Assembly (NCBI GenBank): GCA_024235695.1
Contig: JACKLX010000008.1
Location: 62,001-126,000 of the forward strand
DNA length: 64,000 bases
Direction of reading: 5' to 3'
Source of the DNA: Accumulibacter sp.
GTDB taxonomy: Bacteria > Pseudomonadota > Gammaproteobacteria > Burkholderiales > Rhodocyclaceae
Of this stretch, positions 1 to 64,000 are shown piece after piece; within the stretch, counting starts at the first letter, position 1, and each line of letters begins with the position of its first letter. Under the pieces are notes generated by a model. It had not been told where the DNA came from. It saw only the letters and a program-made list of their open reading frames with translations, and searched no databases. Position numbers and translations under genes: made by a program.

Positions 1-159
1 GAGGCAGGTATGCGCACCGGGCAGGCCGGGCGCTGAATCAACGACAAAGATGTCGACGCCGTGTCCGGACAACGCGCGAACCACCGACAGTCCGTGCGCG
101 CAGGCGCCTACCACCACCGCGGGCGGTCGAGCAGCGGTTGACTCGCGATCACTGATCAC
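1..159 (-). CDS. ATP-grasp / carboxylate-amine ligase-like protein, N-terminal fragment
   Basis: Only the first 53 codons are present; the gene runs off the left edge. A GTG start at 159 overlaps the TGA of the preceding acetyltransferase-like gene (GTGA), which indicates translational coupling. After a short lead, the sequence VVVGACAHGLSVVRALSGHG is a Rossmann-like nucleotide or pre-ATP-grasp start, as seen in the ATP-grasp proteins of exosortase-linked exopolysaccharide loci. The position downstream of the exosortase-associated decarboxylase and ligase supports this. No catalytic residues are visible, so the assignment is tentative. It could also be another Rossmann-fold enzyme. Confidence 0.5.
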   Translation of the reverse strand, partial: MISDRESTAARPPAVVVGACAHGLSVVRALSGHGVDIFVVDSAPGLPGAHTCL

Positions 160-1346
160 TGCTGGTCTCCAACGTCGACATGCTGATGATGGAATCCCAT
201 GCGGCCCAGCATTCTCCCGCCGAAGTGGCGGGTGGCCTGCACCAGGCCGGCGACCGTGCCGGTATTGAAGCCAATGATCCCCTGCCGTTCACGCCGGTGC
301 GACATCCAGAGCTTCTTGTAGGAGTCATCGCCGATCAGATAGTCCACCGTGCTGACATGATCGACGTCGATGGCGTGCTGCATCATTGTCGCCGTGAGCA
401 CCGAGCCGACCGACAGGCGGTCGTACGATTGGTCATGCGCCAACTTGAAGATCGAGGCCGTGCCATTGTGGGTTAGCCAGATCTGTGCCGCGACCGGCTT
501 GTTGTCGAGTTCGAGGACGCACAGTCTGAGCCAGCCCTGGCGGGCCGCCAGCCGGCAGAGGCCGGGTATGAACGCCGGGTAGGGCTCGGGCTTTTTCCAG
601 CTGTGGCCATAAATGGCTTCAAAGGCGCGCACGCAATAATCCAGCAGCTCACCTTCCTCGGTGCACCACCTGATGGCAAGATCCTGACGACGGGAGAGCT
701 GGCGTCTGGCGCGGCGAACGGTGTTGCGCAATACCGACGGCAGGGCGGCGAAGTAGTCATTGAAGGATCGTCCGGCGACGTCCAGATACCAGTTGGCATG
801 ACAGAAGTAAGTGCCGACGAGAAAGCCGTGTTTCTTCAATGCCGCCTGGGCGTCGGCGAAGAACGGGCTTTGCGCATCGAGTGGATAGAGCTGGACGATG
901 TCCCATGACGGCTTGTCGCCGGCCACCGCGCCGGCAAATGCGGCGACCAGCTGGGCGGCGTGTCGTGGCTCCGCAACCGGGGCGAAGAGCGGGCTGTAGA
1001 AATTTGCCAGCGGTTTCAGGAAGCGACTTCTTCCCTGGCGACAGGCAATCATTGGCAAGCAGGTGGTGATCGCGGCGTGCTCGTCGGTCGCGGTGTCCAG
1101 CAGATAGATGAACTGGGAGGCCAGCGGTTCCGTGCAGAAGGTCGTCAGGGACAGCAGCTCAAACCATTGGAAGGACGAAAAGACGTCTTCCGACTCCACT
1201 ACGCTCAATCTCCGGCGTTGTTCTGGTGAAAGCTCGCCGAAATCGTTCACGGTGGTGACGGGATGGTGCGCCGTACCGGTATCCCGGCGACCCGAAAGCC
1301 AGTGCCGTGTCGTCAGGAAAACGTTCTCGAGGAAGTTGTTATTCAT
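156..1346 (-). CDS. GNAT/FemAB-like acyltransferase (BioF2/CelD-like domain), exosortase locus
   Basis: A 396-residue soluble protein. Residues of roughly 190-350 match the CelD/BioF2-type GNAT fold: an Arg-rich stretch (VLRNTVRRARRQLSRR), then a central SWKKPEPYP segment, then YLIGDDSYKKLWMSHRRER near the C-terminus, where FemAB-like and CelD proteins carry a conserved D..YK..W motif. Such proteins are common in extracellular polysaccharide loci, where they probably acylate a sugar or lipid-linked precursor; the substrate is unknown. It lies 275 bp downstream of the PLP decarboxylase on the same strand and overlaps the ATP-grasp gene by 4 bp, so it belongs to the same operon. A GNAT-type fold is fairly secure, the exact donor and acceptor are not. 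Confidence 0.7.
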   Translation of the reverse strand: MNNNFLENVFLTTRHWLSGRRDTGTAHHPVTTVNDFGELSPEQRRRLSVVESEDVFSSFQWFELLSLTTFCTEPLASQFIYLLDTATDEHAAITTCLPMIACRQGRSRFLKPLANFYSPLFAPVAEPRHAAQLVAAFAGAVAGDKPSWDIVQLYPLDAQSPFFADAQAALKKHGFLVGTYFCHANWYLDVAGRSFNDYFAALPSVLRNTVRRARRQLSRRQDLAIRWCTEEGELLDYCVRAFEAIYGHSWKKPEPYPAFIPGLCRLAARQGWLRLCVLELDNKPVAAQIWLTHNGTASIFKLAHDQSYDRLSVGSVLTATMMQHAIDVDHVSTVDYLIGDDSYKKLWMSHRRERQGIIGFNTGTVAGLVQATRHFGGRMLGRMGFHHQHVDVGDQQ

Positions 1347-1621
1347 GGCGGACGATGCGCGCGTGCCGGCAGGATTTCCGACGTGCTGGCATGGCCTGTC
1401 GGCCTGTTGAAGAAGCGGGTATCAAAAGCGGATTCCAGTACATGCTGCTGCAAACACGACCCGGCGCCGAGCAGCGGGTATCCATCCGGCCCGGCACCGC
1501 ATCGCGCCTGTCTCGGCGGCATCCGGCAGAGCCAGCCTCGACGGCCGGCCTGCCACGCCGCGTGCGGGTCCGCAAGGTACAACGGAGTCGCGCGGTCGGC
1601 AAGGCCGGCGGATCGCCGCGA

Positions 1622-2866
1622 TCAGACCAGTACCTCGATACAGGCCGGATGTCCGAGAAATGCCTGCGGACTTGCCGTGAAGCCGTAGGCGCCCGATTGA
1701 AAGATCACTACCAGATCACCGGGTCTTGCATCGGCGAGTTCCATGCGGTCGGCCAGCAGATCGAGCGGCGTACACAGCGGGCCGACGATCGATACCGGCT
1801 CAAGGCTGGCGGCTGCCATGCGGTTGCCGATCGCCACCGGGTAGTTCTTGCGGATCACCTGGCCGAAATTGCCCGACGCCGACAGGTGATGATGCAGACC
1901 ACCATCGGCGATCAGGAAGGTCTGGCCACGCGAAACCTTGCGGTCGACGACGCGCGTCACATAGATGCCGGCCTCGCCGACCAGGTAACGGCCCAATTCG
2001 AGTACCAGTTGCGCTTCCGGCAATTCCTTCGCTGCTCGCTCGGCGATGGTTGCCAGCGCGGCGCCGATCGGCGCCAGGTCGAGTTGCGGTTCGCCGGGGA
2101 AGTAGGGGATTCCGAAGCCACCCCCGAGGTTCAGGAAGCGGACAGGCGAGGGCGCCGATTCGGCGAGGCGGAGGGCAAGTTCGAAACTCTTGCTCTGCGC
2201 ATCGACGATCGCTTCGGGTCGCAGGTTCTGCGAACCGGCAAAGAGGTGGAAGCCTTCGAAGGCGAGTTCCGCGTCGGCGATCCGGCCAAGCAATTCGGGC
2301 ACCTGTTCGGCGTCCACGCCAAACTGCTTGGCGCCTCCGCCCATCTTCATTCCCGAGCTTTTCAGTTCGAAATCGGGGTTTACGCGCACGGCGACGCGTG
2401 CCGTGCAGCCTGTCTGGTCACCGATCGCGGCAAGTTCGGCAACCTCGCGAAACGATTCGACGTTGACCAGAATGCCGGCGGCGACCGCCTGCTGCAGTTC
2501 GGCACGCTGCTTGCCGGGACCGGCGAAGCTGATCTCACGCGGCGCGGCACCGGCGTCGAGAGCGACTTTCAGTTCGCCGGCCGACGCCACGTCGATGCCG
2601 TCGACCAGCCTCGCCAGGTGGCCGACCAGCGCCGGCATCGGGTTGGCCTTCATCGCGTAGTGCAGCTTCACCGTCTCCGGCAGGGCGTGCCGCAGTTCGG
2701 TGATCCGTCGGGTCAGCAACTGGCGGTCGTAGGCGTAGAACGGCGTTTGCCCGACGCGCGCGGCGAGTCGGCCCAGGCCGATGCCGCCGACCACGAGTTC
2801 GCCGTCCTGCACCGCGAACTGGTCCATCGGCGCGTGCCTGGGCGCCGTCCGTTCGAGTGGCTTCAT
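1622..2866 (-). CDS. PLP-dependent decarboxylase, exosortase A system-associated
   Basis: 414 residues, fold type III alanine-racemase-like decarboxylase (LysA/ornithine decarboxylase family). The PLP lysine is K73 in YAMKANP. LNLGGGFGIPY is the glycine-rich phosphate loop, and GPLCTPLD near the C-terminus carries the Cys contributed to the partner active site in this family. It begins 4 bp inside the 3' end of the acyl-CoA ligase gene (ATGA overlap). This ligase-decarboxylase pair is characteristic of exosortase A/PEP-CTERM exopolysaccharide loci. The substrate is not known; the likely role is making a modified amino or acyl group for the polymer or a lipid. Family assignment is strong. Confidence 0.85.
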   Translation of the reverse strand: MKPLERTAPRHAPMDQFAVQDGELVVGGIGLGRLAARVGQTPFYAYDRQLLTRRITELRHALPETVKLHYAMKANPMPALVGHLARLVDGIDVASAGELKVALDAGAAPREISFAGPGKQRAELQQAVAAGILVNVESFREVAELAAIGDQTGCTARVAVRVNPDFELKSSGMKMGGGAKQFGVDAEQVPELLGRIADAELAFEGFHLFAGSQNLRPEAIVDAQSKSFELALRLAESAPSPVRFLNLGGGFGIPYFPGEPQLDLAPIGAALATIAERAAKELPEAQLVLELGRYLVGEAGIYVTRVVDRKVSRGQTFLIADGGLHHHLSASGNFGQVIRKNYPVAIGNRMAAASLEPVSIVGPLCTPLDLLADRMELADARPGDLVVIFQSGAYGFTASPQAFLGHPACIEVLV

Positions 2867-4512
2867 CGGCTGTCGTCTCCGGTACTGCCGATTTCGCTAA
2901 TGGTCTTGCCGCCGGCGACCGAAGCGTTTGCCAGGAAGTCACTGGCCAGCGCCTTGCGGTCGATCTTGCCGTTTGCGTTGCGTGGCAACGGACCCGGCTG
3001 CACCATGACGCTCGCCGGCACCATGTAGGCGGGCATTCGCCGCCGGCATTCGGCGAGCAGGGCCGTGGTGTCGAGATCGCCGTTGCCAGCCGGCGTGGCG
3101 ATCACCTGGATTGCCTGTCCGAGTGCCGGGTGGTCGACGCCGAAAGCGACGCATTCGCCGATCAGGCGCGTCGCGTAGAGCACTTCCTCGACCTCGGTCG
3201 GGCTCACCCGGTAACCAGAGGTCTTCATCATCTCGTCGCGGCGGCCGATGAAGTAAAGAAATCCCTGCTCGTCGATGCGTACCGTGTCGCCCGAGAAGAC
3301 GGCAATTTCGGGCAGTACCAGGCCGGCGTCGCGGCCTGGTGTGCTGGCCGGCAGCGGCTTGTAGCGTTCGGCGGTCTTTTCGTGATCGTTCCAGTAGCCC
3401 ATGCCGACCAGCGCGCCACGATGGACCAGTTCACCCGGTTCGTTCGTCGCGCAGGCCGATCCGTCGTCGCGCAGGACGAGAATTTCGGCGTTGGGGATGG
3501 CCTTGCCGATCGAGTCGGGGCGGCGGTCCACCTCGTCGGGCGGCAGGTAGGTCGAGCGAAAGGCTTCGGTCAGGCCATACATCAGAAATGGCTTGCTGCC
3601 AGGCAGGCGGGTGCGCAAGGCGGTCAGCGTTTGACGCGGCATGCGCCCGCCGGTGTTGGCGAAATAGCGCAGATGGCTGGCGATGCCCGCCGGCCACTCG
3701 AGTTCCGAGAGCTGGATGTAGAGCGGTGGCACGGCCGTCAGGCCGGTCACCCTTTCGCTGGCCAGCGCCTTGAGGACATCGCGCGGCAGCAGGTAGTTGA
3801 GCAGCACGACGCGGGCGCCGACGGTGAAGGCGGTGGTCAGCTGGCTGAAGCCGGCGTCGAAAGACAACGGTAGCGCCGCCAGCAGGGTGTCGTCGGCAGT
3901 GTTCTCGAGGTAGCTGGCGACGCTCTTGGCGCCGGCGACCATGTTCCGGTGCGAGAGGACGACGCCCTTTGGCTTGCCGGTGCTACCGGAGGTGTAAAGG
4001 ATGGCCGCCATGTCGCTGTCGATCACCCGGTGGCCACTTTGCGTGCCAGCCTGCAGCAGGTCGTTCCAGCGTAGCCAGGCGAGTGGCCCGCCAGCGGCCG
4101 GCAGCGCCTCGGCGTTGGTCACGACGACATGCCGCAGGTCATGGCAGGCAGGCAGGATCGGTTCGAGCAAGGCCAGTCGCTCGCTCGAGGTGACCAGGGC
4201 GCGTACGTTGCAGTCGCGCATGATGTAGGCCACCTGCTCGGCCTTGAGCAGTGGATTGAGCGGCACGAAGACGCAACCGGCCGCCGTCGCGCCGAAACTG
4301 GCGACGACTGTCTCCGGGCGCTTTTCAAGGTAGATCGCGACCCGCTCACCGCGTTGCAGACCGAGACTGAGCAGGCCGCCGACAAAGCCGGCGATTGCTT
4401 GCTGCATCGCACCGTAGCTGATCGATTGCTTGCCGTAGGTGAGCGCGATGGCGTCGGCGTTGCGGGCTGCCGAGCGGTTGATCAGGTCGGCGAGGAGGTG
4501 TGCGTCAGTCAT
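2863..4512 (-). CDS. Acyl-CoA ligase (AMP-forming), exosortase A system-associated
   Basis: 549 residues, ANL superfamily adenylating enzyme. The P-loop-like core motif YTSGSTGKPKG is at residues 173-183. MYGLTEAFRSTY is the A5-like motif, and the C-terminal hinge region ends with NGKIDRKAL, whose catalytic lysine is near residue 516. It activates a carboxylic acid as acyl-AMP for transfer to CoA or a carrier protein. It is the first gene of a minus-strand operon leading into the PLP decarboxylase, with ATGA overlap. The combination marks an exosortase A exopolysaccharide locus. Physiological acid and acceptor cannot be read from sequence; the expected acyl carrier protein gene is not in the window. 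Confidence 0.88.
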   Translation of the reverse strand: MTDAHLLADLINRSAARNADAIALTYGKQSISYGAMQQAIAGFVGGLLSLGLQRGERVAIYLEKRPETVVASFGATAAGCVFVPLNPLLKAEQVAYIMRDCNVRALVTSSERLALLEPILPACHDLRHVVVTNAEALPAAGGPLAWLRWNDLLQAGTQSGHRVIDSDMAAILYTSGSTGKPKGVVLSHRNMVAGAKSVASYLENTADDTLLAALPLSFDAGFSQLTTAFTVGARVVLLNYLLPRDVLKALASERVTGLTAVPPLYIQLSELEWPAGIASHLRYFANTGGRMPRQTLTALRTRLPGSKPFLMYGLTEAFRSTYLPPDEVDRRPDSIGKAIPNAEILVLRDDGSACATNEPGELVHRGALVGMGYWNDHEKTAERYKPLPASTPGRDAGLVLPEIAVFSGDTVRIDEQGFLYFIGRRDEMMKTSGYRVSPTEVEEVLYATRLIGECVAFGVDHPALGQAIQVIATPAGNGDLDTTALLAECRRRMPAYMVPASVMVQPGPLPRNANGKIDRKALASDFLANASVAGGKTISEIGSTGDDSR

Positions 4513-4653
4513 TCTCTGGCGAGGGGCGGCGATCGGGTAGGCACCGATTTTAACGACATGCGGTCTGTTGACTGTGAAATTCTTCCGGCTGACGCGAAAG
4601 CGGCGGCGACGAGCTTCGCTGCCGCGCTGAATGACGGCGGCGCGTTCGGCTCG

Positions 4654-5358
4654 CTATCGGGGCGCACGAAGCGGCAATGGCAGCCGCAGCGCCTGACGCT
4701 TGCGCGTGCCGGCGCTCAGGTAGGGGGCCAGGTTGCTGACCAGCAGTTCGAAGGCACTCAAGCGCAGGATCATGGCCCAACCACAAGCGGCTGCGCCCAA
4801 GCGCAGATGGGACGCCAGCGAGTACTGGTTGAGACTGTTGATGCGGCTCAGCGTCCACGCGACACCCTCGGTTTTCAGGTGGGCGTCAAAGATGTCCCAG
4901 AGTTTGGCAAACAGAAAACCCAGGCGTTCGGACTCGGCGACAAACACGTCGAAATCCCAGACGCAGCTGCGACCCGTCGGCAAGCAGTAGTCAACCCGTA
5001 CCTCGTCCTCCATATAGCTTCCGCGGGCAAACCAGATACAACCCGCCAGTCGCTCGTCCTTGACGGCCGCAAGACACTGCGCGCCCTGCGCGAAACGTTG
5101 GGCAATCACGGCAGTCGGTCGGGGCAGTGAGTCCAACAAGGGGTCGGGCGCGTCGAGCACGCGGAAGCTGAACGCCTTGCCCCGGTTGGCTGGCAATCGA
5201 GGCTGTTCGCTCAGCGGCTGGGCGACCAACTGGTACTGGTACAGGCAGAACGTCGGATTGAGTGCGCGCAGCAGACGATCTGTCACATAGGTCGAGGTTC
5301 TGATGAAGCCCAACTGCCGATAGGTGGCGCGCAAACGTTGCCAAGCAGAAAGTTTCAT
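4654..5358 (-). CDS. Acetyltransferase-like (GNAT-fold) protein next to exosortase locus
   Basis: 234 residues from the start MKLSAWQRLRATYRQLG, chosen because AGAGGAC lies upstream; the frame stays open for another 34 codons with unlike composition. The middle of the protein (CLAAVKDERLAGCIWFARGSYMEDEVR, then DFDVFVAESERLGFLFAKLWD) resembles the strand and acyl-CoA-binding regions of GNAT proteins, and the C-terminus reads LNQYSLASHLRLGA as in GNAT N..S...H..LG endings. There is no signal peptide. It precedes the acyl-CoA ligase on the same strand by 141 bp and probably belongs to the same polysaccharide locus. Its substrate is unknown. Confidence 0.6.
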   Translation of the reverse strand: MKLSAWQRLRATYRQLGFIRTSTYVTDRLLRALNPTFCLYQYQLVAQPLSEQPRLPANRGKAFSFRVLDAPDPLLDSLPRPTAVIAQRFAQGAQCLAAVKDERLAGCIWFARGSYMEDEVRVDYCLPTGRSCVWDFDVFVAESERLGFLFAKLWDIFDAHLKTEGVAWTLSRINSLNQYSLASHLRLGAAACGWAMILRLSAFELLVSNLAPYLSAGTRKRQALRLPLPLRAPR

Positions 5359-5742
5359 CGACCGGTTGTCCTCTGCGGAGGGGTTGCTGCGGGCCATCAC
5401 CGGGTAACGAGCTGGCCCGCCTGGTTGCGACAGAATGGCCGCCTGGCCAGCCGGCGGCATGGTGCTTGCCGTCGCCTGGCCGGCTTCGCCGGCGGCCGCG
5501 CCCCGGCGATTCTATAGAAAACGAATGATTCTCGGTGGACCTCGTGCGAGGCGTGAGGTCAGAACTTCAATAGGTGAACGTCATCGTGTCTGGCGGGCCG
5601 GCAAGCGCCTCCGGGCGGCGTCATTTGGCGCCACGGCCCGGCTTTCGAGGTGCCGGCTGGTAGCGGTCTTTCTGGGTCAGCGGCTGCCGGCGAAGCCGTG
5701 TGAACACGCTCTTGCCGGTCGCTGAGAGATGCCGACGATCGC

Positions 5743-6609
5743 TCAGGACCGAGGACTTTCCCGCCTGCTGCGAAGCGCGGCCTCGACCACCAGCAGCGCT
5801 TGTTTGCGCTCTCTGCCCCAGCGATAGCTGCCGACGTCGCCATTCTCGCGGATCACCCGATGGCAGGGAATCAGTAGCGCGATGCGATTGCGCGCCAGTG
5901 CCGAGCCGACCGCACGCTGCGCGCGCGGCTGGTCGATGAGCGTCGCCAGCGCGCCATACGAGACCACCTCGCCCGGCGCAAGAGCGAGCAGCGCTTTCCA
6001 CACCTTGACCTGGAAATTGGTACCGCGCAGCAGCAGGTGCATCGGCTGCCCCTGGTCAACCAGCGAAAAAGTCCTCGCGATGCTTGCCGCGAGTGCGTCG
6101 TCGTCGCGGATCAGCCGAGCGTGTGGCCATTCCGTCTGAAGCTGCACGACGGCATCGCTGTCCGGCCCGGCGTCCGTGAACTGTAAATGGCACAGGCCGC
6201 GCGCGGTGCTGCCGGCGATCACCCGCCCGAAAAGCGTCGTTGCGAAGCCGTAGGTGATCAGCAGTCCGTCGCCCAGCGAGCGTACCTCGCCCGGTGTCAC
6301 CGCGTCGCAGGCAACCATCAGGTCATGCAGCCTGCCCGGTCCCGACAGGCCGGCGGCGTACGCCGCGGTCAGGACATCGTGCCGCTCGCGCAACAGCGAT
6401 CGGGCGTGTTCGCTGGTCAGGTATTGCAGGAAACGTTTCGGCGAAATGCCGGCCCAGACGCTGAACGTTCGCTGCAGATGATACGGACTGATCCCGAGCT
6501 GCGCGGCGATCTCCTGCAGGCCCGGCTGCGCGGGGCTGTTTTGCCTGACGAACCGGATTGCTCTGGCGACCGTCTGATACGCCCGGCAGCGTTCATCGAC
6601 CGCGTTCAT
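5743..6609 (-). CDS. AraC-type regulator fused to methylated-DNA-cysteine S-methyltransferase (Ada/Ogt-like)
   Basis: 288 residues. Residues of about 10-110 form an AraC-type helix-turn-helix (QEIAAQLGISPYHLQRTFSVWAGISPKRFLQ, given in two overlapping pieces); residues 120-280 are an Ogt domain with the active-site motif IPCHRVI and acceptor Cys249. It transfers methyl groups from O6-methylguanine to itself. The N-terminal metal-binding methylphosphotriester domain of full Ada is absent, so activation by phosphotriester methylation is not expected. ATG at 6609 overlaps the stop of the EamA gene (ATGA), so the two are cotranslated. The reading frame stays open far upstream, but the coupled ATG gives the normal family length. 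Confidence 0.88.
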   Translation of the reverse strand: MNAVDERCRAYQTVARAIRFVRQNSPAQPGLQEIAAQLGISPYHLQRTFSVWAGISPKRFLQYLTSEHARSLLRERHDVLTAAYAAGLSGPGRLHDLMVACDAVTPGEVRSLGDGLLITYGFATTLFGRVIAGSTARGLCHLQFTDAGPDSDAVVQLQTEWPHARLIRDDDALAASIARTFSLVDQGQPMHLLLRGTNFQVKVWKALLALAPGEVVSYGALATLIDQPRAQRAVGSALARNRIALLIPCHRVIRENGDVGSYRWGRERKQALLVVEAALRSRRESPRS

Positions 6610-7484
6610 GCCGGTTGCCGCCGCGCCCCGAGAAGGCCGGCGGTCAAGGCAATTCCGGTGAGGATCAGCGTGCCGCCGAGGACGGTGTGCCAGCCGATTG
6701 CCTCGTCGAGGAACAGCGTCCCCCAGAGTACGCCGAAAACCGGGATCAGGAAGGTTACCGAGAGCGCTCGTGTCGCGCCGACGTCGTCGATCAGCCGGAA
6801 GTACAACAGATAGGCGGCGCCGGTGCATAGCACTCCCAGCAGCGCGACGGCGAGCCAGTCGGCGGCGTCCGGCGCCTGACGAAGCGGTGCAAAGAGAAAC
6901 AGTGGCAGGACGACCAGGGTAGCCATCCACATGCTGCCGTGCGCGTTGTCGAACGGTGTTGCCAGACCGGGGCGGGCCCTGGTGTAGAGGCTCGCCAGGC
7001 TGTACGACAGGGGCGCCAGAAGGCCGGCGGCAATCGCCGCCCACTCGCTGCCGCCGACCAGCGCGAGGTTCTGGCCGACCAGAACGGTGACGCCGGCGAG
7101 ACCGCAGCCGAGGCCCAGCGCGACCGCGCCGGTCAGTGACGTGCGCAGCCATACGGCGCCGATCGCGGCACCAAAGAGCGGTGAGGTGGCGTTGAGAATC
7201 GCCAGCAGCGAGGCCGGCAGCGTTTGCGCGGCATAGGCGAAGAGCAGGAAGGGCAGCGCCGAGTTGAGTATGCCGATGATCAGGAAGTGCTTCCACCGGT
7301 GGCCCAATCGCAGCGGTTGTCTGACCAGGCGACTGGCCAGCCAGAGGAAAACCGCAGCGATAGCGACACGCCACATGATCAGCGCCACCGGACCGAACGC
7401 CGGCACGCTGACCCGCATGAACAGGAAGGAGGCGCCCCAGAGCGCGGCGAGGCAGAACAGTCGGGTGATGCTGGCGGCGTCCAT
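6606..7484 (-). CDS. EamA/DMT-family drug-metabolite exporter
   Basis: 292 residues with about ten hydrophobic segments in two EamA repeats, typical of the RhaT/YdcZ/PecM-like drug/metabolite transporter superfamily. The opening [17 protein letters not shown] is a signature N-terminal helix of the family. The start is set at 7484 because GGAA lies 6 nt upstream; 7496 is an alternative four codons earlier. It is the first gene of a two-gene unit with the AraC-Ogt repair protein. Substrate cannot be predicted; export of amino acids or small metabolites is usual. Confidence 0.85.
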
Positions 7485-7496
7485 GCTGGCTTCCAT

Positions 7497-7938
7497 AGAG
7501 ATCGGACAGTGCGATAGCGGCATTGTCCTTGCCGCAGGCGTCAGCCGCCACCCGATTCTTGCGCCTCGCCAGCTGCCCGGCGAAAAGTGGCGCCGGCGCT
7601 TGCCGGCGGCTTTTCCGACGGGCGTCGCCGGCCTCCGGCAGCGGCTGGCGAAGTCCCCGGCGCAGTTGTCCGGAGCGGGTATCGGCGGGCTAGCGGCCGC
7701 CCTTGCTGCCACCCTTGTCCCAGACGTAGCGAACCGTCCGCTGCCAGCGCGCTTGTTCCTGGCGCGGCGCCTTGCCGTCGGCGGCGTTGGTTTGCCGGGT
7801 GGGCGCTTGCGCCGTTGGCGCGTGGCCGGGCCTGGTCTTGCCGGGGCGTCTCGGTCTGCTGGTCATTGGCGTCGGTCGGGATCGGCCTGTGGCCGCTATG
7901 ATAGACTCTGCGCCCATTCTAACGCGCAAGAGAAAGCC
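7497..7938. other. Intergenic region upstream of aroC
   Basis: Divergent region between the EamA gene and aroC. On the minus strand there is a possible 58-codon reading frame (7690-7866) ending [13 protein letters not shown], basic and without a visible ribosome binding site; I cannot call it a gene with confidence. On the plus strand TATGAT at 7897-7902 is a possible -10 for aroC but lacks a good -35. Nothing else recognisable. Confidence 0.4.
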
Positions 7939-9042
7939 ATGTCCGGCAACACCATTGGCACGCTGTTCACCGTCACTTCCTTCGGTGAGTCACACGGCCC
8001 GGCGATCGGCTGCGTGGTCGACGGCTGCCCGCCTGGCCTGGCGATCGGCACCGCCGACATCCAGGCCGAGCTCGACCGCCGGCGGCCGGGCACCTCGCGG
8101 CATGTGACACAACGGCGTGAACCCGACCAGGTAGAGATTCTTTCGGGGGTATTCGAGGGCCGCACGACGGGCACGCCGATTGGCTTGCTGATCCGCAACC
8201 AGGATCAGCGCAGCAGGGACTATGGCAACATCGCCGAGACCTTTCGTCCCGGCCACGCCGATTACGTTTATACGCACAAGTACGGCTTCCGCGACCATCG
8301 CGGGGGCGGTCGTTCGTCGGCCCGCGAGACAGCGGTGCGCGTCGCCGCCGGGGCAATCGCCCGCAAGTGGTTGGCCGAGCGCTATGGCATCAGCATCTGC
8401 GGCTGGATGAGTCAGCTTGGGCCAATCGAGATTCCCTTCGTGGCGGCGACCGAGATCGCCGGTAATCCGTTCTTCGCCCCGAACGCGGCGATCGTTCCGC
8501 AACTCGAGGAATACATGGATCAGTTGCGCAAGTCCGGCGATTCGGTCGGCGCCCGGATCACCGTCGCCGCCAGCGGTGTGCCGCCCGGCTGGGGCGAGCC
8601 GGTATACGACCGCCTCGATGCCGCGATTGCCTACGCGATGATGGGCATCAACGCCGTCAAGGGCGTCGAGATCGGCGCCGGCTTTGCCAGTGTTGCCCAG
8701 CGCGGCAGCGAGCACGGCGACGAGATGACACCACAGGGCTTTCTCACCAATAACGCCGGCGGCGTGCTTGGCGGCATTTCCACCGGCCAGGATGTGCTGG
8801 TCAACCTGGCGATCAAGCCGACCTCGAGCATTCGCTTGCCGCGACGCTCGGTCGGTCTCGATGGCGCCGCGACGACGGTCGAAACGCACGGTCGCCATGA
8901 CCCCTGCGTCGGCATCCGGGCGACGCCGATTGCCGAGGCGATGCTGGCGCTGGTCTTGATCGATCAGGCGCTGCGTCATCGTGCGCAGTGCGGCGATGTG
9001 CGGTGCACCACACCGCGTATTCCCGCCACGCCGAGCAGGTGA
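7939..9042 (+). CDS. aroC: Chorismate synthase
   Basis: 367 residues, normal family length. It converts 5-enolpyruvylshikimate-3-phosphate to chorismate using reduced FMN, the last common step of aromatic amino-acid synthesis. The signature GESHGPAIG is at residues 16-24; the second signature [13 protein letters not shown] and the third RPDP-like region [18 protein letters not shown] are present. ATG at 7939 follows AAGAGAAAG. The frame is open far upstream but without homology. It is transcribed alone; the trp genes that use its product are 13 kb downstream. Confidence 0.97.
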
Positions 9043-9068
9043 CGGCATGCGCCGGCAATGGTTATAAT
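9039..9068 (+). promoter_or_regulatory. Predicted sigma-70 promoter for the YdcH-like gene
   Basis: Perfect -10 TATAAT at 9063-9068 with GTGACG at 9039-9044 as -35 (four of six matches), spacer 18 bp. It lies just after the aroC stop and about 50 bp before the YdcH-like start codon. Confidence 0.5.
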
Positions 9069-9121
9069 CGTGCGGTCTGGTCGCGCATCGGGCCGACCGG
9101 GATCAGCAAGAGGCCATGATC

Positions 9122-9373
9122 ATGCAAGTTGAGCACCACGACCTTCACCACGAGTTCCCCGAGTATCTGGATTCGATACAAGCCCTGAAAGCCTCGAGCG
9201 AGCAGTTTGGTCACATGTACGAAGAGTATGAGAGTCTGACCCGGGAGGTCGAACGGCTTGAGGAAGAGGACCTGCCGGTGCACGATTTCACGATCGAAAC
9301 GATGAAGAAGCATCGCGTGTTGCTCAAGGACCAGATGTACCGGATGCTGTTGGCGCACCAGCACGGCAGTTGA
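9122..9373 (+). CDS. YdcH/DUF465 family small protein
   Basis: 83 residues, highly charged and predicted helical: HHDLHHEFPEY, then FGHMYEEYESLTREVERLEE, then a C-terminal LKDQMYRMLL. This matches the YdcH (DUF465) family, short helical-hairpin proteins of unknown function, in which the LK..L motif near the end is conserved. ATG at 9122 has AAGAGG 8 nt upstream; an ATG two codons earlier (9116) is also possible. It is preceded by its own promoter and followed by the MFS gene 67 bp downstream. Confidence 0.75.
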   Translation: MQVEHHDLHHEFPEYLDSIQALKASSEQFGHMYEEYESLTREVERLEEEDLPVHDFTIETMKKHRVLLKDQMYRMLLAHQHGS

Positions 9374-9440
9374 GCGCGACGGCGCCGCGTCCGCGTGGCG
9401 TCGCGCCGGCATCGCCTGGTCCATCCGGTAGAATGGCCGC

Positions 9441-10652
9441 ATGCTCGCTCTGCCGTATTGGCGCCTGTCCGGCTATTACTTCTTCTATTTTGCCTTCATC
9501 GGCGCCTTTTCGCCGTATTTCGGGCTTTATCTCCAGTCACTGAGCTTCTCTGCCTGGGACATCGGTCTGCTGATGTCGCAGATGCAGCTGATGCGGCTGT
9601 TCGCGCCCTACCTCTGGGGAGCACTGGCCGATCGCCTGGGTCGGCGGCTGGCGATCGTTCGCCTGGCGGCGTTGCTCAGCCTTCTCGGTTTCTCGAGTTT
9701 CTTCGCGGTGCGCAGCTTCGAGGCGATGCTGGTCGCCATGGCATTGCTGGCCTTTTTCTGGAGCGCCGCGCTGCCGCTGGTCGAAACGGTCACCTTCGAC
9801 CACCTGCGCGAGCAACCGGCGCGTTACAGCCGCATTCGCCTGTGGGGATCGATCGGTTTCATCGTCGCCGTGATGGCTACCGGCGCGCTGCTCGATCACG
9901 TCGCCCTGTCCGGATTGCTGTCGGTGATCGTCGTTACGCTGCTCGGCATTCTCGGCTATGCGCTGGTGCTTCCCGAGTCATCTCCCCATGCTTCGACGGA
10001 TGATCAGCTGCCGGTTGGCGCGATCCTCGGCCAGCGGCGCGTGCGGGCGCTGTTCGCCGCCTGTTTCGCGATGTCGGCAGCACACGGTGCGCTCTATGTC
10101 TTCTACTCGATCCACCTTGCCGAGCATCACTACAGCAAGTTCCTGGTCGGTTGCCTGTGGTCGCTGGGCGTACTGGCGGAGATTGTCGTCTTCTTCTTCA
10201 TGGTCGGCTTGCTGCGTCGCTATGGACTGCGTACCATCCTGCTGGTCAGCTTCGCGGCGGCGATTGCGCGCTTCCTGATGATTGGCTGGGGTGTCGAGTG
10301 GCTGTCGGTAATCGTTATCGCGCAGTTGCTGCATGGCCTGACCTTCGGCGCCTACCATGCGGCGGCGATCGCTGCCGTCAATCGCTGGTTTCCGGGTCGT
10401 TGCCAGGCGCGCGGCCAGGCCCTGTATTCCAGCCTGTCGTTCGGCGCCGGCGGCCTGGCGGGCAGCTTGCTGAGTGGCTGGACCTGGGATGCCTGGGGAG
10501 CGGCAACGACCTACACCCTGAGTTCGGCGTTCGCGGTCGTCGGCCTGGTGCTGGTCGCGCTCGGCGTCAGGAAGTCGGATCTGGATGGTGCCGCCGCGCG
10601 GCGCCCCGTGCGCATCGCCGAAACTGCACAGCCTTCCCGAGGTGCGAGATGA
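9441..10652 (+). CDS. MFS transporter, PPP-type (HcaT/YcaD-like)
   Basis: 403 residues with about 12 membrane segments. WRLSGYYFFYFAFIGAFSPYF, split by nothing else, and the loop motif LADRLGRRLAIVR after helix 2 are typical of the LacY-related MFS_1-like group that includes the 3-phenylpropionate transporter HcaT. LWGSIGFIVAV is the conserved helix-5 motif of that group. Substrate is unknown. Its last four bases overlap the M48 protease gene (ATGA), so the two are translationally coupled. Confidence 0.85.
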   Translation: MLALPYWRLSGYYFFYFAFIGAFSPYFGLYLQSLSFSAWDIGLLMSQMQLMRLFAPYLWGALADRLGRRLAIVRLAALLSLLGFSSFFAVRSFEAMLVAMALLAFFWSAALPLVETVTFDHLREQPARYSRIRLWGSIGFIVAVMATGALLDHVALSGLLSVIVVTLLGILGYALVLPESSPHASTDDQLPVGAILGQRRVRALFAACFAMSAAHGALYVFYSIHLAEHHYSKFLVGCLWSLGVLAEIVVFFFMVGLLRRYGLRTILLVSFAAAIARFLMIGWGVEWLSVIVIAQLLHGLTFGAYHAAAIAAVNRWFPGRCQARGQALYSSLSFGAGGLAGSLLSGWTWDAWGAATTYTLSSAFAVVGLVLVALGVRKSDLDGAAARRPVRIAETAQPSRGAR

Positions 10653-11488
10653 GCAGTCGTTTCTTCCGTCAATGTCGACTGGTGGTGCTGGCCGGCGTAC
10701 TCGCCACCGGCTGCGCGACGACCCGGACCACCGGGCGGGGAGCGGTCGGCGTCGAACGCGACCAGACCATGCTGGTTTCGTCGGCCGAGGTCGATCGCTC
10801 GGCCGCCAAGGCCTATCAGGAGGCGATGCGTGAAGCGCGCAGCAAGAACCTTCTCAATCGTGATCCCCGGCAGCTCGAGCGGGTGCGGACCGTCGCCAAT
10901 CGATTGATCCCGGCGACTGGCGCTTTTCGTCGCGATGCGCCGGGCTGGCAGTGGCAGGTCAATGTCGTCAGTTCCCGCGAGCTCAATGCTTGGTGCATGC
11001 CGGGCGGCAAGCTCGCGGTATATACCGGCCTGATCGAGCAATTGCAGGTCACCGACGACGAACTGGCGGCGGTGATGGGGCACGAGATAGCGCACGCGCT
11101 GCGTGAGCACGGGCGCGAAAAGGCGAGCCAGGCGGTCGGTCTGAACGTCGCCGCAGCGCTCGGTGGCGCATTGATCGGCGCCTATCTCGGCATTGATTCG
11201 GGACTCGGGCAGAGCATGATCGGCACGGTTGGCGATCTCGCCTTCATGCGTCCCAACTCGCGCGAGATGGAGCAGGAAGCCGACCGCATCGGCGTCGAAC
11301 TTGCGGCGCGGGCCGGCTACGATCCCGCCGCGGCGATCACCCTGTGGGAGAAGATGGGACGCGTCGCCGACGGCCAGCCGCCGCAGTGGTTGTCGACGCA
11401 CCCTTCGCACCAGTCGCGGATCGCCGACCTGCGGATCTACGTGCAGCGCGTACAGCCCCTGTACCTCGCCGCGCGCCGGTCGCCCTGA
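10649..11488 (+). CDS. M48 family metalloprotease, lipoprotein (BepA/LoiP-like)
   Basis: 279 residues. An N-terminal signal ends in a lipobox VLATGC with Cys22, so the mature protein is probably an outer-membrane lipoprotein facing the periplasm. The zinc-binding motif HEIAH is at residues 145-149 and the third ligand is Glu in EMEQEADRIG. This is the M48B/C class exemplified by E. coli LoiP and BepA, which degrade misfolded outer-membrane proteins. Length fits LoiP; the TPR tail of BepA is missing. It is coupled to the upstream MFS gene by ATGA overlap. Confidence 0.9.
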   Translation: MSSRFFRQCRLVVLAGVLATGCATTRTTGRGAVGVERDQTMLVSSAEVDRSAAKAYQEAMREARSKNLLNRDPRQLERVRTVANRLIPATGAFRRDAPGWQWQVNVVSSRELNAWCMPGGKLAVYTGLIEQLQVTDDELAAVMGHEIAHALREHGREKASQAVGLNVAAALGGALIGAYLGIDSGLGQSMIGTVGDLAFMRPNSREMEQEADRIGVELAARAGYDPAAAITLWEKMGRVADGQPPQWLSTHPSHQSRIADLRIYVQRVQPLYLAARRSP

Positions 11489-11585
11489 TCCCGCCCGGGC
11501 AGGACGCGCCGACCGGGCTCTTGGCCGATCTTCGGCGCCGGCGGCAGAAGGGTACGGCGCACAGCGACGGGCGTCCCTGGCAGCG

Positions 11586-11615
11586 CTGACAGCGGCGCGC
11601 AGCGTGTGCCATAAT
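11586..11615 (+). promoter_or_regulatory. Predicted sigma-70 promoter for leuC
   Basis: CTGACA at 11586-11591 (five of six) and CATAAT at 11610-11615 (five of six) are separated by 18 bp. It lies about 50 bp upstream of the leuC start and is the best housekeeping promoter seen in the window. Confidence 0.6.
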
Positions 11616-11664
11616 CCTGCCCTTTCCCGGCCCGCGCGGCCGAATCTTGTCGGATCGCCGATCT

Positions 11665-13071
11665 ATGCCGCAGACCTTGTATGAAAAGCTTTGGCAGGAC
11701 CACCTGGTGCATCAGGAAGCCGATGGTACGGCGCTGATCTATATCGATCGCCACCTGGTGCACGAGGTGACCAGCCCGCAGGCCTTCGAGGGCCTCAAAC
11801 TGGCCGGCCGCAAGCCGTGGCGGGTGTCGTCGATCGTTGCTACTGCCGACCACAACACGCCCACCGACCATTGGGATCGGGGCATCGAGGACCCGGTCTC
11901 GCGCCTGCAGGTCGAGACGCTGGATGCCAACATCCGCGAAGTCGGCGCGCTGGCCTATTTCCCCTTCAAGGATCCGCGTCAGGGGATCGTGCACGTCGTC
12001 GGCCCGGAAAGCGGCGCGACGCTACCCGGCATGACCGTCGTCTGCGGCGACTCGCACACCAGCACGCACGGCGCTTTCGCGTGCATGGCGCACGGCATCG
12101 GTACCTCCGAGGTCGAGCACGTGCTGGCAACGCAGTGCCTGTTGCAGAAGAAGTCCAGGACGATGTTGCTGCGTGTCGATGGCGTACTGGGCAAGGGCGT
12201 CACCGCCAAGGACCTGGCGCTGGCCATCATTGGCCATATCGGCACCGCCGGCGGCACCGGTTATGCCATCGAGTTCGCCGGCAGCGCGGTTCGCAGCCTG
12301 TCGATGGAAGGGCGCATGACGCTCTGCAACATGGCCATCGAGGGTGGTGCCCGGCTGGGAATGGTGGCCGTCGATGAAGTGACGATCGACTATCTGCGCG
12401 GTCGCCCGTTCGCGCCGAAGGGCGAGCAGTGGCAACAGGCGATCGCCCTATGGCGCACGCTGCGCAGCGATGACGGCGCCGAGTTCGATCACGTCGTGGA
12501 CCTGCCTGCCGGCGAGATCGGACCACAGGTGAGCTGGGGTACCTCACCCGAAATGGTGGTGGCGATCGACGCCTGCGTGCCCGACCCGGCGCGCGAGGGT
12601 GATCCGGTCAAGCGCGAAGGGATGGAACGGGCGCTGGTCTACATGGGTCTGAGCGCCAACACGCCGATCCGCGAGATCGCCCTCGACAAGATCTTCATCG
12701 GCTCCTGCACCAACTCGCGGATCGAGGACCTGCGTGCCGCCGCCGGCGTCGTCCGCGGCAAGAAGGTGGCGAGCAGCATCCGCCTGGCAATGGTCGTTCC
12801 CGGTTCGGGGCTGGTCAAGCGGCAGGCGGAAGACGAAGGCCTCGACGAAATCTTCCGTGCCGCCGGCTTCGAATGGCGAGAGCCGGGCTGTTCGATGTGC
12901 CTGGCGATGAACGCTGACCGTCTCGAAGCCGGCGAGCGCTGCGCTTCGACGTCGAATCGCAACTTCGAGGGGCGGCAGGGCGCTGGCGGACGAACGCACC
13001 TGGTGAGTCCGGAAATGGCCGCGGCGGCGGCGATCGCCGGACATTTCTGTGACGTACGTGAGCTGCTTTGA
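11665..13071 (+). CDS. leuC: 3-isopropylmalate dehydratase large subunit
   Basis: 468 residues, matching LeuC. With LeuD it isomerises 2- to 3-isopropylmalate in leucine synthesis, using a 4Fe-4S cluster. Cluster cysteines are visible in the IGSCTNSR motif and in [21 protein letters not shown] is the aconitase-family signature. The start is ATG 11665 ([10 protein letters not shown]), the usual LeuC N-terminus; a TTG six codons earlier is also in frame. It is the first gene of leuC-ecn-leuD-leuB-asd. Confidence 0.97.
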
Positions 13072-13086
13072 CGCGAAGGAGAAGAG

Positions 13087-13215
13087 ATGAACGGGTTGAC
13101 ACGGGTCCTGATGGTGATCCTTGCCGCAACGGCGCTGGCCGCCTGCAACACCATGCAGGGCGTCGGCAAGGATATCTCCAAGGGTGGGCAGGCGATCGAA
13201 AAGGCCGCCAAGTAA
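13087..13215 (+). CDS. Entericidin A/B-like small lipoprotein
   Basis: 42 codons, starting ATG at 13087 after AAGGAGAAGAG and ending TAA. The N-terminus is a signal with lipobox ALAAC (Cys at residue 19), then NTMQGVGKDISKGGQAIEKA, which is the entericidin pattern (C-N-T..G.G.D....G..I..A). In Enterobacteria entericidins form a small toxin/antidote lipoprotein locus; single copies such as this are common and of unknown role in Betaproteobacteria. It sits 15 bp after leuC and 21 bp before leuD and is probably cotranscribed. Confidence 0.88.
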   Translation: MNGLTRVLMVILAATALAACNTMQGVGKDISKGGQAIEKAAK

Positions 13216-13236
13216 GGCGCCAGGAAAAGGAAGCAG

Positions 13237-13875
13237 ATGGAAAAGTTCGTTCGTCTCGAGGGGCTGGTGGCGCCACTCGATCGCGCCAACGTCGATACCG
13301 ACGCGATCATTCCCAAACAGTTCCTGAAGTCCATCAAGCGCTCGGGTTTCGGTCCGAACCTGTTCGACGAATGGCGTTACCGGGACGTCGGCGAGCCTGG
13401 GCAGGATGTTGCGCAGCGGCCGCGTAAAGACGATTTCGTTCTCAATCAGCCGCGTTATCAGGGCGCACAGATTTTGCTCACGCGCAAGAACTTCGGTTGT
13501 GGAAGCTCGCGCGAGCACGCGCCGTGGGCCTTGCTCGACTTCGGGTTCCGGGCGTTGATCGCCGAGAGTTTTGCCGACATCTTTTTCAACAACTGTTTCA
13601 AGAACGGCATCCTGCCGATCGTTCTGCCGGCTGCCGAAGTGGACGCGCTGTTTGTCCAGGTCACGGAGACGCCGGGTTATCGCTTGTTGATCGATCTCGA
13701 GCGGCAGCGGGTGGTTCGTCCGGACGGCAAGTTGCTGCCATTCGTCATTGACGCCTTTCGCCGGGAGTGCCTGCTCAACGGCTGGGACGACATCGGCCTG
13801 ACGCTGCGGCACGCCGATCTGATCAGGGCCTTCGAAGAACAGCGCCGCCGCCAGCAGCCGTGGTTGTTCGCGTGA
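13237..13875 (+). CDS. leuD: 3-isopropylmalate dehydratase small subunit
   Basis: 212 residues, standard LeuD length. It forms the swivelling domain of isopropylmalate isomerase. [17 protein letters not shown] is the typical N-terminal motif and [15 protein letters not shown] contains the conserved substrate-binding [12 protein letters not shown] is preceded by AAAAGGAAG. It lies between the entericidin-like gene and leuB (10 bp). Confidence 0.97.
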
Positions 13876-13885
13876 GGAACAGCAG

Positions 13886-14950
13886 ATGAAGATTTGTGTC
13901 CTTCCGGGCGACGGCATCGGGCCGGAAATCATGGCCGAAGCGGTGCGCGTCCTGCAGGCGCTCGAGCTGCGCTGCGAGCTGTCGGAGGCGCTGCTGGGCG
14001 GTTGCGCGGTCGATGCGACCGGTGATCCGTATCCGCAGGAAACGCAGCGTCTCGCACAGCAAGCCGATGCGGTGCTGCTCGGTGCCGTCGGCGGCCCGCA
14101 ATGGGACGGCCTGCCGCGCGGCCAGCGCCCCGAGCGCGGTCTGCTCGCCATTCGCCAGGACCTCGGCCTGTTCGCCAATCTGCGTCCGGCGATCCTCTAT
14201 CCCGAGCTGGCCAATGCCTCGACGCTGAAGAGCGAGGTGGTCGCCGGCCTGGACATCCTGATCGTTCGTGAACTGACCGGCGATATCTACTTCGGTCAGC
14301 CGCGCGGGATCGAGACGCGCGACATCGACGGTCGCCAGGAACGTTTTGCTTTCAACACCATGCACTACAGCGAAAGCGAAATCCGTCGCATCCTGCGGGT
14401 GGCTTTCGAGGCCGCTGGTCGGCGCAACGGCAAGCTGTGCTCGGTCGACAAGATGAACGTTCTCGAGACGACCCAGTTGTGGCGTGACGTGGCCAACGAG
14501 ACCGCCGCCGACTACCCCGACGTCGAGCTCAGTCACATGCTGGTCGACAACGCCGCGATGCAGCTGGTCCGCAACCCCAGGCAGTTCGACGTGATCGTCA
14601 CCGGCAACATGTTCGGCGACATACTTTCCGACGAGGCGGCGATGCTCACCGGTTCGATCGGCATGCTGCCGTCGGCGTCGCTGGATGCCAACGGCAAGGG
14701 GCTGTACGAACCCTGCCACGGTTCGGCGCCCGATATTGCCGGCCGCGGGCTGGCCAATCCGCTGGCGACCATTCTCTCGGCCGCGATGATGCTGCGCTAC
14801 ACTTTCGCGCTTGAGGATGCTGCGCTGCGGATCGAGAACGCGGTCAAGAAGGTGCTGGCCCAGGGTTGCCGGACAGCCGACATCCACGAGCCGGGGATGC
14901 AGGAGCTGACAACGAGGGCGATGGGCGACGCCGTGCTGGCGGCGCTGTGA
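13886..14950 (+). CDS. leuB: 3-isopropylmalate dehydrogenase
   Basis: 354 residues, of LeuB length. It oxidatively decarboxylates 3-isopropylmalate to 2-oxoisocaproate with [13 protein letters not shown] at the N-terminus, the motif [10 protein letters not shown] and the metal/NAD signature [19 protein letters not shown] (residues of about 235-253) are present. ATG 13886 lies 10 bp after leuD, in the same operon. Confidence 0.97.
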
Positions 14951-14998
14951 GGTGATTGGGGCGAGTGCCTGAACGCGATTGATAGCTGAGGTGAATGA

Positions 14999-16129
14999 AT
15001 GAACAAGGTAGGTCTGGTTGGCTGGCGCGGCATGGTCGGCTCGGTGCTGATGCAGCGAATGGTCGAAGAGGGCGATTTCGCGCACATCGAGCCGTGCTTC
15101 TTTTCGACGTCGGCGGTTGGCGGCAAGGCACCGGCACTTGCCGGCGACGAGGCGGCTCCGCTGCAGGACGCGATGTCGATCGATGCCTTGCGCGAGCTGG
15201 ACATCGTCATCACCTGCCAGGGCGGTGATTACACCAAGGAGGTCTTTCCCCGGCTGCGGGCCAGCGGCTGGCAAGGTCACTGGGTCGATGCCGCGTCGAC
15301 GCTGCGCATGCACGACGATGCGGTGATCGTTCTCGATCCGGTGAACCTCGACGTGATTCGGGACGCTCTGGCCCGCGGCGGCAGGAACTGGATCGGCGGT
15401 AACTGCACCGTATCGCTGATGCTGATGGGCATCGGCGGGCTGTTTCGCCGTGAACTGGTCGAGTGGGTCAGCGCCATGACCTACCAGGCGGCTTCCGGTG
15501 CCGGTGCGCAGAACATGCGCGAGCTGCTGCAGCAGATGGGCGCACTGCACGCCGCTGTCGCGGGCGAACTGGCCGACGCGAATTCGGCGATTCTCGATAT
15601 TGACCGCAAGGTTGCGGCCACCATGCGCTCGCCGGCTTTTCCGACCAGCAACTTTCGCAACACGGCGCTAGCTGGCAGCGTGATTCCCTGGATCGACGCG
15701 GCGGTCGAGGGTGGTCAATCGAAGGAGGAGTGGAAAGGTGGTGCCGAATGCAACAAGATCCTCGGTCGCCCGGCGTTTCGCACGCCCGGCAGCATCCCGG
15801 TCGATGGCTTGTGTGTGCGTGTCGGCGCGATGCGCTGCCATTCGCAGGGTCTGACGATCAAGCTCAAGCGCGACCTGCCGCTCGATGAAATCGAAGAAAT
15901 CATCGCTCGGGCCAACCCGTGGGTGAAAGTCGTCCGCAACGAGCGCGAAATCAGCGAGCGGGAACTGACCCCGGCAGCGGTTACCGGCAACCTGACGATT
16001 CCGGTTGGTCGCCTGCACAAGCTGGCGATGGGTCCGGAGTATCTCGGAGCGTTCACGGTCGGCGACCAGTTGCTGTGGGGAGCCGCCGAGCCGCTTCGTC
16101 GAATGCTCCGCATACTGATCGATAACTGA
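14999..16129 (+). CDS. asd: Aspartate-semialdehyde dehydrogenase
   Basis: 376 residues. It reduces aspartyl phosphate to aspartate semialdehyde, the branch point to lysine, methionine and threonine. NADP-binding start is [14 protein letters not shown]; the catalytic cysteine is in [11 protein letters not shown] (about residue 136); [11 protein letters not shown] contains the active-site histidine region. The length and motifs fit the gram-negative Asd subgroup. It is 48 bp downstream of leuB, a common betaproteobacterial order followed by fimV. Confidence 0.96.
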
Positions 16130-16272
16130 CTGAAACAGAACGGGAAAGCCGGGTATCGGCAGGCCTGTTGCCGGCCGGTGACGAGGGCCGATTCAAGAAG
16201 CACGTTTAGCTTGCATGGCTAACTTCATGATGTTATTTTAATAATTCCGATTTCGACGCTCAGGGTGGCGCC

Positions 16273-19200
16273 GTGGCCAAGAAAATATGTAGAACAGCGA
16301 ACAACTTCAGCTTGCGGATTTCGGCATTGGCGGTTGCGTCGACCCTCGTCTTCGCGGTTGCGCCGTGGGCGCCGGCCGAGGCTGCCGGCCTCGGCAAAAT
16401 CAAGGTCTTGTCGGCTCTCGGCCAGCCCTTGCGGGCCGAGGTGGAAGTCTTTGCGACGCGCGCGGAGCTCGCCGAAATGAAGGCGCAGCTGGCGTCGCCG
16501 GAGGAGTTCAAGCGGGCGGGGGTCGATTACGCGTCGACCCTGCTGGGCATCCGTTTCTCGATCAGCAAGAGTGCGAGCGGCCAGGCGATCCTCAAGCTGA
16601 CTTCCGACCGGCCGATCGACGATCCGTTTGTCGATCTGCTGGTCGAACTCAACTGGCCGGCCGGTCGCCTGATTCGCGACTATACGTTTCTGCTTGATCC
16701 ACCCGAGTTTGGCGCGCGGGCGGCGGCTGCGGCACCCGCGGTGGTCACCAGGCCGCTTGCGCCGGCCAGGCCATCTGGCGAAGCGCGCGTCGTCGAGGCG
16801 AGGCCAGCCAGAGTCGAGCCGCCGCGGCCGGTGGCGCCGACCCCGGGTGGCAGTGGTGCGGCGACCTACGAAGTCAAGCGTGGCGATACGTTGAGCAAGA
16901 TCGCCCGCGAAACGCAGCCGGCGGGAGTGTCGCTCGATCAGATGCTGGTTGGCCTGTTCCGCGCCAACGAGGACGCGTTCGACCGCGGCAACATGAATCG
17001 GCTGCGTGCCGGAAAGATTCTGTCGATCCCCGAGAAAGGCGCGCTGGAAGCGATCTCCGCCGATGAGGCCAGGCAGGTTGTGCGCGCGCAATCGTCTGAC
17101 TGGGGCGCCTACCGCCGCAAGCTCGCGGCCACCGCGGGTGATGCTCCCGCCGTCGAAGAGGCCGCACGGCAGCAGGCCGCCGGCAAGATCACCACCCGCG
17201 TCGAAGACAAGGCGGGTCCCGCCAGCGAAGCCAGGGATCAGCTGAAAGTATCGAAGGGCGAGCTGGCCGGCGGTGGCAAGCCGATGGCCGTGGCGACGCG
17301 CAGCGACGAGGACTTGATTGCCAAGGAAAAGGCGCTCAGGGAAGCCAACGAGCGCCTGGCGGCGCTCGAGAAGAACGTCGCCGAGTTGCAACGGCTGGTC
17401 GAACTGAAGAGCCAGAGCCTCGCCGAGCTCGAAAAGCAGGCTGTCGGCAAGCCGACACCGACGCCGACACCTGCGCCCGCGGTGACGGCTGCCCCGCCAC
17501 CTGCCAGCGCCGAAGCCGCTGCCGCGGCAACGCCTTTGATGGCCGACAAAGCCGCCCAGCCAACGGCCGAACCGGCGCCACCGATGCTCAAGCCGGAAGA
17601 GCCAAAGCCGGAGCCCAAGGCGGAAGAGCCGAAGCCAGTCGCTCCGCCGACGCCGGCGCCGGCGCCAAAACCAAAGGTGGTGGTGCAAGTGCCGGCCGAA
17701 GAGCCGAGTTTTCTTGAAGACCTGTTTTCCAGCACCGGTTTCCTGGCCGGTGCGGGTGGCATAGTCGCGCTGCTGGCGGCTTACTGGCTGGCCAAACGTC
17801 GCCGCCAGGGCGAGGGCGAGCGGCCACTGGATAGCGGCAGCACGCTGGCGCCCCAGGGCGACAGCCTGGTGGCCAATTCGGTATTTCGCAACACCGGCGG
17901 ACAGACGGTCGATACCTCGCATTCGATGGCGCAGACCGATTTCAGCCAGGCCGGCCCGGGCAGCATCGACACCGACGAAGTCGACCCGGTTGCGGAGGCC
18001 GACGTCTACATGGCCTACGGACGCGACGCACAGGCCGAAGAGATTCTCCTCGAGGCGCGGCAGAAAGATCCGGATCGCCATGCCATTCATCTCAAGCTGC
18101 TCGAGATCTACTTCGGACGCCGGGACATCAAACCCTTCGACGCGCTGGCGACAGAGCTTTTCAATGCCACCGGCGGGGTCGGTAGCGAGTGGGAAAAAGC
18201 CGCGGCCATGGGTCTCCAGCTCGACCCCCGCAATGCCCTGTTCGGTGCCGCCGGTCAGGATGCCGAGAGGTCGCCGTTGCCGGTCGAGCCGGAAGCGCCG
18301 GTGGTCGAGGCCAAGACGATGGTCGTCGAGCGCCAGGTGCCGGCCGTCGAAGCCCCGGAGCCGTGGGTGGATACCGTCACCAGACCGGACGAACTGGCGC
18401 GCTTGGCGCAGGCAGCGGGCATGGCTGGTGGGGAATCGGACGCCGACGCGGCCGACGCCGGCGCCGAGACCGAAGTGGTGGACCGCGATGCCGGTGCAGC
18501 AGCTGCCGCAAGGACCGGCAGCCGTTCTGGCATCGACGCCGACCTGGCCGATCTCGATTTCGACCTCGGCGCCGACAATGGCCGGCGTGAGGCGCCGGCG
18601 GCGGCCGACGATGCTTTCCTCGAAACGACTCTTTCCTTCCCCAATCCGTCGCCTGACGATGCGCTCGATTTCGACCTCGCGAGTTCCTTGCCGACGGCGC
18701 CGGCGCCTTCGCCGGATGGCCGCGAAGGCGAGCCAAGGGCGAGCGATGGCACGCTGCCCGACGAGACCGCCTTCGAGCCGCCACGGCGAGACATCAGTGC
18801 GCCGGAGGAGACGATGCTGATCGCTCCCGCACCGGAAGAAACGTCGCAGCCTGGCTCCGGCCTCGATTTCGAATTCGATCTCGACAGCGAATCGCCGCGC
18901 GACCCGAGTGCCGAGACGCAGGCGATTTCCCTGGCCGATCCGGACGATATCCTGGACATCGGCTCGGCGACCGTTGACTCACTCGAGTTTGACGTCAAGC
19001 TCACCGAGTCGACCGTCCTTGGCCAGGGGATGCAGCATCCTTCGTTCGACATGTCGTCGATCAGCCTTGATCTGGACGATGACGGCGGCGCCGATACCGC
19101 CGCGGCGGCTGCCGATGCTTCACCGGAGGACGGTTTCGATAGCGACGAGGAGGATACGCTGGTCAATCCGGACTTCTCGGCCGAGCCCACCGACAGCACG

Positions 19201-19413
19201 CTCAACGCTGCGTTTGCTTCGGATGAGGATCTGGCAGCCGAGTCGGAGATCAGCTCCAGCGAAGAGGTGGCGACCAAGATCGACCTCGCCAGGGCCTATC
19301 AGGAAATGGGTGACCTGGAAGGCGCCCGCGAACTGTTGCAGGAAGTCCTCAAGGAGGGTGACGCGGCGCAACGCGAAACGGCGCAAACCATTCTTGGCGG
19401 GCTGCGCGACTAG
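16273..19413 (+). CDS. fimV: FimV/HubP-family polar scaffold protein
   Basis: 1046 residues. A signal peptide (to about APAEAAG) is followed by the FimV N-terminal domain (LGKIKVLSALGQPLRAEVE), a periplasmic LysM domain at about residues 197-255, a coiled coil around 340-395, a Pro/Ala/Lys-rich spacer, one membrane helix at about 489-506, and a long acidic cytoplasmic part ending in a FimV C-terminal TPR-like domain (KIDLARAYQEMGDLEGARELL). FimV/HubP organises cell poles, type IV pili and twitching in Pseudomonas and Vibrio. GTG start at 16273; no better start was seen. The acidic Asp/Glu-rich tail is usual. Confidence 0.92.
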   Translation: MAKKICRTANNFSLRISALAVASTLVFAVAPWAPAEAAGLGKIKVLSALGQPLRAEVEVFATRAELAEMKAQLASPEEFKRAGVDYASTLLGIRFSISKSASGQAILKLTSDRPIDDPFVDLLVELNWPAGRLIRDYTFLLDPPEFGARAAAAAPAVVTRPLAPARPSGEARVVEARPARVEPPRPVAPTPGGSGAATYEVKRGDTLSKIARETQPAGVSLDQMLVGLFRANEDAFDRGNMNRLRAGKILSIPEKGALEAISADEARQVVRAQSSDWGAYRRKLAATAGDAPAVEEAARQQAAGKITTRVEDKAGPASEARDQLKVSKGELAGGGKPMAVATRSDEDLIAKEKALREANERLAALEKNVAELQRLVELKSQSLAELEKQAVGKPTPTPTPAPAVTAAPPPASAEAAAAATPLMADKAAQPTAEPAPPMLKPEEPKPEPKAEEPKPVAPPTPAPAPKPKVVVQVPAEEPSFLEDLFSSTGFLAGAGGIVALLAAYWLAKRRRQGEGERPLDSGSTLAPQGDSLVANSVFRNTGGQTVDTSHSMAQTDFSQAGPGSIDTDEVDPVAEADVYMAYGRDAQAEEILLEARQKDPDRHAIHLKLLEIYFGRRDIKPFDALATELFNATGGVGSEWEKAAAMGLQLDPRNALFGAAGQDAERSPLPVEPEAPVVEAKTMVVERQVPAVEAPEPWVDTVTRPDELARLAQAAGMAGGESDADAADAGAETEVVDRDAGAAAAARTGSRSGIDADLADLDFDLGADNGRREAPAAADDAFLETTLSFPNPSPDDALDFDLASSLPTAPAPSPDGREGEPRASDGTLPDETAFEPPRRDISAPEETMLIAPAPEETSQPGSGLDFEFDLDSESPRDPSAETQAISLADPDDILDIGSATVDSLEFDVKLTESTVLGQGMQHPSFDMSSISLDLDDDGGADTAAAAADASPEDGFDSDEEDTLVNPDFSAEPTDSTLNAAFASDEDLAAESEISSSEEVATKIDLARAYQEMGDLEGARELLQEVLKEGDAAQRETAQTILGGLRD

Positions 19414-19434
19414 CGGGCGCCAGCCGGCAGAGCG

Positions 19435-19468
19435 GGCCGTAGCGCCTTCGGGGCTACGGCCTTTTGTT
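19435..19468 (+). terminator. Rho-independent terminator after fimV
   Basis: A 9-bp stem GGCCGTAGC / GCTACGGCC (19435-19443 with 19453-19461), extended by two further pairs around a TTCG loop, is followed by CTTTTGTTT. It lies 22 bp after the fimV stop and should separate fimV from the downstream cluster. Confidence 0.75.
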
Positions 19469-19503
19469 TCTCATTGCCTCGGCGCGCGAGCCGTGAAACC
19501 ACC

Positions 19504-20100
19504 GTGCATCCGACCACCTATCTCGTGATCTGGCTCTCGATGCTGGTCGCCAGCCAGTTTCTGGACGGCTACGCCTTGCTTACGGCCTTGCTGCTGCTGC
19601 CGTTGTCGGGCGCTGCGGTGCGGCGGCGTTGGCGGCGCCTCGCCTGGGCAATGCGCTGGTTGCTGCTCTCACTGTTCGTGGTTCTCGCCTGGGGAAGTGC
19701 CGGCGATCCTGCCTGGAGTGGCGCCATGGCGCCGACGCGCGAAGGCCTGGTGGAGGCTTCGACGCATCTTGGCAGATTGCTGCTGGCACTGATGGCGGTG
19801 GCCGTACTGCTGGAATGGCTGCCCGTCCCGGACCTGCTGGCGGCGACGCATCGCCTGCTGGCGCCACTGCGCCGCTGCGGCATCGACCCCGATCGCAGCG
19901 TCGTCAGGCTGCTGCTGGTCCTGCGCTATATCGAGACAACGCCGCGACCGCGCGATTGGCGAAGCCTGCTCGACGTGCCGGCGAGCGACCGCAGCGAATG
20001 CCTGGAGCTGGTCGATCGTCGCTTTTCATGGCTCGATTTGATCGCCATCGGCGTCGTCATCGGCGGCGGCGTGACGATCTATTGCTTGCGGCAGGCGTGA
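19504..20100 (+). CDS. Membrane protein, possibly EcfT/CbiQ-like
   Basis: 198 residues from GTG 19504 (HPTTYLVIWLSMLVASQFLDG), with about four hydrophobic segments. The layout, membrane segments followed by an Arg-rich cytoplasmic stretch (VLRYIETTPRPRDWRSLLD) and a final membrane helix, recalls the T component of energy-coupling-factor transporters and CbiQ. There is no ECF ATPase or S component nearby, and the typical AXXXARG coupling motifs are not visible, so a transport role is only a guess. It ends 3 bp before truA, suggesting cotranscription with it. Confidence 0.5.
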   Translation: MHPTTYLVIWLSMLVASQFLDGYALLTALLLLPLSGAAVRRRWRRLAWAMRWLLLSLFVVLAWGSAGDPAWSGAMAPTREGLVEASTHLGRLLLALMAVAVLLEWLPVPDLLAATHRLLAPLRRCGIDPDRSVVRLLLVLRYIETTPRPRDWRSLLDVPASDRSECLELVDRRFSWLDLIAIGVVIGGGVTIYCLRQA

Positions 20101-20103
20101 GAC

Positions 20104-20895
20104 ATGCGGATCGCGCTGGCAGTCGAGTACGACGGGAGTGGTTTCCGGGGCTGGCAGACGCAGCCGGGCGGCGGCACCGTCCAGGATGCGCTGCAGGAAG
20201 CCCTGCAACAGTTTGCCGGGGTGCCGCTGCGCGTCGTTTGCGCTGGACGTACCGACGCCGGCGTGCATGCGCAGGGGCAGGTGGTGCACTTCGATAGCGC
20301 GCTTGATCGGCCGATGTTTGCCTGGGTGCGCGGGATCAACACCTTCCTGCCGCCGGCCGTCGCCGTGCGCTGGGCGCAAGCGGTCGATGACGATTTCCAT
20401 GCCCGCTTTTCGGCGTACGCCAGACGATACCGCTATCTGCTGATCAATCGGGTGCACCGCAGCGGCCTCTGGCACGGCCGGGTGGGTTGGCATCATTCCC
20501 CGCTGGACCTCGCGGCGATGCAGAACGGCGCGGCGCAACTGCTTGGCGAGCGCGATTTCTCCGCCTTTCGTGCCGCCGAATGCCAGGCAAGTTCGCCGGT
20601 CAAGACCATGCACAAAGCGGATATCCAGCGCCTGGGCGAGCTGATCGTCTTCGATTTCGAAGCCTCGGCCTTTCTGCACCACATGGTGCGCAACCTGGTC
20701 GGCAGCCTGCTGCACGTCGGCAAGGGAAAGCGGCCGCCGGAGTGGATTGGCGAGCTTCTGGCGGCCGGCGATCGCCGCCTGGCGGCGCCGACGTTTGCCG
20801 CCGCGGGGCTTTATCTCGCTGCCGTCAGGTATCCGTCCCGGTGGCGACTGCCGGCGGAGGACGAGACCTTCTCTCTGCCGGTTGCGGGCCGTTGA
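20104..20895 (+). CDS. truA: tRNA pseudouridine(38-40) synthase
   Basis: 263 residues. It isomerises uridines 38-40 in the anticodon arm of many tRNAs. The catalytic aspartate is in CAGRTDAGVHAQGQVVHF (about residue 52), and RYRYLLINR and FLHHMVRNLVGSLL are further TruA motifs. ATG at 20104 directly follows the membrane-protein gene. It is the first recognisable housekeeping gene of the truA-trpF-trpB-trpA-accD-folC-cvpA-purF-metZ cluster. Confidence 0.96.
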   Translation: MRIALAVEYDGSGFRGWQTQPGGGTVQDALQEALQQFAGVPLRVVCAGRTDAGVHAQGQVVHFDSALDRPMFAWVRGINTFLPPAVAVRWAQAVDDDFHARFSAYARRYRYLLINRVHRSGLWHGRVGWHHSPLDLAAMQNGAAQLLGERDFSAFRAAECQASSPVKTMHKADIQRLGELIVFDFEASAFLHHMVRNLVGSLLHVGKGKRPPEWIGELLAAGDRRLAAPTFAAAGLYLAAVRYPSRWRLPAEDETFSLPVAGR

Positions 20896-20915
20896 GCGCG
20901 CCACCCGCCCGGTCG

Positions 20916-21548
20916 ATGCTTCCGCGGATCAAGATCTGCGGACTGACCCGGGTTGCCGACCTCGAGGACGCCGTGCACGCGGGCGCCGATGCGCTCGGCC
21001 TGGTGTTCTATCGGCCGAGCCCGCGCTTCGTCGATCTGCCGACGGCGGCGCGCCTGGCGCGCGCTGTACCGCCCTTCGTAACCCTGGTCGGGTTGTTCGT
21101 CAATGCCGACCCGATGGTCGTGCGATCGACCCTGGCAGCGGTGCCGATGCACCTGTTGCAGTGGCATGGTGACGAGGACGAAGCCTATTGCCGTCAGTTT
21201 GATCGGCCGTACATCAAGGCGGCGCGCGTCCGGCCGGGAATGGATTTGCTACAATACGCGGCTGGCTTCCCGTCGGCGCAGGCCATTCTGCTCGACGCCT
21301 TCGTCGACGGCTATGGCGGCGGCGGCAAGGTATTCGACTGGTCACTGGTGCCGCGCTCGCTGGGCAAGCCGCTGGTCCTCTCGGGCGGCCTCGACGCCGA
21401 CAACGTCGGCGAAGCCGTGCGCCGTCTGCAACCGGACGCGGTCGACGTTTCATCGGGTGTCGAAGCGAGCAAGGGAATCAAGGATGTCGGGAAGATGAAT
21501 GCTTTTGTGGCAGCGGTGCGGGCGGCCGGATCGGCGGGCGAGCGATGA
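20916..21548 (+). CDS. trpF: Phosphoribosylanthranilate isomerase
   Basis: 210 residues, single-domain TrpF of standard length. It carries out the Amadori rearrangement of phosphoribosyl-anthranilate in tryptophan synthesis. KICGLTR at the N-terminus holds the catalytic cysteine; the general acid Asp is in LLDAFVDGYGG; LSGGLDADNV and VDVSSGVE.S.G.KD are phosphate-binding motifs. ATG 20916 is chosen; a TTG overlapping the truA stop (20892) is an alternative. Confidence 0.95.
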   Translation: MLPRIKICGLTRVADLEDAVHAGADALGLVFYRPSPRFVDLPTAARLARAVPPFVTLVGLFVNADPMVVRSTLAAVPMHLLQWHGDEDEAYCRQFDRPYIKAARVRPGMDLLQYAAGFPSAQAILLDAFVDGYGGGGKVFDWSLVPRSLGKPLVLSGGLDADNVGEAVRRLQPDAVDVSSGVEASKGIKDVGKMNAFVAAVRAAGSAGER

Positions 21549-21709
21549 GGCCGCCGATGGCAGCAGCGGCCAGGCGCCGGCACGCGGCCGGGCGAAGACG
21601 GCTTTGTTGGCGACATCACCTCGCCAGGCACACCTGACGCGGCGGCCAGGACTGGCCCGCAAGATGTCGTCCGAAGCCCTTCCCGCCCGTCGCCGCAAGG
21701 AGAAAGTTG

Positions 21710-22915
21710 ATGCCCGTAGCTGATTACGATTTGCCTGACGCCAGAGGCCATTTTGGCCAGTACGGAGGCGTCTTCGTTGCCGAAACGCTGATTGCCGCCC
21801 TCGACGAATTGAAGGCGGCCTATGCCGCGGCGCAAAGCGATCCGCAGTTCATCGCCGAGTTCGAGTACGAGCTGAAGCATTACGTCGGTCGTCCCAGTCC
21901 GATCTACCACGCCCGGCGCTGGTCCGAAGAGCTGGCTGGCGCGCAGATCTACCTGAAACGTGAAGACCTGAACCACACCGGCGCACACAAGATCAACAAC
22001 TGCATCGGCCAGGCGCTGCTCGCGCGACGGATGGGCAAGCCGCGCGTCATCGCCGAGACCGGTGCCGGCCAGCACGGCGTCGCGACGGCCACCGTCGCTG
22101 CACGCTACGGCATGGCATGCGTCGTTTACATGGGTGCCGAAGACATCCGGCGGCAACTGGCCAATGTTTACCGCATGAAGCTGCTCGGTGCCACCGTGGT
22201 ACCGGTCAACAGCGGTTCGAAGACGCTCAAGGACGCGCTCAACGAGGCCATGCGCGACTGGGTGACCAACGTTTCCGACACCTTCTACATCATCGGCACC
22301 GTCGCCGGCCCGCATCCCTACCCGATGATGGTGCGCGACTTTCAGTCGGTGATCGGCCGCGAGGCGATCGACCAGATGCAGGAACAGTGTTCGCGCCAGC
22401 CCGATGCGGTGATCGCCTGCGTCGGTGGTGGCTCGAACGCGATGGGTATCTTCCATCCCTACATTCCGGTCGCGGGGGTGCGGCTGATTGGCGTCGAGGC
22501 GGCCGGCGAAGGCATCGCCACCGGGCGCCATGCCGCTTCACTGACCGCTGGTCGGCCGGGCGTGCTGCACGGCAATCGGACCTATCTGTTGCAGGACGAC
22601 AACGGTCAGATCATCGAGACTCATTCGATCTCGGCCGGCCTCGATTACCCGGGCGTCGGCCCCGAGCACGCCTGGCTCAAGGACAGCGGTCGCGCCGAAT
22701 ACGTCAGCGTCAGCGACGCCGACGCACTGCGGGCGTTTCACGACCTGTGCCGCCTCGAAGGAATCATCCCGGCGCTCGAATCGAGTCATGCCCTGGCCTA
22801 CGCCGCCCGCTTGGCGCCGACTCTGCCAAAGGACCGCATCCTGCTGGTCAACCTCTCCGGTCGTGGTGACAAGGACATGCACACCGTTGCCGACAAATCG
22901 GGAATCACCTTCTGA
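21710..22915 (+). CDS. trpB: Tryptophan synthase beta chain
   Basis: 401 residues. It condenses indole with serine. The PLP lysine is K94 in [23 protein letters not shown] is the phosphate-binding loop; [11 protein letters not shown] is the COMM-like active-site stretch. AAGGAG at 21697-21702 sits 7 nt before ATG 21710. The 161 bp after trpF holds no gene. It is followed immediately by trpA. Confidence 0.97.
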
Positions 22916-22917
22916 CC

Positions 22918-23745
22918 ATGTCGAAAATCGAGGCTGTATTCGAGCGCCTGCAGGCGCAGGGGCGCAAGGCGCTGATCCCCTTCATCACCGCCGGTGACCC
23001 AGATCCGGTGCTGACCGTGCCCCTGCTGCATGCGCTGGTGCAGGGCGGCGCCGACATCATCGAACTGGGCGTGCCGTTCTCCGATCCGATGGCCGACGGG
23101 CCGACCATCCAGCGGGCGTCGGAACGCGCACTGGCGAAGGGTGTCAGTCTGCGCCAGGTGCTCGAGATGGTCGCCAATTTTCGTGCCGACGACAACGAGA
23201 CGCCGGTGGTCCTGATGGGCTATGCCAACCCGATCGAGGCGATGGGTGTCGATGCCTTTGCGGCGGCTTCCTTCGACGCCGGCGTCGACGGTGTACTGGT
23301 GGTCGATTACCCACCCGAGGAAGCGGTCGAGTTCGCCGGGATCCTGCACCGGCACGCGCTCGATCCGATCTTCCTGCTGGCGCCGACTTCCAGCGCGGCG
23401 CGGATCGCACAAATCGGCGCGCTGGCCAGCGGTTACATCTACTACGTCTCGTTGAAGGGCGTCACCGGTTCGGCGGCGCTCGACGTCGCTGCAGTGGCGG
23501 CGCGTGTGCCGGAAATCCGGGCCAGTACCGGCGTGCCGGTGGGCGTCGGCTTCGGCATCCGCGATGCGCGGACAGCGGCAGCCGTCGCCGGCATTGCCGA
23601 TGCCGTGGTGGTCGGCAGCCGGCTGATCGAAGAACTCGAGCGATCATCGCCAGACGAGGCTTGCGAGAAGGTCCGTGCCCTGGTCGCCGAACTTCGGCAG
23701 GGGATTGATGATGCCGCAACGAATGCATCGCGAGGAACGCCATGA
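22918..23745 (+). CDS. trpA: Tryptophan synthase alpha chain
   Basis: 275 residues. It cleaves indole-3-glycerol phosphate to indole, which is channelled to Trp[19 protein letters not shown] carries the catalytic glutamate; the second catalytic aspartate is in [20 protein letters not shown] is the phosphate loop. ATG is two bases after trpB stop. The 3' end overlaps accD by 4 bp (ATGA). Confidence 0.97.
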
Positions 23746-24614
23746 GCTGGTTGAGCAAGCTGTTGCCGCCGAAGATCAAGAGGAACGCCAACGGCGCCGC
23801 GCGCAAGTCGGCGCTGCCGGAAGGCTTGTGGAGCAAGTGTCCGGCGTGTGAAGCGGTGCTCTACGCCACCGACCTGGCGGGCAGCTGTCACGTCTGTCCC
23901 AAGTGTGCGCACCACCTGCGTCTCGGCGCGCGCGCCCGCGTCGACCTCTTGCTGGACGCCGATGGACGCACCGAGATCGGCGGCGAAGTGATGCCCCTGG
24001 ACTCGCTCGGTTTCAAGGACAGCCGGCGTTACCCGGAACGGCTCAAGGAGGCCGCCGAGAGCACCGGCGAGAGCGAGGCGCTGGTGGTGGTCAAGGGTAC
24101 GATCACCAAGCTGCCGGTGGTGCTTGCCGTTTTCGAGTTCAATTTCATGGGCGGTTCGATGGGATCGGTGCTTGGCGAGCGCTTCGTGCGCGGCGTGCAG
24201 GCTGCCGTCGAGCATCGGCTGCCGTTCATCTGCGTCACCGCGTCGGGTGGCGCGCGCATGCAGGAAGGGCTTTTCTCGCTGATGCAGATGGCCAAGGTGA
24301 CGGCGGTGTTGACCCTGCTGTCGCGAGCCCGCTTGCCGTTCATCTCGATCCTCACCGATCCGACGATGGGCGGCGTGTCGGCATCGTTCGCCTTCATCGG
24401 CGACGTGGTGATTGCCGAACCCGGCGCGCTGATCGGTTTTGCCGGCCCGCGGGTCATCGAGCAGACCGTCCGCGAAACGCTTCCCGAAGGTTTCCAGCGC
24501 TCCGAATTCCTGCTCGAAAAGGGCGCCATCGACATCATCGTCGACCGACGCGAGATGAAAAACAGGGTTGCCGGCCTACTGACCCTGCTGCAGAAGCGGC
24601 CGGCGCCGAAGTGA
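23742..24614 (+). CDS. accD: Acetyl-CoA carboxylase carboxyltransferase subunit beta
   Basis: 290 residues. The N-terminal C4 zinc ribbon is CPAC...CHVCPKC at residues of about 30-52, followed by the crotonase-fold carboxyltransferase domain with [11 protein letters not shown] and [11 protein letters not shown]. It transfers carboxyl from biotin to acetyl-CoA in the first step of fatty-acid synthesis, with AccA (not in the window). It is coupled to trpA by ATGA overlap, a common proteobacterial trpA-accD-folC order. Confidence 0.97.
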
Positions 24615-24624
24615 AAAACGTCGA

Positions 24625-25950
24625 GTGACTGCTGCACGGTGCGGCGAGCCGCCGGCAACTGCCGCGGCGGCCTCGCTGGAGAGCTGGCTGGCGCGGCTTG
24701 AAAGCCGCCACCCGCTCGGCCAGGCGGGAATCGAACTGGGTCTGGAACGCGTCCGGCGCGTCAAGGACGTCCTCGGCCATGCCCTGCGATGCCCGCTGAT
24801 TACCGTCGGCGGCACCAATGGCAAGGGGTCGACCTGTGCCTATCTGGAGGCGATCTATCGCCTCGCCGGCTTTCGCGTCGGCTGCTATACCTCGCCGCAT
24901 CTGCTGACGTACAACGAGCGGGTGCGGGTCGACGGCTTGCCGGTCGCCGATCAGGAACTTTGCGCGGCGTTCGCCCGGGTCGAACAGGCACGCAACGCGG
25001 CTGGCGAGGTCGCGCTGACCTACTTCGAGTTCGGTACGCTGGCGGCCCTGGAGGTCTTCCGTGCGCGCCAGGTCGAGGTCGTGATTCTCGAGGTCGGCCT
25101 GGGTGGACGGCTGGACGCGGTCAATGCCTATGACGCCGACTGCGCCGTGGTGACCAGCATTGCGCTCGATCACACCGACTGGCTGGGGCCGACGCGGGCG
25201 TCGGTGGCGTTCGAGAAGGCCGGTATCTTTCGCGCCGATACGCCGGCACTGTGCGCGGACGCCGATCCGCCGCCATCCCTGGTCGAGCACGCGCTGGCGA
25301 TTGGCGCCGACCTGCATTTGCTGGGGCGCGATTTCGGCTACTTCGGCGACCAGCAGCAGTGGACCTTCTGGGGACGCGGCGGCCTGCGCCGTGGCGGTCT
25401 GGCCAACCCCGGCTTGCGCGGCCGCTGTCAGCTGCGCAATGCCAGCGCTGCGCTCGCCGCCGTCGAGTTGCTCAGGTCGCGGCTGCCGGTTGCGATGAGC
25501 GCGGTGCGGCGCGGGCTGATCGAGCTCGATCTGCCGGGGCGATTCCAGGTCCTGCCGGGGAGACCGGTGATCGTCCTCGACGTTGCTCACAATCCGCAGG
25601 CGGTCGGCGAACTGGCCGACAACCTTGGCGGCATGGGTTTTTTCGCAAAGACCATCGCCGTCGTCGGAATGCTCGCCGACAAGGATATCGCCGGCTCGCT
25701 GGCGCCGTTGGCGGGCAAGGCCGATCTGTGGTTGCTCGCCGATCTCGAGCTGCCGCGCGGCGCGGCGGCAGCGGCGCTGGCCGAGGTGGTAAACGGGGCC
25801 GGCCTGGGCGGCCGCGTCGAGTGTCTGTCGTCACCGACGCAAGCCTTCGCGCGTGCTGTCAGTCTGGCTGGCGAAAATGATAGAATTGCCGTCTTTGGAT
25901 CGTTCTACACGGTCGCCGCCGTGATGCGCAGCATCAAAGACGGCCGCTGA
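24625..25950 (+). CDS. folC: Bifunctional folylpolyglutamate / dihydrofolate synthase
   Basis: 441 residues, Mur-ligase superfamily. It adds glutamate to folates and, in bacteria, to dihydropteroate. The ATP P-loop is VGGTNGKGSTC (about residues 61-71); TSPHLLTYNERVRVDG and EVGLGGRLDAVNA are FolC signatures; LDVAHNPQAV is the C-terminal motif. GTG start at 24625, 10 bp after accD. The extra Ala-rich N-terminus before ESWLARLE is not conserved, so the real start could be slightly later. Confidence 0.95.
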   Translation: MTAARCGEPPATAAAASLESWLARLESRHPLGQAGIELGLERVRRVKDVLGHALRCPLITVGGTNGKGSTCAYLEAIYRLAGFRVGCYTSPHLLTYNERVRVDGLPVADQELCAAFARVEQARNAAGEVALTYFEFGTLAALEVFRARQVEVVILEVGLGGRLDAVNAYDADCAVVTSIALDHTDWLGPTRASVAFEKAGIFRADTPALCADADPPPSLVEHALAIGADLHLLGRDFGYFGDQQQWTFWGRGGLRRGGLANPGLRGRCQLRNASAALAAVELLRSRLPVAMSAVRRGLIELDLPGRFQVLPGRPVIVLDVAHNPQAVGELADNLGGMGFFAKTIAVVGMLADKDIAGSLAPLAGKADLWLLADLELPRGAAAAALAEVVNGAGLGGRVECLSSPTQAFARAVSLAGENDRIAVFGSFYTVAAVMRSIKDGR

Positions 25951-25982
25951 CCGAAGCGACGCAAGTGGATGCCACGAACCCG

Positions 25983-26705
25983 ATGAGCGAATCATCCGAC
26001 CCCCAACTGCATCTCAAGAAGAAGGCCCGTCGTCGGCTGGTCGGCGCGGTGGCGATCGCCGGATTGGCGGCGGTGGTCCTGCCAATGGTCATGGACGAGG
26101 AGCCGAAGGCACCGGCACAGGACGTCCAGATCAGGATTCCCGGCCAGGATCAACTGCAATTCGACCCCAAGGAACTGGCGGCACGCTCGGCGCCTCCCGT
26201 CGCGGCAGTCGGCGAGGAGCACGACGGCGTTGCGCCGAAGGCGACGGCCACGGCATCGACCGACGAGCCGGCAGACGCCGCTGCCGCCAGGCCGGTCGAA
26301 AAGCCGGTCGAAAAAGCCGCCGAGAAGAAAACCGGCAAGCCGGTCGAACGAGCGCCGTCGGCGAAGGCCGACAAGCCGGCCGAAAAAGCGCCGCCGGCGA
26401 AGGCCGACAAACCGGCCGCGTTTCCGGCCGCGGACGTCGGCAAGCCGGTTGAGGCGCCGCCGGCGAAATCGAACGGCCAGCACGTCATCCTGGTCGGCGC
26501 TTTCGCCAACCCCGACAACGTCAAGAAACTGCTGAGCACGATCGGCAAAGCGGGCGTTCCGACCTATACCGAGATCCTCAATTCGCCGGACGGCAAGAGA
26601 ACGCGTGTGCGTGCCGGCCCTTTCCCGAACCGTGAGGCGGCCGAGAAGGCCCTCGAGAAACTCAAGCGCATTGGCGTTGGCGGAGTCGTCGCCGCCAAGC
26701 CATGA
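25983..26705 (+). CDS. SPOR-domain protein (DedD-like)
   Basis: 240 residues. A short basic cytoplasmic tail (LKKKARRRLVG) leads into one membrane helix (AVAIAGLAAVVLPMVM), then a long Lys/Pro/Ala/Glu linker with a duplicated 12-residue unit (A-x-AKADKPAxx), then a C-terminal SPOR domain from about residue 165 (QHVILVGAFANPDNVKKLL). SPOR domains bind denuded septal glycan, so it probably acts at cell division like DedD. ATG 25983 gives the N-terminus seen in relatives; a GTG at 25965 is in frame upstream. Position between folC and cvpA matches dedD. Confidence 0.87.
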   Translation: MSESSDPQLHLKKKARRRLVGAVAIAGLAAVVLPMVMDEEPKAPAQDVQIRIPGQDQLQFDPKELAARSAPPVAAVGEEHDGVAPKATATASTDEPADAAAARPVEKPVEKAAEKKTGKPVERAPSAKADKPAEKAPPAKADKPAAFPAADVGKPVEAPPAKSNGQHVILVGAFANPDNVKKLLSTIGKAGVPTYTEILNSPDGKRTRVRAGPFPNREAAEKALEKLKRIGVGGVVAAKP

Positions 26706-27190
26706 CCGTCTTCGACTACGTGGTGCTGTTCGTCGTCGCCGCGTCGCTGGTGCTGGGCATGTGGCGTGGCGTGGTCGGCGAGATCATTGCCCTGGTAGCA
26801 TGGGTGCTGGCGTTCTTTGCGGCCAGGTGGTGGGGTTCGATGGTTGCGGAGGCATTTACCTCGATCGCCGATCCGGTGTTGCGCATCGTCGCCGGCTGGG
26901 TGGCGGTGTTCGTCGCCGTGCTGGTGGTGATGGCCTTGCTCCGTCTGGCCGTGCGCGGGCTGCTCAAGGCCCTCGGAATGACCTTGACCGATCGTCTGCT
27001 GGGGATCGTCTTCGGTGTCGCACGCGGACTGCTGATCGTCCTCGTGCTGGTCGCCGTTGGCGGCATGACCTCGCTGCCGAAAGAGAAGTGGTGGAGTGAA
27101 GCGTATTTCTCGGCGCCGCTCGAGACCGCGGTGCTGGCCAGCAAGCCCTGGTTGCCATCGGAAGTGACTAAACGCATCAGGTTCGGGTAG
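26702..27190 (+). CDS. cvpA: CvpA family membrane protein
   Basis: 162 residues, four hydrophobic segments, starting FDYVVLFVVAASLVLGMWRG, the CvpA family N-terminus with the conserved G.WRG. CvpA is an inner-membrane protein needed for colicin V production and for envelope stress tolerance in Enterobacteria. It overlaps the SPOR gene by 4 bp (ATGA) and is 9 bp before purF, the conserved cvpA-purF pairing. Confidence 0.93.
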   Translation: MTVFDYVVLFVVAASLVLGMWRGVVGEIIALVAWVLAFFAARWWGSMVAEAFTSIADPVLRIVAGWVAVFVAVLVVMALLRLAVRGLLKALGMTLTDRLLGIVFGVARGLLIVLVLVAVGGMTSLPKEKWWSEAYFSAPLETAVLASKPWLPSEVTKRIRFG

Positions 27191-27199
27191 GGAAAGACT

Positions 27200-28726
27200 A
27201 TGTGCGGTATTCTTGGGGTTGTCGCCACGACACCGGTGAACCAGCTGCTCTATGACGGCCTGATGGTCTTGCAGCATCGCGGTCAGGACGCCGCCGGCAT
27301 CGCCACCGCCGAACATGACGAGTTCCATCTGCACAAGGCGTCGGGGCTGGTGCGCGATGTCTTTCGCACACGCAACATGCGGGCCTTGCCTGGAAACATG
27401 GGAATTGCCCACTGTCGCTACCCGACCGCCGGGTCGGCATTCGACTCTTCGCTGTCGCAACCGTTCTACGTCAATTCGCCGTTCGGAATCGTGCTCGGGC
27501 ACAACGGCAATCTGACCAACACCGAGCAGCTCAAGGAAGAGATGTTCCGGCAGGATCTGCGGCACATCAACACCCACTCGGATTCGGAGGTCCTGCTCAA
27601 CGCACTGGCACACGAACTGCAGGCCACCGCCAAGGGCTGCAGACTCGATCTCGACACCATCTTTGGTGCGGTCGCCGCCGTTCATCGTCGTTGCCGCGGT
27701 GCCTACGCGGTGGTCGCGATGATCGCCGGTTATGGCATGCTTGCCTTCCGCGATCCCTTCGGCATTCGGCCGCTGGTCTTCGGGACCAACGAAACACCCG
27801 ACGGCATCGAATACCTGTTTGCTTCCGAATCGGTAGCGCTCGACACGCTGGGCTTCAAGGTGCTGCGCGACGTCGACCCGGGCGAGGCGATCTTCATCGA
27901 CCTCGATCACCACATGCACCAGCGTCAGTGCGCGAGGAGTGCCGCCCTGGCACCCTGCATCTTCGAGTTCGTCTATCTGGCGCGGCCCGATTCGGTGATC
28001 GACGGGGTATCCGTCTACGAGGCGCGCTTGCGGATGGGCGAGCATCTGGCCGACAAGCTGGTCAAGCATATCCCGGTCGAGGAGATTGACGTGGTGATCC
28101 CGATCCCCGATTCAAGCCGTCCCTCGGCGATGCAGTTGGCGCAGCGAATCGGCGTCCCGTATCGCGAAGGTTTCGTCAAGAACCGCTACATCGGTCGTAC
28201 CTTCATCATGCCGGGGCAGGCGACGCGCAAGCGCTCGGTCCGCCAGAAGCTGAACACCGTCGCGCAGGAATTCAAGGGCAAGCGTGTGCTGCTGGTCGAC
28301 GATTCGATCGTGCGTGGCACGACCAGCCGCGAGATCGTCGAAATGGCTCGCGCCGCCGGCGCACTGAAGGTGTACTTCGCTTCCGCTTCACCGCCGGTAC
28401 GCTATCCAAACGTCTACGGAATCGACATGCCGACGCGCAGCGAGTTGATCGCGACCGGTCGCACCGGCGAGGAGATCGCCCGCGAGATTGGTGCCGATGC
28501 GCTGGTCTATCAGGACCTCGACGCCCTGAAAGCATCGATTCGCGAGTTGAAGCCTTCGCTGTGCTGTTTTGATACCTCGTGTTTCGACGGCTCCTACGTC
28601 ACCGGCGACGTCAGCCCGGCGTATCTGCACGCCATCGAACTCGCCCGCGAAGGTCATGGCGGGGGCGCCAGGGACGACCGCTGGATGTCGAACCAGTTGC
28701 AGCTCGACCTGATGTCGGTGGATTGA
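27200..28726 (+). CDS. purF: Amidophosphoribosyltransferase
   Basis: 508 residues. It makes 5-phosphoribosylamine from PRPP and glutamine, committing to purine synthesis. It is an Ntn-type glutaminase with Cys2 as nucleophile (MCGILGVV) after Met removal; the PRPP motif VLLVDDSIVRGTTSREIV is at about residues 363-380. ATG 27200 follows GGGAAAGAC. It is not of the long propeptide type, and no Fe-S cysteine set is evident, as in E. coli PurF. Confidence 0.97.
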   Translation: MCGILGVVATTPVNQLLYDGLMVLQHRGQDAAGIATAEHDEFHLHKASGLVRDVFRTRNMRALPGNMGIAHCRYPTAGSAFDSSLSQPFYVNSPFGIVLGHNGNLTNTEQLKEEMFRQDLRHINTHSDSEVLLNALAHELQATAKGCRLDLDTIFGAVAAVHRRCRGAYAVVAMIAGYGMLAFRDPFGIRPLVFGTNETPDGIEYLFASESVALDTLGFKVLRDVDPGEAIFIDLDHHMHQRQCARSAALAPCIFEFVYLARPDSVIDGVSVYEARLRMGEHLADKLVKHIPVEEIDVVIPIPDSSRPSAMQLAQRIGVPYREGFVKNRYIGRTFIMPGQATRKRSVRQKLNTVAQEFKGKRVLLVDDSIVRGTTSREIVEMARAAGALKVYFASASPPVRYPNVYGIDMPTRSELIATGRTGEEIAREIGADALVYQDLDALKASIRELKPSLCCFDTSCFDGSYVTGDVSPAYLHAIELAREGHGGGARDDRWMSNQLQLDLMSVD

Positions 28727-28731
28727 GGCGA

Positions 28732-29916
28732 ATGGAGCCGAATCGCAAGGAGTACTCCCTCGAAACGCTGGCAGTGCGCGCCGGCCAGGAGCGCAGCCAG
28801 TTCAACGAGCACAGCGAAGCGCTGTACCTGACCTCGAGCTTTGTCTTCGACAACGCGGCGCAGGCGGCAGCGCGGTTTTCCGGTGCCGAAGAAGGCAATG
28901 TCTATTCGCGTTTCACCAATCCCACGGTCACCGCCTTCGAAGCCCGCCTGGCGGCTCTCGAAGGCGCCGAGGCCTGCGTTGCCACCGCCTCGGGGATGTC
29001 GGCGATTCTCTCGCTGGTCATGGCCTTGTGCAGCAGCGGCGACCACATCGTTTCGTCGTCGGGTCTGTTTGGCGCCACGCAGCAGTTGCTCGGGACGATC
29101 ATGCCACGCTTCGGCATTCAGACCAGCTTCGTCGATCAGACCGATGCCGCCGCCTGGCAAGCCGCCATCAGGCCGGAAACCCGCTTGTTCTTCCTTGAAA
29201 CGCCGTCCAATCCGCTGACCGCGATCGCCGACATCGCCGCGCTGGTCAGCATAGCGCACCGGCACGCCGTGCTGGTGGTGGTCGACAACTGCTTCTGCAC
29301 GCCGATCCTGCAGCGACCGCTCGACCTTGGCGCCGATCTGGTTCTTCATTCGGCAACCAAGTACCTCGACGGTCAGGGCCGGGTGCTCGGCGGCGCCGTC
29401 GCCGGGCCGAGGAAACTGACCGATGAAGTGTTCCGGTTCCTGCGGACCGCCGGGCCGACGCTCTCCGCTTTCAACGCCTGGGTGTTGCTGAAGGGACTGG
29501 AGACGCTGCAGATTCGCATGCAGGCGCAATCTGCCAAGGCGTTGCAGTTGGCGCAGTGGCTCGAGCAACATCCGAAAGTGGCCCGCGTCTACTATCCCGG
29601 CCTGCCCTCGCATCCGCAGCACGAACTGGCGCGCACTCAGCAGAAGAGTGGTGGGGCGATCGTCTCGTTTGCCGTCAAGGGCGCTCGCGAAGAAGCGTGG
29701 AAGGTGGTGGACAGTTGCCGTCTGCTGTCGATCACCGCCAACCTTGGCGATACCAAGACGACGCTGACACATCCGGCGTCGACGACGCATGGCCGGATCA
29801 CGCCGGAGCAGCGGGCGGCGGCAGGCGTCAGCGAAGACCTGCTGCGCATCGCCGTCGGTCTCGAAGCCGTCGTTGACCTGCAGAACGACCTCGAAACGGG
29901 CCTGTCGTCGCTCTAG
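28732..29916 (+). CDS. metZ: O-succinylhomoserine sulfhydrylase
   Basis: 394 residues, Cys/Met metabolism PLP family. It makes homocysteine directly from O-succinylhomoserine and sulfide. Motifs: YSRFTNPTVTAFE, the PLP lysine in HSATKYLDGQGRVLGG (about residue 207) and the C-terminal SVGLE-like IAVGLE. The GRVLGG stretch and its place after purF are typical of MetZ. ATG 28732 is 5 bp after the purF stop. The 3' end overlaps the convergent membrane-protein gene by 4 bp. Confidence 0.92.
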   Translation: MEPNRKEYSLETLAVRAGQERSQFNEHSEALYLTSSFVFDNAAQAAARFSGAEEGNVYSRFTNPTVTAFEARLAALEGAEACVATASGMSAILSLVMALCSSGDHIVSSSGLFGATQQLLGTIMPRFGIQTSFVDQTDAAAWQAAIRPETRLFFLETPSNPLTAIADIAALVSIAHRHAVLVVVDNCFCTPILQRPLDLGADLVLHSATKYLDGQGRVLGGAVAGPRKLTDEVFRFLRTAGPTLSAFNAWVLLKGLETLQIRMQAQSAKALQLAQWLEQHPKVARVYYPGLPSHPQHELARTQQKSGGAIVSFAVKGAREEAWKVVDSCRLLSITANLGDTKTTLTHPASTTHGRITPEQRAAAGVSEDLLRIAVGLEAVVDLQNDLETGLSSL

Positions 29917-30212
29917 CGGTTGATGCTGCCGGGTTCCCGACGCTTTGGCCGGGCCAGGTCTTCGCGGTCGCCAGCGGCTTTCCGCAGCGCTTCCTGCGCC
30001 TGGTGCGGCATCATCAGATAAGTCATCAGGCTGGAGCCGATGCAGACCAGCCAGAAAAGCAGAAAGCCGGTCGAGTAGGTGGCCGTCGGCGACCACTCCA
30101 CCAGTTGCCCGAACAGATACAACTGCCGCGGATCGATCATCGTGAAGAAGATCGTCTCGGCGATCCCGGCGGCGATGAACGCCGGCCACAGTACCCATAT
30201 CACGTATTTCAT
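29913..30212 (-). CDS. Small two-helix membrane protein
   Basis: 99 residues. Two clear membrane segments: YVIWVLWPAFIAAGIAETIFF, with one residue trimmed on either side, and TGFLLFWLVCIGSSLMTYLMM. The tail (QEALRKAAGDREDLARPKRRE) is charged. AGAGGAG lies before ATG 30212, so it looks like a real gene. I do not recognise a named family; conserved small membrane proteins like this occur next to metZ/purF in Betaproteobacteria, which is inference. Its 3' end overlaps metZ by 4 bp, convergent. Confidence 0.7.
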   Translation of the reverse strand: MKYVIWVLWPAFIAAGIAETIFFTMIDPRQLYLFGQLVEWSPTATYSTGFLLFWLVCIGSSLMTYLMMPHQAQEALRKAAGDREDLARPKRREPGSINR

Positions 30213-30574
30213 GAACTGCTCCTCTGCCGCTGGTTAACGCCAGGCAATCGTGCAAAGCTTTGGCCAAGAAGGCTCTGGCGCCAGTTGTCCGGTCGTCTTG
30301 TCGTGCGGGTCCGACGCCGCGAGCCGATCGCGCCGGCTGCCCGCGTGGTGCGTTTGATCTCGATGCCCTGACGCGGCGCGGACGATGAACCGGCCGACCC
30401 GACAGGCGCGTGGAAGGCAGGAAATGTGGCACAGACGGCGCTGCGGTTCAAGCAGTAAACGAAACGGTCGGCGGCGATGTCGGCCAGGCCGCCGTTGCCC
30501 GGCCGATCGACGCGCGCAACACGCGCTTCGTCCGCCGGCTGCCCCGACCGCGTTGCCGCGCGATGCCGCGGCCG
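30213..30574. other. Intergenic region without a recognisable gene
   Basis: 362 bp between the small membrane protein and the bacteriohemerythrin, both on the minus strand. GC-rich, with no convincing reading frame with a ribosome binding site, no tRNA and no strong terminator. It may contain the promoter for the small membrane protein. Confidence 0.4.
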
Positions 30575-31033
30575 CTAGGCTTCTTCCGTCGGTGCCGCCG
30601 GGGTCGTCGACTTTTCGTCGCGCCTGGCCTGTTCGGCGCGCTGTGCGAGATGGTCGGCAAACTGCAGATCATGCGTCAGGATGTGACTGACCAGCCAGTT
30701 GCGCAGAAAGCTGTCGGTGTCCATCGCGATCGACGACGAGTCGGCGGCCAACTCCTCTGACAGTCGGAAGATCGCCAGGTAGAGTTCCTCGTGCAGCCTG
30801 CAGTGCGCGGCGTGGCCGGGATAGCCGTTCTCGAGCATCGTCGCTTCTTCGTGGCGGAAGTGCTCTTCGGCGTACTGCACCAGATCGTTGAGGATCCGTT
30901 GGAGTTCCCGCGGCTCGGTGCCGCCGCGATGGTGATCGTGGAAGGCGTTGATCAGCCGGAACAGATGGAGATGTTCCCGGTCGATGTGCTCGATGCCGAC
31001 ACGATAGTGGTCTTGCCAGCTCAGAAAGGCCAT
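30575..31033 (-). CDS. Bacteriohemerythrin
   Basis: 152 residues, single hemerythrin domain. The di-iron ligand pattern is visible: H21 in HIDREHLHLF, H57/H61 and E62 or neighbours in EEHFRHEE, H77 and H81 in HCRLHEE, and late HD pair in LTHDLQFADH. It binds oxygen at a carboxylate- and His-bridged di-iron centre, and in microaerophilic bacteria buffers or delivers oxygen. The C-terminal 20 residues are a disordered Ala/Pro/Thr tail. It is monocistronic, next to cytochrome genes, which fits a respiratory context. Confidence 0.93.
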   Translation of the reverse strand: MAFLSWQDHYRVGIEHIDREHLHLFRLINAFHDHHRGGTEPRELQRILNDLVQYAEEHFRHEEATMLENGYPGHAAHCRLHEELYLAIFRLSEELAADSSSIAMDTDSFLRNWLVSHILTHDLQFADHLAQRAEQARRDEKSTTPAAPTEEA

Positions 31034-31229
31034 CGTTGTTCCTGTTCGGTCAATCGCCGGGTTGATCCGGCGGTGTCACTCGGCGGCAGCAGATCCTGCA
31101 ATTCGCAATCCTGCCACAACATTCGTTGCTCGGGATCCGTGTCGGCGGCGAATCGGCCAACAACCGGCAGCGCCGGCGATCGAAAGCATGCGCCGTAGCG
31201 GTCCACGCCGTGGGCGAAGAACCGCCCGC

Positions 31230-32672
31230 TTACAGCGTCTTGAGAAACTCGATCAAGGCCCGCTTCTCCGGCGCCGTGAGCCCGGTGCCGTAGTCGTGGC
31301 CGGCGTTGCCGTTTCCGCGCAGACGGGTGTCAAAGCGGAAGCCGTGCGCTTGCGCGTCCGCACCGCTGGCGACGAATCCGACCTTGTCCGTGTCGAGCAC
31401 GTCGTAGCCACGATAGAACAGCACCGGGCGCTGCGACGGTGCGGTCAACAAATCGTCCAGCGTCGGCACCGAGCCGTTGTGCAGATAAGGCGCCAGCAAC
31501 CACACGCCGAGCAGCGGCCGTGCGACGTAGCCCTGGGCCGCCTGCAGTTCCGCGTCGTCCATGCCGAGCATCGCCGTGACGCGATTCATCCGCCGGGCAT
31601 CCTTCGCCTGAAAGGTCGACACGTGCTCGGCATCGCTGCCGATCTCCTCGACCGGGATCGCCTGGCCGGTGCGTGCGCCGTCACGCGCGTGACACACGGC
31701 GCAGTGGCTGGCGAACAAGGCGCCGCCGTGCGCCGCGAGTGCGCTGTCGACCGGCCCGGGAAAGGGTGGTGGGGCGAGATCGCTCAGGAAACGCTCAAGC
31801 CATTGCCTGCGCGCGTCGAATCCGCCGAACGGCAAGGCGCCGGTGCCGAGCGTCGAGGTAGCGATCACCGCCGCGACCTTGCGCGCCTCGCCGCCGGCGT
31901 GGACCAGGTGTCCCGAGCGTTCACCAAGGCGCCACAGGGCGGGGAAATCGGTGTTGCCGACGGTGTCGTCCCACGATGCCTGCGTCAGGACGTATTTCGG
32001 CAGGTTGAAGGCGTCGTCACGGCCGGGACCCCAGGCCGGTTTCTGCTCCATCCACGCCAGCTGGTCTTCGGCGACGCGCAGCGCCAGGCGCGTCAGCGGG
32101 ATCCACAGCGCCGCATACATCGCCCGTTCGTGCCAGTCGAGTGGCGATTGCTGTTCGATCGCCGGCAACAGGATCGAAGCGCTGAAGCGCGGATCGCGTG
32201 CGCTGGCAAACAGGAAGCGCAGCAAGCCCTGAAGATCGACCGTGTGTCCCGGACCACCGTCGGCGTGGCGTGGCGGCTGGTCGGGAGTCAGGCGATAGAC
32301 CGTCGTGTGGCACAGCGCGCAATTGACCGTGACCCGCTCGACACCCAGCCGCTTGATCGAAAAGCCGATCGGCAAGGGCCGACCGGACTCCCATGCCAGC
32401 CCGAAAGCGCGGTAATCCGCCGGTCCGCTGCCATCGGCGCGCCGACCCTGGCGGGCATGACTTGCCAGCAGGTCGGGGAAGACCTGCGGCAGGGCGACAA
32501 AGATCTGATAGGGAATGCCGGCAACCAGTTCGCCGCCCAGCGAGCCGTACTTGAAACGATCGAGGTCGCCCGCGAGGTCTTGTCGGTCGCTGCGAAACAG
32601 CAGCCAGCCAAGGACCGCGAGCAGCAGGGCGAGGCCGAACCACAGAGAGCGCATTCCACTTCGCTGACGCAT
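31230..32672 (-). CDS. Di-heme c-type cytochrome, RoxA/peroxidase-like
   Basis: 480 residues from ATG 32672 (MRQRSGMRSLWFG), with an uncleaved anchor or signal helix (LWFGLALLLAVLGWLLF). Two CXXCH heme sites are seen: CALCH with Cys118 and His122, and CAVCH with Cys324 and His328. The long inter-heme region containing YLHNGSVPTLDDLL near the C-terminus is characteristic of the di-heme peroxidase/rubber-oxygenase (RoxA-like) superfamily; that HNGS..TL motif is shared with cytochrome c peroxidase relatives. Function could be peroxide reduction or oxygenase chemistry. It is probably periplasmic. The gene is monocistronic. Confidence 0.75.
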   Translation of the reverse strand: MRQRSGMRSLWFGLALLLAVLGWLLFRSDRQDLAGDLDRFKYGSLGGELVAGIPYQIFVALPQVFPDLLASHARQGRRADGSGPADYRAFGLAWESGRPLPIGFSIKRLGVERVTVNCALCHTTVYRLTPDQPPRHADGGPGHTVDLQGLLRFLFASARDPRFSASILLPAIEQQSPLDWHERAMYAALWIPLTRLALRVAEDQLAWMEQKPAWGPGRDDAFNLPKYVLTQASWDDTVGNTDFPALWRLGERSGHLVHAGGEARKVAAVIATSTLGTGALPFGGFDARRQWLERFLSDLAPPPFPGPVDSALAAHGGALFASHCAVCHARDGARTGQAIPVEEIGSDAEHVSTFQAKDARRMNRVTAMLGMDDAELQAAQGYVARPLLGVWLLAPYLHNGSVPTLDDLLTAPSQRPVLFYRGYDVLDTDKVGFVASGADAQAHGFRFDTRLRGNGNAGHDYGTGLTAPEKRALIEFLKTL

Positions 32673-33020
32673 GCCTGCTGTCCTCGCGACGGGTGTTGGT
32701 GTGCGGTCCGCTCGGCTTGCGGGCGCCGGCACGGGGCCGCTGGCGCGGTAGGACGGCGATCGGCCGCGCCTACGCCAGTGTAGGCCAGTGTCGGCCGGCG
32801 TCGGGCTGCAATTTCGCGGCCGGCGAAAAGCCGATTATCGAACCGAGACAGCGATCGCGTGGCAAAAGTTGCGCGCTGTCGGGTGCCGGTGGTCGCGCCG
32901 CATTGCGTTGGTATCGGCACCGGCCGCTTTACAGCGCTCGCGCCGGACGCGTAGTATCGCCCGACCGTAGCCAGCCGCCGGGCGGTCCGGATCAGCCACC
33001 TTCGGAAGACGTCGCGAACC

Positions 33021-34952
33021 ATGCCTGACCAGAGCTGGACCTGCCTTGCCTGCCGCACCAGGAATCCCCCGTACAGCGAAGCGTGTCGCGATTGCGGAAC
33101 GCTCGCGCCGGCACCGTCTGCATCCGATGCCACGCTGTCGGCGACGCCGGGTGCGTCGCCAGCGCCCGCCGGCCAGCAACCGGCAAATCGCCAAGACTTC
33201 GGCGCCTCGCCGGTCGCTGACGATTTGTCGCCGGCCCGGCGCAGCGACGAGTCACCGAGCGAGCGCTTCTTTGCCTCGAGAAAAAGTCCGCTGGCAAGAT
33301 CCCGGATCTTCGCCCTGCTGGGCCTTGTCGTGGCGCTGGCGGTGGCGATTCTGAAGCAGGGCGGGCTTTCGTCCGGGACGCTTGTCTCGGTGGCTATCCT
33401 GCTGTTGTTCGCGCTACCCATCGCACGCTATTTCCGCGCGCAACTCCGGTTTGGCCAGCCGCTGGTGATCCTCTCCGACGAGGCGATCGAGGCGCCGAAT
33501 CTTGCCGCGAACGAAAAACGGCTACGCTGGACCGATATCGACAGCATCTCTTTCAACCTCAACCACGCCGGCGCTCTTCTGACCTTCCACCTCAAGGCGG
33601 TCGACGGCGTGCGCGACGTCAGGAAGTCCTGGAGCGGCATCAATCCGGCGAAACCGACCCTGGCCTTGCCGGCCTTCTCGGCCGCCGATCAGGAGAGCCT
33701 CCTAGACGCCGTCAGGCGTCGCCACCGCCGGGCGGTCGGCGGCAGCGATGCACAGCAGGCGACGATCGGTGGCCAGGCGGCGCAACCCAACGAACTGCGC
33801 GAGAGGCGCGAGTTCCAGGAACGCATCAAGGCACTGCAACCACGCACCTGGCTGACGCCTGCGCTGATCGCTGCCAACCTCGTGATCTGGCTGGCGACGC
33901 TGCTCGCCGGTGCGGAGTTCTTGCGAACACCGGCGGTAAATCTTCTCGCCTGGGGCGGCAACGCGGCTTCCGAGGTGCAGAAGGGAGAATGGTGGCGGAT
34001 GCTGACCGCCACCTTCCTCCATGGCGGCTTCATCCACCTTGCGATGAACATGCTTGGCCTGTATTCGGCCGGAACCTTCGTCGAGCGGATCTACGGCCCC
34101 CGCCTGCTGCTGATCATCTATCTCGGTTCAGGGCTGTTCGGCAGCGCCCTGAGTCTGCATTTCGCGGCCCGGCAGGCGGTCTCAGTTGGTGCCTCGGGCG
34201 CCGTTTTCGGCGTCGCCGGGGCTCTGCTGGTGGCTGTCTTCCAGCACCGCGACAAGCTGCCGAAATCGTTCAGCAAGCAGACCCTGGCCGGGATGAGTTT
34301 CTTCGCTTTCTACTCGCTCCTGCAGGGCTTCGGCAAAGGCGGCATCGACAATGCCGCGCACGTCGGCGGCCTGTTGGCTGGCTGTCTGACGGCTTTCATC
34401 CTGCCCGAGCGTTTCGATCTCGATCATTACCGGCGAAACGTCACCCGGCGCGCCCTGGTGGCGCTGGTCGTGCTGGCCTTGGCGACAGCGAGTCTGGCTG
34501 CCATGGCGCCGCTGGCGACCGTCGATCAGGGACGCATCGCCGCCAGCGCGCCGATCCTCGATCGGGCGCTGAAAGGCTTTGACAGCGCCATGAAGTCGCT
34601 TCGGGCGGACCAGAAGGAGGTCGCGGACGGTCGCCTTTCCGAAGGCGACGCCGACCACCGCAGCCGCAGCGTTCACGCCCAGAGCTTTCGCCGCGTCGCC
34701 GACGACTTCGCGCAGCTGAGCTTTCGTCCCGGCGACCCGCGCCAGCCATTCATCAAGGACCTGCAGCGGATCGCCGAACTGATCACCGAGTCGCTGGCGA
34801 TGGCGTCGGTAGTCGACGCGGCGTCGGGAAAGATTGCGCCCGCCGACCCGGCACGCATGGCAGAGATCGAAAGCGAACTGCGGCTGGTCGGCGAACGAGT
34901 GACGCGTTTTCGCGCTGACGGTCCTCGTTCGCCTGGCGTGCCCGCCAACTAG
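33021..34952 (+). CDS. Rhomboid-family intramembrane serine protease with N-terminal zinc finger
   Basis: 643 residues. Residues 7-27 form a RanBP2-type zinc finger (W.C..C, then C..C). Two membrane segments around 95-135 precede a PH-like soluble stretch (about 140-230). The rhomboid core starts near 275: H334 in HGGFIHLAMN, catalytic Ser392 in GASGAVFG and His447 in HVGGLLAG are all present, so it should be active. After the core comes a membrane helix (about 475-495) and a helical, charged C-terminal domain of about 140 residues. Rhomboids cleave transmembrane helices of client proteins. Its stop overlaps the convergent cytochrome gene by 4 bp. Confidence 0.9.
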   Translation: MPDQSWTCLACRTRNPPYSEACRDCGTLAPAPSASDATLSATPGASPAPAGQQPANRQDFGASPVADDLSPARRSDESPSERFFASRKSPLARSRIFALLGLVVALAVAILKQGGLSSGTLVSVAILLLFALPIARYFRAQLRFGQPLVILSDEAIEAPNLAANEKRLRWTDIDSISFNLNHAGALLTFHLKAVDGVRDVRKSWSGINPAKPTLALPAFSAADQESLLDAVRRRHRRAVGGSDAQQATIGGQAAQPNELRERREFQERIKALQPRTWLTPALIAANLVIWLATLLAGAEFLRTPAVNLLAWGGNAASEVQKGEWWRMLTATFLHGGFIHLAMNMLGLYSAGTFVERIYGPRLLLIIYLGSGLFGSALSLHFAARQAVSVGASGAVFGVAGALLVAVFQHRDKLPKSFSKQTLAGMSFFAFYSLLQGFGKGGIDNAAHVGGLLAGCLTAFILPERFDLDHYRRNVTRRALVALVVLALATASLAAMAPLATVDQGRIAASAPILDRALKGFDSAMKSLRADQKEVADGRLSEGDADHRSRSVHAQSFRRVADDFAQLSFRPGDPRQPFIKDLQRIAELITESLAMASVVDAASGKIAPADPARMAEIESELRLVGERVTRFRADGPRSPGVPAN

Positions 34953-35515
34953 CGCTGGTCCGCCGGCGGCTGGAAGTCCGGTACGCGGTTGCTGATCGCC
35001 GGCTGCGCCATCAGGTAGGCGTAGATCGCCTTGAGGTCGGCTGCCGCCAGCTTGCCGAGTGCTTGCCAGGGCATTGGCGGCATGATCGGCCGGGCGACGC
35101 CGAGGTGCTTGCCGGTGCGCATGCTGTTGATGAAATCGCTTTCCTTCCAGGTGCCGATGCCGGTTTCCCTGTCGGGGGTAAGGTTGGCGGCGTAGCTGGT
35201 TCCCCACGGTCCAACGAAAGCCGTCATCGTCGCTGATCCGGCCCAGTTCCAGTCGCTGTCGAGCTTCGGTGGAATGCCCAGGCGGAGTGTCGCCGGGTGG
35301 CCTGAAAGGCCGCGGGCGAGGTCTTTTTCGGGGCCTTTGGCGCCCATCTTGAAGGGCGTGTGGCAATCCATGCAGCCGCCAACGCCAACCAGCAAGGCGC
35401 CGCGCCGGATGGTTGCCTGGTCGGCCGCGCTGGCCGGCGCCGCGAGACCAAGGCCGAGCGTGACGAGAGCAAGAGCACGTATTGATGGGGCTGCGGGGAA
35501 GGTCAGATTTTTCAC
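34949..35515 (-). CDS. Periplasmic c-type cytochrome, mono-heme
   Basis: 188 residues from a GTG start at 35515, which is preceded by AAGGAGAAA. A signal peptide ends near PASAAD; a single heme site CMDCH has Cys48, Cys51 and His52. The likely distal Met is in the MPPMPW stretch, followed by the usual C-terminal helix LKAIYAYLMAQPA. The class I cytochrome with this long N-C spacing resembles the small subunits accompanying dehydrogenases. It is 81 bp downstream (same strand) of the E1 beta gene and may belong to that operon, although electron acceptance by an E1 pair is not established. Confidence 0.87.
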   Translation of the reverse strand: MKNLTFPAAPSIRALALVTLGLGLAAPASAADQATIRRGALLVGVGGCMDCHTPFKMGAKGPEKDLARGLSGHPATLRLGIPPKLDSDWNWAGSATMTAFVGPWGTSYAANLTPDRETGIGTWKESDFINSMRTGKHLGVARPIMPPMPWQALGKLAAADLKAIYAYLMAQPAISNRVPDFQPPADQR

Positions 35516-35596
35516 GGCTTTCTCCTTTTCGGGTGTGCTGACCAGCCGCCGGCAGGCGCAGCGTTGATCGCCTTCGGCATGGTCCTCGCTGCGCGG

Positions 35597-36553
35597 TCAG
35601 CGGCAGAGGCTTCTTGCGGCAGCGACGATCGCCGCGGCATCTGGCGCGAAGGCCTGTTCCAGAGGGTGGCTGGCGGCGGCTGGCGCGTCCGGGCCGCCGA
35701 GGCGAACGATCGGTGCGCGCAGACTGGCGAAGGCCCGTTCAGCTACCTGCGCGGCGATCTCGGCGCCGACGCCGGCGATCCGGGCGGCTTCATGGACCAC
35801 CAGCAGTCGGCCGGTCTTGTGCACCGAAGTCAGAAAGGCCGCCTCGTCCAGCGGTTTCAGGCTGCGCAGGTCGATGACTTCGGCGACGATGCCCGCGGCG
35901 GCGAGCTGCTCCGCCGCCGCCAGGCAGGCGTGGACGGTCTTGCCGTAGGACAGCAGCGTCACGTCGCTGCCCGGTCGCAAGACCTTGGCTTTGCCCAGGG
36001 GAACGACGTGCTCGCCATCCGGCACCTCGCCGGGCTGGTGGAGCAGCGCCAGATCGATGAAGAACAGCACCGGGTTGTCGTCGCGGATGGCGCTCTTCAG
36101 CAGGCCCTTGAAATCGGCCGCGGAAGACGGCATCAGCACCTTGAGCCCCGGGCTATGAACGAACCAGGCCTCGTTGTTGTGGTTGTGCTGCGCGCCGACG
36201 CCCCAGCCGCCGCCGGTCATCGCCAGGGTGACCAGGGGGAAGGCAAACTGGCCGCCGGAGATGAAACGCAGCTTGCCGGCGCTGTTGACCAGCTCGTCCA
36301 TGGCGTAACACAGGAAGGGAGCGAACAGCAGGTCGATCACCGGCCGCAGGCCGGTGGCTGCTGCACCAGCCGCCGTGCCGGCGATAATGCCTTCGGCAAG
36401 CGGCGTGTTGCGCACGCGTGCCGGACCGAATTCGTCGACCAGGTCGTGGCGCTTGGTGGCGACGCCTTCACCGAAAACCAGCACCGTCGGATCGCGGCGC
36501 ATTTCCTCGGCAAGGGCGGCACCGATCGCTTCAAAGGGAGTCAGGGTGGGCAT
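35597..36553 (-). CDS. 2-oxoacid/acetoin dehydrogenase E1 component, beta subunit
   Basis: 318 residues, transketolase pyrimidine-binding plus C-terminal domains, as in PdhB/AcoB/BkdB. VLVFGEGVA and NTPLAEGIIAGTAAGAAATGLRP, quoted in parts, mark the N-terminal fold; the TPP-pyrimidine glutamate is in NTPLAEGI. It forms an alpha2beta2 TPP enzyme with the upstream alpha subunit, 10 bp away. No E2 or E3 gene is near, so substrate (pyruvate, acetoin or branched-chain 2-oxoacid) cannot be decided. Confidence 0.88.
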   Translation of the reverse strand: MPTLTPFEAIGAALAEEMRRDPTVLVFGEGVATKRHDLVDEFGPARVRNTPLAEGIIAGTAAGAAATGLRPVIDLLFAPFLCYAMDELVNSAGKLRFISGGQFAFPLVTLAMTGGGWGVGAQHNHNNEAWFVHSPGLKVLMPSSAADFKGLLKSAIRDDNPVLFFIDLALLHQPGEVPDGEHVVPLGKAKVLRPGSDVTLLSYGKTVHACLAAAEQLAAAGIVAEVIDLRSLKPLDEAAFLTSVHKTGRLLVVHEAARIAGVGAEIAAQVAERAFASLRAPIVRLGGPDAPAAASHPLEQAFAPDAAAIVAAARSLCR

Positions 36554-36563
36554 GGCGGCAGTC

Positions 36564-37526
36564 TCAGGCGTAAACGTCGGTGGTCATTTCGTCCAGCGCG
36601 GGGAAGGGCGAAGCGTCGGCGAAGGCGAGGGCGGCAACAATGCGCTCGCGCACGCGCCGTTCGAGCGCGGCGGCCTCTTCGGGCGGCAAGCGGCCGCTGT
36701 CGACCAGTCGCTGCCGGGAGCGCGCGATCGGGTCGCGAGCCAGCCAGGCGGCATGCTCGGCGGGGTCGACGTAAGCCTGGTCGTCGGGCTCGAAGTGACC
36801 GCGGCTGCGGTAGGTCCAGGTCTCCAGCAGGAAGGGCCTGCCGCTGCTGCGCACCCCCTCGGCGGCCGCGAGCGCAGCGCTGCGCACGGCCAGCACGTCG
36901 TTGCCGTCCACCGTCGCGCCATCGATGCCGTAGGGCGCGGCCCGCTCCGAAATGTGCTCACCCTTCATCGTTTCGCGGCGATGGACGAAAGCCTGCCACT
37001 GGTTGTTCTCGCAGATGTAGAGAATCGGCAGCTGCCACACCGATGCCAGATTGAGCGACTCGTGGAAGACGCCTTCGCACGCGGCCCCGTCGCCGAAAAA
37101 ACAGGCGACGATTCCCGGTCGCCCGAGCATTTTCTGCGACAGGGCAACGCCGGTCGCCAGCGACAGCTCGCCGCCGACGATGGTCGAAGTCAGCATCACG
37201 CCGAGTTCGCGCACCGAGATGTGCAGCGAGCCGCTCTTGCCCTTGCAGTAGCCATCACGGCGCCCCATAACCTCGGCCAGCAGGCGGCCAGGATCGGCGC
37301 CACGGGCCAGCAGATGGGCGGCGCTGCGGTGGTTGGTGAGGATCAGGTCGTCGCCGGCGAGGGCGCTGACGACACCGACGCCGGCCGCTTCCTGGCCGAC
37401 CGAGGTACAGGTCCCCGGCACCTTGCCGGCAACGCTGCCGGCGACAATTGCTTCTTCGTAGGCGCGCACCAGCAACATCTGCTCGAGCAGCGTCGTTTCA
37501 TCGACGATCTGGCTTTTCGGCTTCAT
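36564..37526 (-). CDS. 2-oxoacid/acetoin dehydrogenase E1 component, alpha subunit
   Basis: 320 residues, TPP-binding E1 alpha. The TPP-magnesium motif GDGAACEGVFHESLNLA ... ENN is at about residues 143-172, and the phosphorylation-loop-like SRGHFEPDDQAYV occurs near 270. Length and motif suit AcoA or PdhA. GGGAG precedes ATG 37526. First gene of a minus-strand operon with E1 beta and possibly the cytochrome. AcoA-like is my preference by length, but no aco genes flank it. Confidence 0.88.
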   Translation of the reverse strand: MKPKSQIVDETTLLEQMLLVRAYEEAIVAGSVAGKVPGTCTSVGQEAAGVGVVSALAGDDLILTNHRSAAHLLARGADPGRLLAEVMGRRDGYCKGKSGSLHISVRELGVMLTSTIVGGELSLATGVALSQKMLGRPGIVACFFGDGAACEGVFHESLNLASVWQLPILYICENNQWQAFVHRRETMKGEHISERAAPYGIDGATVDGNDVLAVRSAALAAAEGVRSSGRPFLLETWTYRSRGHFEPDDQAYVDPAEHAAWLARDPIARSRQRLVDSGRLPPEEAAALERRVRERIVAALAFADASPFPALDEMTTDVYA

Positions 37527-37858
37527 CGCAACTCCCGTCCTGAAGGTGGTGACCGCAGTCTAGGCCGCCCGCGAAAAACCACAAGATGGCCAGAGAGCAC
37601 TTAAGAACCTTTTAAGGAGTCTTGAGGGAAGATTTAAGAAAGCGCCGCTGCGAGCCCTTCAGTCTCGTCAGCGGCGGCGTAGCGGTGGGCGGCGCGCCGC
37701 GCGAAGGGGCAGCCATGGCGGTGAGGGGCACGTCGGTCGTCGCGATCATCCCGCCGCGCCGCGACCGTCGGCAGTTGCCGACGCCCGAACACGAGCGCGC
37801 TCGCTTGACGGCTGCCCGGCAAGTGCTAGCCTGAGTTTTTCGCTCACTGGAGAGATCG
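37527..37858. promoter_or_regulatory. Divergent regulatory region with aldo/keto reductase promoter
   Basis: 332 bp between the divergent E1 alpha and aldo/keto reductase genes. An AT-rich patch at about 37590-37640 (CTTAAGAACCTTTTAAGG and nearby) contains short inverted repeats and could be an operator. For the reductase, TTGACG at 37805-37810 and an extended -10 TGC-TAGCCT ending 37832 form a possible promoter with a 16-bp spacer. No gene is seen. Confidence 0.4.
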
Positions 37859-38848
<990 letters not shown>

Positions 38849-39026
38849 GGTCTGCGCGCTGCCAGCAATGCGCATCGCGGCGGCTTCGTCGCCGCAGGCG
38901 GGCCATCCTTTGCCAAACGCAGGTGCCGCCCCGCCTCCGGCGTCGAGCACGTCCCCCGGCGGCAGGGTTTGCAGGGACGGGCAGTCCGGCTATTCTGGCG
39001 GCTCGCTCAGCACCGTCTGATGATCC

Positions 39027-40823
39027 ATGCAGCTGCTCGAACAAGTTGCCATCTTCCTGCTCGCCGCCGTGCTGCTGGTACCGCTGTTCCAGCGCCTCAA
39101 GCTCGGCGCGGTGCTCGGCTATCTCGCCGCCGGCATGCTGATTGGCCCATGGGGGCTGGGCGTCGTCGGCGAACCGCAGTCGACCATGCATTTCGCCGAA
39201 TTCGGCGTCGTCCTGCTGCTCTTCCTGATCGGCCTGGAGCTCGAACCGGCGAGGCTGTGGGCGCTGCGCCACGCGGTCTTCGGACTCGGCGGCGCGCAGG
39301 TCGCGGTGACCGGTTTGCTGCTCTCGCTGGCTGGGCTGGCGGCCGGACTCGGCTGGCAGGCGGCATTGATCGCCGGCCTCGGTGGCGCGATGTCGTCGAC
39401 CGCACTGGTCATCTCATCGCTCTCCGAGCGCGGCCAGTTGATGGCGCGGCACGGCCGCGACGCTTTTGCCGTGCTGCTTTTTCAGGATCTTGCGGTCATT
39501 CCGCTATTGGCGCTGTTGCCGCTGCTGAGTTCGGCGGCGGCGCAGGGCGGTGTTCAGTGGCTGGCGGCGGCAAAGGGCGTTGCCGCCATCGTGGCGGTCA
39601 TCGCCGGCAGCCGACTGGTCGTGCGACCCGCCCTCAAGTTCATCGCGCGCCACAGCAGCCGCGAAGTGTTCACCGCGGCGGCGCTGTTGCTGGTTGTCGG
39701 CGCTTCGCTGGTGATGGAGAAAATCGGCCTGTCGATGTCGCTCGGCGCATTCCTCGCGGGTGTGCTGCTCGCCGACTCCGAGTTCCGCCACGAACTCGAG
39801 GCCGACATCGAGCCCTTCAAGGGCCTGCTGCTCGGGCTGTTCTTCATGGCCGTCGGGATGAGTGCCAACCTCGGTCTGCTCTGGCACTCGCCCTTGCTGG
39901 TGTTGGCCATCGGCGTGGCGTTGATGCTGGCGAAGTTCGCCATCCTTTACGCGATCGGCAAGCTGATGCGCGCGCCCGAGGGCAGCGCGCAGCGCCTCGC
40001 CGTATCGCTCGCGCAGGGCGGCGAATTCGCCTTCGTGCTGTTCTCGGCCGCCGCCGCGCTCGGCGTCCTCGAGCGGCAAACCACCGAACTGCTGGTGATG
40101 GCGGTGACCCTGTCGATGCTGCTCGCACCGTTCGCCTTCACCGCCCATGAACGTCTGCTCGCGCGCTGGCTGGAACGTACCACCGAAGCCGCCTACGACA
40201 CCATCGACGGCCCCGGCAATCCGGTCATCATCGCCGGCTACGGCCGCTTCGGCCAGATCGTCTCACGGACGCTGCGCATGTGCGGCGTCGCGTTCACTGC
40301 CCTCGAAGTCAACTATCAGCAGGTCGATTTCGTGCGCCGCTTTGGTAGCAAGGTCTACTTTGGCGATGCCTCGCGGCTTGAACTGCTGAACGCCGCCAAG
40401 GCCGCTGAAGCAAAGTTGTTCGTGCTGGCGATCGACGACGTCGAAGCCTCGGTCAGGACCGCGGCGCTGGTACGCAGGCATTTCCCCGACCTGCCGATCC
40501 TCGCCCGCGCGCGCAACCGCGTGCATCACTTCCGCCTGCGCGACCTCGGCGTCAAGATGGTCTACCGCGACACCTTCCTGTCGAGCCTGGAGGTCGCGCA
40601 ACAGGCGCTGCTCGGTCTCGGCTTTGACCCGTCGTCGGCGCAACGCGCGGTCGCGCTGTTCAGGCAGCATGACGAAGCGCTGCTCGACGTCCAGCACGCC
40701 GTTCACCACGACGAGGCGCAGCTGATCGAGAGCGCGCAGGAGGCCGCCGCGCAACTGCAGGACGTGTTCGAAGCCGACATAGCCCGTTTCGAACGTCCGC
40801 GTGGCGACGCCGGGGCCGGCTGA
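39027..40823 (+). CDS. Monovalent cation:proton antiporter-2 (KefB/KefC-like)
   Basis: 598 residues. N-terminal exchanger domain of about 12 membrane segments (to residue 380) with the CPA2 motif LIGLELEPARLW; then a cytoplasmic TrkA-N/RCK NAD-binding domain from about 395 (VIIAGYGRFGQIVSR) and a helical tail. This is the KefB/C architecture of potassium efflux systems that protect against electrophiles. The ancillary subunit KefF/KefG gene is not adjacent. The aldo/keto reductase upstream on the same strand, 178 bp away, could fit an electrophile-response context, which is inference. Confidence 0.9.
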   Translation: MQLLEQVAIFLLAAVLLVPLFQRLKLGAVLGYLAAGMLIGPWGLGVVGEPQSTMHFAEFGVVLLLFLIGLELEPARLWALRHAVFGLGGAQVAVTGLLLSLAGLAAGLGWQAALIAGLGGAMSSTALVISSLSERGQLMARHGRDAFAVLLFQDLAVIPLLALLPLLSSAAAQGGVQWLAAAKGVAAIVAVIAGSRLVVRPALKFIARHSSREVFTAAALLLVVGASLVMEKIGLSMSLGAFLAGVLLADSEFRHELEADIEPFKGLLLGLFFMAVGMSANLGLLWHSPLLVLAIGVALMLAKFAILYAIGKLMRAPEGSAQRLAVSLAQGGEFAFVLFSAAAALGVLERQTTELLVMAVTLSMLLAPFAFTAHERLLARWLERTTEAAYDTIDGPGNPVIIAGYGRFGQIVSRTLRMCGVAFTALEVNYQQVDFVRRFGSKVYFGDASRLELLNAAKAAEAKLFVLAIDDVEASVRTAALVRRHFPDLPILARARNRVHHFRLRDLGVKMVYRDTFLSSLEVAQQALLGLGFDPSSAQRAVALFRQHDEALLDVQHAVHHDEAQLIESAQEAAAQLQDVFEADIARFERPRGDAGAG

Positions 40824-41030
40824 AGGCACAACTCGCCCGGCGCATCGCCTGACCGTCGTTTCCCGGTGCATGCCATCGACTGCGCGCTGACAGTGCTGCC
40901 AGCGATGCCGCTTGCGGCAGGTCGACGGCCCCGCTCGCGCGCTGTCGTTGCAGCCCAGGCGGCGCGCCAACATACGACGCCAACGCTTGACTCCGTACCG
41001 TTCGGCGCGCTGACGCCAGGGGGCGTCGTT

Positions 41031-42416
41031 TCAGTCCGGCTTGATGTTCTGGTTCATGCGGAAGAAGTTGCCTGGGTCGTACTTCTTCTTCAGTTCCACC
41101 AGCCGGCCATACATGGCACCGTAGGCGAACTCGATGCGCTCACCCTCGTCCTGGGTGAGGAAGTTGATGTACGCGCCGCCGCTGGCAAAAGGCTGTGACC
41201 TGGCGAAGAATTCCCGCGCCCAGGCGATGCAGCGCCCGTCCTCGGCGGCGGTCTCCCAGCGCCCGTGCACGTTCATGACATAGTTGGCGTCGCGGCTCGA
41301 GTACGCCATCGCATCAGCCGCCACGCGCGCGGTCTGGCCGCCGATCGTACCGATGAAAATCTCGCAGAGCGGCGACGGCAGTCTGCCTGCATACTCGATG
41401 ATGGTGTCGATGGCGTCATCACTGAGCCGCACGAAGTTGTGCGACTTCCAGTAGTTGCGCGCACCGCGCGTCAGCAGGGGATCAAATGCCTGCTGCCATG
41501 CCGTGTACGGTTGCACGCCGACATGCTCGCCATACGCCTTGCCGAAGCTCCGCAGGGGCTCGATCAGCTTCTCGCCCGCCGTGGGGTCGCCGGCATAGCA
41601 CAAGGCGAGCGCAACGATTTCCTTGCCGTGGACCTGTTCGGGAAGGAAGGGCAGTGGGGGCGCCTTGCGCGTGACCATCCAGACGTTGAGCTCGTCCGGC
41701 ATCGTCTCGGTGAAACGCGCAAACTGCGTGAGCACGGCTTTCGCCTGGTCGAACGGGAATACGATGAGCCCGCTCAACACATCCGGCCCGACGGGATGGA
41801 GGTGGAACTCGAAGCTGGTAACGATACCGAAGTTGCCACCGCCACCACGCAGCCCCCAGAAAAGGTCCGCGTTTTCCAGTTCGCTGGCGTGCGCCAGGCC
41901 GCCGTCCGCCGTGACGACTTCCGCGGACAGCAGGTTGTCGACGGTCATGCCGTAGGTCCGGCTCAGCCAGCCGAAGCCGCCACCGAGCGTCAGGCCGGCG
42001 ACGCCCGTGGTCGAGTTGATGCCCAGAGGCGTCGCCAGACCGTGCGCCTGTGTTGCCGCGTCAAGGTCGGCGAGGACGCAGCCGGGCTCGACGGTCGCCC
42101 GGCGGGCCTTCGCGTCGACCTCCACTCTCTTCATCAGCGAGAGATCGATCATGAGGCCGTCGTCACACGCGGCATTGCCGGCGATATTGTGTCCGCCGCC
42201 GCGAACCGAGACGAGCAGCTCGTGCCGGCGGGCGAACCTGACGGCCTGGACGACATCATCGCGCGACGTACAGCGAACAATCGCTGCCGGCTTGCGATCG
42301 ACCATGGCGTTCCAGATTTGTCGCACTTCGTCGTAGTTTGCGTCGCCGGGAAGAACCACGTCCCCGCGGACATGACTCTTGAACTCGTCAAATGTCGCTC
42401 GCTGTAGCTGTTCCAT
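41031..42416 (-). CDS. FAD-linked oxidase, berberine-bridge-enzyme-like
   Basis: 461 residues. FAD-binding type 4 domain: VRGGGHNIAGNA has His76, the usual covalent 8alpha-histidyl FAD attachment; TGVAGLTLGGGFGWLSR is the second FAD loop. The additional Cys used for bicovalent FAD in many BBE-like enzymes is not seen, so mono-covalent linkage is likely. The C-terminal BBE domain ends in LKKKYDPGNFFRMNQNI. Such enzymes oxidise sugars or secondary metabolites. Monocistronic, minus strand. No signal peptide. Confidence 0.9.
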   Translation of the reverse strand: MEQLQRATFDEFKSHVRGDVVLPGDANYDEVRQIWNAMVDRKPAAIVRCTSRDDVVQAVRFARRHELLVSVRGGGHNIAGNAACDDGLMIDLSLMKRVEVDAKARRATVEPGCVLADLDAATQAHGLATPLGINSTTGVAGLTLGGGFGWLSRTYGMTVDNLLSAEVVTADGGLAHASELENADLFWGLRGGGGNFGIVTSFEFHLHPVGPDVLSGLIVFPFDQAKAVLTQFARFTETMPDELNVWMVTRKAPPLPFLPEQVHGKEIVALALCYAGDPTAGEKLIEPLRSFGKAYGEHVGVQPYTAWQQAFDPLLTRGARNYWKSHNFVRLSDDAIDTIIEYAGRLPSPLCEIFIGTIGGQTARVAADAMAYSSRDANYVMNVHGRWETAAEDGRCIAWAREFFARSQPFASGGAYINFLTQDEGERIEFAYGAMYGRLVELKKKYDPGNFFRMNQNIKPD

Positions 42417-42826
42417 TGCTCGCTCCTTTTCCTTTGTACTGGTGGGCCTCTACCGCCATCGGTCAGGGCCTCGGCATGGCGCGGAGCTTGCCACGCAAGA
42501 GAGTGGTTCCCGATGCCGCGGAGAGAGTGGCGACTTGCCGCGCGGTGGACGCGCGCCAATAGTTGATCCGACCGATGGGGCATACCTTGGTTCAGTTGCC
42601 GGGCCGCTTCCCCGACGGAGACACGCCGATGAGGCGTTGACCGCTTTCGCAGCCGTTGCGAAGTGCTGGCCGGCCGGTACCCTGCCACCAACGGCGGTCG
42701 CCGGGGGGGCGGTCAATACCGAGTCGGCGCAATGGCGTGTCAGCGTTGACCGTGTCCATGGCACCACAGCAGCGACCGGACGTCTCCTATAATGACGCGC
42801 GTAGGTGACACCGTGAGGGAAAACGC
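42417..42826. other. Divergent intergenic region
   Basis: 410 bp between the divergent FAD oxidase and MpaB-like genes. TATAAT at 42788-42793, 33 bp before the MpaB-like start, is a good -10 but the -35 is poor. No reading frame with gene-like features is seen on either strand; no RNA or mobile element recognised. Confidence 0.4.
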
Positions 42827-43729
42827 ATGGCGCCAGACCAGGAACCCGATCCCCGACGAGACTGCCAGACAATCGCGCGTCATCTGGCGACCGTCGCCTT
42901 TCCCTGGGACACCACGCGGGCGCTTGAACTCGCCCTGTTCCGCACCTTCGCGGCGGCACGCATTGCTGGCTTGCTGCACGCCAGCGGGGAATTCGAGAGG
43001 CGTCCCCAGAAACGCTACGACGACACCGATCTGCTGGTCAGCGAAATCATCGAGCATGGCTGCGACAGCCCGCGCGGCTCGCGCGCCATTGCGCGCATCA
43101 ACGCCCTGCACGGACGTTTCCGCATCGCCAACGATGATTTTCTGTACGTCCTGTCAAGCTTCGTTTTCGAGCCGATCCGCTGGAATGCACGTTTTGGCTG
43201 GCGACGCATGACGGCAACCGAAATCTTCGCCTGGTTCTGGTTTTGGCGCCAGGTCGGCGAACGCATGTCGATCCGCGACATCCCCGAGGACTATGCGGAA
43301 TTCGAACGCTACAGCCGGCAATACGAAACCGACAATTTTCGCTGTACCGCCGCCAGCCAGCGCGTCGCCCTGGCGACCCGTGATCTCTTCGCTGCCTGGT
43401 TTCCGGCGCTGCTGCGGCCGTTGGTCCGCAGCAGCATTCACGCCCTGCTCGATCCGCCACTGCTCGCCGCGTTCGCTTTGCGTCCGGCGCCGCGCTGGCT
43501 GGCATGGCTCGCGGAAAGTGCGCTGCGGGCACGCGCACGGGCGCTGCGCTGGCTGCCAAAGCGCCGGCAAGCGAAGCTGCGCACGCAAGTCCCACGACCC
43601 GACTATCCCGCTGGCTACCAAATCGAATCGCTGGGGCCGCCGCCCGCCGGTCCGGCGGACGGGGTGGCGGCGCTGCGCTGCCCGTTTTCCGGCCAGCACA
43701 GCGCCGCGAGCCGTGCCACGGAGAGATAA
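42827..43729 (+). CDS. MpaB/DUF2236-family oxygenase-like protein
   Basis: 300 residues, mainly helical. The stretch INALHGRFRIANDDFLYVL, then SSFVFEPIRWNARFGWR, then REVG-like WRQVGERMSIRDIP matches the MpaB/Lcp (DUF2236-related) family; the His of LHGRF and neighbouring Arg/Asp residues are the conserved heme-region residues. Members include mycophenolic-acid MpaB and the heme b latex-clearing protein. No signal peptide, so it is cytoplasmic or membrane-associated. A proline/arginine-rich C-terminus of about 60 residues is extra. An ABM protein follows 66 bp downstream. Substrate unknown. Confidence 0.78.
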   Translation: MAPDQEPDPRRDCQTIARHLATVAFPWDTTRALELALFRTFAAARIAGLLHASGEFERRPQKRYDDTDLLVSEIIEHGCDSPRGSRAIARINALHGRFRIANDDFLYVLSSFVFEPIRWNARFGWRRMTATEIFAWFWFWRQVGERMSIRDIPEDYAEFERYSRQYETDNFRCTAASQRVALATRDLFAAWFPALLRPLVRSSIHALLDPPLLAAFALRPAPRWLAWLAESALRARARALRWLPKRRQAKLRTQVPRPDYPAGYQIESLGPPPAGPADGVAALRCPFSGQHSAASRATER

Positions 43730-43795
43730 TCGACCTGCGGCGTAGCCATCGGACGGCGCACCCGCGACGAATGCTAGAACAAGGAGGCAGAGCGA

Positions 43796-44086
43796 ATGAC
43801 GATCAGGATCATGGCCCGGCTGACAGCCCGGGCGGGCAGCGAAACGGCGTTGGCAACGATCTTGCGCGAACTTTGCGGCCCGAGTCGTCAGGAAGGCGGC
43901 TGCCTGGGCTACGAAGTTTTCCACAATCAGGACGATGCACGCGAGTTCGTGACGGTCGAGCAATGGACCGACCAGGCGGCCGCCGACGCGCACCTGGCGA
44001 CGCCGCATGTCGCCGAGGCAGTCAGGCTGGCCAGCGCGCTGCTGGCGCAGCCGCCCCTGATCCACCGCTTTCGGCAGCTCGCCTGA
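43796..44086 (+). CDS. Antibiotic biosynthesis monooxygenase (ABM) domain protein
   Basis: 96 residues, single dimeric alpha/beta barrel domain. TIRIMARLTARAGSE, then GCLGYEVFHNQDDAREFVTVEQW with HLATPHV following, is the ABM/YgiN-like pattern. Such proteins are quinol or small aromatic monooxygenases without cofactor, or have unknown roles. A strong AAGGAGG ribosome binding site precedes ATG 43796. It is likely cotranscribed with the MpaB-like gene. Confidence 0.9.
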   Translation: MTIRIMARLTARAGSETALATILRELCGPSRQEGGCLGYEVFHNQDDAREFVTVEQWTDQAAADAHLATPHVAEAVRLASALLAQPPLIHRFRQLA

Positions 44087-44514
44087 TGGCGACGGTGGTT
44101 TCCGCCGGGTTCGGCCGAGCGTTGGCAGGATCAGCGATGCGATGACGTTGATCGCAATGGTGAGCACGGTGGCGACACACAGCAGGACTTGCGCATTGCG
44201 TCGGGCGCTGCGGCAGCGGCAGCCCGGACGGACGCAAAGCAGAAAGTAGCCGGCGGCCAGTGATGTTCTCGGGCTTCACTGGAATGCACTGCGGTGACAC
44301 TTCCTTCGCCCCGTCGGGTGTTTGATGCGGATGCCGCTGCCGTTGCAGGGCAGCAGCAGAGCTTCGCGATCGTTTCGGCAGGGTGCAAGAGCCTGCGCCG
44401 ACGGACGCGGCGACGCTTGCACTTCGACTGCCGTTGTCGTGGACAGACCCAGGGCATTGCCTGAGCAAAGCCGATTGCGGCTGCGGGCCGGCGCTCGCTT
44501 GCCGTGCGGCCCGC
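44087..44514. other. Intergenic region with possible relic of a small membrane protein (minus strand)
   Basis: On the minus strand an open frame, without a start codon, runs from the stop at 44276-44278 towards 44090 and encodes two hydrophobic stretches: SLAAGYFLLCVRPGC and VLLCVATVLTIAINVIASLI. The spacing of helix, Arg-Pro-Cys and second helix recalls the C-terminal half of MerT-like mercuric transport proteins. No N-terminal half or proper stop was found, so if real it is a decayed fragment. The remainder holds nothing recognisable. Confidence 0.25.
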
Positions 44515-46005
44515 TCAGCGCGGGTGTAGCCAGCCTGGCAGGAAGCTGTAGGGATCGGCGTCGACCGTCGTGTCGTAGGAAATGCCGTGGCGCTGCAGCC
44601 GCTCGGCGAGTTGGCCGTCCTTGCAGGCGTCGAACAGTTCGGTACAGCCGCCGACGAAGTCGCCGCCGATGAAGATCTGCGGGAAGGTGTTGGAGCCGGT
44701 ATGCGCCCGCAGCGCCTGGCGCAGCTTGCCGCCGCGGTTGTCCTGCTGGTAGGCGACCGAATCGAGATCCACCGAACGGTAGGGGATGCCGTATTTCGCC
44801 AGCACCTTGCGCACCGACCAGCAGAACTCGCACCACTCCAGCGCGAACATCACCACCGGGTGCTCGGCGTCGGTCACCAGGGCGGCGACTTCCGCTGCCG
44901 CAGCCTCGTCCAGCAGCGGCGCTTCCGCCTCGCTGGCGGGCGCCGTGGCCGGTGCGCTGAGGTCGAAGCGGTAGCCTTCGGTCGAACGCGAGATCTCCTG
45001 CTCTTCCGCGGTCATGTCCACTGCCACGTCGTCGAACAAGGGCGTGCTCAGGTAGCGCTCGCCGGTATCCGGCAGCATGCAGAGGATGTTCGCTCCCGCT
45101 GGCGCCGTCGCGGCGACCTGCAGTGCGCCGGCGAAGGTGGCACCGGACGATATGCCGACGAAGATACCTTCCCTGCTCGCCAGGTCGCGTGCGCATTGCA
45201 GGGCGTGCTTGCCGTCGATCGCCAGGAAGTCGTCGATGCGTTGGCCTTCGATCACTTCGTCGGCGAGTTGCGGCACGAAATCCGGCGACCAGCCCTGCAT
45301 CAGGTGCGGACGGAACAGCGGGTGACTCTCGGCGACAGAGCCGTCCGCATTGCGCACCTGCGGAATGCCGCTGGCGATGATCGCCGAGTTGTCCGGCTCG
45401 CAGACGACGATGCGCGTGTCCGGGCGGCGTTGACGCAAGACGCGCGAGACGCCGTTCAGCGTGCCGGCGGTGCCGAAGCCGGTGACCCAGTAGTCGAGCT
45501 TGACATCGTCGAAGGCGTCCAGAATCTCGACCGCGGTGGTGCGCGCGTGGGTTTCGGCATTGGCCGGATTCTCGAACTGGCGCGATTGCCACCAGCCGTG
45601 CGCGCGGGCCAGCTCCGCCGCCTTGGCGACCATCCCCGAGCCCTTCAGCGAGGCCGGTGTCAGCACTACTCGGGCACCCAGGAAGCGCATCAGCTTGCGG
45701 CGCTCGACGCTGAAGTTCTCGGCCATGGTGACCACCAGCGGATAGCCTTTCTGCGCGCAGACCATCGCCAGTCCAATGCCGGTGTTGCCGCTGGTCGCTT
45801 CGACGACGGTCTGGCCCGGCTTCAGTTCGCCGCGCCGCTCGGCATCTTCGATGACTCCCAGCGCCAGGCGGTCCTTGACCGAGCCCATCGGGTTGAAGGC
45901 CTCGATCTTGACGTACAGATTGACGTGCTTCGGGGCCAGGTTGTTGACGCGCACCACCGGCGTGTTGCCGATGGTGGCGAGGATGCTGTCGAAACGCTTG
46001 CTCAT
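44515..46005 (-). CDS. Cysteine synthase-like PLP enzyme fused to a glutaredoxin domain
   Basis: 496 residues. Residues 1-320 are a cysteine synthase/CBS family PLP enzyme: K44 in NPMGSVKDR is the PLP lysine, TSGNTGIG binds substrate, GFGTAGTLNGVSR is the variant GTGGT phosphate loop, and SSGATF follows. A linker of about 60 residues leads to a C-terminal glutaredoxin domain (about 380-480) with active site WCEFCWS (Cys392, Cys395) and the TFPQIFIGG...GG.TE motif. It probably makes cysteine or a related thiol and couples it to glutathione-dependent thiol exchange. AAGGAG precedes ATG 46005. Confidence 0.88.
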   Translation of the reverse strand: MSKRFDSILATIGNTPVVRVNNLAPKHVNLYVKIEAFNPMGSVKDRLALGVIEDAERRGELKPGQTVVEATSGNTGIGLAMVCAQKGYPLVVTMAENFSVERRKLMRFLGARVVLTPASLKGSGMVAKAAELARAHGWWQSRQFENPANAETHARTTAVEILDAFDDVKLDYWVTGFGTAGTLNGVSRVLRQRRPDTRIVVCEPDNSAIIASGIPQVRNADGSVAESHPLFRPHLMQGWSPDFVPQLADEVIEGQRIDDFLAIDGKHALQCARDLASREGIFVGISSGATFAGALQVAATAPAGANILCMLPDTGERYLSTPLFDDVAVDMTAEEQEISRSTEGYRFDLSAPATAPASEAEAPLLDEAAAAEVAALVTDAEHPVVMFALEWCEFCWSVRKVLAKYGIPYRSVDLDSVAYQQDNRGGKLRQALRAHTGSNTFPQIFIGGDFVGGCTELFDACKDGQLAERLQRHGISYDTTVDADPYSFLPGWLHPR

Positions 46006-46052
46006 GGTGTGTCTCCTTGCGGCTCAGCCGCTTGTGAGTACGGGTAACGATC

Positions 46053-46081
46053 ATGATGGAAAAGCAGCGCTTGCTGGTCAA
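46053..46081 (-). promoter_or_regulatory. Predicted sigma-70 promoter for the cysteine synthase-glutaredoxin gene
   Basis: On the minus strand TTGACC (complement of 46076-46081, five of six) and CATCAT (complement of 46053-46058, four of six) are separated by 17 bp, about 50 bp upstream of the start codon. Confidence 0.45.
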
Positions 46082-46220
46082 ACAAGTGGATGCAAGGCGG
46101 TGATTTTCCCTCAAGATGGGTGACCAGCAATCGATCAAAGCGGGTGGGCACAGCCGCGTCCACAGGATCAAGCTGAAGCTGCCGGCGCAGGCCTCGATGC
46201 GTCGGTCGCCACCGGTCTCC

Positions 46221-46811
46221 TCATCGCGGCTCCTTCCTGCGCAGGACCTCGTTGCGAATTTCCTGATAATGCTCGCGGGTTTCGGCCTGGATCAGGGAGA
46301 TGCCGAGCCCTGGCGGCAGGATGGTATCGGGCACCGCCTCGGCCTGATAGACCACCCTGGTGCCGTTACCCGAGGCTTCCAGCCGCGTGCTGCCGCGATA
46401 CTGTTTCATGTTGCCGCTGAGCATGCGCGACTCGAAGCCGTCGATGGGCATCAGGGTGATTTCCCGCTCCGACTGAAACTCGATCGTCAGCGGGCCGAAA
46501 CTGGTCGTTCCCGTCTGCGCTACCCGGACCGTGTTTCCCTGTCTGGACAGCACCTTGCTCGTCGCAATATTGGTAAGGAAGCGGGGCAGGTTGTCGAAGT
46601 CGGTCAATACATCCCAGACCTTTTGTTGCGATGCCGGTATGACGAGTTCGGCTTGCACGCTGACGACCCTGCCGTGAACCTCGACGCGAACGACGACGTC
46701 AGCACCATCCTCGGCGCGCGCTTCCAGTCGCGGAACCAGCAGCAGCGAGACGAGAAAAAGCGCTCGCAAGAGAAGCTGGCGCACGCCAGGAATGTTCCCG
46801 TCTGATGCCAT
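46221..46811 (-). CDS. Secreted START/SRPBCC (polyketide cyclase-like) protein
   Basis: 196 residues. N-terminal signal (LLLRALFLVSLLLVPRLEARAE, shortened here as a hydrophobic run followed by ARAED) targets it to the periplasm. The mature part is a SRPBCC domain: VIPASQQKVWDVLTDFDNLPRF is the typical cyclase/dehydrase start, and ASGNGTRVVYQAEAVP continues it. It probably binds a hydrophobic ligand; no enzymatic residues can be named. The start could also be a Met a few codons in, but the signal begins near it. Lies 61 bp downstream of the GAF protein gene on the same strand. Confidence 0.82.
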   Translation of the reverse strand: MASDGNIPGVRQLLLRALFLVSLLLVPRLEARAEDGADVVVRVEVHGRVVSVQAELVIPASQQKVWDVLTDFDNLPRFLTNIATSKVLSRQGNTVRVAQTGTTSFGPLTIEFQSEREITLMPIDGFESRMLSGNMKQYRGSTRLEASGNGTRVVYQAEAVPDTILPPGLGISLIQAETREHYQEIRNEVLRRKEPR

Positions 46812-46871
46812 GGTGCTGAACGCGGGTCTCGGAATGGCTCTGTCGCCGGCAAACGCAGACCGCTGCTGCGT

Positions 46872-48209
46872 TCAGCTGGCGATCAATTGCAGCGGCCGCT
46901 CGACGCTCAGCGCGAAGCGGCCGCGGCCGGTCTTGACCAGCGTGACGCCGGCGCGGCGTTCGTCGAGCCGCCTTTGCAGCAGGACCAGACGCGCCTCGAG
47001 ATTGTCGCTGACCCCCGGCAGACGGATGCGCGGATCGATACGCAGCTCCTTGTTGCTGAAGCTGGTGCGTCCGCGCTCGGCATGGTCTTGGACAAGCGCC
47101 CAGAGAATCGCTCCGGCGACGCCCTTGATCAGGTAGTCGTCGTCGAGGAAGACGCTGTCGCTGCCGGAAAAATGCCGTACGGCAAGCGGCTTGCCGGTCG
47201 GCGGGGATGGCCCCGGCTCATTGGCCGCTGGTTCTTCCGCCGCGTCTGCCACCTGCTGGTGATGCGCGATGGCCATGCCGAGCTGCGCGGCGAAGGCGAC
47301 CAGAGCGTCCTCGTCGTCGTAGCCGAAATGCAGGTCGGCGGTGCTTTCGACGTAGATGACGCCGACCAGGCGGTCGAACGCAGTGATCGGCACGGCCAAC
47401 TGGCTGGCGGCTTCCGGCAGGCCGGGCAGCGGAATGGCCGTCTCGAGAGCTGCTGAGAGGCCGCTGGCAGCCGCATTTTCGCGGATTGCGCGCCCGTAGG
47501 CGTATTCCGATGTCGTGTAGCCGATGCGAATCGGCGTCCGTTCGCGAGCGCAGACGCCGATCACTCCCGCGCCCACCGGGATCTCCGAACCGACGCCCGA
47601 TGCCGGATAGCCGCGGCTGGCCAGCGTGTACAGCCGTTGTCCGGCGTCGTCGTACATCAGCAGCATCAGGTGATGGATGGCGAATTCCGAGCCCAGGCAG
47701 TCGACAGCGGTGTTCAGCAGGTTCTCGAAGTGATCGCAGGCGGCCAAGCGGTCGCTGCAGCGGCGCAGTGCGGTAAGGTAATTCACCGACGGTGGGGGAA
47801 GTGCCAGGGTCGGCCCCGGCAGTTGCTCGATGTCCAGGATGCGATAGACGTCGGAGCCGAGCAGCTTGAACACCCCGCTCATGCCGGTGTGCGAGGCGAT
47901 GCCGGCGAGCTTGGCCTTCATCTGTTCGAACAGAGGGCCGGCTGTTTCGGTGCGCAGATAGCGCAGGCTGAGGCGGTACTGGCCTGCGGTGAGGTGGCTG
48001 GTGAGCAGCAGACGGACGGTTGGGTTGACCAACACGTTCTGTCTTGTCTTGTTGAAGAACTGGTACGACAGCGCGACGTGCTCGAGGTCGACGAACTGGA
48101 CCTGCGACAGATACGCCATGTTCGGGACACCGTCGGCGTCGCAAGTGGCGATCAGGCCGGGGATGACGCCGTCCAGGCACTCGCGGATGGTGTCGATGCG
48201 CACGCTCAC
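46872..48209 (-). CDS. Flavin split-barrel (PNPOx-like) - GAF - possible winged-helix fusion protein
   Basis: 445 residues from GTG 48209. Residues 1-130 are a pyridoxamine-phosphate-oxidase-like split barrel (GLIATCDADGVPNMAYLSQ; then FFNKTRQNVLVNP), which usually binds FMN or heme. Residues of about 155-310 form a GAF domain (FAIHHLMLLMYDD; IPVGAGVIGVCARERTPIR; VGVIYVESTAD). The last 90 residues look like a winged-helix-like output (LIKGVAGAILWALV; FSNKELRIDP). Probably a cytoplasmic sensor or regulator. It overlaps the upstream split-barrel gene by 4 bp (GTGA). The ligand and output are unknown. Confidence 0.8.
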   Translation of the reverse strand: MSVRIDTIRECLDGVIPGLIATCDADGVPNMAYLSQVQFVDLEHVALSYQFFNKTRQNVLVNPTVRLLLTSHLTAGQYRLSLRYLRTETAGPLFEQMKAKLAGIASHTGMSGVFKLLGSDVYRILDIEQLPGPTLALPPPSVNYLTALRRCSDRLAACDHFENLLNTAVDCLGSEFAIHHLMLLMYDDAGQRLYTLASRGYPASGVGSEIPVGAGVIGVCARERTPIRIGYTTSEYAYGRAIRENAAASGLSAALETAIPLPGLPEAASQLAVPITAFDRLVGVIYVESTADLHFGYDDEDALVAFAAQLGMAIAHHQQVADAAEEPAANEPGPSPPTGKPLAVRHFSGSDSVFLDDDYLIKGVAGAILWALVQDHAERGRTSFSNKELRIDPRIRLPGVSDNLEARLVLLQRRLDERRAGVTLVKTGRGRFALSVERPLQLIAS

Positions 48210-48682
48210 GCTGCGCCAACGATGGCTTGGCCGGCGCGCGGGCCGGGGGTTTGCGAGAAGGCTGCGGTGGGGGTGAAGACGATCACCGTCAGATCTGCGG
48301 GCGAATAGGCGTGAATGGTGCGAACCGCAATCTCGGAGACTCCTTCCGGCAGGACTTCGCACAGGAAGGCTTCGGTATGGCGCTCGATCAGCGTCAGGTC
48401 GGTGGTGTCGAAAGCGCTGGTCTGCGCATCGCTGCCCTTCAGCTGCAGCGTCCGGTTGCTGCTCGGCAGGCTGAAAACGGCGGCGACGCGGCCGTTCTCG
48501 GCGATGTTGGCGACGACGGCGCGTGCCTGGCTGGCGCGCACGAAGATCGCCACCCGTTGTCCGCCATCGACCAGCTTGCAACCCAGTGCGCGCACGTTGT
48601 TCGGCACGCGGTCGGCACCGCAGCTGGCGAGGCTGATGGCGACACCGGTCTGAATGAAGGCGGCGTTGTCGTGATCGATCAT
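48206..48682 (-). CDS. Pyridoxamine 5'-phosphate oxidase-like (split-barrel) protein
   Basis: 158 residues. The N-terminal FIQTGVAISLASCGADRVPNNVRALG is split-barrel-like (quoted in full only to residue 20 of the stretch: FIQTGVAISLASCGADRVPN), with VAIFVRASQARAVVANIAENGRVA as the flavin-binding half. Related to general-stress FMN-binding proteins. It is directly coupled to the GAF fusion protein (GTGA overlap), suggesting a shared pathway or hetero-complex. ATG 48682 is chosen because it begins the conserved fold; upstream in-frame sequence lacks homology. Confidence 0.8.
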   Translation of the reverse strand: MIDHDNAAFIQTGVAISLASCGADRVPNNVRALGCKLVDGGQRVAIFVRASQARAVVANIAENGRVAAVFSLPSSNRTLQLKGSDAQTSAFDTTDLTLIERHTEAFLCEVLPEGVSEIAVRTIHAYSPADLTVIVFTPTAAFSQTPGPRAGQAIVGAA

Positions 48683-48964
48683 CGTTGTTCCGATCGGGCC
48701 GTTGACGGGACGATTGTAACGGGTCTCGAGTGCCGCCAGTAGGCGCCATCTTTCCGCCAGTGCGCTGGCGAGCCGATCGCGGCGTCGATCATCGCGACGT
48801 CCCGCCGGGTTTGGGCGATAATGATCAGCCTCAGGTCGCACGGGTTGGCAACCTGCTGTCCGCCAGCGCTTGCCGCCGCACGCCTGGACGTCCGTGCGCT
48901 GCCCGCGTTGTCCGTGAAGGCAGGGTGGCAGCTTCGACCAGAACCGACTTGTGGCTGAAACCCG

Positions 48965-49993
48965 ATGGATCCTCTGACCCACGCACTGCTCGGCGCGAGC
49001 GCCGCGCAAGTCGCCCTCGGCCCGCGCCTCGGTCGCCGGGCGTGGCTGCTCGGCGCCGTTGGCGGCCTGTTGCCTGACGCCGACGTCCTGATCAGGAGTT
49101 CTGCCGACCCCTTGCTGGCCATCCAGTATCACCGCCATTTCACGCACGCACTGGCCTTCGTCCCGATCGGCGGCCTTGTCGCGGCGTCGCCGTGGCTGGC
49201 GCAGACACAACATCGCCAGAACTGGCGACCGATCCTTGCTGCGACGACCATCGGCTATGCCACGCATGCCTTGCTCGACGCGTGCACCAATTACGGAACG
49301 CATCTGCTGTGGCCATTCTCGTCGCTGCGCGTCGCCTGGCACTGGATTACGACCATCGGCCCGCCGCTGACCCTGACCTTGCTGGTCGGGCTGATCGTCG
49401 CCGTCCGGCGGCGCTCCCGCTTGCCGGCGGCTGTGGCGCTGCTGCTCGGCCTCGCCTACGTCGGAACGGCTGCCTGGCAGCGCGAGCGCGCGCTTCAAGT
49501 ACAGTCGCTGATCGCTGCCGCCCGCGGCCATCGCGTGGAGCGCGCCGAGATGTTCCCGACGGTCGGCAACCCGCTGCTCTGGCGATCGGTCTATCAATCG
49601 CAAGGAACTCTGTACACCGACCGCCTGCGCATCGTCGGCGCCGACACGACGCGCTGGCAGGAGGGCAGCACGGTCGAACTGCTGTTGGAGAAGGACCTGT
49701 CGCCACAGGCCAGGGATGACGCACGCGTTCGTCGCGATTTCGCGCGCTTCAGCTATTTCTCTGCCGGCTGGATCGCGCGCGCCAGCGCCGATCCGAGCGT
49801 CATCGGCGACGCTCGCTACTCGCTGCGTAGCGATCGCTTCGAACCGATCTGGGGAGTCCGATTTCATCCCGGTGCGGTCGCGCCGACCGAGTGGGTCGAT
49901 CGCACCGCCAGCAACCGCGTTCCGGTCGGCGAGCTGTGGCGCGAGATCAGCGGCACCGCCGGCGGCTACATCGCAGTGCCGCGGGCGCGCTGA
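48965..49993 (+). CDS. Membrane-bound metal-dependent hydrolase, YdjM/DUF457 family
   Basis: 342 residues. N-terminal MDPLTHALLGASAAQ, then GGLLPDADVL and HRHFTHAL give the H...D.D...HR...TH metal-binding pattern of the DUF457/YdjM family, followed by YATHALLDACTNYGT. About five membrane segments to residue 165, then a soluble C-terminal domain of about 175 residues. Family members are LexA-regulated in E. coli (YdjM); no LexA box was identified here. Function unknown, possibly phospholipase-like hydrolase. The 282-bp gap to the divergent PNPOx-like gene contains no gene. Confidence 0.85.
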   Translation: MDPLTHALLGASAAQVALGPRLGRRAWLLGAVGGLLPDADVLIRSSADPLLAIQYHRHFTHALAFVPIGGLVAASPWLAQTQHRQNWRPILAATTIGYATHALLDACTNYGTHLLWPFSSLRVAWHWITTIGPPLTLTLLVGLIVAVRRRSRLPAAVALLLGLAYVGTAAWQRERALQVQSLIAAARGHRVERAEMFPTVGNPLLWRSVYQSQGTLYTDRLRIVGADTTRWQEGSTVELLLEKDLSPQARDDARVRRDFARFSYFSAGWIARASADPSVIGDARYSLRSDRFEPIWGVRFHPGAVAPTEWVDRTASNRVPVGELWREISGTAGGYIAVPRAR

Positions 49994-50179
49994 AAACGGT
50001 TTGCAGCCAGAAGGTCGCGATCACGGCTGACGCTTTCGCGGACCTGCGGGTGTGGCCGGTGTACTTGCCCGGTCTACGGCTGGCGGGGCGGAAACCGGCT
50101 GCCTTGGCGATCGCGCTGGCCGCTCGGGCGAGATATCGTTCAACGGCTCGCGCTGCGGCGAGCTTTCCGTCGACAACAG

Positions 50180-50210
50180 GAGCAGGGCGGGGAAAAGCCC
50201 GGCCCTGCTC
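50180..50210. terminator. Strong hairpin between convergent genes
   Basis: A perfect 9-bp stem GAGCAGGGC / GCCCTGCTC (50180-50188 with 50202-50210) with GGGG...GCCC inside lies between the convergent DUF457 and PEP-CTERM genes. No T-run follows on either strand, so it may act with Rho or only stabilise transcript ends. Confidence 0.45.
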
Positions 50211-50232
50211 GTCGGATCCCGGTTCTTCGAGG

Positions 50233-51045
50233 CTAAGCGTTCGGTGAAGGTGTTGCGCGCCTTGCGGCCAAACCGAGCAACGACAGGCTCAGTCCGATCA
50301 GGACGAGAGTGCCGGGTTCGGGTACTTCCACTTTGACACTATCCCAGGCATTCCACGCGGCGACCGCCAGGCCGGTTGTCGGATCGATGGGAAACGGCTG
50401 GCTCTGCATCCCCGACTCGTTGAAACGCATCGCAACCACTTTCGTGATGTCGAAGAGCGGATCGCTCCAATAGAAGGAAAACGGGTTCTGCAGGCCGAGA
50501 TTCGGGCTGATCCAGAAGGTATCCCACAGATTGGCCGGGCCAAAGCGGAACCATCCCCGGGAACGTCCATTGACATCCATCAATTCGAGCGACAGGTCCC
50601 AGACACCACGCGGCGGATAGACGGAGAAATGAATCATGCTGCTGCCGCTGCCCAGGTTAACCGGCGTGCTGCCAAGCGGATCGAAGCGATAGTCCCACCA
50701 GGCGATGGCAAGGGCGTCGTTCGACGGCAGATCCCAGGACATCACCAGGGTGTTGTCGATCACCGTCGCCTGCGGGTCGCTGACGCCATCGAAATCAGGC
50801 GTCAGCCGGGCGGCCTCAACGGCCAGCGGGACCCCTTGCGGCAGGTAGAATTGCAGTGCCGCGTCGGTCAGATTTGCGCCGGCGGTTGACGGCACGATGT
50901 TGCCCGCCGCGATCGCCTGTTGCCAGGACCCGGCGGTGGGGATGTCAACCAGGATGGTCGCGCCTGCCCTTGCCGAGGAGAGGATCGCCAGGGCGGCGAT
51001 AAGGATGCCAAGGCATCTCTTGATGGGCGTCTGCTTGTCAGTCAT
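50233..51045 (-). CDS. PEP-CTERM protein
   Basis: 270 residues. Signal peptide (CLGILIAALAILSSARAGA, then TILVD) and a C-terminal sorting signal VEVPEPGTLVLIGLSLSLLG with an Arg-rich end (LAARRATPSPNA): the Pro-Glu-Pro, hydrophobic helix, Arg pattern recognised by exosortase. The body is a beta-rich domain with no recognised enzyme fold (FYLPQGVPLAVEAARLTP, then YPPRGVWDLSLELMD). Exported, cleaved and likely surface or matrix associated. AGGAGG precedes ATG 51045. Upstream lies a near-consensus sigma-54 promoter (51265-51280) and a shared upstream motif (51356-51372). Confidence 0.9.
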   Translation of the reverse strand: MTDKQTPIKRCLGILIAALAILSSARAGATILVDIPTAGSWQQAIAAGNIVPSTAGANLTDAALQFYLPQGVPLAVEAARLTPDFDGVSDPQATVIDNTLVMSWDLPSNDALAIAWWDYRFDPLGSTPVNLGSGSSMIHFSVYPPRGVWDLSLELMDVNGRSRGWFRFGPANLWDTFWISPNLGLQNPFSFYWSDPLFDITKVVAMRFNESGMQSQPFPIDPTTGLAVAAWNAWDSVKVEVPEPGTLVLIGLSLSLLGLAARRATPSPNA

Positions 51046-51264
51046 TGGTCTGCCTCCTGTATGTTGCTCACGAAAGCATCGAGCGGTTTGACCGGGCCGC
51101 AGGCAAGAGACCAGCTTGTCTGCTTGTGTCTGCTTGCGAGCCGCGGCGCCCTGCCGGGAACGCCACCTGGTCGTTCTGTGGGCGCTTGCCGGTCACGCTC
51201 CATTCCGGTTGGCTGGCTGGCCCCCTGCGGCCACCACGCCAGCGTGTAAACCGTACTTAAATCA

Positions 51265-51280
51265 AGCAACAATCGCGCCA
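51265..51280 (-). promoter_or_regulatory. Sigma-54 (RpoN) promoter of the PEP-CTERM gene
   Basis: On the minus strand TGGCGCGATTGTTGCT matches the -24/-12 consensus TGGCACG-N4-TTGCW at 11 of 12 defined positions, including the essential GG and GC with correct 10-bp spacing. It predicts a start near 51253 and a leader of about 205 nt. Confidence 0.75.
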
Positions 51281-51355
51281 AGAAAAGAAACCAATCGAAA
51301 AATCATGCGGTTATCGCAACCGGCTAGAACCTGGCGATGTTTCCGCGCCAACAAC

Positions 51356-51372
51356 TGTAAGAAATTCCGACA
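51356..51372 (-). promoter_or_regulatory. Putative enhancer (upstream activator) site, shared motif copy 1
   Basis: On the minus strand TGTCGGAATTTCTTACA, continuing with GT, matches the site before the repeat protein (62159-62177) at 15 of 19 positions. It lies 76-92 bp upstream of the sigma-54 promoter, the usual distance for an enhancer-binding protein such as PrsR. Confidence 0.6.
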
Positions 51373-51891
51373 CTTCCATGGCGACAGTCGGTGTTATATC
51401 AGCGCCAGATGCCACTCCTGCCGCTGCGACGGCGGCGCGTTTGCCGGTGGCAAATTGACGGAAGCGAAGAAGACGTGCTCGACCTTGCTTACCTGGCCAT
51501 TTTCCCCTGCCGAGCGTCGCGGCGAGTTCCCTGTCCGCTTGCGAGCCGCTTCTTGGCGCACCAACGGAAGCATCGCTGACCACCTGCCGTCGCTTTCGTG
51601 AGCGGGCGACGGTGTGGCTGTTGCGACCGGCCGATCATCAATGCCCCGGGGATCCGCGTCAGTGCCTTGGCGAGCGGACGGCAGCCGTTGGCTTGCTGGC
51701 GGTCGGCGTGCGCGCCGACCGGCTGCTCCCCGAATGGTGATGCTTGTTGGGCTGGAATGGGGGAAAATCGGCGAGGTGACTGCGATCGCATGCGTCAGCC
51801 CTGCTTCCCACGGCCTGGCCTGATTTCGTATCCTGGCGGCGTGCCACGGATGTGCGTAAGTGCAGTCGAACTTGATTGAAATGGAGGCGAA

Positions 51892-52422
51892 ATGGACAGC
51901 AACTCTTCAGTAGGGCGACGCGGGCTGCTGGTTTTCAGCACCCTGCTTGTTGTCGCGTGTGCCGGTTACAGCGGCGCCAATCTCAAGCCGGGCGTGTCGA
52001 CCTTGCCCGAAGTCGTAGCCTCGATGGGCCAGCCGGCGATGTCCTGGACGAATCCGGATGGCAGCGAACAACTGGCTTACCCGCGCGGCTCGGGGGGGAC
52101 ACAGACGTTCATGGCGTATGTCGGGCCGGATGGCAAACTGCAGCGCATCGAAAAAGTGCTGAACCAGGAGCATTTTGCGCGTGTCCGGCCGGGAATGAGC
52201 AAGGACGAGGTGCTGCGCATCCTCGGTCCGTCGGGATCGCTATGGACCCAGTTCTACGCGCGGAGCAATCAGCTCGCCTGGTCGTGGCTGTTCTGCAACA
52301 GCTGGAATGCCGAGGAGTTCTTTGACGTCATGTTCGACGCCAGCACCGGTATCGTGCATTCGACCGGGCAGCACCCGAACCTGGCGGGGCCTGACGGCGT
52401 GCAGCCGCGTTGCGGGCAATGA
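51892..52422 (+). CDS. BamE/SmpA-like lipoprotein
   Basis: 176 residues. Signal with lipobox LLVVAC (Cys23), so a lipoprotein. Two BamE-like repeats: LKPGVSTLPEVVASMGQPAM and FARVRPGMSKDEVLRILGPS, each with the G.s..ev...lG.P pattern of the SmpA/OmlA fold. BamE itself is about 113 residues and carries one such unit, so this is a longer, duplicated relative rather than BamE proper. Role in outer-membrane assembly is possible but not shown. GGAGG precedes ATG 51892. Confidence 0.8.
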   Translation: MDSNSSVGRRGLLVFSTLLVVACAGYSGANLKPGVSTLPEVVASMGQPAMSWTNPDGSEQLAYPRGSGGTQTFMAYVGPDGKLQRIEKVLNQEHFARVRPGMSKDEVLRILGPSGSLWTQFYARSNQLAWSWLFCNSWNAEEFFDVMFDASTGIVHSTGQHPNLAGPDGVQPRCGQ

Positions 52423-52580
52423 CCAGCATGCTGGATGACCTGCCGGGCGGGCGAGTCGCGGCGCTCGACGGTTGGCGAGGCTTCTTGAAGCTCCGACGCG
52501 TCGACGCCCGCACACTTCCGGCAAGCGCCCGATCGGCGGTCATCGGGCATTCGGCGGCGGGCTAGCGAAGGACTTGTTGC

Positions 52581-53792
52581 TCAGTCCGGTCGTTCCTGCG
52601 GCTCGTCGGTCAAGGCCAGTTCGCCCTGACGTGGCGACTGCCGATCCGGCGCCGCGCCGCGTGTCGACAGCGCGCTGACGCGCACGCCGAGCAGCCGCAG
52701 CCTGCGGTCGAGCGGAACCCGCCGCAGGCATTCGCCGGCCGCGCGGCGGATCGTTTGCGGATCGCCGGTGGCGGTGGCCAGCGTCAGGTCGCGGGTCAGG
52801 GTCTGAAAGTCGGCAAAACGCAGCTTGATGCCGACCGTGCGTCCCAGGCAGTCCTTGCGTCGCAGGTCTTCGGCGACACGCGCGCACAGGCTGCTGAAGA
52901 TGCCGCTCAGCGTCTCGCGATCGTGGCGTGGATGCAGGTCGCGGTCGAAGGTCGTTTCGCGACTGATCGACTTCGGGTCCGACGATGTGACCAGCGGTCG
53001 GTCGTCGACGCCGTGTGCCGCCGCGTGCAGCCAGCTGCCATAACTCCGGCCGAAGTGCTGCCGCAGCAGGCTCGCGTCGACCGCGGCCAGTTCGCCGATG
53101 CGGTGGATGCCGAGCGTCGCCAGGCGGTCGCCGGCCTTCGGGCCGATGCCGTTGATCTTGCGCACCGGCAGCGGCCAGATCCGTGCCGCGACATCGGCGC
53201 TGCCAAGTACCGTCAGACCGTCCGGCTTGTCGAGGTCCGAAGCGATCTTGGCGAGCAGCTTGTTGGCCGCGACGCCGATCGAGCACGACAGGCCCGTCGC
53301 CTCGCGGACCGCGTCCTTGATGCTCTGCGCCAGCGGTCGGGTGGCGTCGGGCAGGGCAGCGAGGTCGATGTATATTTCATCGATGCCGCGGTCTTCGATC
53401 TGCGGCGCGATCTGCGCGACCGCCGCCTTGAACAGCCGCGAGTAGTGGCGATAGGCGGCAAAATCGACCGGCAGCAGAATCGCCTCCGGCGCCAGCCGGG
53501 CTGCTTTCATGATTCCCGTCGCCGAGAAGACGCCGAGTGCGCGCGCCTCGTAGGTCGCGGTGGTGACGACGCCGCGGCCGACGTAGTCGCGCAACCTGGC
53601 GAAACGGCGGCCGCCGTCGGCGAGCGCCAGCGGTTGCTGTTCGCGGCTGCCGCCGATCACCACCGGCAGGCCACGCAGTTCCGGGTAGCGCAGCAATTCG
53701 ACCGACGCGTAGAAAGCGTCCATGTCGAGATGGGCGACGCGGCGTGCCGGTGGCTCTGCCGACCGCTCCGGGGCGGTACCGTCGAGCTTCAA
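52581..53792 (-). CDS. dinB: DNA polymerase IV (Y-family)
   Basis: 403 residues. Catalytic carboxylates are in AHLDMDAFYASVE (Asp23, Asp25) and DRGIDEIYIDL; SIGVAANKLLAKIASD is the palm motif; NGIGPKAGDRLATLGI is the thumb HhH motif. Translesion polymerase induced by damage. No ATG precedes the conserved start; a TTG at 53792 overlaps the TGA of the NamZ gene (TTGA), giving correct length. The C-terminus ends with a QGELALTDEP stretch, which resembles a beta-clamp-binding motif (QGELAL-like). Confidence 0.9.
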   Translation of the reverse strand: MKLDGTAPERSAEPPARRVAHLDMDAFYASVELLRYPELRGLPVVIGGSREQQPLALADGGRRFARLRDYVGRGVVTTATYEARALGVFSATGIMKAARLAPEAILLPVDFAAYRHYSRLFKAAVAQIAPQIEDRGIDEIYIDLAALPDATRPLAQSIKDAVREATGLSCSIGVAANKLLAKIASDLDKPDGLTVLGSADVAARIWPLPVRKINGIGPKAGDRLATLGIHRIGELAAVDASLLRQHFGRSYGSWLHAAAHGVDDRPLVTSSDPKSISRETTFDRDLHPRHDRETLSGIFSSLCARVAEDLRRKDCLGRTVGIKLRFADFQTLTRDLTLATATGDPQTIRRAAGECLRRVPLDRRLRLLGVRVSALSTRGAAPDRQSPRQGELALTDEPQERPD

Positions 53793-55000
53793 TAGAGGAG
53801 GAACTCCTGCCGCATCCGCTCCCAGGCGTCTTCGTCGACGCGGCTCAGGGCGTCGAGGTCGGCCGGCGTCGCTGCCGGATCGTCGACCCACTCGCGCAGC
53901 AGCGGCGAGCCGTTGATCAGATCGATCGCCAGACGGTCGTTTTCGTACTCGTAGGCGAAATCGCGCCACAGCGGGTAGTCCGGGTGCAAGCGCCGCAGCG
54001 CCTTGAAGGCCAGGCATTGCAGACGCCATGGGCGAAACCAAGGGTGCTGGTAATGACCGTCGTCGACGTGGATCTGCACGCCCCGGCAGAGCCTGCCGGC
54101 GTGTTTGTGGAAAGTCGGCTCGAACCAGCATTCGCGCAGGCGGCAGCCGAGCAGCCAGTCCGGCGCCAGCGCGTCCATCGTCGCGATCAGCCGGCCGGCA
54201 TCGATATCGGGTGCGCCAAAAAGCTCCAGCGGTCGGGTCGTGCCGCGTCCTTCGGAGAGCGTCGTCCCTTCGAGCATCACCGTACCGGCGTAACAGCGGG
54301 CCATCGAGACGTTCGGCGCGTTCGGGCTGGGGTTGATCCAGCTCCGTTCGCCGGCCGGCCAGCCGTAACCGGGCGCCGCATCGGGCAGCCAGCCGTGCAT
54401 GGCGATTACCGTACAGTCGACGTCGAGGCCGAGCGTGCCGACGAACCAGTACGCCAGTTCGCCCATGGTCAGGCCATGGCGCATCGGCAGTGCGCCGGCG
54501 CCGACGAAACTCTCCCAGCCGGGGCGAAGCAGCAGTCCCTCGAGCGGCCTCCCGACCGGGTTCGGGCGATCGAGGATCCACACCGACTTGCCGTGCGTGG
54601 CCGCGGCTTCGAGCAGGTAGCGCAGGGTAGTGATGAAGGTATAGATGCGGCAGCCGAGGTCCTGCAAGTCGATCAACAGCACGTCGAAGCTGTCGATCAT
54701 CGCCGGCGTCGGGCGGCGTACCTCGCCGTACAGGCTGAATACCGGAATGCCGTGTACCGGATCGACGAAATCCGGTGATTCGATCATGTTGTCCTGCTTG
54801 TCGCCGCGCAGGCCGTGTTGCGGGCCGAAGGCAGCGGTCAGCCGCAGCTCGGGCAGCGCCGCCAGTGCGTCGAGTGCGTGTGTCAGGCGGGCGGTGACCG
54901 AAGCCGGGTGCGCGACCAGCGCCAGGCGGCGACCGTGCAGCGGTTTGCGCAGCTCGGGGTTGTTGAGCAGCCGGTCGAGGCCGAATTCGATGGCGGACAT
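53789..55000 (-). CDS. Exo-beta-N-acetylmuramidase NamZ-like (DUF1343)
   Basis: 403 residues. GLDRLLNN start, FGPQHGLRGDKQDNM, IDLQDLGCRIYTFITTL and GRGTTRPLELFGAP are characteristic of the DUF1343 family, of which B. subtilis NamZ (YbbC) cleaves terminal MurNAc from peptidoglycan fragments. No signal peptide is visible, so a cytoplasmic role in muropeptide recycling is possible. ATG 55000 has AAGGAA upstream. It sits between the DOMON-like gene (11 bp) and dinB (overlap) in one operon. Confidence 0.88.
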   Translation of the reverse strand: MSAIEFGLDRLLNNPELRKPLHGRRLALVAHPASVTARLTHALDALAALPELRLTAAFGPQHGLRGDKQDNMIESPDFVDPVHGIPVFSLYGEVRRPTPAMIDSFDVLLIDLQDLGCRIYTFITTLRYLLEAAATHGKSVWILDRPNPVGRPLEGLLLRPGWESFVGAGALPMRHGLTMGELAYWFVGTLGLDVDCTVIAMHGWLPDAAPGYGWPAGERSWINPSPNAPNVSMARCYAGTVMLEGTTLSEGRGTTRPLELFGAPDIDAGRLIATMDALAPDWLLGCRLRECWFEPTFHKHAGRLCRGVQIHVDDGHYQHPWFRPWRLQCLAFKALRRLHPDYPLWRDFAYEYENDRLAIDLINGSPLLREWVDDPAATPADLDALSRVDEDAWERMRQEFLLY

Positions 55001-55011
55001 CCAGGTTTCCT

Positions 55012-55587
55012 TCAGGCACGCACTTGCAGCGGCGCCAGTTCGAGCGTGAAGCCGTTGCGGTGGTGAAAATCGGGCAAGGCGGCAGGGTGGTGCAGCGCCC
55101 AGTAGCTGTGGCTGCCGTCGACGGTGTCGGACGCTTCGACGACGGCAGCCAGGCCGATCTGCAGCCTTGCCGTTGCTGCCGGCAAGGCGTCGGGCGGCAG
55201 CGTCGCCGCCAGTTCGAGCCGCCCCGCCGACTGCCTGGCGATGATCCGTGGCGGGCCGAGCAGCGCCGGCGTCGCGTCGCGCTGCCGGTAGCCGGCGAAC
55301 GCATAGGCGGCCCACTGCCCCGACGGTGAAAAATTGAACTCGCGGTAGGCGGGATCGCCGGCGGCGCCGACGAAGGCCTCGAAGCAGGTGTGTTGCCAAA
55401 GGCCGTCGGCGCAAGCCGCCGAGCGCGGTTCCGGGATCAGCAGGCGGGCGATGTCGCCGCGCAGGCACCAGCTGAGTTCGAGGCTACCGTCGGCGCGACG
55501 CTCAGCGTGCGCTTCGATCGTCCGCACCACCGGTGCCGGCGTCGCCGGATGCGGGCAAAGGGTCAGGGTGGATTCGCTCGGGAACAT
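55012..55587 (-). CDS. DOMON-like domain protein
   Basis: 191 residues. W..TCFE (LWQHTCFEAFVG), then YREFNFSPSGQWAAYAFAGYR, then YWALHHPAALPDFHHR match the DOMON-like family, beta-sandwich proteins possibly binding heme or sugars. No signal peptide. First gene of an operon with the NamZ-like and dinB genes, 11 bp before the former. Function is unknown. Confidence 0.82.
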   Translation of the reverse strand: MFPSESTLTLCPHPATPAPVVRTIEAHAERRADGSLELSWCLRGDIARLLIPEPRSAACADGLWQHTCFEAFVGAAGDPAYREFNFSPSGQWAAYAFAGYRQRDATPALLGPPRIIARQSAGRLELAATLPPDALPAATARLQIGLAAVVEASDTVDGSHSYWALHHPAALPDFHHRNGFTLELAPLQVRA

Positions 55588-55918
55588 TGGTCGCTTGTCG
55601 AGGCGGCAGGTCAGTAGAGGATTCTAGCCGTTTCAGCGCTGTTTCTTCCGGGCTTCGCCGCTTTCTTGCGCCGCCGGGAGCGCCCCGCAGGGGGAGCGCC
55701 CGCCGGGCGCCGCCAGGAATGCAAGAAGGCGCTTGATCGCCGCTACTCCAGGCCTACAATCAAGACTCAAGAGTGACCGCCGGCTGCTCGGTGCTTCTTG
55801 CCCAACGCGGCCTGGCCACCGTGATCGGTGGGCCGTGCGGCGGGACTTGCGGGGCCTTCGAGCCGCGCCAGGCTACGGGACAACTTGCACCGGGTGCTTC
55901 ACCTGAAAGGAGTTCGTG
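55588..55918. other. Intergenic region with promoter for the secreted protein
   Basis: 331 bp upstream of a small secreted protein gene and divergent from the DOMON-like gene. A GC-rich inverted-repeat-like patch lies at about 55670-55715. TTGATC at 55733-55738 and TACAAT at 55755-55760, spacer 16 bp, form a plausible promoter for the plus-strand gene. AAAGGAG at 55906-55912 is its ribosome binding site. No gene seen. Confidence 0.45.
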
Positions 55919-56359
55919 ATGAGAACAGTCCTCGCCGCAATTCTCCTGGTTGGCGCTTCAAGCCAGGTTCTCGGACAGCCATCGAGCGCCTTTCGCCTGA
56001 GCGATCTCCACGCCCAGGGTGCGACGCAGTTATCGAAGGATGAACTGCAGGTACTGCTTCCCGGGGCAAAGGTGGAAAGCCGCACCGTGCAGGGTTCCAC
56101 CCGGTTTTGGGAGAACTCTGCGGACGGCAGTCTGCTTGCGTCCACCGACAATCGTGGCGACGTCAGCTCGAGACGACATGCCACTGCCCGTGGGAGCTGG
56201 CAACTGGCTGACAACGGCAGCTATTGCGTCCTTCTCGAATGGAAGAGCAAGACAGAGCAATGGTGCCGATTCATCTTCAAGTCCGGCGACAGGTACTTCG
56301 CCGTGAAGTCAACGTCCGATCAATCGAGCGTCGCCCATGAACTGGCATTTTCTCGCTGA
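55919..56359 (+). CDS. Small secreted protein, DUF995-like
   Basis: 146 residues from ATG 55919 (a GTG one codon earlier is possible). Signal peptide MRTVLAAILLVGASSQVLG. Mature part has the layout of DUF995-type periplasmic proteins: LSKDELQVLLPGAKVE start, RGSWQLADNGSYCVLLEWK and WCRFIFKSGDRYFAV, with two cysteines that could pair. I do not know a function; the family assignment is tentative. Monocistronic. Confidence 0.6.
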   Translation: MRTVLAAILLVGASSQVLGQPSSAFRLSDLHAQGATQLSKDELQVLLPGAKVESRTVQGSTRFWENSADGSLLASTDNRGDVSSRRHATARGSWQLADNGSYCVLLEWKSKTEQWCRFIFKSGDRYFAVKSTSDQSSVAHELAFSR

Positions 56360-56412
56360 CATGGTCGCTTGTCACGGCGGCTTTTCCGGCGCATCGCTCC
56401 GAGCGGTCCGGG

Positions 56413-56718
56413 TCAGCAGCCGCTCAAGCCGTGCCAGCCGCAAAGCTCGCGCTTGACCCAGGCGAGCAGGATCCACAGCCCGAACATCAGGAAGAACGCC
56501 ACCAAGGGAACGAGCCGGTCGACCACGCGCCGCGGTGCGAGCTGGCGCGTCAGGCGGATCGCCGGGCGGGTGACGATCTGGAAGAGCCGGTAGATCGGAT
56601 TGCCGGTGCGACCGGCTCCCGCCAGCAGCGCCACCGCGCCTTGCCCGAGCAGGCAGAGCAGCGCGACCTCGACCAGTGCGCGCACGATCGAGACGATCAA
56701 CAGGTCGGGATGGCTCAT
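56413..56718 (-). CDS. Small membrane protein, YggT-like
   Basis: 101 residues with two hydrophobic segments (VEVALLCLLGQGAVALLAG and LVPLVAFFLMFGLWILLAW) flanking an Arg-Pro-containing loop (NPIYRLFQIVTRPAIRLTR). The loop with R-P resembles the YggT family, although YggT usually has two copies of this unit. ATG 56718 is the only reasonable start. The frame is open upstream but with no homology. Function unknown. Confidence 0.6.
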   Translation of the reverse strand: MSHPDLLIVSIVRALVEVALLCLLGQGAVALLAGAGRTGNPIYRLFQIVTRPAIRLTRQLAPRRVVDRLVPLVAFFLMFGLWILLAWVKRELCGWHGLSGC

Positions 56719-57329
56719 GCTATCTGCCGCTGGACTCTTGCCTTGAAAGTCGCGTCTTCGACTGACGAATCGCCGCTCGCCCGTGCTGCTGCGACGGGTC
56801 GGCGAAAGCGGCGGGGAATTGCGCGCGCGCTCTCTGTCCGGCCAAGGATTCCGGCGTCCAAGCCGGAACGAACACGGCAGGTGAGGGCAACGGTGATCAC
56901 GTCCATGATCGGCTGTTTCGGCAGTTGATGACCGTACGGCCTGAATCCGCGGGGTCTGCGTGGCGTCTGCAGATGGTCCTCGTGGTCCTCGAGTAGTGGC
57001 GACATTATGCCCGGGCATCGCTGTCTTGTTTCTTCGGCAGCGACGACAAGGTCCGCGATGCTGGGCACAAGTAAGCGCTCGCTTCGGTGATTGCGGCGAG
57101 GCCGTTCGATTGCGGTCGCGACCGGCGAAGGGCGCATCGACCGCGACCCGGCCGGCGCCGCTTCCCGATCTGCTGGTCTATACTGGTCTGGTCGTGTGTC
57201 GTGGCCCGCGTGGAGCGCGCGGTGCCGCCGCTGCCCGGGAGGAGCTTGCGCGGCCTGCCGTTGATGCAACAGCGCAAAGCCGCGACGCGAAGTGCTGGCC
57301 GCAGGCGACCGACGAAGAGGAGAACGACG
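56719..57329. other. Intergenic region
   Basis: 611 bp between the YggT-like gene and a PEP-CTERM gene. I looked for the sigma-54 and TGTCGG motifs found before the other two exported proteins and did not find a convincing copy; TGGCCCGCGTGGAGCG at 57202-57217 is a weak sigma-54-like match. No gene with a ribosome binding site recognised. Confidence 0.45.
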
Positions 57330-58358
57330 ATGGGGTGCCTTGAAAATGACCTGGCAGCGCCACTGCGGATCGCTCGGACTGTCCGGCGTTGCCTGTTTGG
57401 CCTCGCCTTGCTGGTTTTCGCCGGCGCCGCACAGGCGGCGGCATTGACCGGGATCCAGGACTACCGCTATCTGGTCAGTGGTCTTCCCTCGCCGGAGAGA
57501 GAGTTCCCGGCGCTGGTCCATGAGTTCGAGGGACTGGCGTTTACCGCCGACGGCAGCCTTTGGGCCTCGATCGCTGCCGACCCCCTGGGTACCCGGCGGG
57601 AATTCTGGCGGCTGGACGTCAAGGACAATGTCGTCCATCAGGCGATCGCCGATAGCCGTTTCGAGCCGACCGCGCAGTTTGCCAATCCGGTCGCCCTGGC
57701 CGGCGCGGGAGCGCAGCTGATCGTCGGCGAGAACTTCCACGCCTTCAGATCGCGAGGCTTTCCGCTGAACGACATTCTCTGGGCATTCACCCCGGGGGTC
57801 AGTACGCCGGCTGTGCCCGACTGGACCTTCTCGCTCGCCGTGACCGACTGCGACGAAGTGGAAGGCGCCGCCGCGGCCAGGGGAAAGCTCTATGTGAGCT
57901 GTCAGGGCGACGGCACTATTCTCGAGCTTGACCCGCAAAGCGGCCAGGTCGGCAGGAAATTCGCGCTGAATGCCCAGTTGCTGGGCCTGGAAGCAATCGA
58001 TGACCGCCGCCTGCTGGTCGGCGATTACAGCAATCATCGCTTGCTGGTTTTCGACCTCGGCCTCGAGCAGGTCAGCGAGTCGATCGATCTGGCGAGCCTC
58101 TTTCGCGGGCCGGGCAGCGACTACTTCCGGCTTACCGGCGAGGAGTACCTGGTTCAGGTCGTGCCGTCGGAAGGTTTCAGGAGAACGCCCGATCCCGACG
58201 GCCTCGCCTATCGCGATGGGACGATCTACATGGCATTTGACGGCGACCTGCGAATCTTCGCCATCTCCCTGAACGTCTCCGAGCCCGGAACGGTGGCGCT
58301 GCTCGGGCTGGCATTGCTCGGCCTGGCCTGGCTCGGTCGGCGTCGACCGAGCGGCTAG
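57330..58358 (+). CDS. PEP-CTERM protein with beta-propeller-like body
   Basis: 342 residues. Signal peptide (VRRCLFGLALLVFAGAAQAA). The body shows repeated strands such as GLAFTADGSLWASI, GAAAARGKLYVSCQGDGT and LEAIDDRRLLVGDYSNHRLL, reminiscent of an SMP-30/NHL-type six-bladed propeller. The C-terminal sorting signal is the variant SEPGTVALLGLALLGLAWLG followed by RRRPSG. Exported and probably anchored or released by exosortase. GAGGAG precedes ATG 57330. Ligand unknown. Confidence 0.85.
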   Translation: MGCLENDLAAPLRIARTVRRCLFGLALLVFAGAAQAAALTGIQDYRYLVSGLPSPEREFPALVHEFEGLAFTADGSLWASIAADPLGTRREFWRLDVKDNVVHQAIADSRFEPTAQFANPVALAGAGAQLIVGENFHAFRSRGFPLNDILWAFTPGVSTPAVPDWTFSLAVTDCDEVEGAAAARGKLYVSCQGDGTILELDPQSGQVGRKFALNAQLLGLEAIDDRRLLVGDYSNHRLLVFDLGLEQVSESIDLASLFRGPGSDYFRLTGEEYLVQVVPSEGFRRTPDPDGLAYRDGTIYMAFDGDLRIFAISLNVSEPGTVALLGLALLGLAWLGRRRPSG

Positions 58359-58781
58359 CGGCAGCCCGGCCCGGTTGCGCCGCCACGCCGTCGCGCAGCC
58401 CGGGCCTGCACGAAGCGTCCGGCTGGCCGTGCCGCGACCGCGCGTCGGCCGCGCGGCCCGCGGGGATTTCGCCTGGCCGCCGGAGTCGCCCCTTCGACCG
58501 TTTCTCCGACACGCCGGCATGTCCCCGGCATTCCATGCGATATGCATGGCCCTTGTGCGGCCAGCCAGTTCGCGGCATTGCGCCGCAAGGGTTGGCGATG
58601 CGCCGCGTTTTCATGCCGATAGCCTTGCCGTGGGCAGCGATCTGCGGCATGATTTGCCTCCACGCCGACGACGGCGGCTCACTCGATCAATCTGCCGAAC
58701 AGCCGATGACCTTCCCGCGCCATGGTTCTTCACTACTGCCGAGCGCCGCCTTGCGGCCAGCGGTAGCGAGCTAGGGCGCGC
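58359..58781. other. Intergenic region
   Basis: 423 bp before the DUF1538 operon. A reading frame starting at 58598 (MRRVFMPIALPWAAICGMIC) looks like a weak signal peptide but has no ribosome binding site and a low-complexity end, so I do not call it. No terminator with a T-run and no clear promoter. Confidence 0.4.
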
Positions 58782-60284
58782 ATGGGTTCGTTGCTGCGCC
58801 TGGTCAAGGAACTCCTGCAAGAGGCGGCCCGGGATCTGGCGCCGACACTGATCGTCGTCGCGATTTTCCAGACTTTTTTCATCCAGCGCATGCCGGACAG
58901 TCCCGGCGCGCTGATCGGCGGCTTCGCCGCGGTGCTGATCGGCCTGGCCCTGTTCGTCAAGGGGCTGGATGCGGCGATCTTCCCGGCCGGCGAGACGATG
59001 GCCTTCGATTTTGCCCGCCGGGGATCGTTTCTGTGGCTGATGGCCTTCGCCTTCTGCATCAGCTTCGCATCGGTCGCCGCCGAGCCGGCCTTGATGGCCG
59101 TGGCTTACAAGGCCGAGGCCGTTTCCGGCGGCAGCATGGGTGCCATGACGCTGCGCATGGTTGCCGCCCTGGCGGTCGGGCTGGCGGTGATGGTCGGCGT
59201 CTGGCGCATCGTGCTCGGGCATCCGATTGCCCTCTACCTGATTCCCGGTTATCTGATCGTCGTCTCGCTGACCGCCATGTCGCCGCCGGAACTGGTCGGC
59301 CTGGCGTTCGATTCGGGCGGCGTCGTCGCTTCCACGGTCACCGCGCCGTTACTGACGGCGATGGGCGTTGGCCTGGCGGCGACCATCCGCGGCCGCAACC
59401 CGATGCTCGACGGCTTTGGCCTCATCGCCTTCGGCGCGCTGGCGCCGATGATCGTCATCCAGCTCTACGGCATCCTTTTCTTCGTTGCCGCCGACCATGG
59501 TACGGCGGTGGTGCTGATGCCGACCGACGACGAGCATCAGCTGACGGCCTGGGCAATGCTCGGCAACTTCCTGGGGATGGTCAAGAACCTCTTGCCGATC
59601 ATCGCCGTTGTCTTGTTCTCGAGTTTCGTCATCCTCCGCCGGCCACTTGCCGACCCCAGGGGATTGGCGGTCGGCATGCTCTTCGTGGCGGTCGGCCTGT
59701 ACCTGTTCGACGAGGGTTTGCAGGTCGGGCTATTTCCGCTCGGCGACGAAATGACCAGCGGCCTGATGCAGGACGGCGCGGCGATGTGGGTGCTCTATCT
59801 CTACGGCTTCCTGATCGGTTTCGCCACTACCATGGCCGAACCGGCGCTGATCGCCCTGTCGATCAAGGCCGATGAGGTCAGCCTCGGCCAGCTCAGGGGA
59901 TTCTGGCTGCGGACGCTGGTTTCCATTGGCGTCGGTGTCGGCCTGGTGATCGGCTGCGCACGCATCGTCGACGGAACACCGATCGCCTACTGGCTGATCC
60001 CCGGTTACCTGCTGGTGATCGTCATGACCAGACTGGCGCCACGCTTCATCGTCCCGATCGCTTTCGACTGTGGCGGCGTGACCACTTCGACGGTGACCGT
60101 GCCGCTGGTGACCGCGCTTGGCGTCGGCCTGGCCGAACGGACGGCGGGGAGGGATCCGATGATCGACGGCTTCGGCCTGATCGCCTTCGCCTCGCTGCTG
60201 CCGATGATCATCGTCATGTCCTATGGCATCCTCGCCACCTTGCTCTTGCAGTCAAGGAAACCGGTCAAGGAGAGAACATCATGA
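58782..60284 (+). CDS. DUF1538 family membrane protein (internally duplicated)
   Basis: 500 residues, about 12-14 membrane segments, in two similar halves (about 10-240 and 255-490). Matching landmarks in each half: FPAGETMAF / FPLGDEMTS; EPALMAV / EPALIAL; IPGYLIV / IPGYLLV; FDSGGV..STVT.PL / FDCGGV..STVT.PL; and G.NPMLDGFGLIAF / G.DPMIDGFGLIAF. This is the DUF1538 family, function unknown; the inverted or direct duplication and conserved charged residues in the membrane suggest a transporter. Its stop overlaps the PII-like gene by 4 bp, so the PII-like protein is probably its regulator. Confidence 0.85.
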   Translation: MGSLLRLVKELLQEAARDLAPTLIVVAIFQTFFIQRMPDSPGALIGGFAAVLIGLALFVKGLDAAIFPAGETMAFDFARRGSFLWLMAFAFCISFASVAAEPALMAVAYKAEAVSGGSMGAMTLRMVAALAVGLAVMVGVWRIVLGHPIALYLIPGYLIVVSLTAMSPPELVGLAFDSGGVVASTVTAPLLTAMGVGLAATIRGRNPMLDGFGLIAFGALAPMIVIQLYGILFFVAADHGTAVVLMPTDDEHQLTAWAMLGNFLGMVKNLLPIIAVVLFSSFVILRRPLADPRGLAVGMLFVAVGLYLFDEGLQVGLFPLGDEMTSGLMQDGAAMWVLYLYGFLIGFATTMAEPALIALSIKADEVSLGQLRGFWLRTLVSIGVGVGLVIGCARIVDGTPIAYWLIPGYLLVIVMTRLAPRFIVPIAFDCGGVTTSTVTVPLVTALGVGLAERTAGRDPMIDGFGLIAFASLLPMIIVMSYGILATLLLQSRKPVKERTS

Positions 60285-60628
60285 AATTTTCTGCCGTTGT
60301 GCTGATCGTCCCGGAAGAGGACGAGGATCGCGCCGTCGAGTTGCTCAAGCAGGCCGGCGCCACCGGCATCACCATCCTCAAGGGCAAGGGGCTGCGGCAC
60401 AATGAGCGCAAGACCTTTCTCGGTCTCGGCCTGGAGCGCAAGGAATCACTGCTGCTGTGCGTCACCGAGCAGCAACTGGCGATGCGCATTCTGCGCGCGG
60501 TCAAGTTGCAGATGAAGCTCGATCTGCCGGGAGGAGGTCTGGCGTTTTCGCTGGCGCTGGGCAGCGTCGTCGGCATCGGTGTCGAGCAGATGAAGCTGTT
60601 CCGGCGCGAAGTCGAGGGCGGCATGTGA
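60281..60628 (+). CDS. PII-like nitrogen-regulator-type protein
   Basis: 115 residues. A ferredoxin-like fold of the PII superfamily: FSAVVLIVPEEDEDRAVELL, with GATGITILKGKGL as the strand leading to a T-loop-like stretch (RHNERKTFLGLGLERKES). The tyrosine uridylylated in GlnB is not seen, and the C-terminus (GGGLAFSLALGSVVGIGVE) is unlike canonical GlnB, so it is a divergent PII-like protein. It probably binds a nucleotide and controls the adjacent DUF1538 membrane protein (ATGA overlap). Confidence 0.75.
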   Translation: MKFSAVVLIVPEEDEDRAVELLKQAGATGITILKGKGLRHNERKTFLGLGLERKESLLLCVTEQQLAMRILRAVKLQMKLDLPGGGLAFSLALGSVVGIGVEQMKLFRREVEGGM

Positions 60629-60693
60629 GCCAGGGCGCCGACTGCAGGCCCGGTCGATTACTATGCACGATCATTGAGTGAAGGAGTTCTAGC

Positions 60694-61089
60694 ATGCTGG
60701 TTGCCGGAATCATGAAGAGAAACGTCATCACCATCAGTCCGCTGGCGACCGTCCGAGAGGCTCTGATGATGATGAAGGAGCGCGGCGTCAAGTCGCTGGT
60801 GGTGGAAAAGCGCCATTCCGGCGATGCGCACGGGCTGATCGCCTATCGCGACGTCGCCAGGGCGGTGATCGCCGACGACGGCGACATCGACCTGCTCAAC
60901 GTGTATGACATTGCCCAGAAGCCGGCGCTGCAGGTCTCGCAGCACCTCGAGGTCCGCTATCTGGCGCGGCTGATGATCCAGTACGCGGTGAAGAGCGTGC
61001 TGGTGATCGACAACAACGATCTGCAGGGCTTCGTTTCGGATACCGACGTCGTCGCCAGTCTCATCGATCGGGCAGCGCAGGAAAAATAG
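60694..61089 (+). CDS. Two-CBS-domain protein
   Basis: 131 residues, a tandem CBS pair (Bateman module): MKRNVITISPLATVREALMMM and LEVRYLARLMIQYAVKSVLV, with the G-[ILV]-[IV]-[ST/AY]..D pattern in HGLIAYRDVAR and QGFVSDTDVVAS. CBS modules bind adenosyl compounds and sense energy state. 65 bp after the PII-like gene, on the same strand, with AAGGAGTT upstream. Together with the PII-like protein it suggests dual ligand control of the DUF1538 protein. Confidence 0.88.
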   Translation: MLVAGIMKRNVITISPLATVREALMMMKERGVKSLVVEKRHSGDAHGLIAYRDVARAVIADDGDIDLLNVYDIAQKPALQVSQHLEVRYLARLMIQYAVKSVLVIDNNDLQGFVSDTDVVASLIDRAAQEK

Positions 61090-61101
61090 GGCCGACCGGC
61101 T

Positions 61102-61539
61102 ATGGAAAAGAACGTCCGCCGCTATTCTGCCTTCATCCCGCGCTGGTGCCAGGCCTTCGGCGACCACGCGCCGGATCCCGGCGGCGAGGGTCGGGCAGTC
61201 GAGTGGCTGGTCGGAGCCGATGCCGTCGGTATTGTCGTCCTGCCCGAGATTCGACGCATGTTGACGCACGAGCTGCTCGGTGCCAGGAATCCCGAACTCG
61301 AGTTCGGCGCGCGGTCGGTGCGGCTCAACCAGCGAACCTTCGACCAGATGAACATCCTCGGGCACCCGGGCTATGCCGCCTTGCGCGAATTGCTGTTGGG
61401 CGCTGACCAGTTGCACCTGTTCCTGACCTACCATCTGATCCATCCGCCAGGCACGCGGATCATCACTGTCGCCCGCAAGCCACCGCTGCCGCTGCTGTAC
61501 AAGGAGATGGCACCGCTGCCGGTGATTGTCAGCGAGTGA
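61102..61539 (+). CDS. Protein of unknown function in the DUF1538/PII/CBS operon
   Basis: 145 residues, soluble, no signal peptide. I do not recognise a family. Features: RRYSAFIPRWCQAFGDHAPDP, quoted to its first 20, then IVVLPEIRRMLTHELLG, SVRLNQRTFDQMNILGH and HLFLTYHLIHPPGTRII. There are several His residues and one Cys, so a metal site is possible but unproven. 12 bp after the CBS gene, hence the same operon. It could be a new partner of the PII-like and CBS proteins. Confidence 0.6.
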   Translation: MEKNVRRYSAFIPRWCQAFGDHAPDPGGEGRAVEWLVGADAVGIVVLPEIRRMLTHELLGARNPELEFGARSVRLNQRTFDQMNILGHPGYAALRELLLGADQLHLFLTYHLIHPPGTRIITVARKPPLPLLYKEMAPLPVIVSE

Positions 61540-61682
61540 GCTGCCTGTTGTCTGGCGGCGGCGCTTCTTGCCCGGAGCGTTGATCGGCCGCATCGCCCGC
61601 CGTCCGCCGACGCGGTCGTCGGCCAGCCGAGGCTGCCGATCGCCGGTGCTATAATCGCCGCTCATTTCAGCGCGCCTCTCCG

Positions 61683-62126
61683 ATGCTCATCACCCGTCGT
61701 CTCGAATTCGATGCAGGCCACCGCATTCCCGACCACCAGAGCCAGTGTCGCCATCTGCACGGCCACCGTTACGCGATCGAGATCACCCTGGGCGGCGACA
61801 TCATCCGGCAGGCCGGCGACCCGGCCAACGGCATGGTGATGGACTTCTCCGAGATCAAGGACCTGGCCAGACGGCATCTGGTCGATCTCTGGGATCACGC
61901 CTTCCTGGCCTGGGCAGGCGACCAGCCGGTGGTCGACTTCCTGCGCTCGCTGCCGGGTCACAAGACGGTGCTCTTCGATTGCGTCCCGACTGCCGAAAAC
62001 CTCGCCCAGACGGCGTTTGCGATCCTCGACGGCGTTTACCGCGATAGCTACGGCAACCACCTGCGCCTCGAACGCCTGCGCCTCTACGAAACGCCCAATT
62101 GCTGGGCCGAGGCGATTCGCCCCTAG
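61683..62126 (+). CDS. queD: 6-carboxy-5,6,7,8-tetrahydropterin synthase
   Basis: 147 residues. It converts dihydroneopterin triphosphate to 6-carboxytetrahydropterin in queuosine/7-deazaguanine synthesis. Zinc ligands are H13 in DAGHR and H26, H28 in CRHLHGHRY; catalytic Cys22 lies in the same motif, and the glutamate is in PTAENLAQ. Length and YE-like ending LYETPNCWAE fit QueD. ATG 61683. Monocistronic between the DUF1538 operon and the large repeat protein. Confidence 0.93.
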   Translation: MLITRRLEFDAGHRIPDHQSQCRHLHGHRYAIEITLGGDIIRQAGDPANGMVMDFSEIKDLARRHLVDLWDHAFLAWAGDQPVVDFLRSLPGHKTVLFDCVPTAENLAQTAFAILDGVYRDSYGNHLRLERLRLYETPNCWAEAIRP

Positions 62127-62158
62127 CGCGCGGCACGTCGGCACCGCCGCAGGTCAAC

Positions 62159-62175
62159 TGTCGGTAAATTTTACA
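62159..62175 (+). promoter_or_regulatory. Putative enhancer site, shared motif copy 2
   Basis: TGTCGGTAAATTTTACA, inside the imperfect inverted repeat ACTGT...ACAGT (62157-62177). It agrees with copy 1 (51356-51372) at 15 of 19 positions, and is 88-104 bp upstream of the sigma-54 promoter at 62263. Confidence 0.6.
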
Positions 62176-62262
62176 GTGGCCGCGTGGCAGGGCCGGCGCA
62201 GCTTGTCGCTCGTCCGCTCGACGCATTGATTTATCAGGGATGGCCTGCCTTGCTCGGCGACA

Positions 62263-62278
62263 TGGCTTGATTCTTGCT
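62263..62278 (+). promoter_or_regulatory. Sigma-54 (RpoN) promoter of the repeat protein
   Basis: TGGCTTGATTCTTGCT matches TGGCACG-N4-TTGCW at 10 of 12 defined positions, with GG and GC correctly spaced. Predicted start near 62290, leader about 135 nt. A second, weaker match TGGCAGGGCCGGCGCA lies at 62185-62200. Confidence 0.7.
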
Positions 62279-62425
62279 ATAGCGCTTGTACCGTAGCCGC
62301 GGGTCTCTCCTGAGGCGCTTGTCCGCGTTCTACCGTTTGCTGTCGATAGATGGTCAAACCGGGTTCCGTCGCCGCCGCGCGACGGGTCAGTTGAAACGAT
62401 GTTTCGGTTGGCGGAGCGTAGACAA

Positions 62426-64000
62426 ATGAAAAACAACAACGCGCGGAGCGTTTCGGTGCGGCCGGTCGGCCGACTCCTGGCCTTGCCCATGGCTTTGGCA
62501 ATGATCGGCGTGGCGCCAGGGGCGCAGGCTGCCAACTTCGCGTGCGACTGGATCGCCAACGCCGGCTCGTGGCTTGCCAGCGCCAATTGGAGCACGTGCA
62601 ACAGCGCCTACCCCAACAACGGCGGTGGCAACACCTTCGACGCCACGATCAACACCGGAGGGTACACGGTCGACCTGACCTCTCCGGTCAGCATCGGCAC
62701 GCTGACCATCAGCCAGAACACCCTGAACAATTCGTCGACGCTGACCACCACCGGCGGCGTCGTGATTAGCTCGTACGGCGGCACGCTGCTCGGCGGCACC
62801 TACGTCGGTAGCGGCGGGACGGCGGTTTCATTCGCCTCTGGCGCCTATGGCACGCTGGACAACGTCACCCTGCGCGGCAACCTGGACCTCTCGGCCACCT
62901 CGGCAACCGCGTACTTCGTCAATGGCCTGGCGGTCAGGGACGTCAGCGGCAGCAACCCGGGTGTGATCAACGTCACGGGTAATGGCGCGTGGTTGCAATC
63001 ACAAGGCACGCAGACGCTGAACGGTGCGACGGTGCACCTTGGTGGTGCCGTAGGTGGCAGCTCCATCTATTCGGGCGTCGGAACGCTGACCCTGGGCGCC
63101 AACCTGCAGGTTCTCGCCGATGGTGCCGGCTCGTACGCGTATGTTTATGGTGGCCCGATCGTCAACGAGGGCAGCATGGCCTTCAGCAACGGCTTCGGCA
63201 ACGCCATCTTCCCGAGCGAGTTCACCAACAAGGGCACGATCACCGTCGCCCCGGCAGCGGCGCTGTCCATCACCCCAACGACGCTGACCAACAGCGCGAC
63301 CGGCAGCATCACCGGTGGCGACGGTTCGTCCATCCAGTTTGGTGGGGCGGCAGCGAGCAACGCCGGTACGATCACCATGAACGGCGCCGGTGGCACCACC
63401 GTTCTGCAGATGGGCTACGCCGGCAACCCGGGCGACCAGCCCTACTACCAATGGACCAACACCGGCACGATCAACGTCACCGACACCGAGTTGCGTCTCG
63501 GCGGCTACTTCATGCAGTCCGACATCGGCACGATCAACCGGACCGGCGGCACGGTCAAGCTCAACGGCTTCCTCGAAAACAGCGGCCAGACGCTGGACAT
63601 CAGCGCCAGCTCGCCGCTCGACGGCCTGCGCATGGCCGGTGGCACGATCCACGGCGGCACCGTTCTCGGCAACGCCGCCGCCAACCTGTTCGCCACCGAC
63701 TCCAGTAGCGGCACGCTCGACGGCGTCACGGTGCACGGCAATCTCGACGTCACCGGTTACGGCGCCACGGCGTTCTTCGTCAATGGCCTGAGCGTCAAGG
63801 ACAGCAGCGGCAGCAATCCGGGCGTGATCAACGTCACGGGTCCCGCCGCCTACCTGCAATCGAATGGCACGCAGACGCTCGACAACGCGACGGTGCACCT
63901 CGGCGGCGCCTCGAGTGCCGGCTTCATCTATTCGGGCGCCGGAACGCTGACCCTGGGCGCCAACCTGCAGGTTCTCGCCGACGGTGCCGGCTCGTACGGC
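62426..64000 (+). CDS. Large exported repeat protein (beta-helix/autotransporter-like), N-terminal part
   Basis: 525 codons without a stop to the window end. Signal peptide: basic start (MKNNNARSVSVRPVGRLL) then LPMALAMIGVAPGAQAANFA. The rest is Gly/Thr/Ser/Asn-rich and predicted beta-helical. A unit of 287 residues repeats: GTLDNVTLRGNLDL at about residue 142 returns as GTLDGVTVHGNLDV at about 429, followed in both by SGSNPGVINVTG, TVHLGGA and GTLTLGANLQVLADGAGSY. Typical of large surface adhesins or PEP-CTERM beta-helix proteins; the C-terminal sorting signal, if any, lies outside. Its sigma-54 control links it to the PEP-CTERM gene at 51045. Confidence 0.85.
   Translation, partial: MKNNNARSVSVRPVGRLLALPMALAMIGVAPGAQAANFACDWIANAGSWLASANWSTCNSAYPNNGGGNTFDATINTGGYTVDLTSPVSIGTLTISQNTLNNSSTLTTTGGVVISSYGGTLLGGTYVGSGGTAVSFASGAYGTLDNVTLRGNLDLSATSATAYFVNGLAVRDVSGSNPGVINVTGNGAWLQSQGTQTLNGATVHLGGAVGGSSIYSGVGTLTLGANLQVLADGAGSYAYVYGGPIVNEGSMAFSNGFGNAIFPSEFTNKGTITVAPAAALSITPTTLTNSATGSITGGDGSSIQFGGAAASNAGTITMNGAGGTTVLQMGYAGNPGDQPYYQWTNTGTINVTDTELRLGGYFMQSDIGTINRTGGTVKLNGFLENSGQTLDISASSPLDGLRMAGGTIHGGTVLGNAAANLFATDSSSGTLDGVTVHGNLDVTGYGATAFFVNGLSVKDSSGSNPGVINVTGPAAYLQSNGTQTLDNATVHLGGASSAGFIYSGAGTLTLGANLQVLADGAGSYG
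62849..64000 (+). repeat. 861-bp tandem repeat within the exported protein gene
   Basis: The stretch beginning GGCACGCTGGAC at 62849 recurs at 63710, an offset of exactly 861 bp (287 codons). The segment at 63068-63139 is nearly identical to 63929-64000, while other parts are more diverged. The second unit is cut by the window end. Confidence 0.85.

Follow-up and report, generated by a model that had tools for sequence, protein, structure and literature searches.

Two PEP-CTERM genes of Accumulibacter preceded by predicted PrsR-dependent sigma-54 promoters with helically phased spacers that often hold an IHF-like site

The window analysed here, which is the whole 64,000-nucleotide stretch of Accumulibacter sp. 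DNA, contains two genes for exported proteins, A and B, each preceded by a predicted PrsR box, an IHF-like site and a sigma-54 element:

50233..51045, minus strand: gene A, PEP-CTERM protein of 270 aa (PF07589 and TIGR02595)
51265..51280, minus strand: sigma-54 -24/-12 site (Haft motif 2) of promoter A
51301..51313, no strand given: candidate IHF site of promoter A, differing from the consensus at one position
51356..51372, minus strand: predicted PrsR box (Haft motif 1) of promoter A, TGTCGGAATTTCTTACA
62159..62175, plus strand: predicted PrsR box (Haft motif 1) of promoter B, TGTCGGTAAATTTTACA
62219..62231, no strand given: candidate IHF site of promoter B, differing from the consensus at one position
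62263..62278, plus strand: sigma-54 -24/-12 site of promoter B
62426..64000, plus strand, continuing past the window: gene B, large repeat surface protein with choice-of-anchor D stretches

The product of gene A scores above the cut-offs of both Pfam PF07589 (24.9 bits) and TIGR02595 (22.4 bits). Gene B contains 11 stretches matching NF012200, and its product has 2886 aa if counted from the upstream ATG at 62399, an alternative start in frame with the ATG at 62426; the starts originally proposed, ATG 51045 on the minus strand and ATG 62426 on the plus strand, are both present. The tail of gene B, located outside the window and read directly, is of the PEP-CTERM type (VPEPGTLWLATLALLAIGRR), with a TIGR02595 score of 14.3 bits, below the cut-off of 16. 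Reading the gene end beyond the window ruled out gene B as a target of another kind, and the original prediction, which placed a "repeat protein" beside a PEP-CTERM gene, was right about two exported-protein genes and is amended in that both are PEP-CTERM genes.

Direct reading gives TGGCGCGATTGTTGCT at 51265-51280 (minus strand) and TGGCTTGATTCTTGCT at 62263-62278 (plus strand), in agreement with the near-consensus -24/-12 sites claimed there. The 19-mers of promoter A, TGTCGGAATTTCTTACAGT (51354-51372, minus strand), and promoter B, TGTCGGTAAATTTTACAGT (62159-62177, plus strand), are equal at 15 of 19 positions when counted by eye, which is the identity that had been claimed, and are separated from the -24/-12 sites by 73 and 85 bases, respectively. 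Box B ends in TTTACA and box A in CTTACA, one base off. Counted from the end of the box to the T that opens TGGC, the spacer measures 75 nt in promoter A and 87 nt in promoter B, both in phase, and in both the IHF consensus occurs with one mismatch at a set bend position, the presumed bend centre being 22 bp (A) and 33 bp (B) upstream of the -24 GG.

The module upstream of both genes is already known and is not a new motif. Passages of Haft et al. 2006 (PMC1569441) describe upstream of PEP-CTERM genes a motif 1, a spacer and a sigma-54 motif 2, with PrsR proposed as the activator; motif 1 has 17 nt and ends in TTTACA, and the spacer has a mean of 62.8 nt and a range of 32-92 nt, within which the 75 and 87 nt found here fall when measured to the T of TGGC, an edge that may differ from that used for motif 2 by Haft et al. 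Of the motif that the original prediction presented as read directly from this DNA, the letters are correct, and the motif had already been published, with PrsR proposed as its binder. The 19-mer is better described as the published 17-nt motif, and of the 113 sites only 31 keep the G and 50 the T that follow TTACA. The 2006 passages characterize the spacer by mean, SD and range only, to which a helical quantisation and an IHF-like site are added here; in the text of that paper, figures apart, IHF or integration host is absent and "helical" occurs only in one reference title. The original prediction was likewise silent on the IHF-like site and the helical spacing.

Either half of the motif pair is weak evidence by itself, whereas the paired motifs are clean. 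TGTCGG-N8-ACAGT occurs twice exactly in the window, but with up to two mismatches it is at chance level (10 found versus 12.3 expected); exact occurrences of TGGC-N2-G-N4-TTGCT there number three, one of which (10456-10471) has no box. Over the whole genome, exact matches of the 19-mer number 9 versus 2 for the backward pattern, and the refined 19-mer at two mismatches is only mildly enriched (56 versus 37 backward). Composites with up to two mismatches in all amount to 30 versus 0 in the reversed control, counted in 149,135 bases around PEP-CTERM and motif matches of this genome, and exact composites in 120 genomes of the order to 112 versus 0 backward. These counts against backward and reversed controls rule out the shared 19-mer as a chance match. 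The 70 bp preceding the box show no further conserved element in the 113 sites, every column being at or below 0.12 bits. A second copy of the box lies within 250 bp upstream in 20 of 113 sites with up to one mismatch (our own count from the site listing) and in 27 of 113 at two mismatches, with no clear phase among their distances by eye; passages of Haft et al. 2006 mention that motif 1 is "sometimes repeated" (PMC1569441).

The module precedes 21 of the 31 PEP-CTERM matches in this genome and none of the 31 in the reversed control, which, together with the genes for PrsR, PrsK, PrsT and RpoN, supports the predicted RpoN/PrsR regulon of exported proteins; against it, the other 10 matches, one of them inside the window, have no module. 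The genes prsT, prsR and prsK are adjacent, along with an EpsB2-type gene, and their products PrsR, PrsK and PrsT score 740.9, 845.2 and 908.4 bits, all above cut-off. The genome also encodes rpoN and, at C8:54762-55040, an ihfA above cut-off; a second match, on C19, is below cut-off. Among 93 downstream proteins from relatives, the overlapping match sets comprise 57 for TIGR02595 and 26 for VPLPA-CTERM (E up to 1), and 54 for PF07589 (E up to 0.01).

Module and PrsR occur together in 27 of the 120 genomes; 5 have the module alone, 5 have PrsR alone and 83 have neither (Fisher p 6e-17), with PrsR called from 12 candidates scored per genome. That the box is bound by another NtrC-type activator instead of PrsR is improbable. 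PrsR is a predicted binder, nine proteins of this genome, PrsR among them, exceed 280 bits on the PrsR model, and the five module-only genomes (of 32 module-positive ones) have no PrsR match among the 12 candidates scored in each, which also counts against the regulon proposed here. However, a single protein of the genome is above the PrsR cut-off, the co-occurrence is strong, and, according to passages of PMC9012009, Zoogloea prsK and prsR mutants lose flocculation and a PEP-CTERM gene is under RpoN and PrsK-PrsR.

The distance between box and promoter is quantised in steps of about 11 bp, with 91 of 95 sites of relatives inside five windows, where the search pattern covered spacers up to 96. 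Their periodicity reaches R 0.77 at period 11, a value that a jittered null attained in 0 of 5000 cases. Spacer and bend windows were fitted to order-level sites, and the independent test consists of 21 sites in new genomes, 20 of which fall in the spacer windows (p 8e-9 with a flat null and 7e-8 with a smoothed null). Common descent of the promoters, rather than function, might produce such spacing, since some sites are related (113 rows reduce to 64 non-redundant ones at 60% spacer identity) and among the 21 new sites three (G188, G287, G253) begin alike and resemble one promoter. This explanation is very improbable: the 64 non-redundant sites still give R 0.72, with 59 in the windows, distinct promoters within one genome are phased (R 0.84 for the 19 sites of the genome studied here and 0.82 for 20 sites of G028), and removal of two of the three alike leaves 19 new sites, of which 18 lie in the windows (p 4e-7).

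With up to one mismatch, the IHF consensus is found in 61 of 113 spacers versus 9 upstream and 7 downstream stretches and 17 in dinucleotide-preserving shuffles, and exact matches occur in 14 spacers versus 0.9 in shuffles. Matches in the bend windows, which put the presumed bend centre some 20 or 31 bp away from the -24 GG, number 54 of 113, compared with 3.3 in shuffles (at most 8 in any of 100 sets), and 25 of 64 after removal of similar spacers. In the new genomes, with the first 63 letters of each spacer scanned, they number 9 of 21, compared with 0.86 in shuffles (at most 4 in any of 200 sets); at two mismatches the consensus by itself carries no information (19 of 21 versus 17.6 in shuffles), and with position it gives 16 versus 5.4. 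Against a role of IHF, 52 of 113 spacers have no match at one mismatch, and the GC content of the spacers is 0.38 versus 0.52 in upstream and 0.46 in downstream controls, although the shuffles keep dinucleotides. Moreover, non-redundant sites without an IHF match are equally phased (R 0.78, n = 35), so that a recognisable IHF site is not required for phasing.

Instead of IHF sites, the AT-rich, IHF-like patches might be AT tracts in phase that either curve the DNA by themselves or are bound by the alpha subunit of the polymerase, as in bacterial enhancers that work without IHF; intrinsic curvature would then account for the helical phasing. AT-rich patches do lie at about -32, -21 and -10 from the GG, one helical turn apart, the sites without an IHF match are phased just as strongly, and the IHF-free qrr enhancers of Vibrio have AT-rich loops displaced by 11 bp (passages of PMC4740811). 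In Geobacter sulfurreducens, GSU1943, compared here as an exosortase substrate and not as a known module gene, rises about 3-fold in two ihf mutants (passages of PMC7962754), the reverse of an activating role of IHF. However, the excess of the IHF consensus over dinucleotide shuffles stands against AT tracts, and its alignment at the same bend points in either orientation is not predicted by simple tracts; we regard this alternative as unlikely, albeit one to be taken seriously.

The preferred reading, to which we give a probability of roughly three in four, is that A and B are each a sigma-54 promoter that depends on PrsR and serves the gene of an exosortase (PEP-CTERM) substrate; PrsR would act on such promoters via a helically phased, often IHF-bent loop. 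From the sequences, positions, statistics and gene content, which are direct observations, PrsR and IHF binding, looping and transcription may be pictured as follows. Once phosphorylated by PrsK, PrsR would occupy the 17-bp box TGTCGR-N6-TTACA and reach RpoN polymerase at the -24/-12 site via a short DNA loop, with box and promoter spaced by full helical turns of about 11 bp each. In two fifths to half of the sites, IHF bound between box and promoter would sharply bend the DNA at one of two set positions, keeping in phase both the arm from box to bend, usually of 32, 43 or 54 bp, and the arm from bend to GG, usually of 20-21 or 31-32 bp. Strict helical spacing together with a frequent likely IHF site suggests a route by which a distant activator may reach the promoter. 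We lean slightly towards a two-arm helical code, in which a single activator box and the sigma-54 promoter would each be set off from one IHF bend by full turns of about 11 bp, in either IHF orientation, with arms of 32, 43, 54 (65) and 20, 31 bp; the exosortase regulon across Pseudomonadota would then share a loop geometry, not a fixed spacing, and need IHF.

The nifH and Pu promoters are IHF-assisted sigma-54 promoters. In this class the IHF site lies between enhancer and promoter, as here (passages of PMC7962754 and PMC4740811), and in the literature searched the class has not been assigned to PrsR promoters; that literature, mostly open-access with few subscription journals, contains no report of IHF or helical phase for them, and relative to it the 11-bp spacer quantisation and the IHF site in the spacer are new. 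An effect of IHF on one Geobacter exosortase substrate is already in print (PMC7962754). The Vibrio qrr/LuxO sigma-54 enhancers resemble those described here in AT-rich loops whose lengths cluster about 11 bp apart, but the passages of PMC4740811 deal with 61 enhancers of qrr genes and report no IHF site, whereas here many different genes follow one rule and about half of the loops hold an IHF consensus. With the Haft module, the promoters described here share the 17-nt motif, spacer, sigma-54 motif 2 and downstream PEP-CTERM gene. Passages on Aquincola tertiaricarbonis pepA (PMC9850573) and Zoogloea resiniphila PrsK-PrsR (PMC9012009) likewise describe an RpoN-dependent PEP-CTERM gene, with a transcript start mapped to a -24/-12 promoter and a predicted enhancer upstream, and contain no PrsR binding experiment, IHF or helical phase; a point against the preferred reading is that a prsK-prsR plasmid did not restore floc formation in an Aquincola mutant (PMC9850573).

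PEP-CTERM proteins are required for the flocs of wastewater bacteria (passages of PMC9850573 and PMC9012009), and, in a granule enrichment of Accumulibacter, one of them ranks as the most abundant protein within a cluster of the secretome (passages of PMC12019908). Many promoters under one activator with quantised loops offer a natural test bed for short-range sigma-54 enhancer action. Moreover, IHF is predicted to influence the surface proteins of flocs and granules, and hence their production may be linked to the growth phase.

At promoter A (minus strand, PEP-CTERM gene start 51045) and promoter B (plus strand, repeat-protein start 62426), each 19-mer of the form TGTCGG-N8-ACAGT and each -24/-12 site agreed with the original prediction in coordinates, strand and letters, and a third exact -24/-12 match in the window, at 10456-10471, has no box. 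The loose 19-mer alone, at up to two mismatches, was not above chance in the window (10 found, 12.3 expected), and the exact 19-mer gave nine matches in the whole genome (3.83 Mb, 32 contigs) against two in the backward control. The window occupies C8:62001-126000 of this genome. With the TT fixed, TGTCGG-N6-TTACAGT has seven exact matches in the genome, both window sites included, and 56 against 37 backward at up to two mismatches. The promoter B box ends in TTTACA and has a spacer of 87 nt, and the promoter A box ends in CTTACA, with 75 nt. In Haft et al. 2006 (PMC1569441), an upstream motif is reported for 99 of 167 proteobacterial PEP-CTERM genes, in the form of 17 nt ending in TTTACA, a spacer (mean 62.8 nt, SD 10.6, range 32-92) and a sigma-54 motif, and PrsR is put forward as the binder. 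Since the window boxes and spacers fit this description, they represent the published element rediscovered in another genome; the proposed regulon of surface proteins under RpoN and PrsR is sound, but already in print.

The expected genome-wide association with PEP-CTERM genes was also borne out. Profile TIGR02595 gave 31 matches in the genome at E up to 1, 29 of them over the cut-off, and a composite of PrsR box and sigma-54 site (up to two mismatches in all) lies near the open-frame start in 21 of the 31, against 0 of 31 in the reversed control; two matches on contig C11 are credited with the same box, so that 20 boxes serve the 21 matches. The other relevant genes are:

57087-58358, plus strand: third PEP-CTERM gene of the window, between the two genes (PF07589, 24.6 bits)
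Contig C20: prsT, prsR, prsK and an EpsB2-type glycosyltransferase gene, as neighbours
Contig C9: rpoN
Contig C8, outside the window: ihfA

No PrsR box was found upstream of the third gene in the composite search at up to two mismatches. In this genome, PrsR shares 90% identity with its counterpart in Candidatus Accumulibacter meliphilus, which is the nearest among the matches listed, where records very near this genome may be absent; the organism is therefore most probably an Accumulibacter. The open frame of the repeat protein extends beyond the window, to 2886 aa counted from the ATG at 62399, with 11 choice-of-anchor D stretches and the C-terminal end VPEPGTLWLATLALLAIGRRAIRRTLGRAG; its PEP-CTERM profile score (14.3 bits) is below the cut-off of 16, so that its assignment to the PEP-CTERM proteins relies on direct reading of the tail and on context. 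Two boxes 214 bp apart (C15:98978-99210, box locus L067) stand ahead of a second copy of its promoter and start, which is truncated at the contig edge. The window also encodes, at 58782-60628 (plus), a DUF1538 protein and, next after it, a P-II-like protein.

A search of 120 genomes of the order for the exact composite TGTCGR-N6-TTACA-N(37-97)-GGYNYR-N5-TGCTT gave 112 sites, spread over 32 genomes (17 in the own genome and 95 in others, one identical pair counted in), and none backward. PrsR matches (E up to 1e-150, each above the cut-off) came from 32 of these 120 genomes, 27 of which also have the module; the module lacks a PrsR match in G005, G052, G082, G100 and G103, and PrsR lacks the module in G026, G029, G062, G073 and G101, although some absences may be false because only 12 candidates were scored per genome. 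The scan downstream of the 95 relatives' sites covered 93 frames (one site was frameless and one duplicate was removed), chosen by length within 400 bases, so that some choices may be wrong; these gave overlapping sets of 57 TIGR02595 and 26 VPLPA-CTERM matches (E up to 1) and 54 PF07589 matches (E up to 0.01). Other downstream products include a histidine kinase, a ShlB transporter, a glycosyltransferase, two GGDEF proteins and a PilZ protein. In six genomes, a PrsR box is immediately followed by a member of one recurrent protein family, about 200-250 aa in length and with a Tat-like signal by eye:

L083:514-1098, family member
L085:2519-3169, family member
L112:514-1254, family member
L140:511-1206, family member
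L154:2483-3187, family member
L076:2510-3154, family member

A mutual BLAST was run, and L100 and the own L072 are perhaps members; no Pfam or NCBIfam profile matched the L083, L112 and L140 proteins at E 0.001. Boxes of the own genome also precede a LuxR-type regulator with a GerE domain (L071:2432-3901, C19) and a large protein, by eye a metalloprotease with RTX-like repeats (L069:1072-3966, C1), from which the reach of PrsR may go beyond exosortase substrates. The GGDEF and PilZ genes follow boxes at L093, L150 and L151, assigned by reading protein ends, suggesting a tie to cyclic-di-GMP.

The distance d from the box end to the T of TGGC is stepped, as first noticed in the own genome. In 91 of the 95 relatives' sites, on which the five windows were themselves defined, d is 50-52, 60-65, 72-75, 83-87 or 94-96; the other four have 70, 77, 81 and 82, and none falls at 53-59 or 66-69. 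The phasing measure R was 0.77 at period 11 (best period 11.1), reached by 0 of 5000 jittered sets. After removal of spacers more than 60% identical, 64 of the 113 sites of the order set were kept, 59 of them in windows, with R 0.72. Moreover, 398 phylum genomes, partly overlapping the first sample, yielded 21 sites in 15 new genomes, 20 of them in the previously fixed windows (R 0.66; p 8e-9 under a flat and 7e-8 under a smoothed null), or 18 of 19 after dropping two of the G188, G287 and G253 sites, which resemble one promoter. Phasing is also seen within single genomes (R 0.84 for 19 own sites, 0.82 for 20 sites of G028).

Alignment of the spacers on the -24 GG reveals patches rich in AT near -32, -21 and -10. 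The IHF consensus WATCAANNNNTTR, scanned in both orientations at up to one mismatch, matches 61 of 113 spacers, where dinucleotide shuffles gave 17; exact matches number 14, compared with 0.9 in shuffles. Equal-length control stretches matched in 9 of 113 upstream and 7 of 113 downstream. If the bend is presumed to centre on the first W, as in the IHF-DNA structure, the centres of both orientations coincide: 38 of 77 matches lie at -19 to -22 and 19 at -30 to -34, with the remaining 20 outside these ranges. Matches within these bend windows, defined on the same 113 sites, occur in 54 of 113 promoters against 3.3 in shuffles, and in 25 of 64 non-redundant ones; 12 of the 21 new sites have a match, nine in the bend windows against 0.86 in shuffles. 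Most matches leave a box arm of 32-33, 41-45 or 52-56 bp and a promoter arm of 19-22 or 30-34 bp. Eight of 19 own sites have a match (one mismatch), all in bend windows, promoter A included; promoter B, with A after its -12, is outside the strict set:

51301-51313: IHF-like site of promoter A, presumed centre -22
62219-62231: IHF-like site of promoter B, presumed centre -33

The best-supported mechanism, predicted from sequence, is that PrsR would contact RpoN through a short loop held in helical phase and that, in two fifths to one half of promoters, IHF would supply the bend. The phasing extends to promoters that lack a recognisable IHF site (R 0.78, n=35 non-redundant), so that the loop there may depend on a weak IHF site or on intrinsic curvature. 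In ihf mutants of Geobacter sulfurreducens, one exosortase substrate is reported to be up about 3-fold (PMC7962754), which may count against an activating role of IHF. IHF between enhancer and promoter is described as common among sigma-54 systems (PMC7962754), and Vibrio qrr enhancers offer a precedent for phased loop lengths (PMC4740811). Our literature search found neither phased loop lengths nor IHF stated for PrsR promoters. Helical quantisation and an IHF-like site extend the published module by a modest, testable advance.
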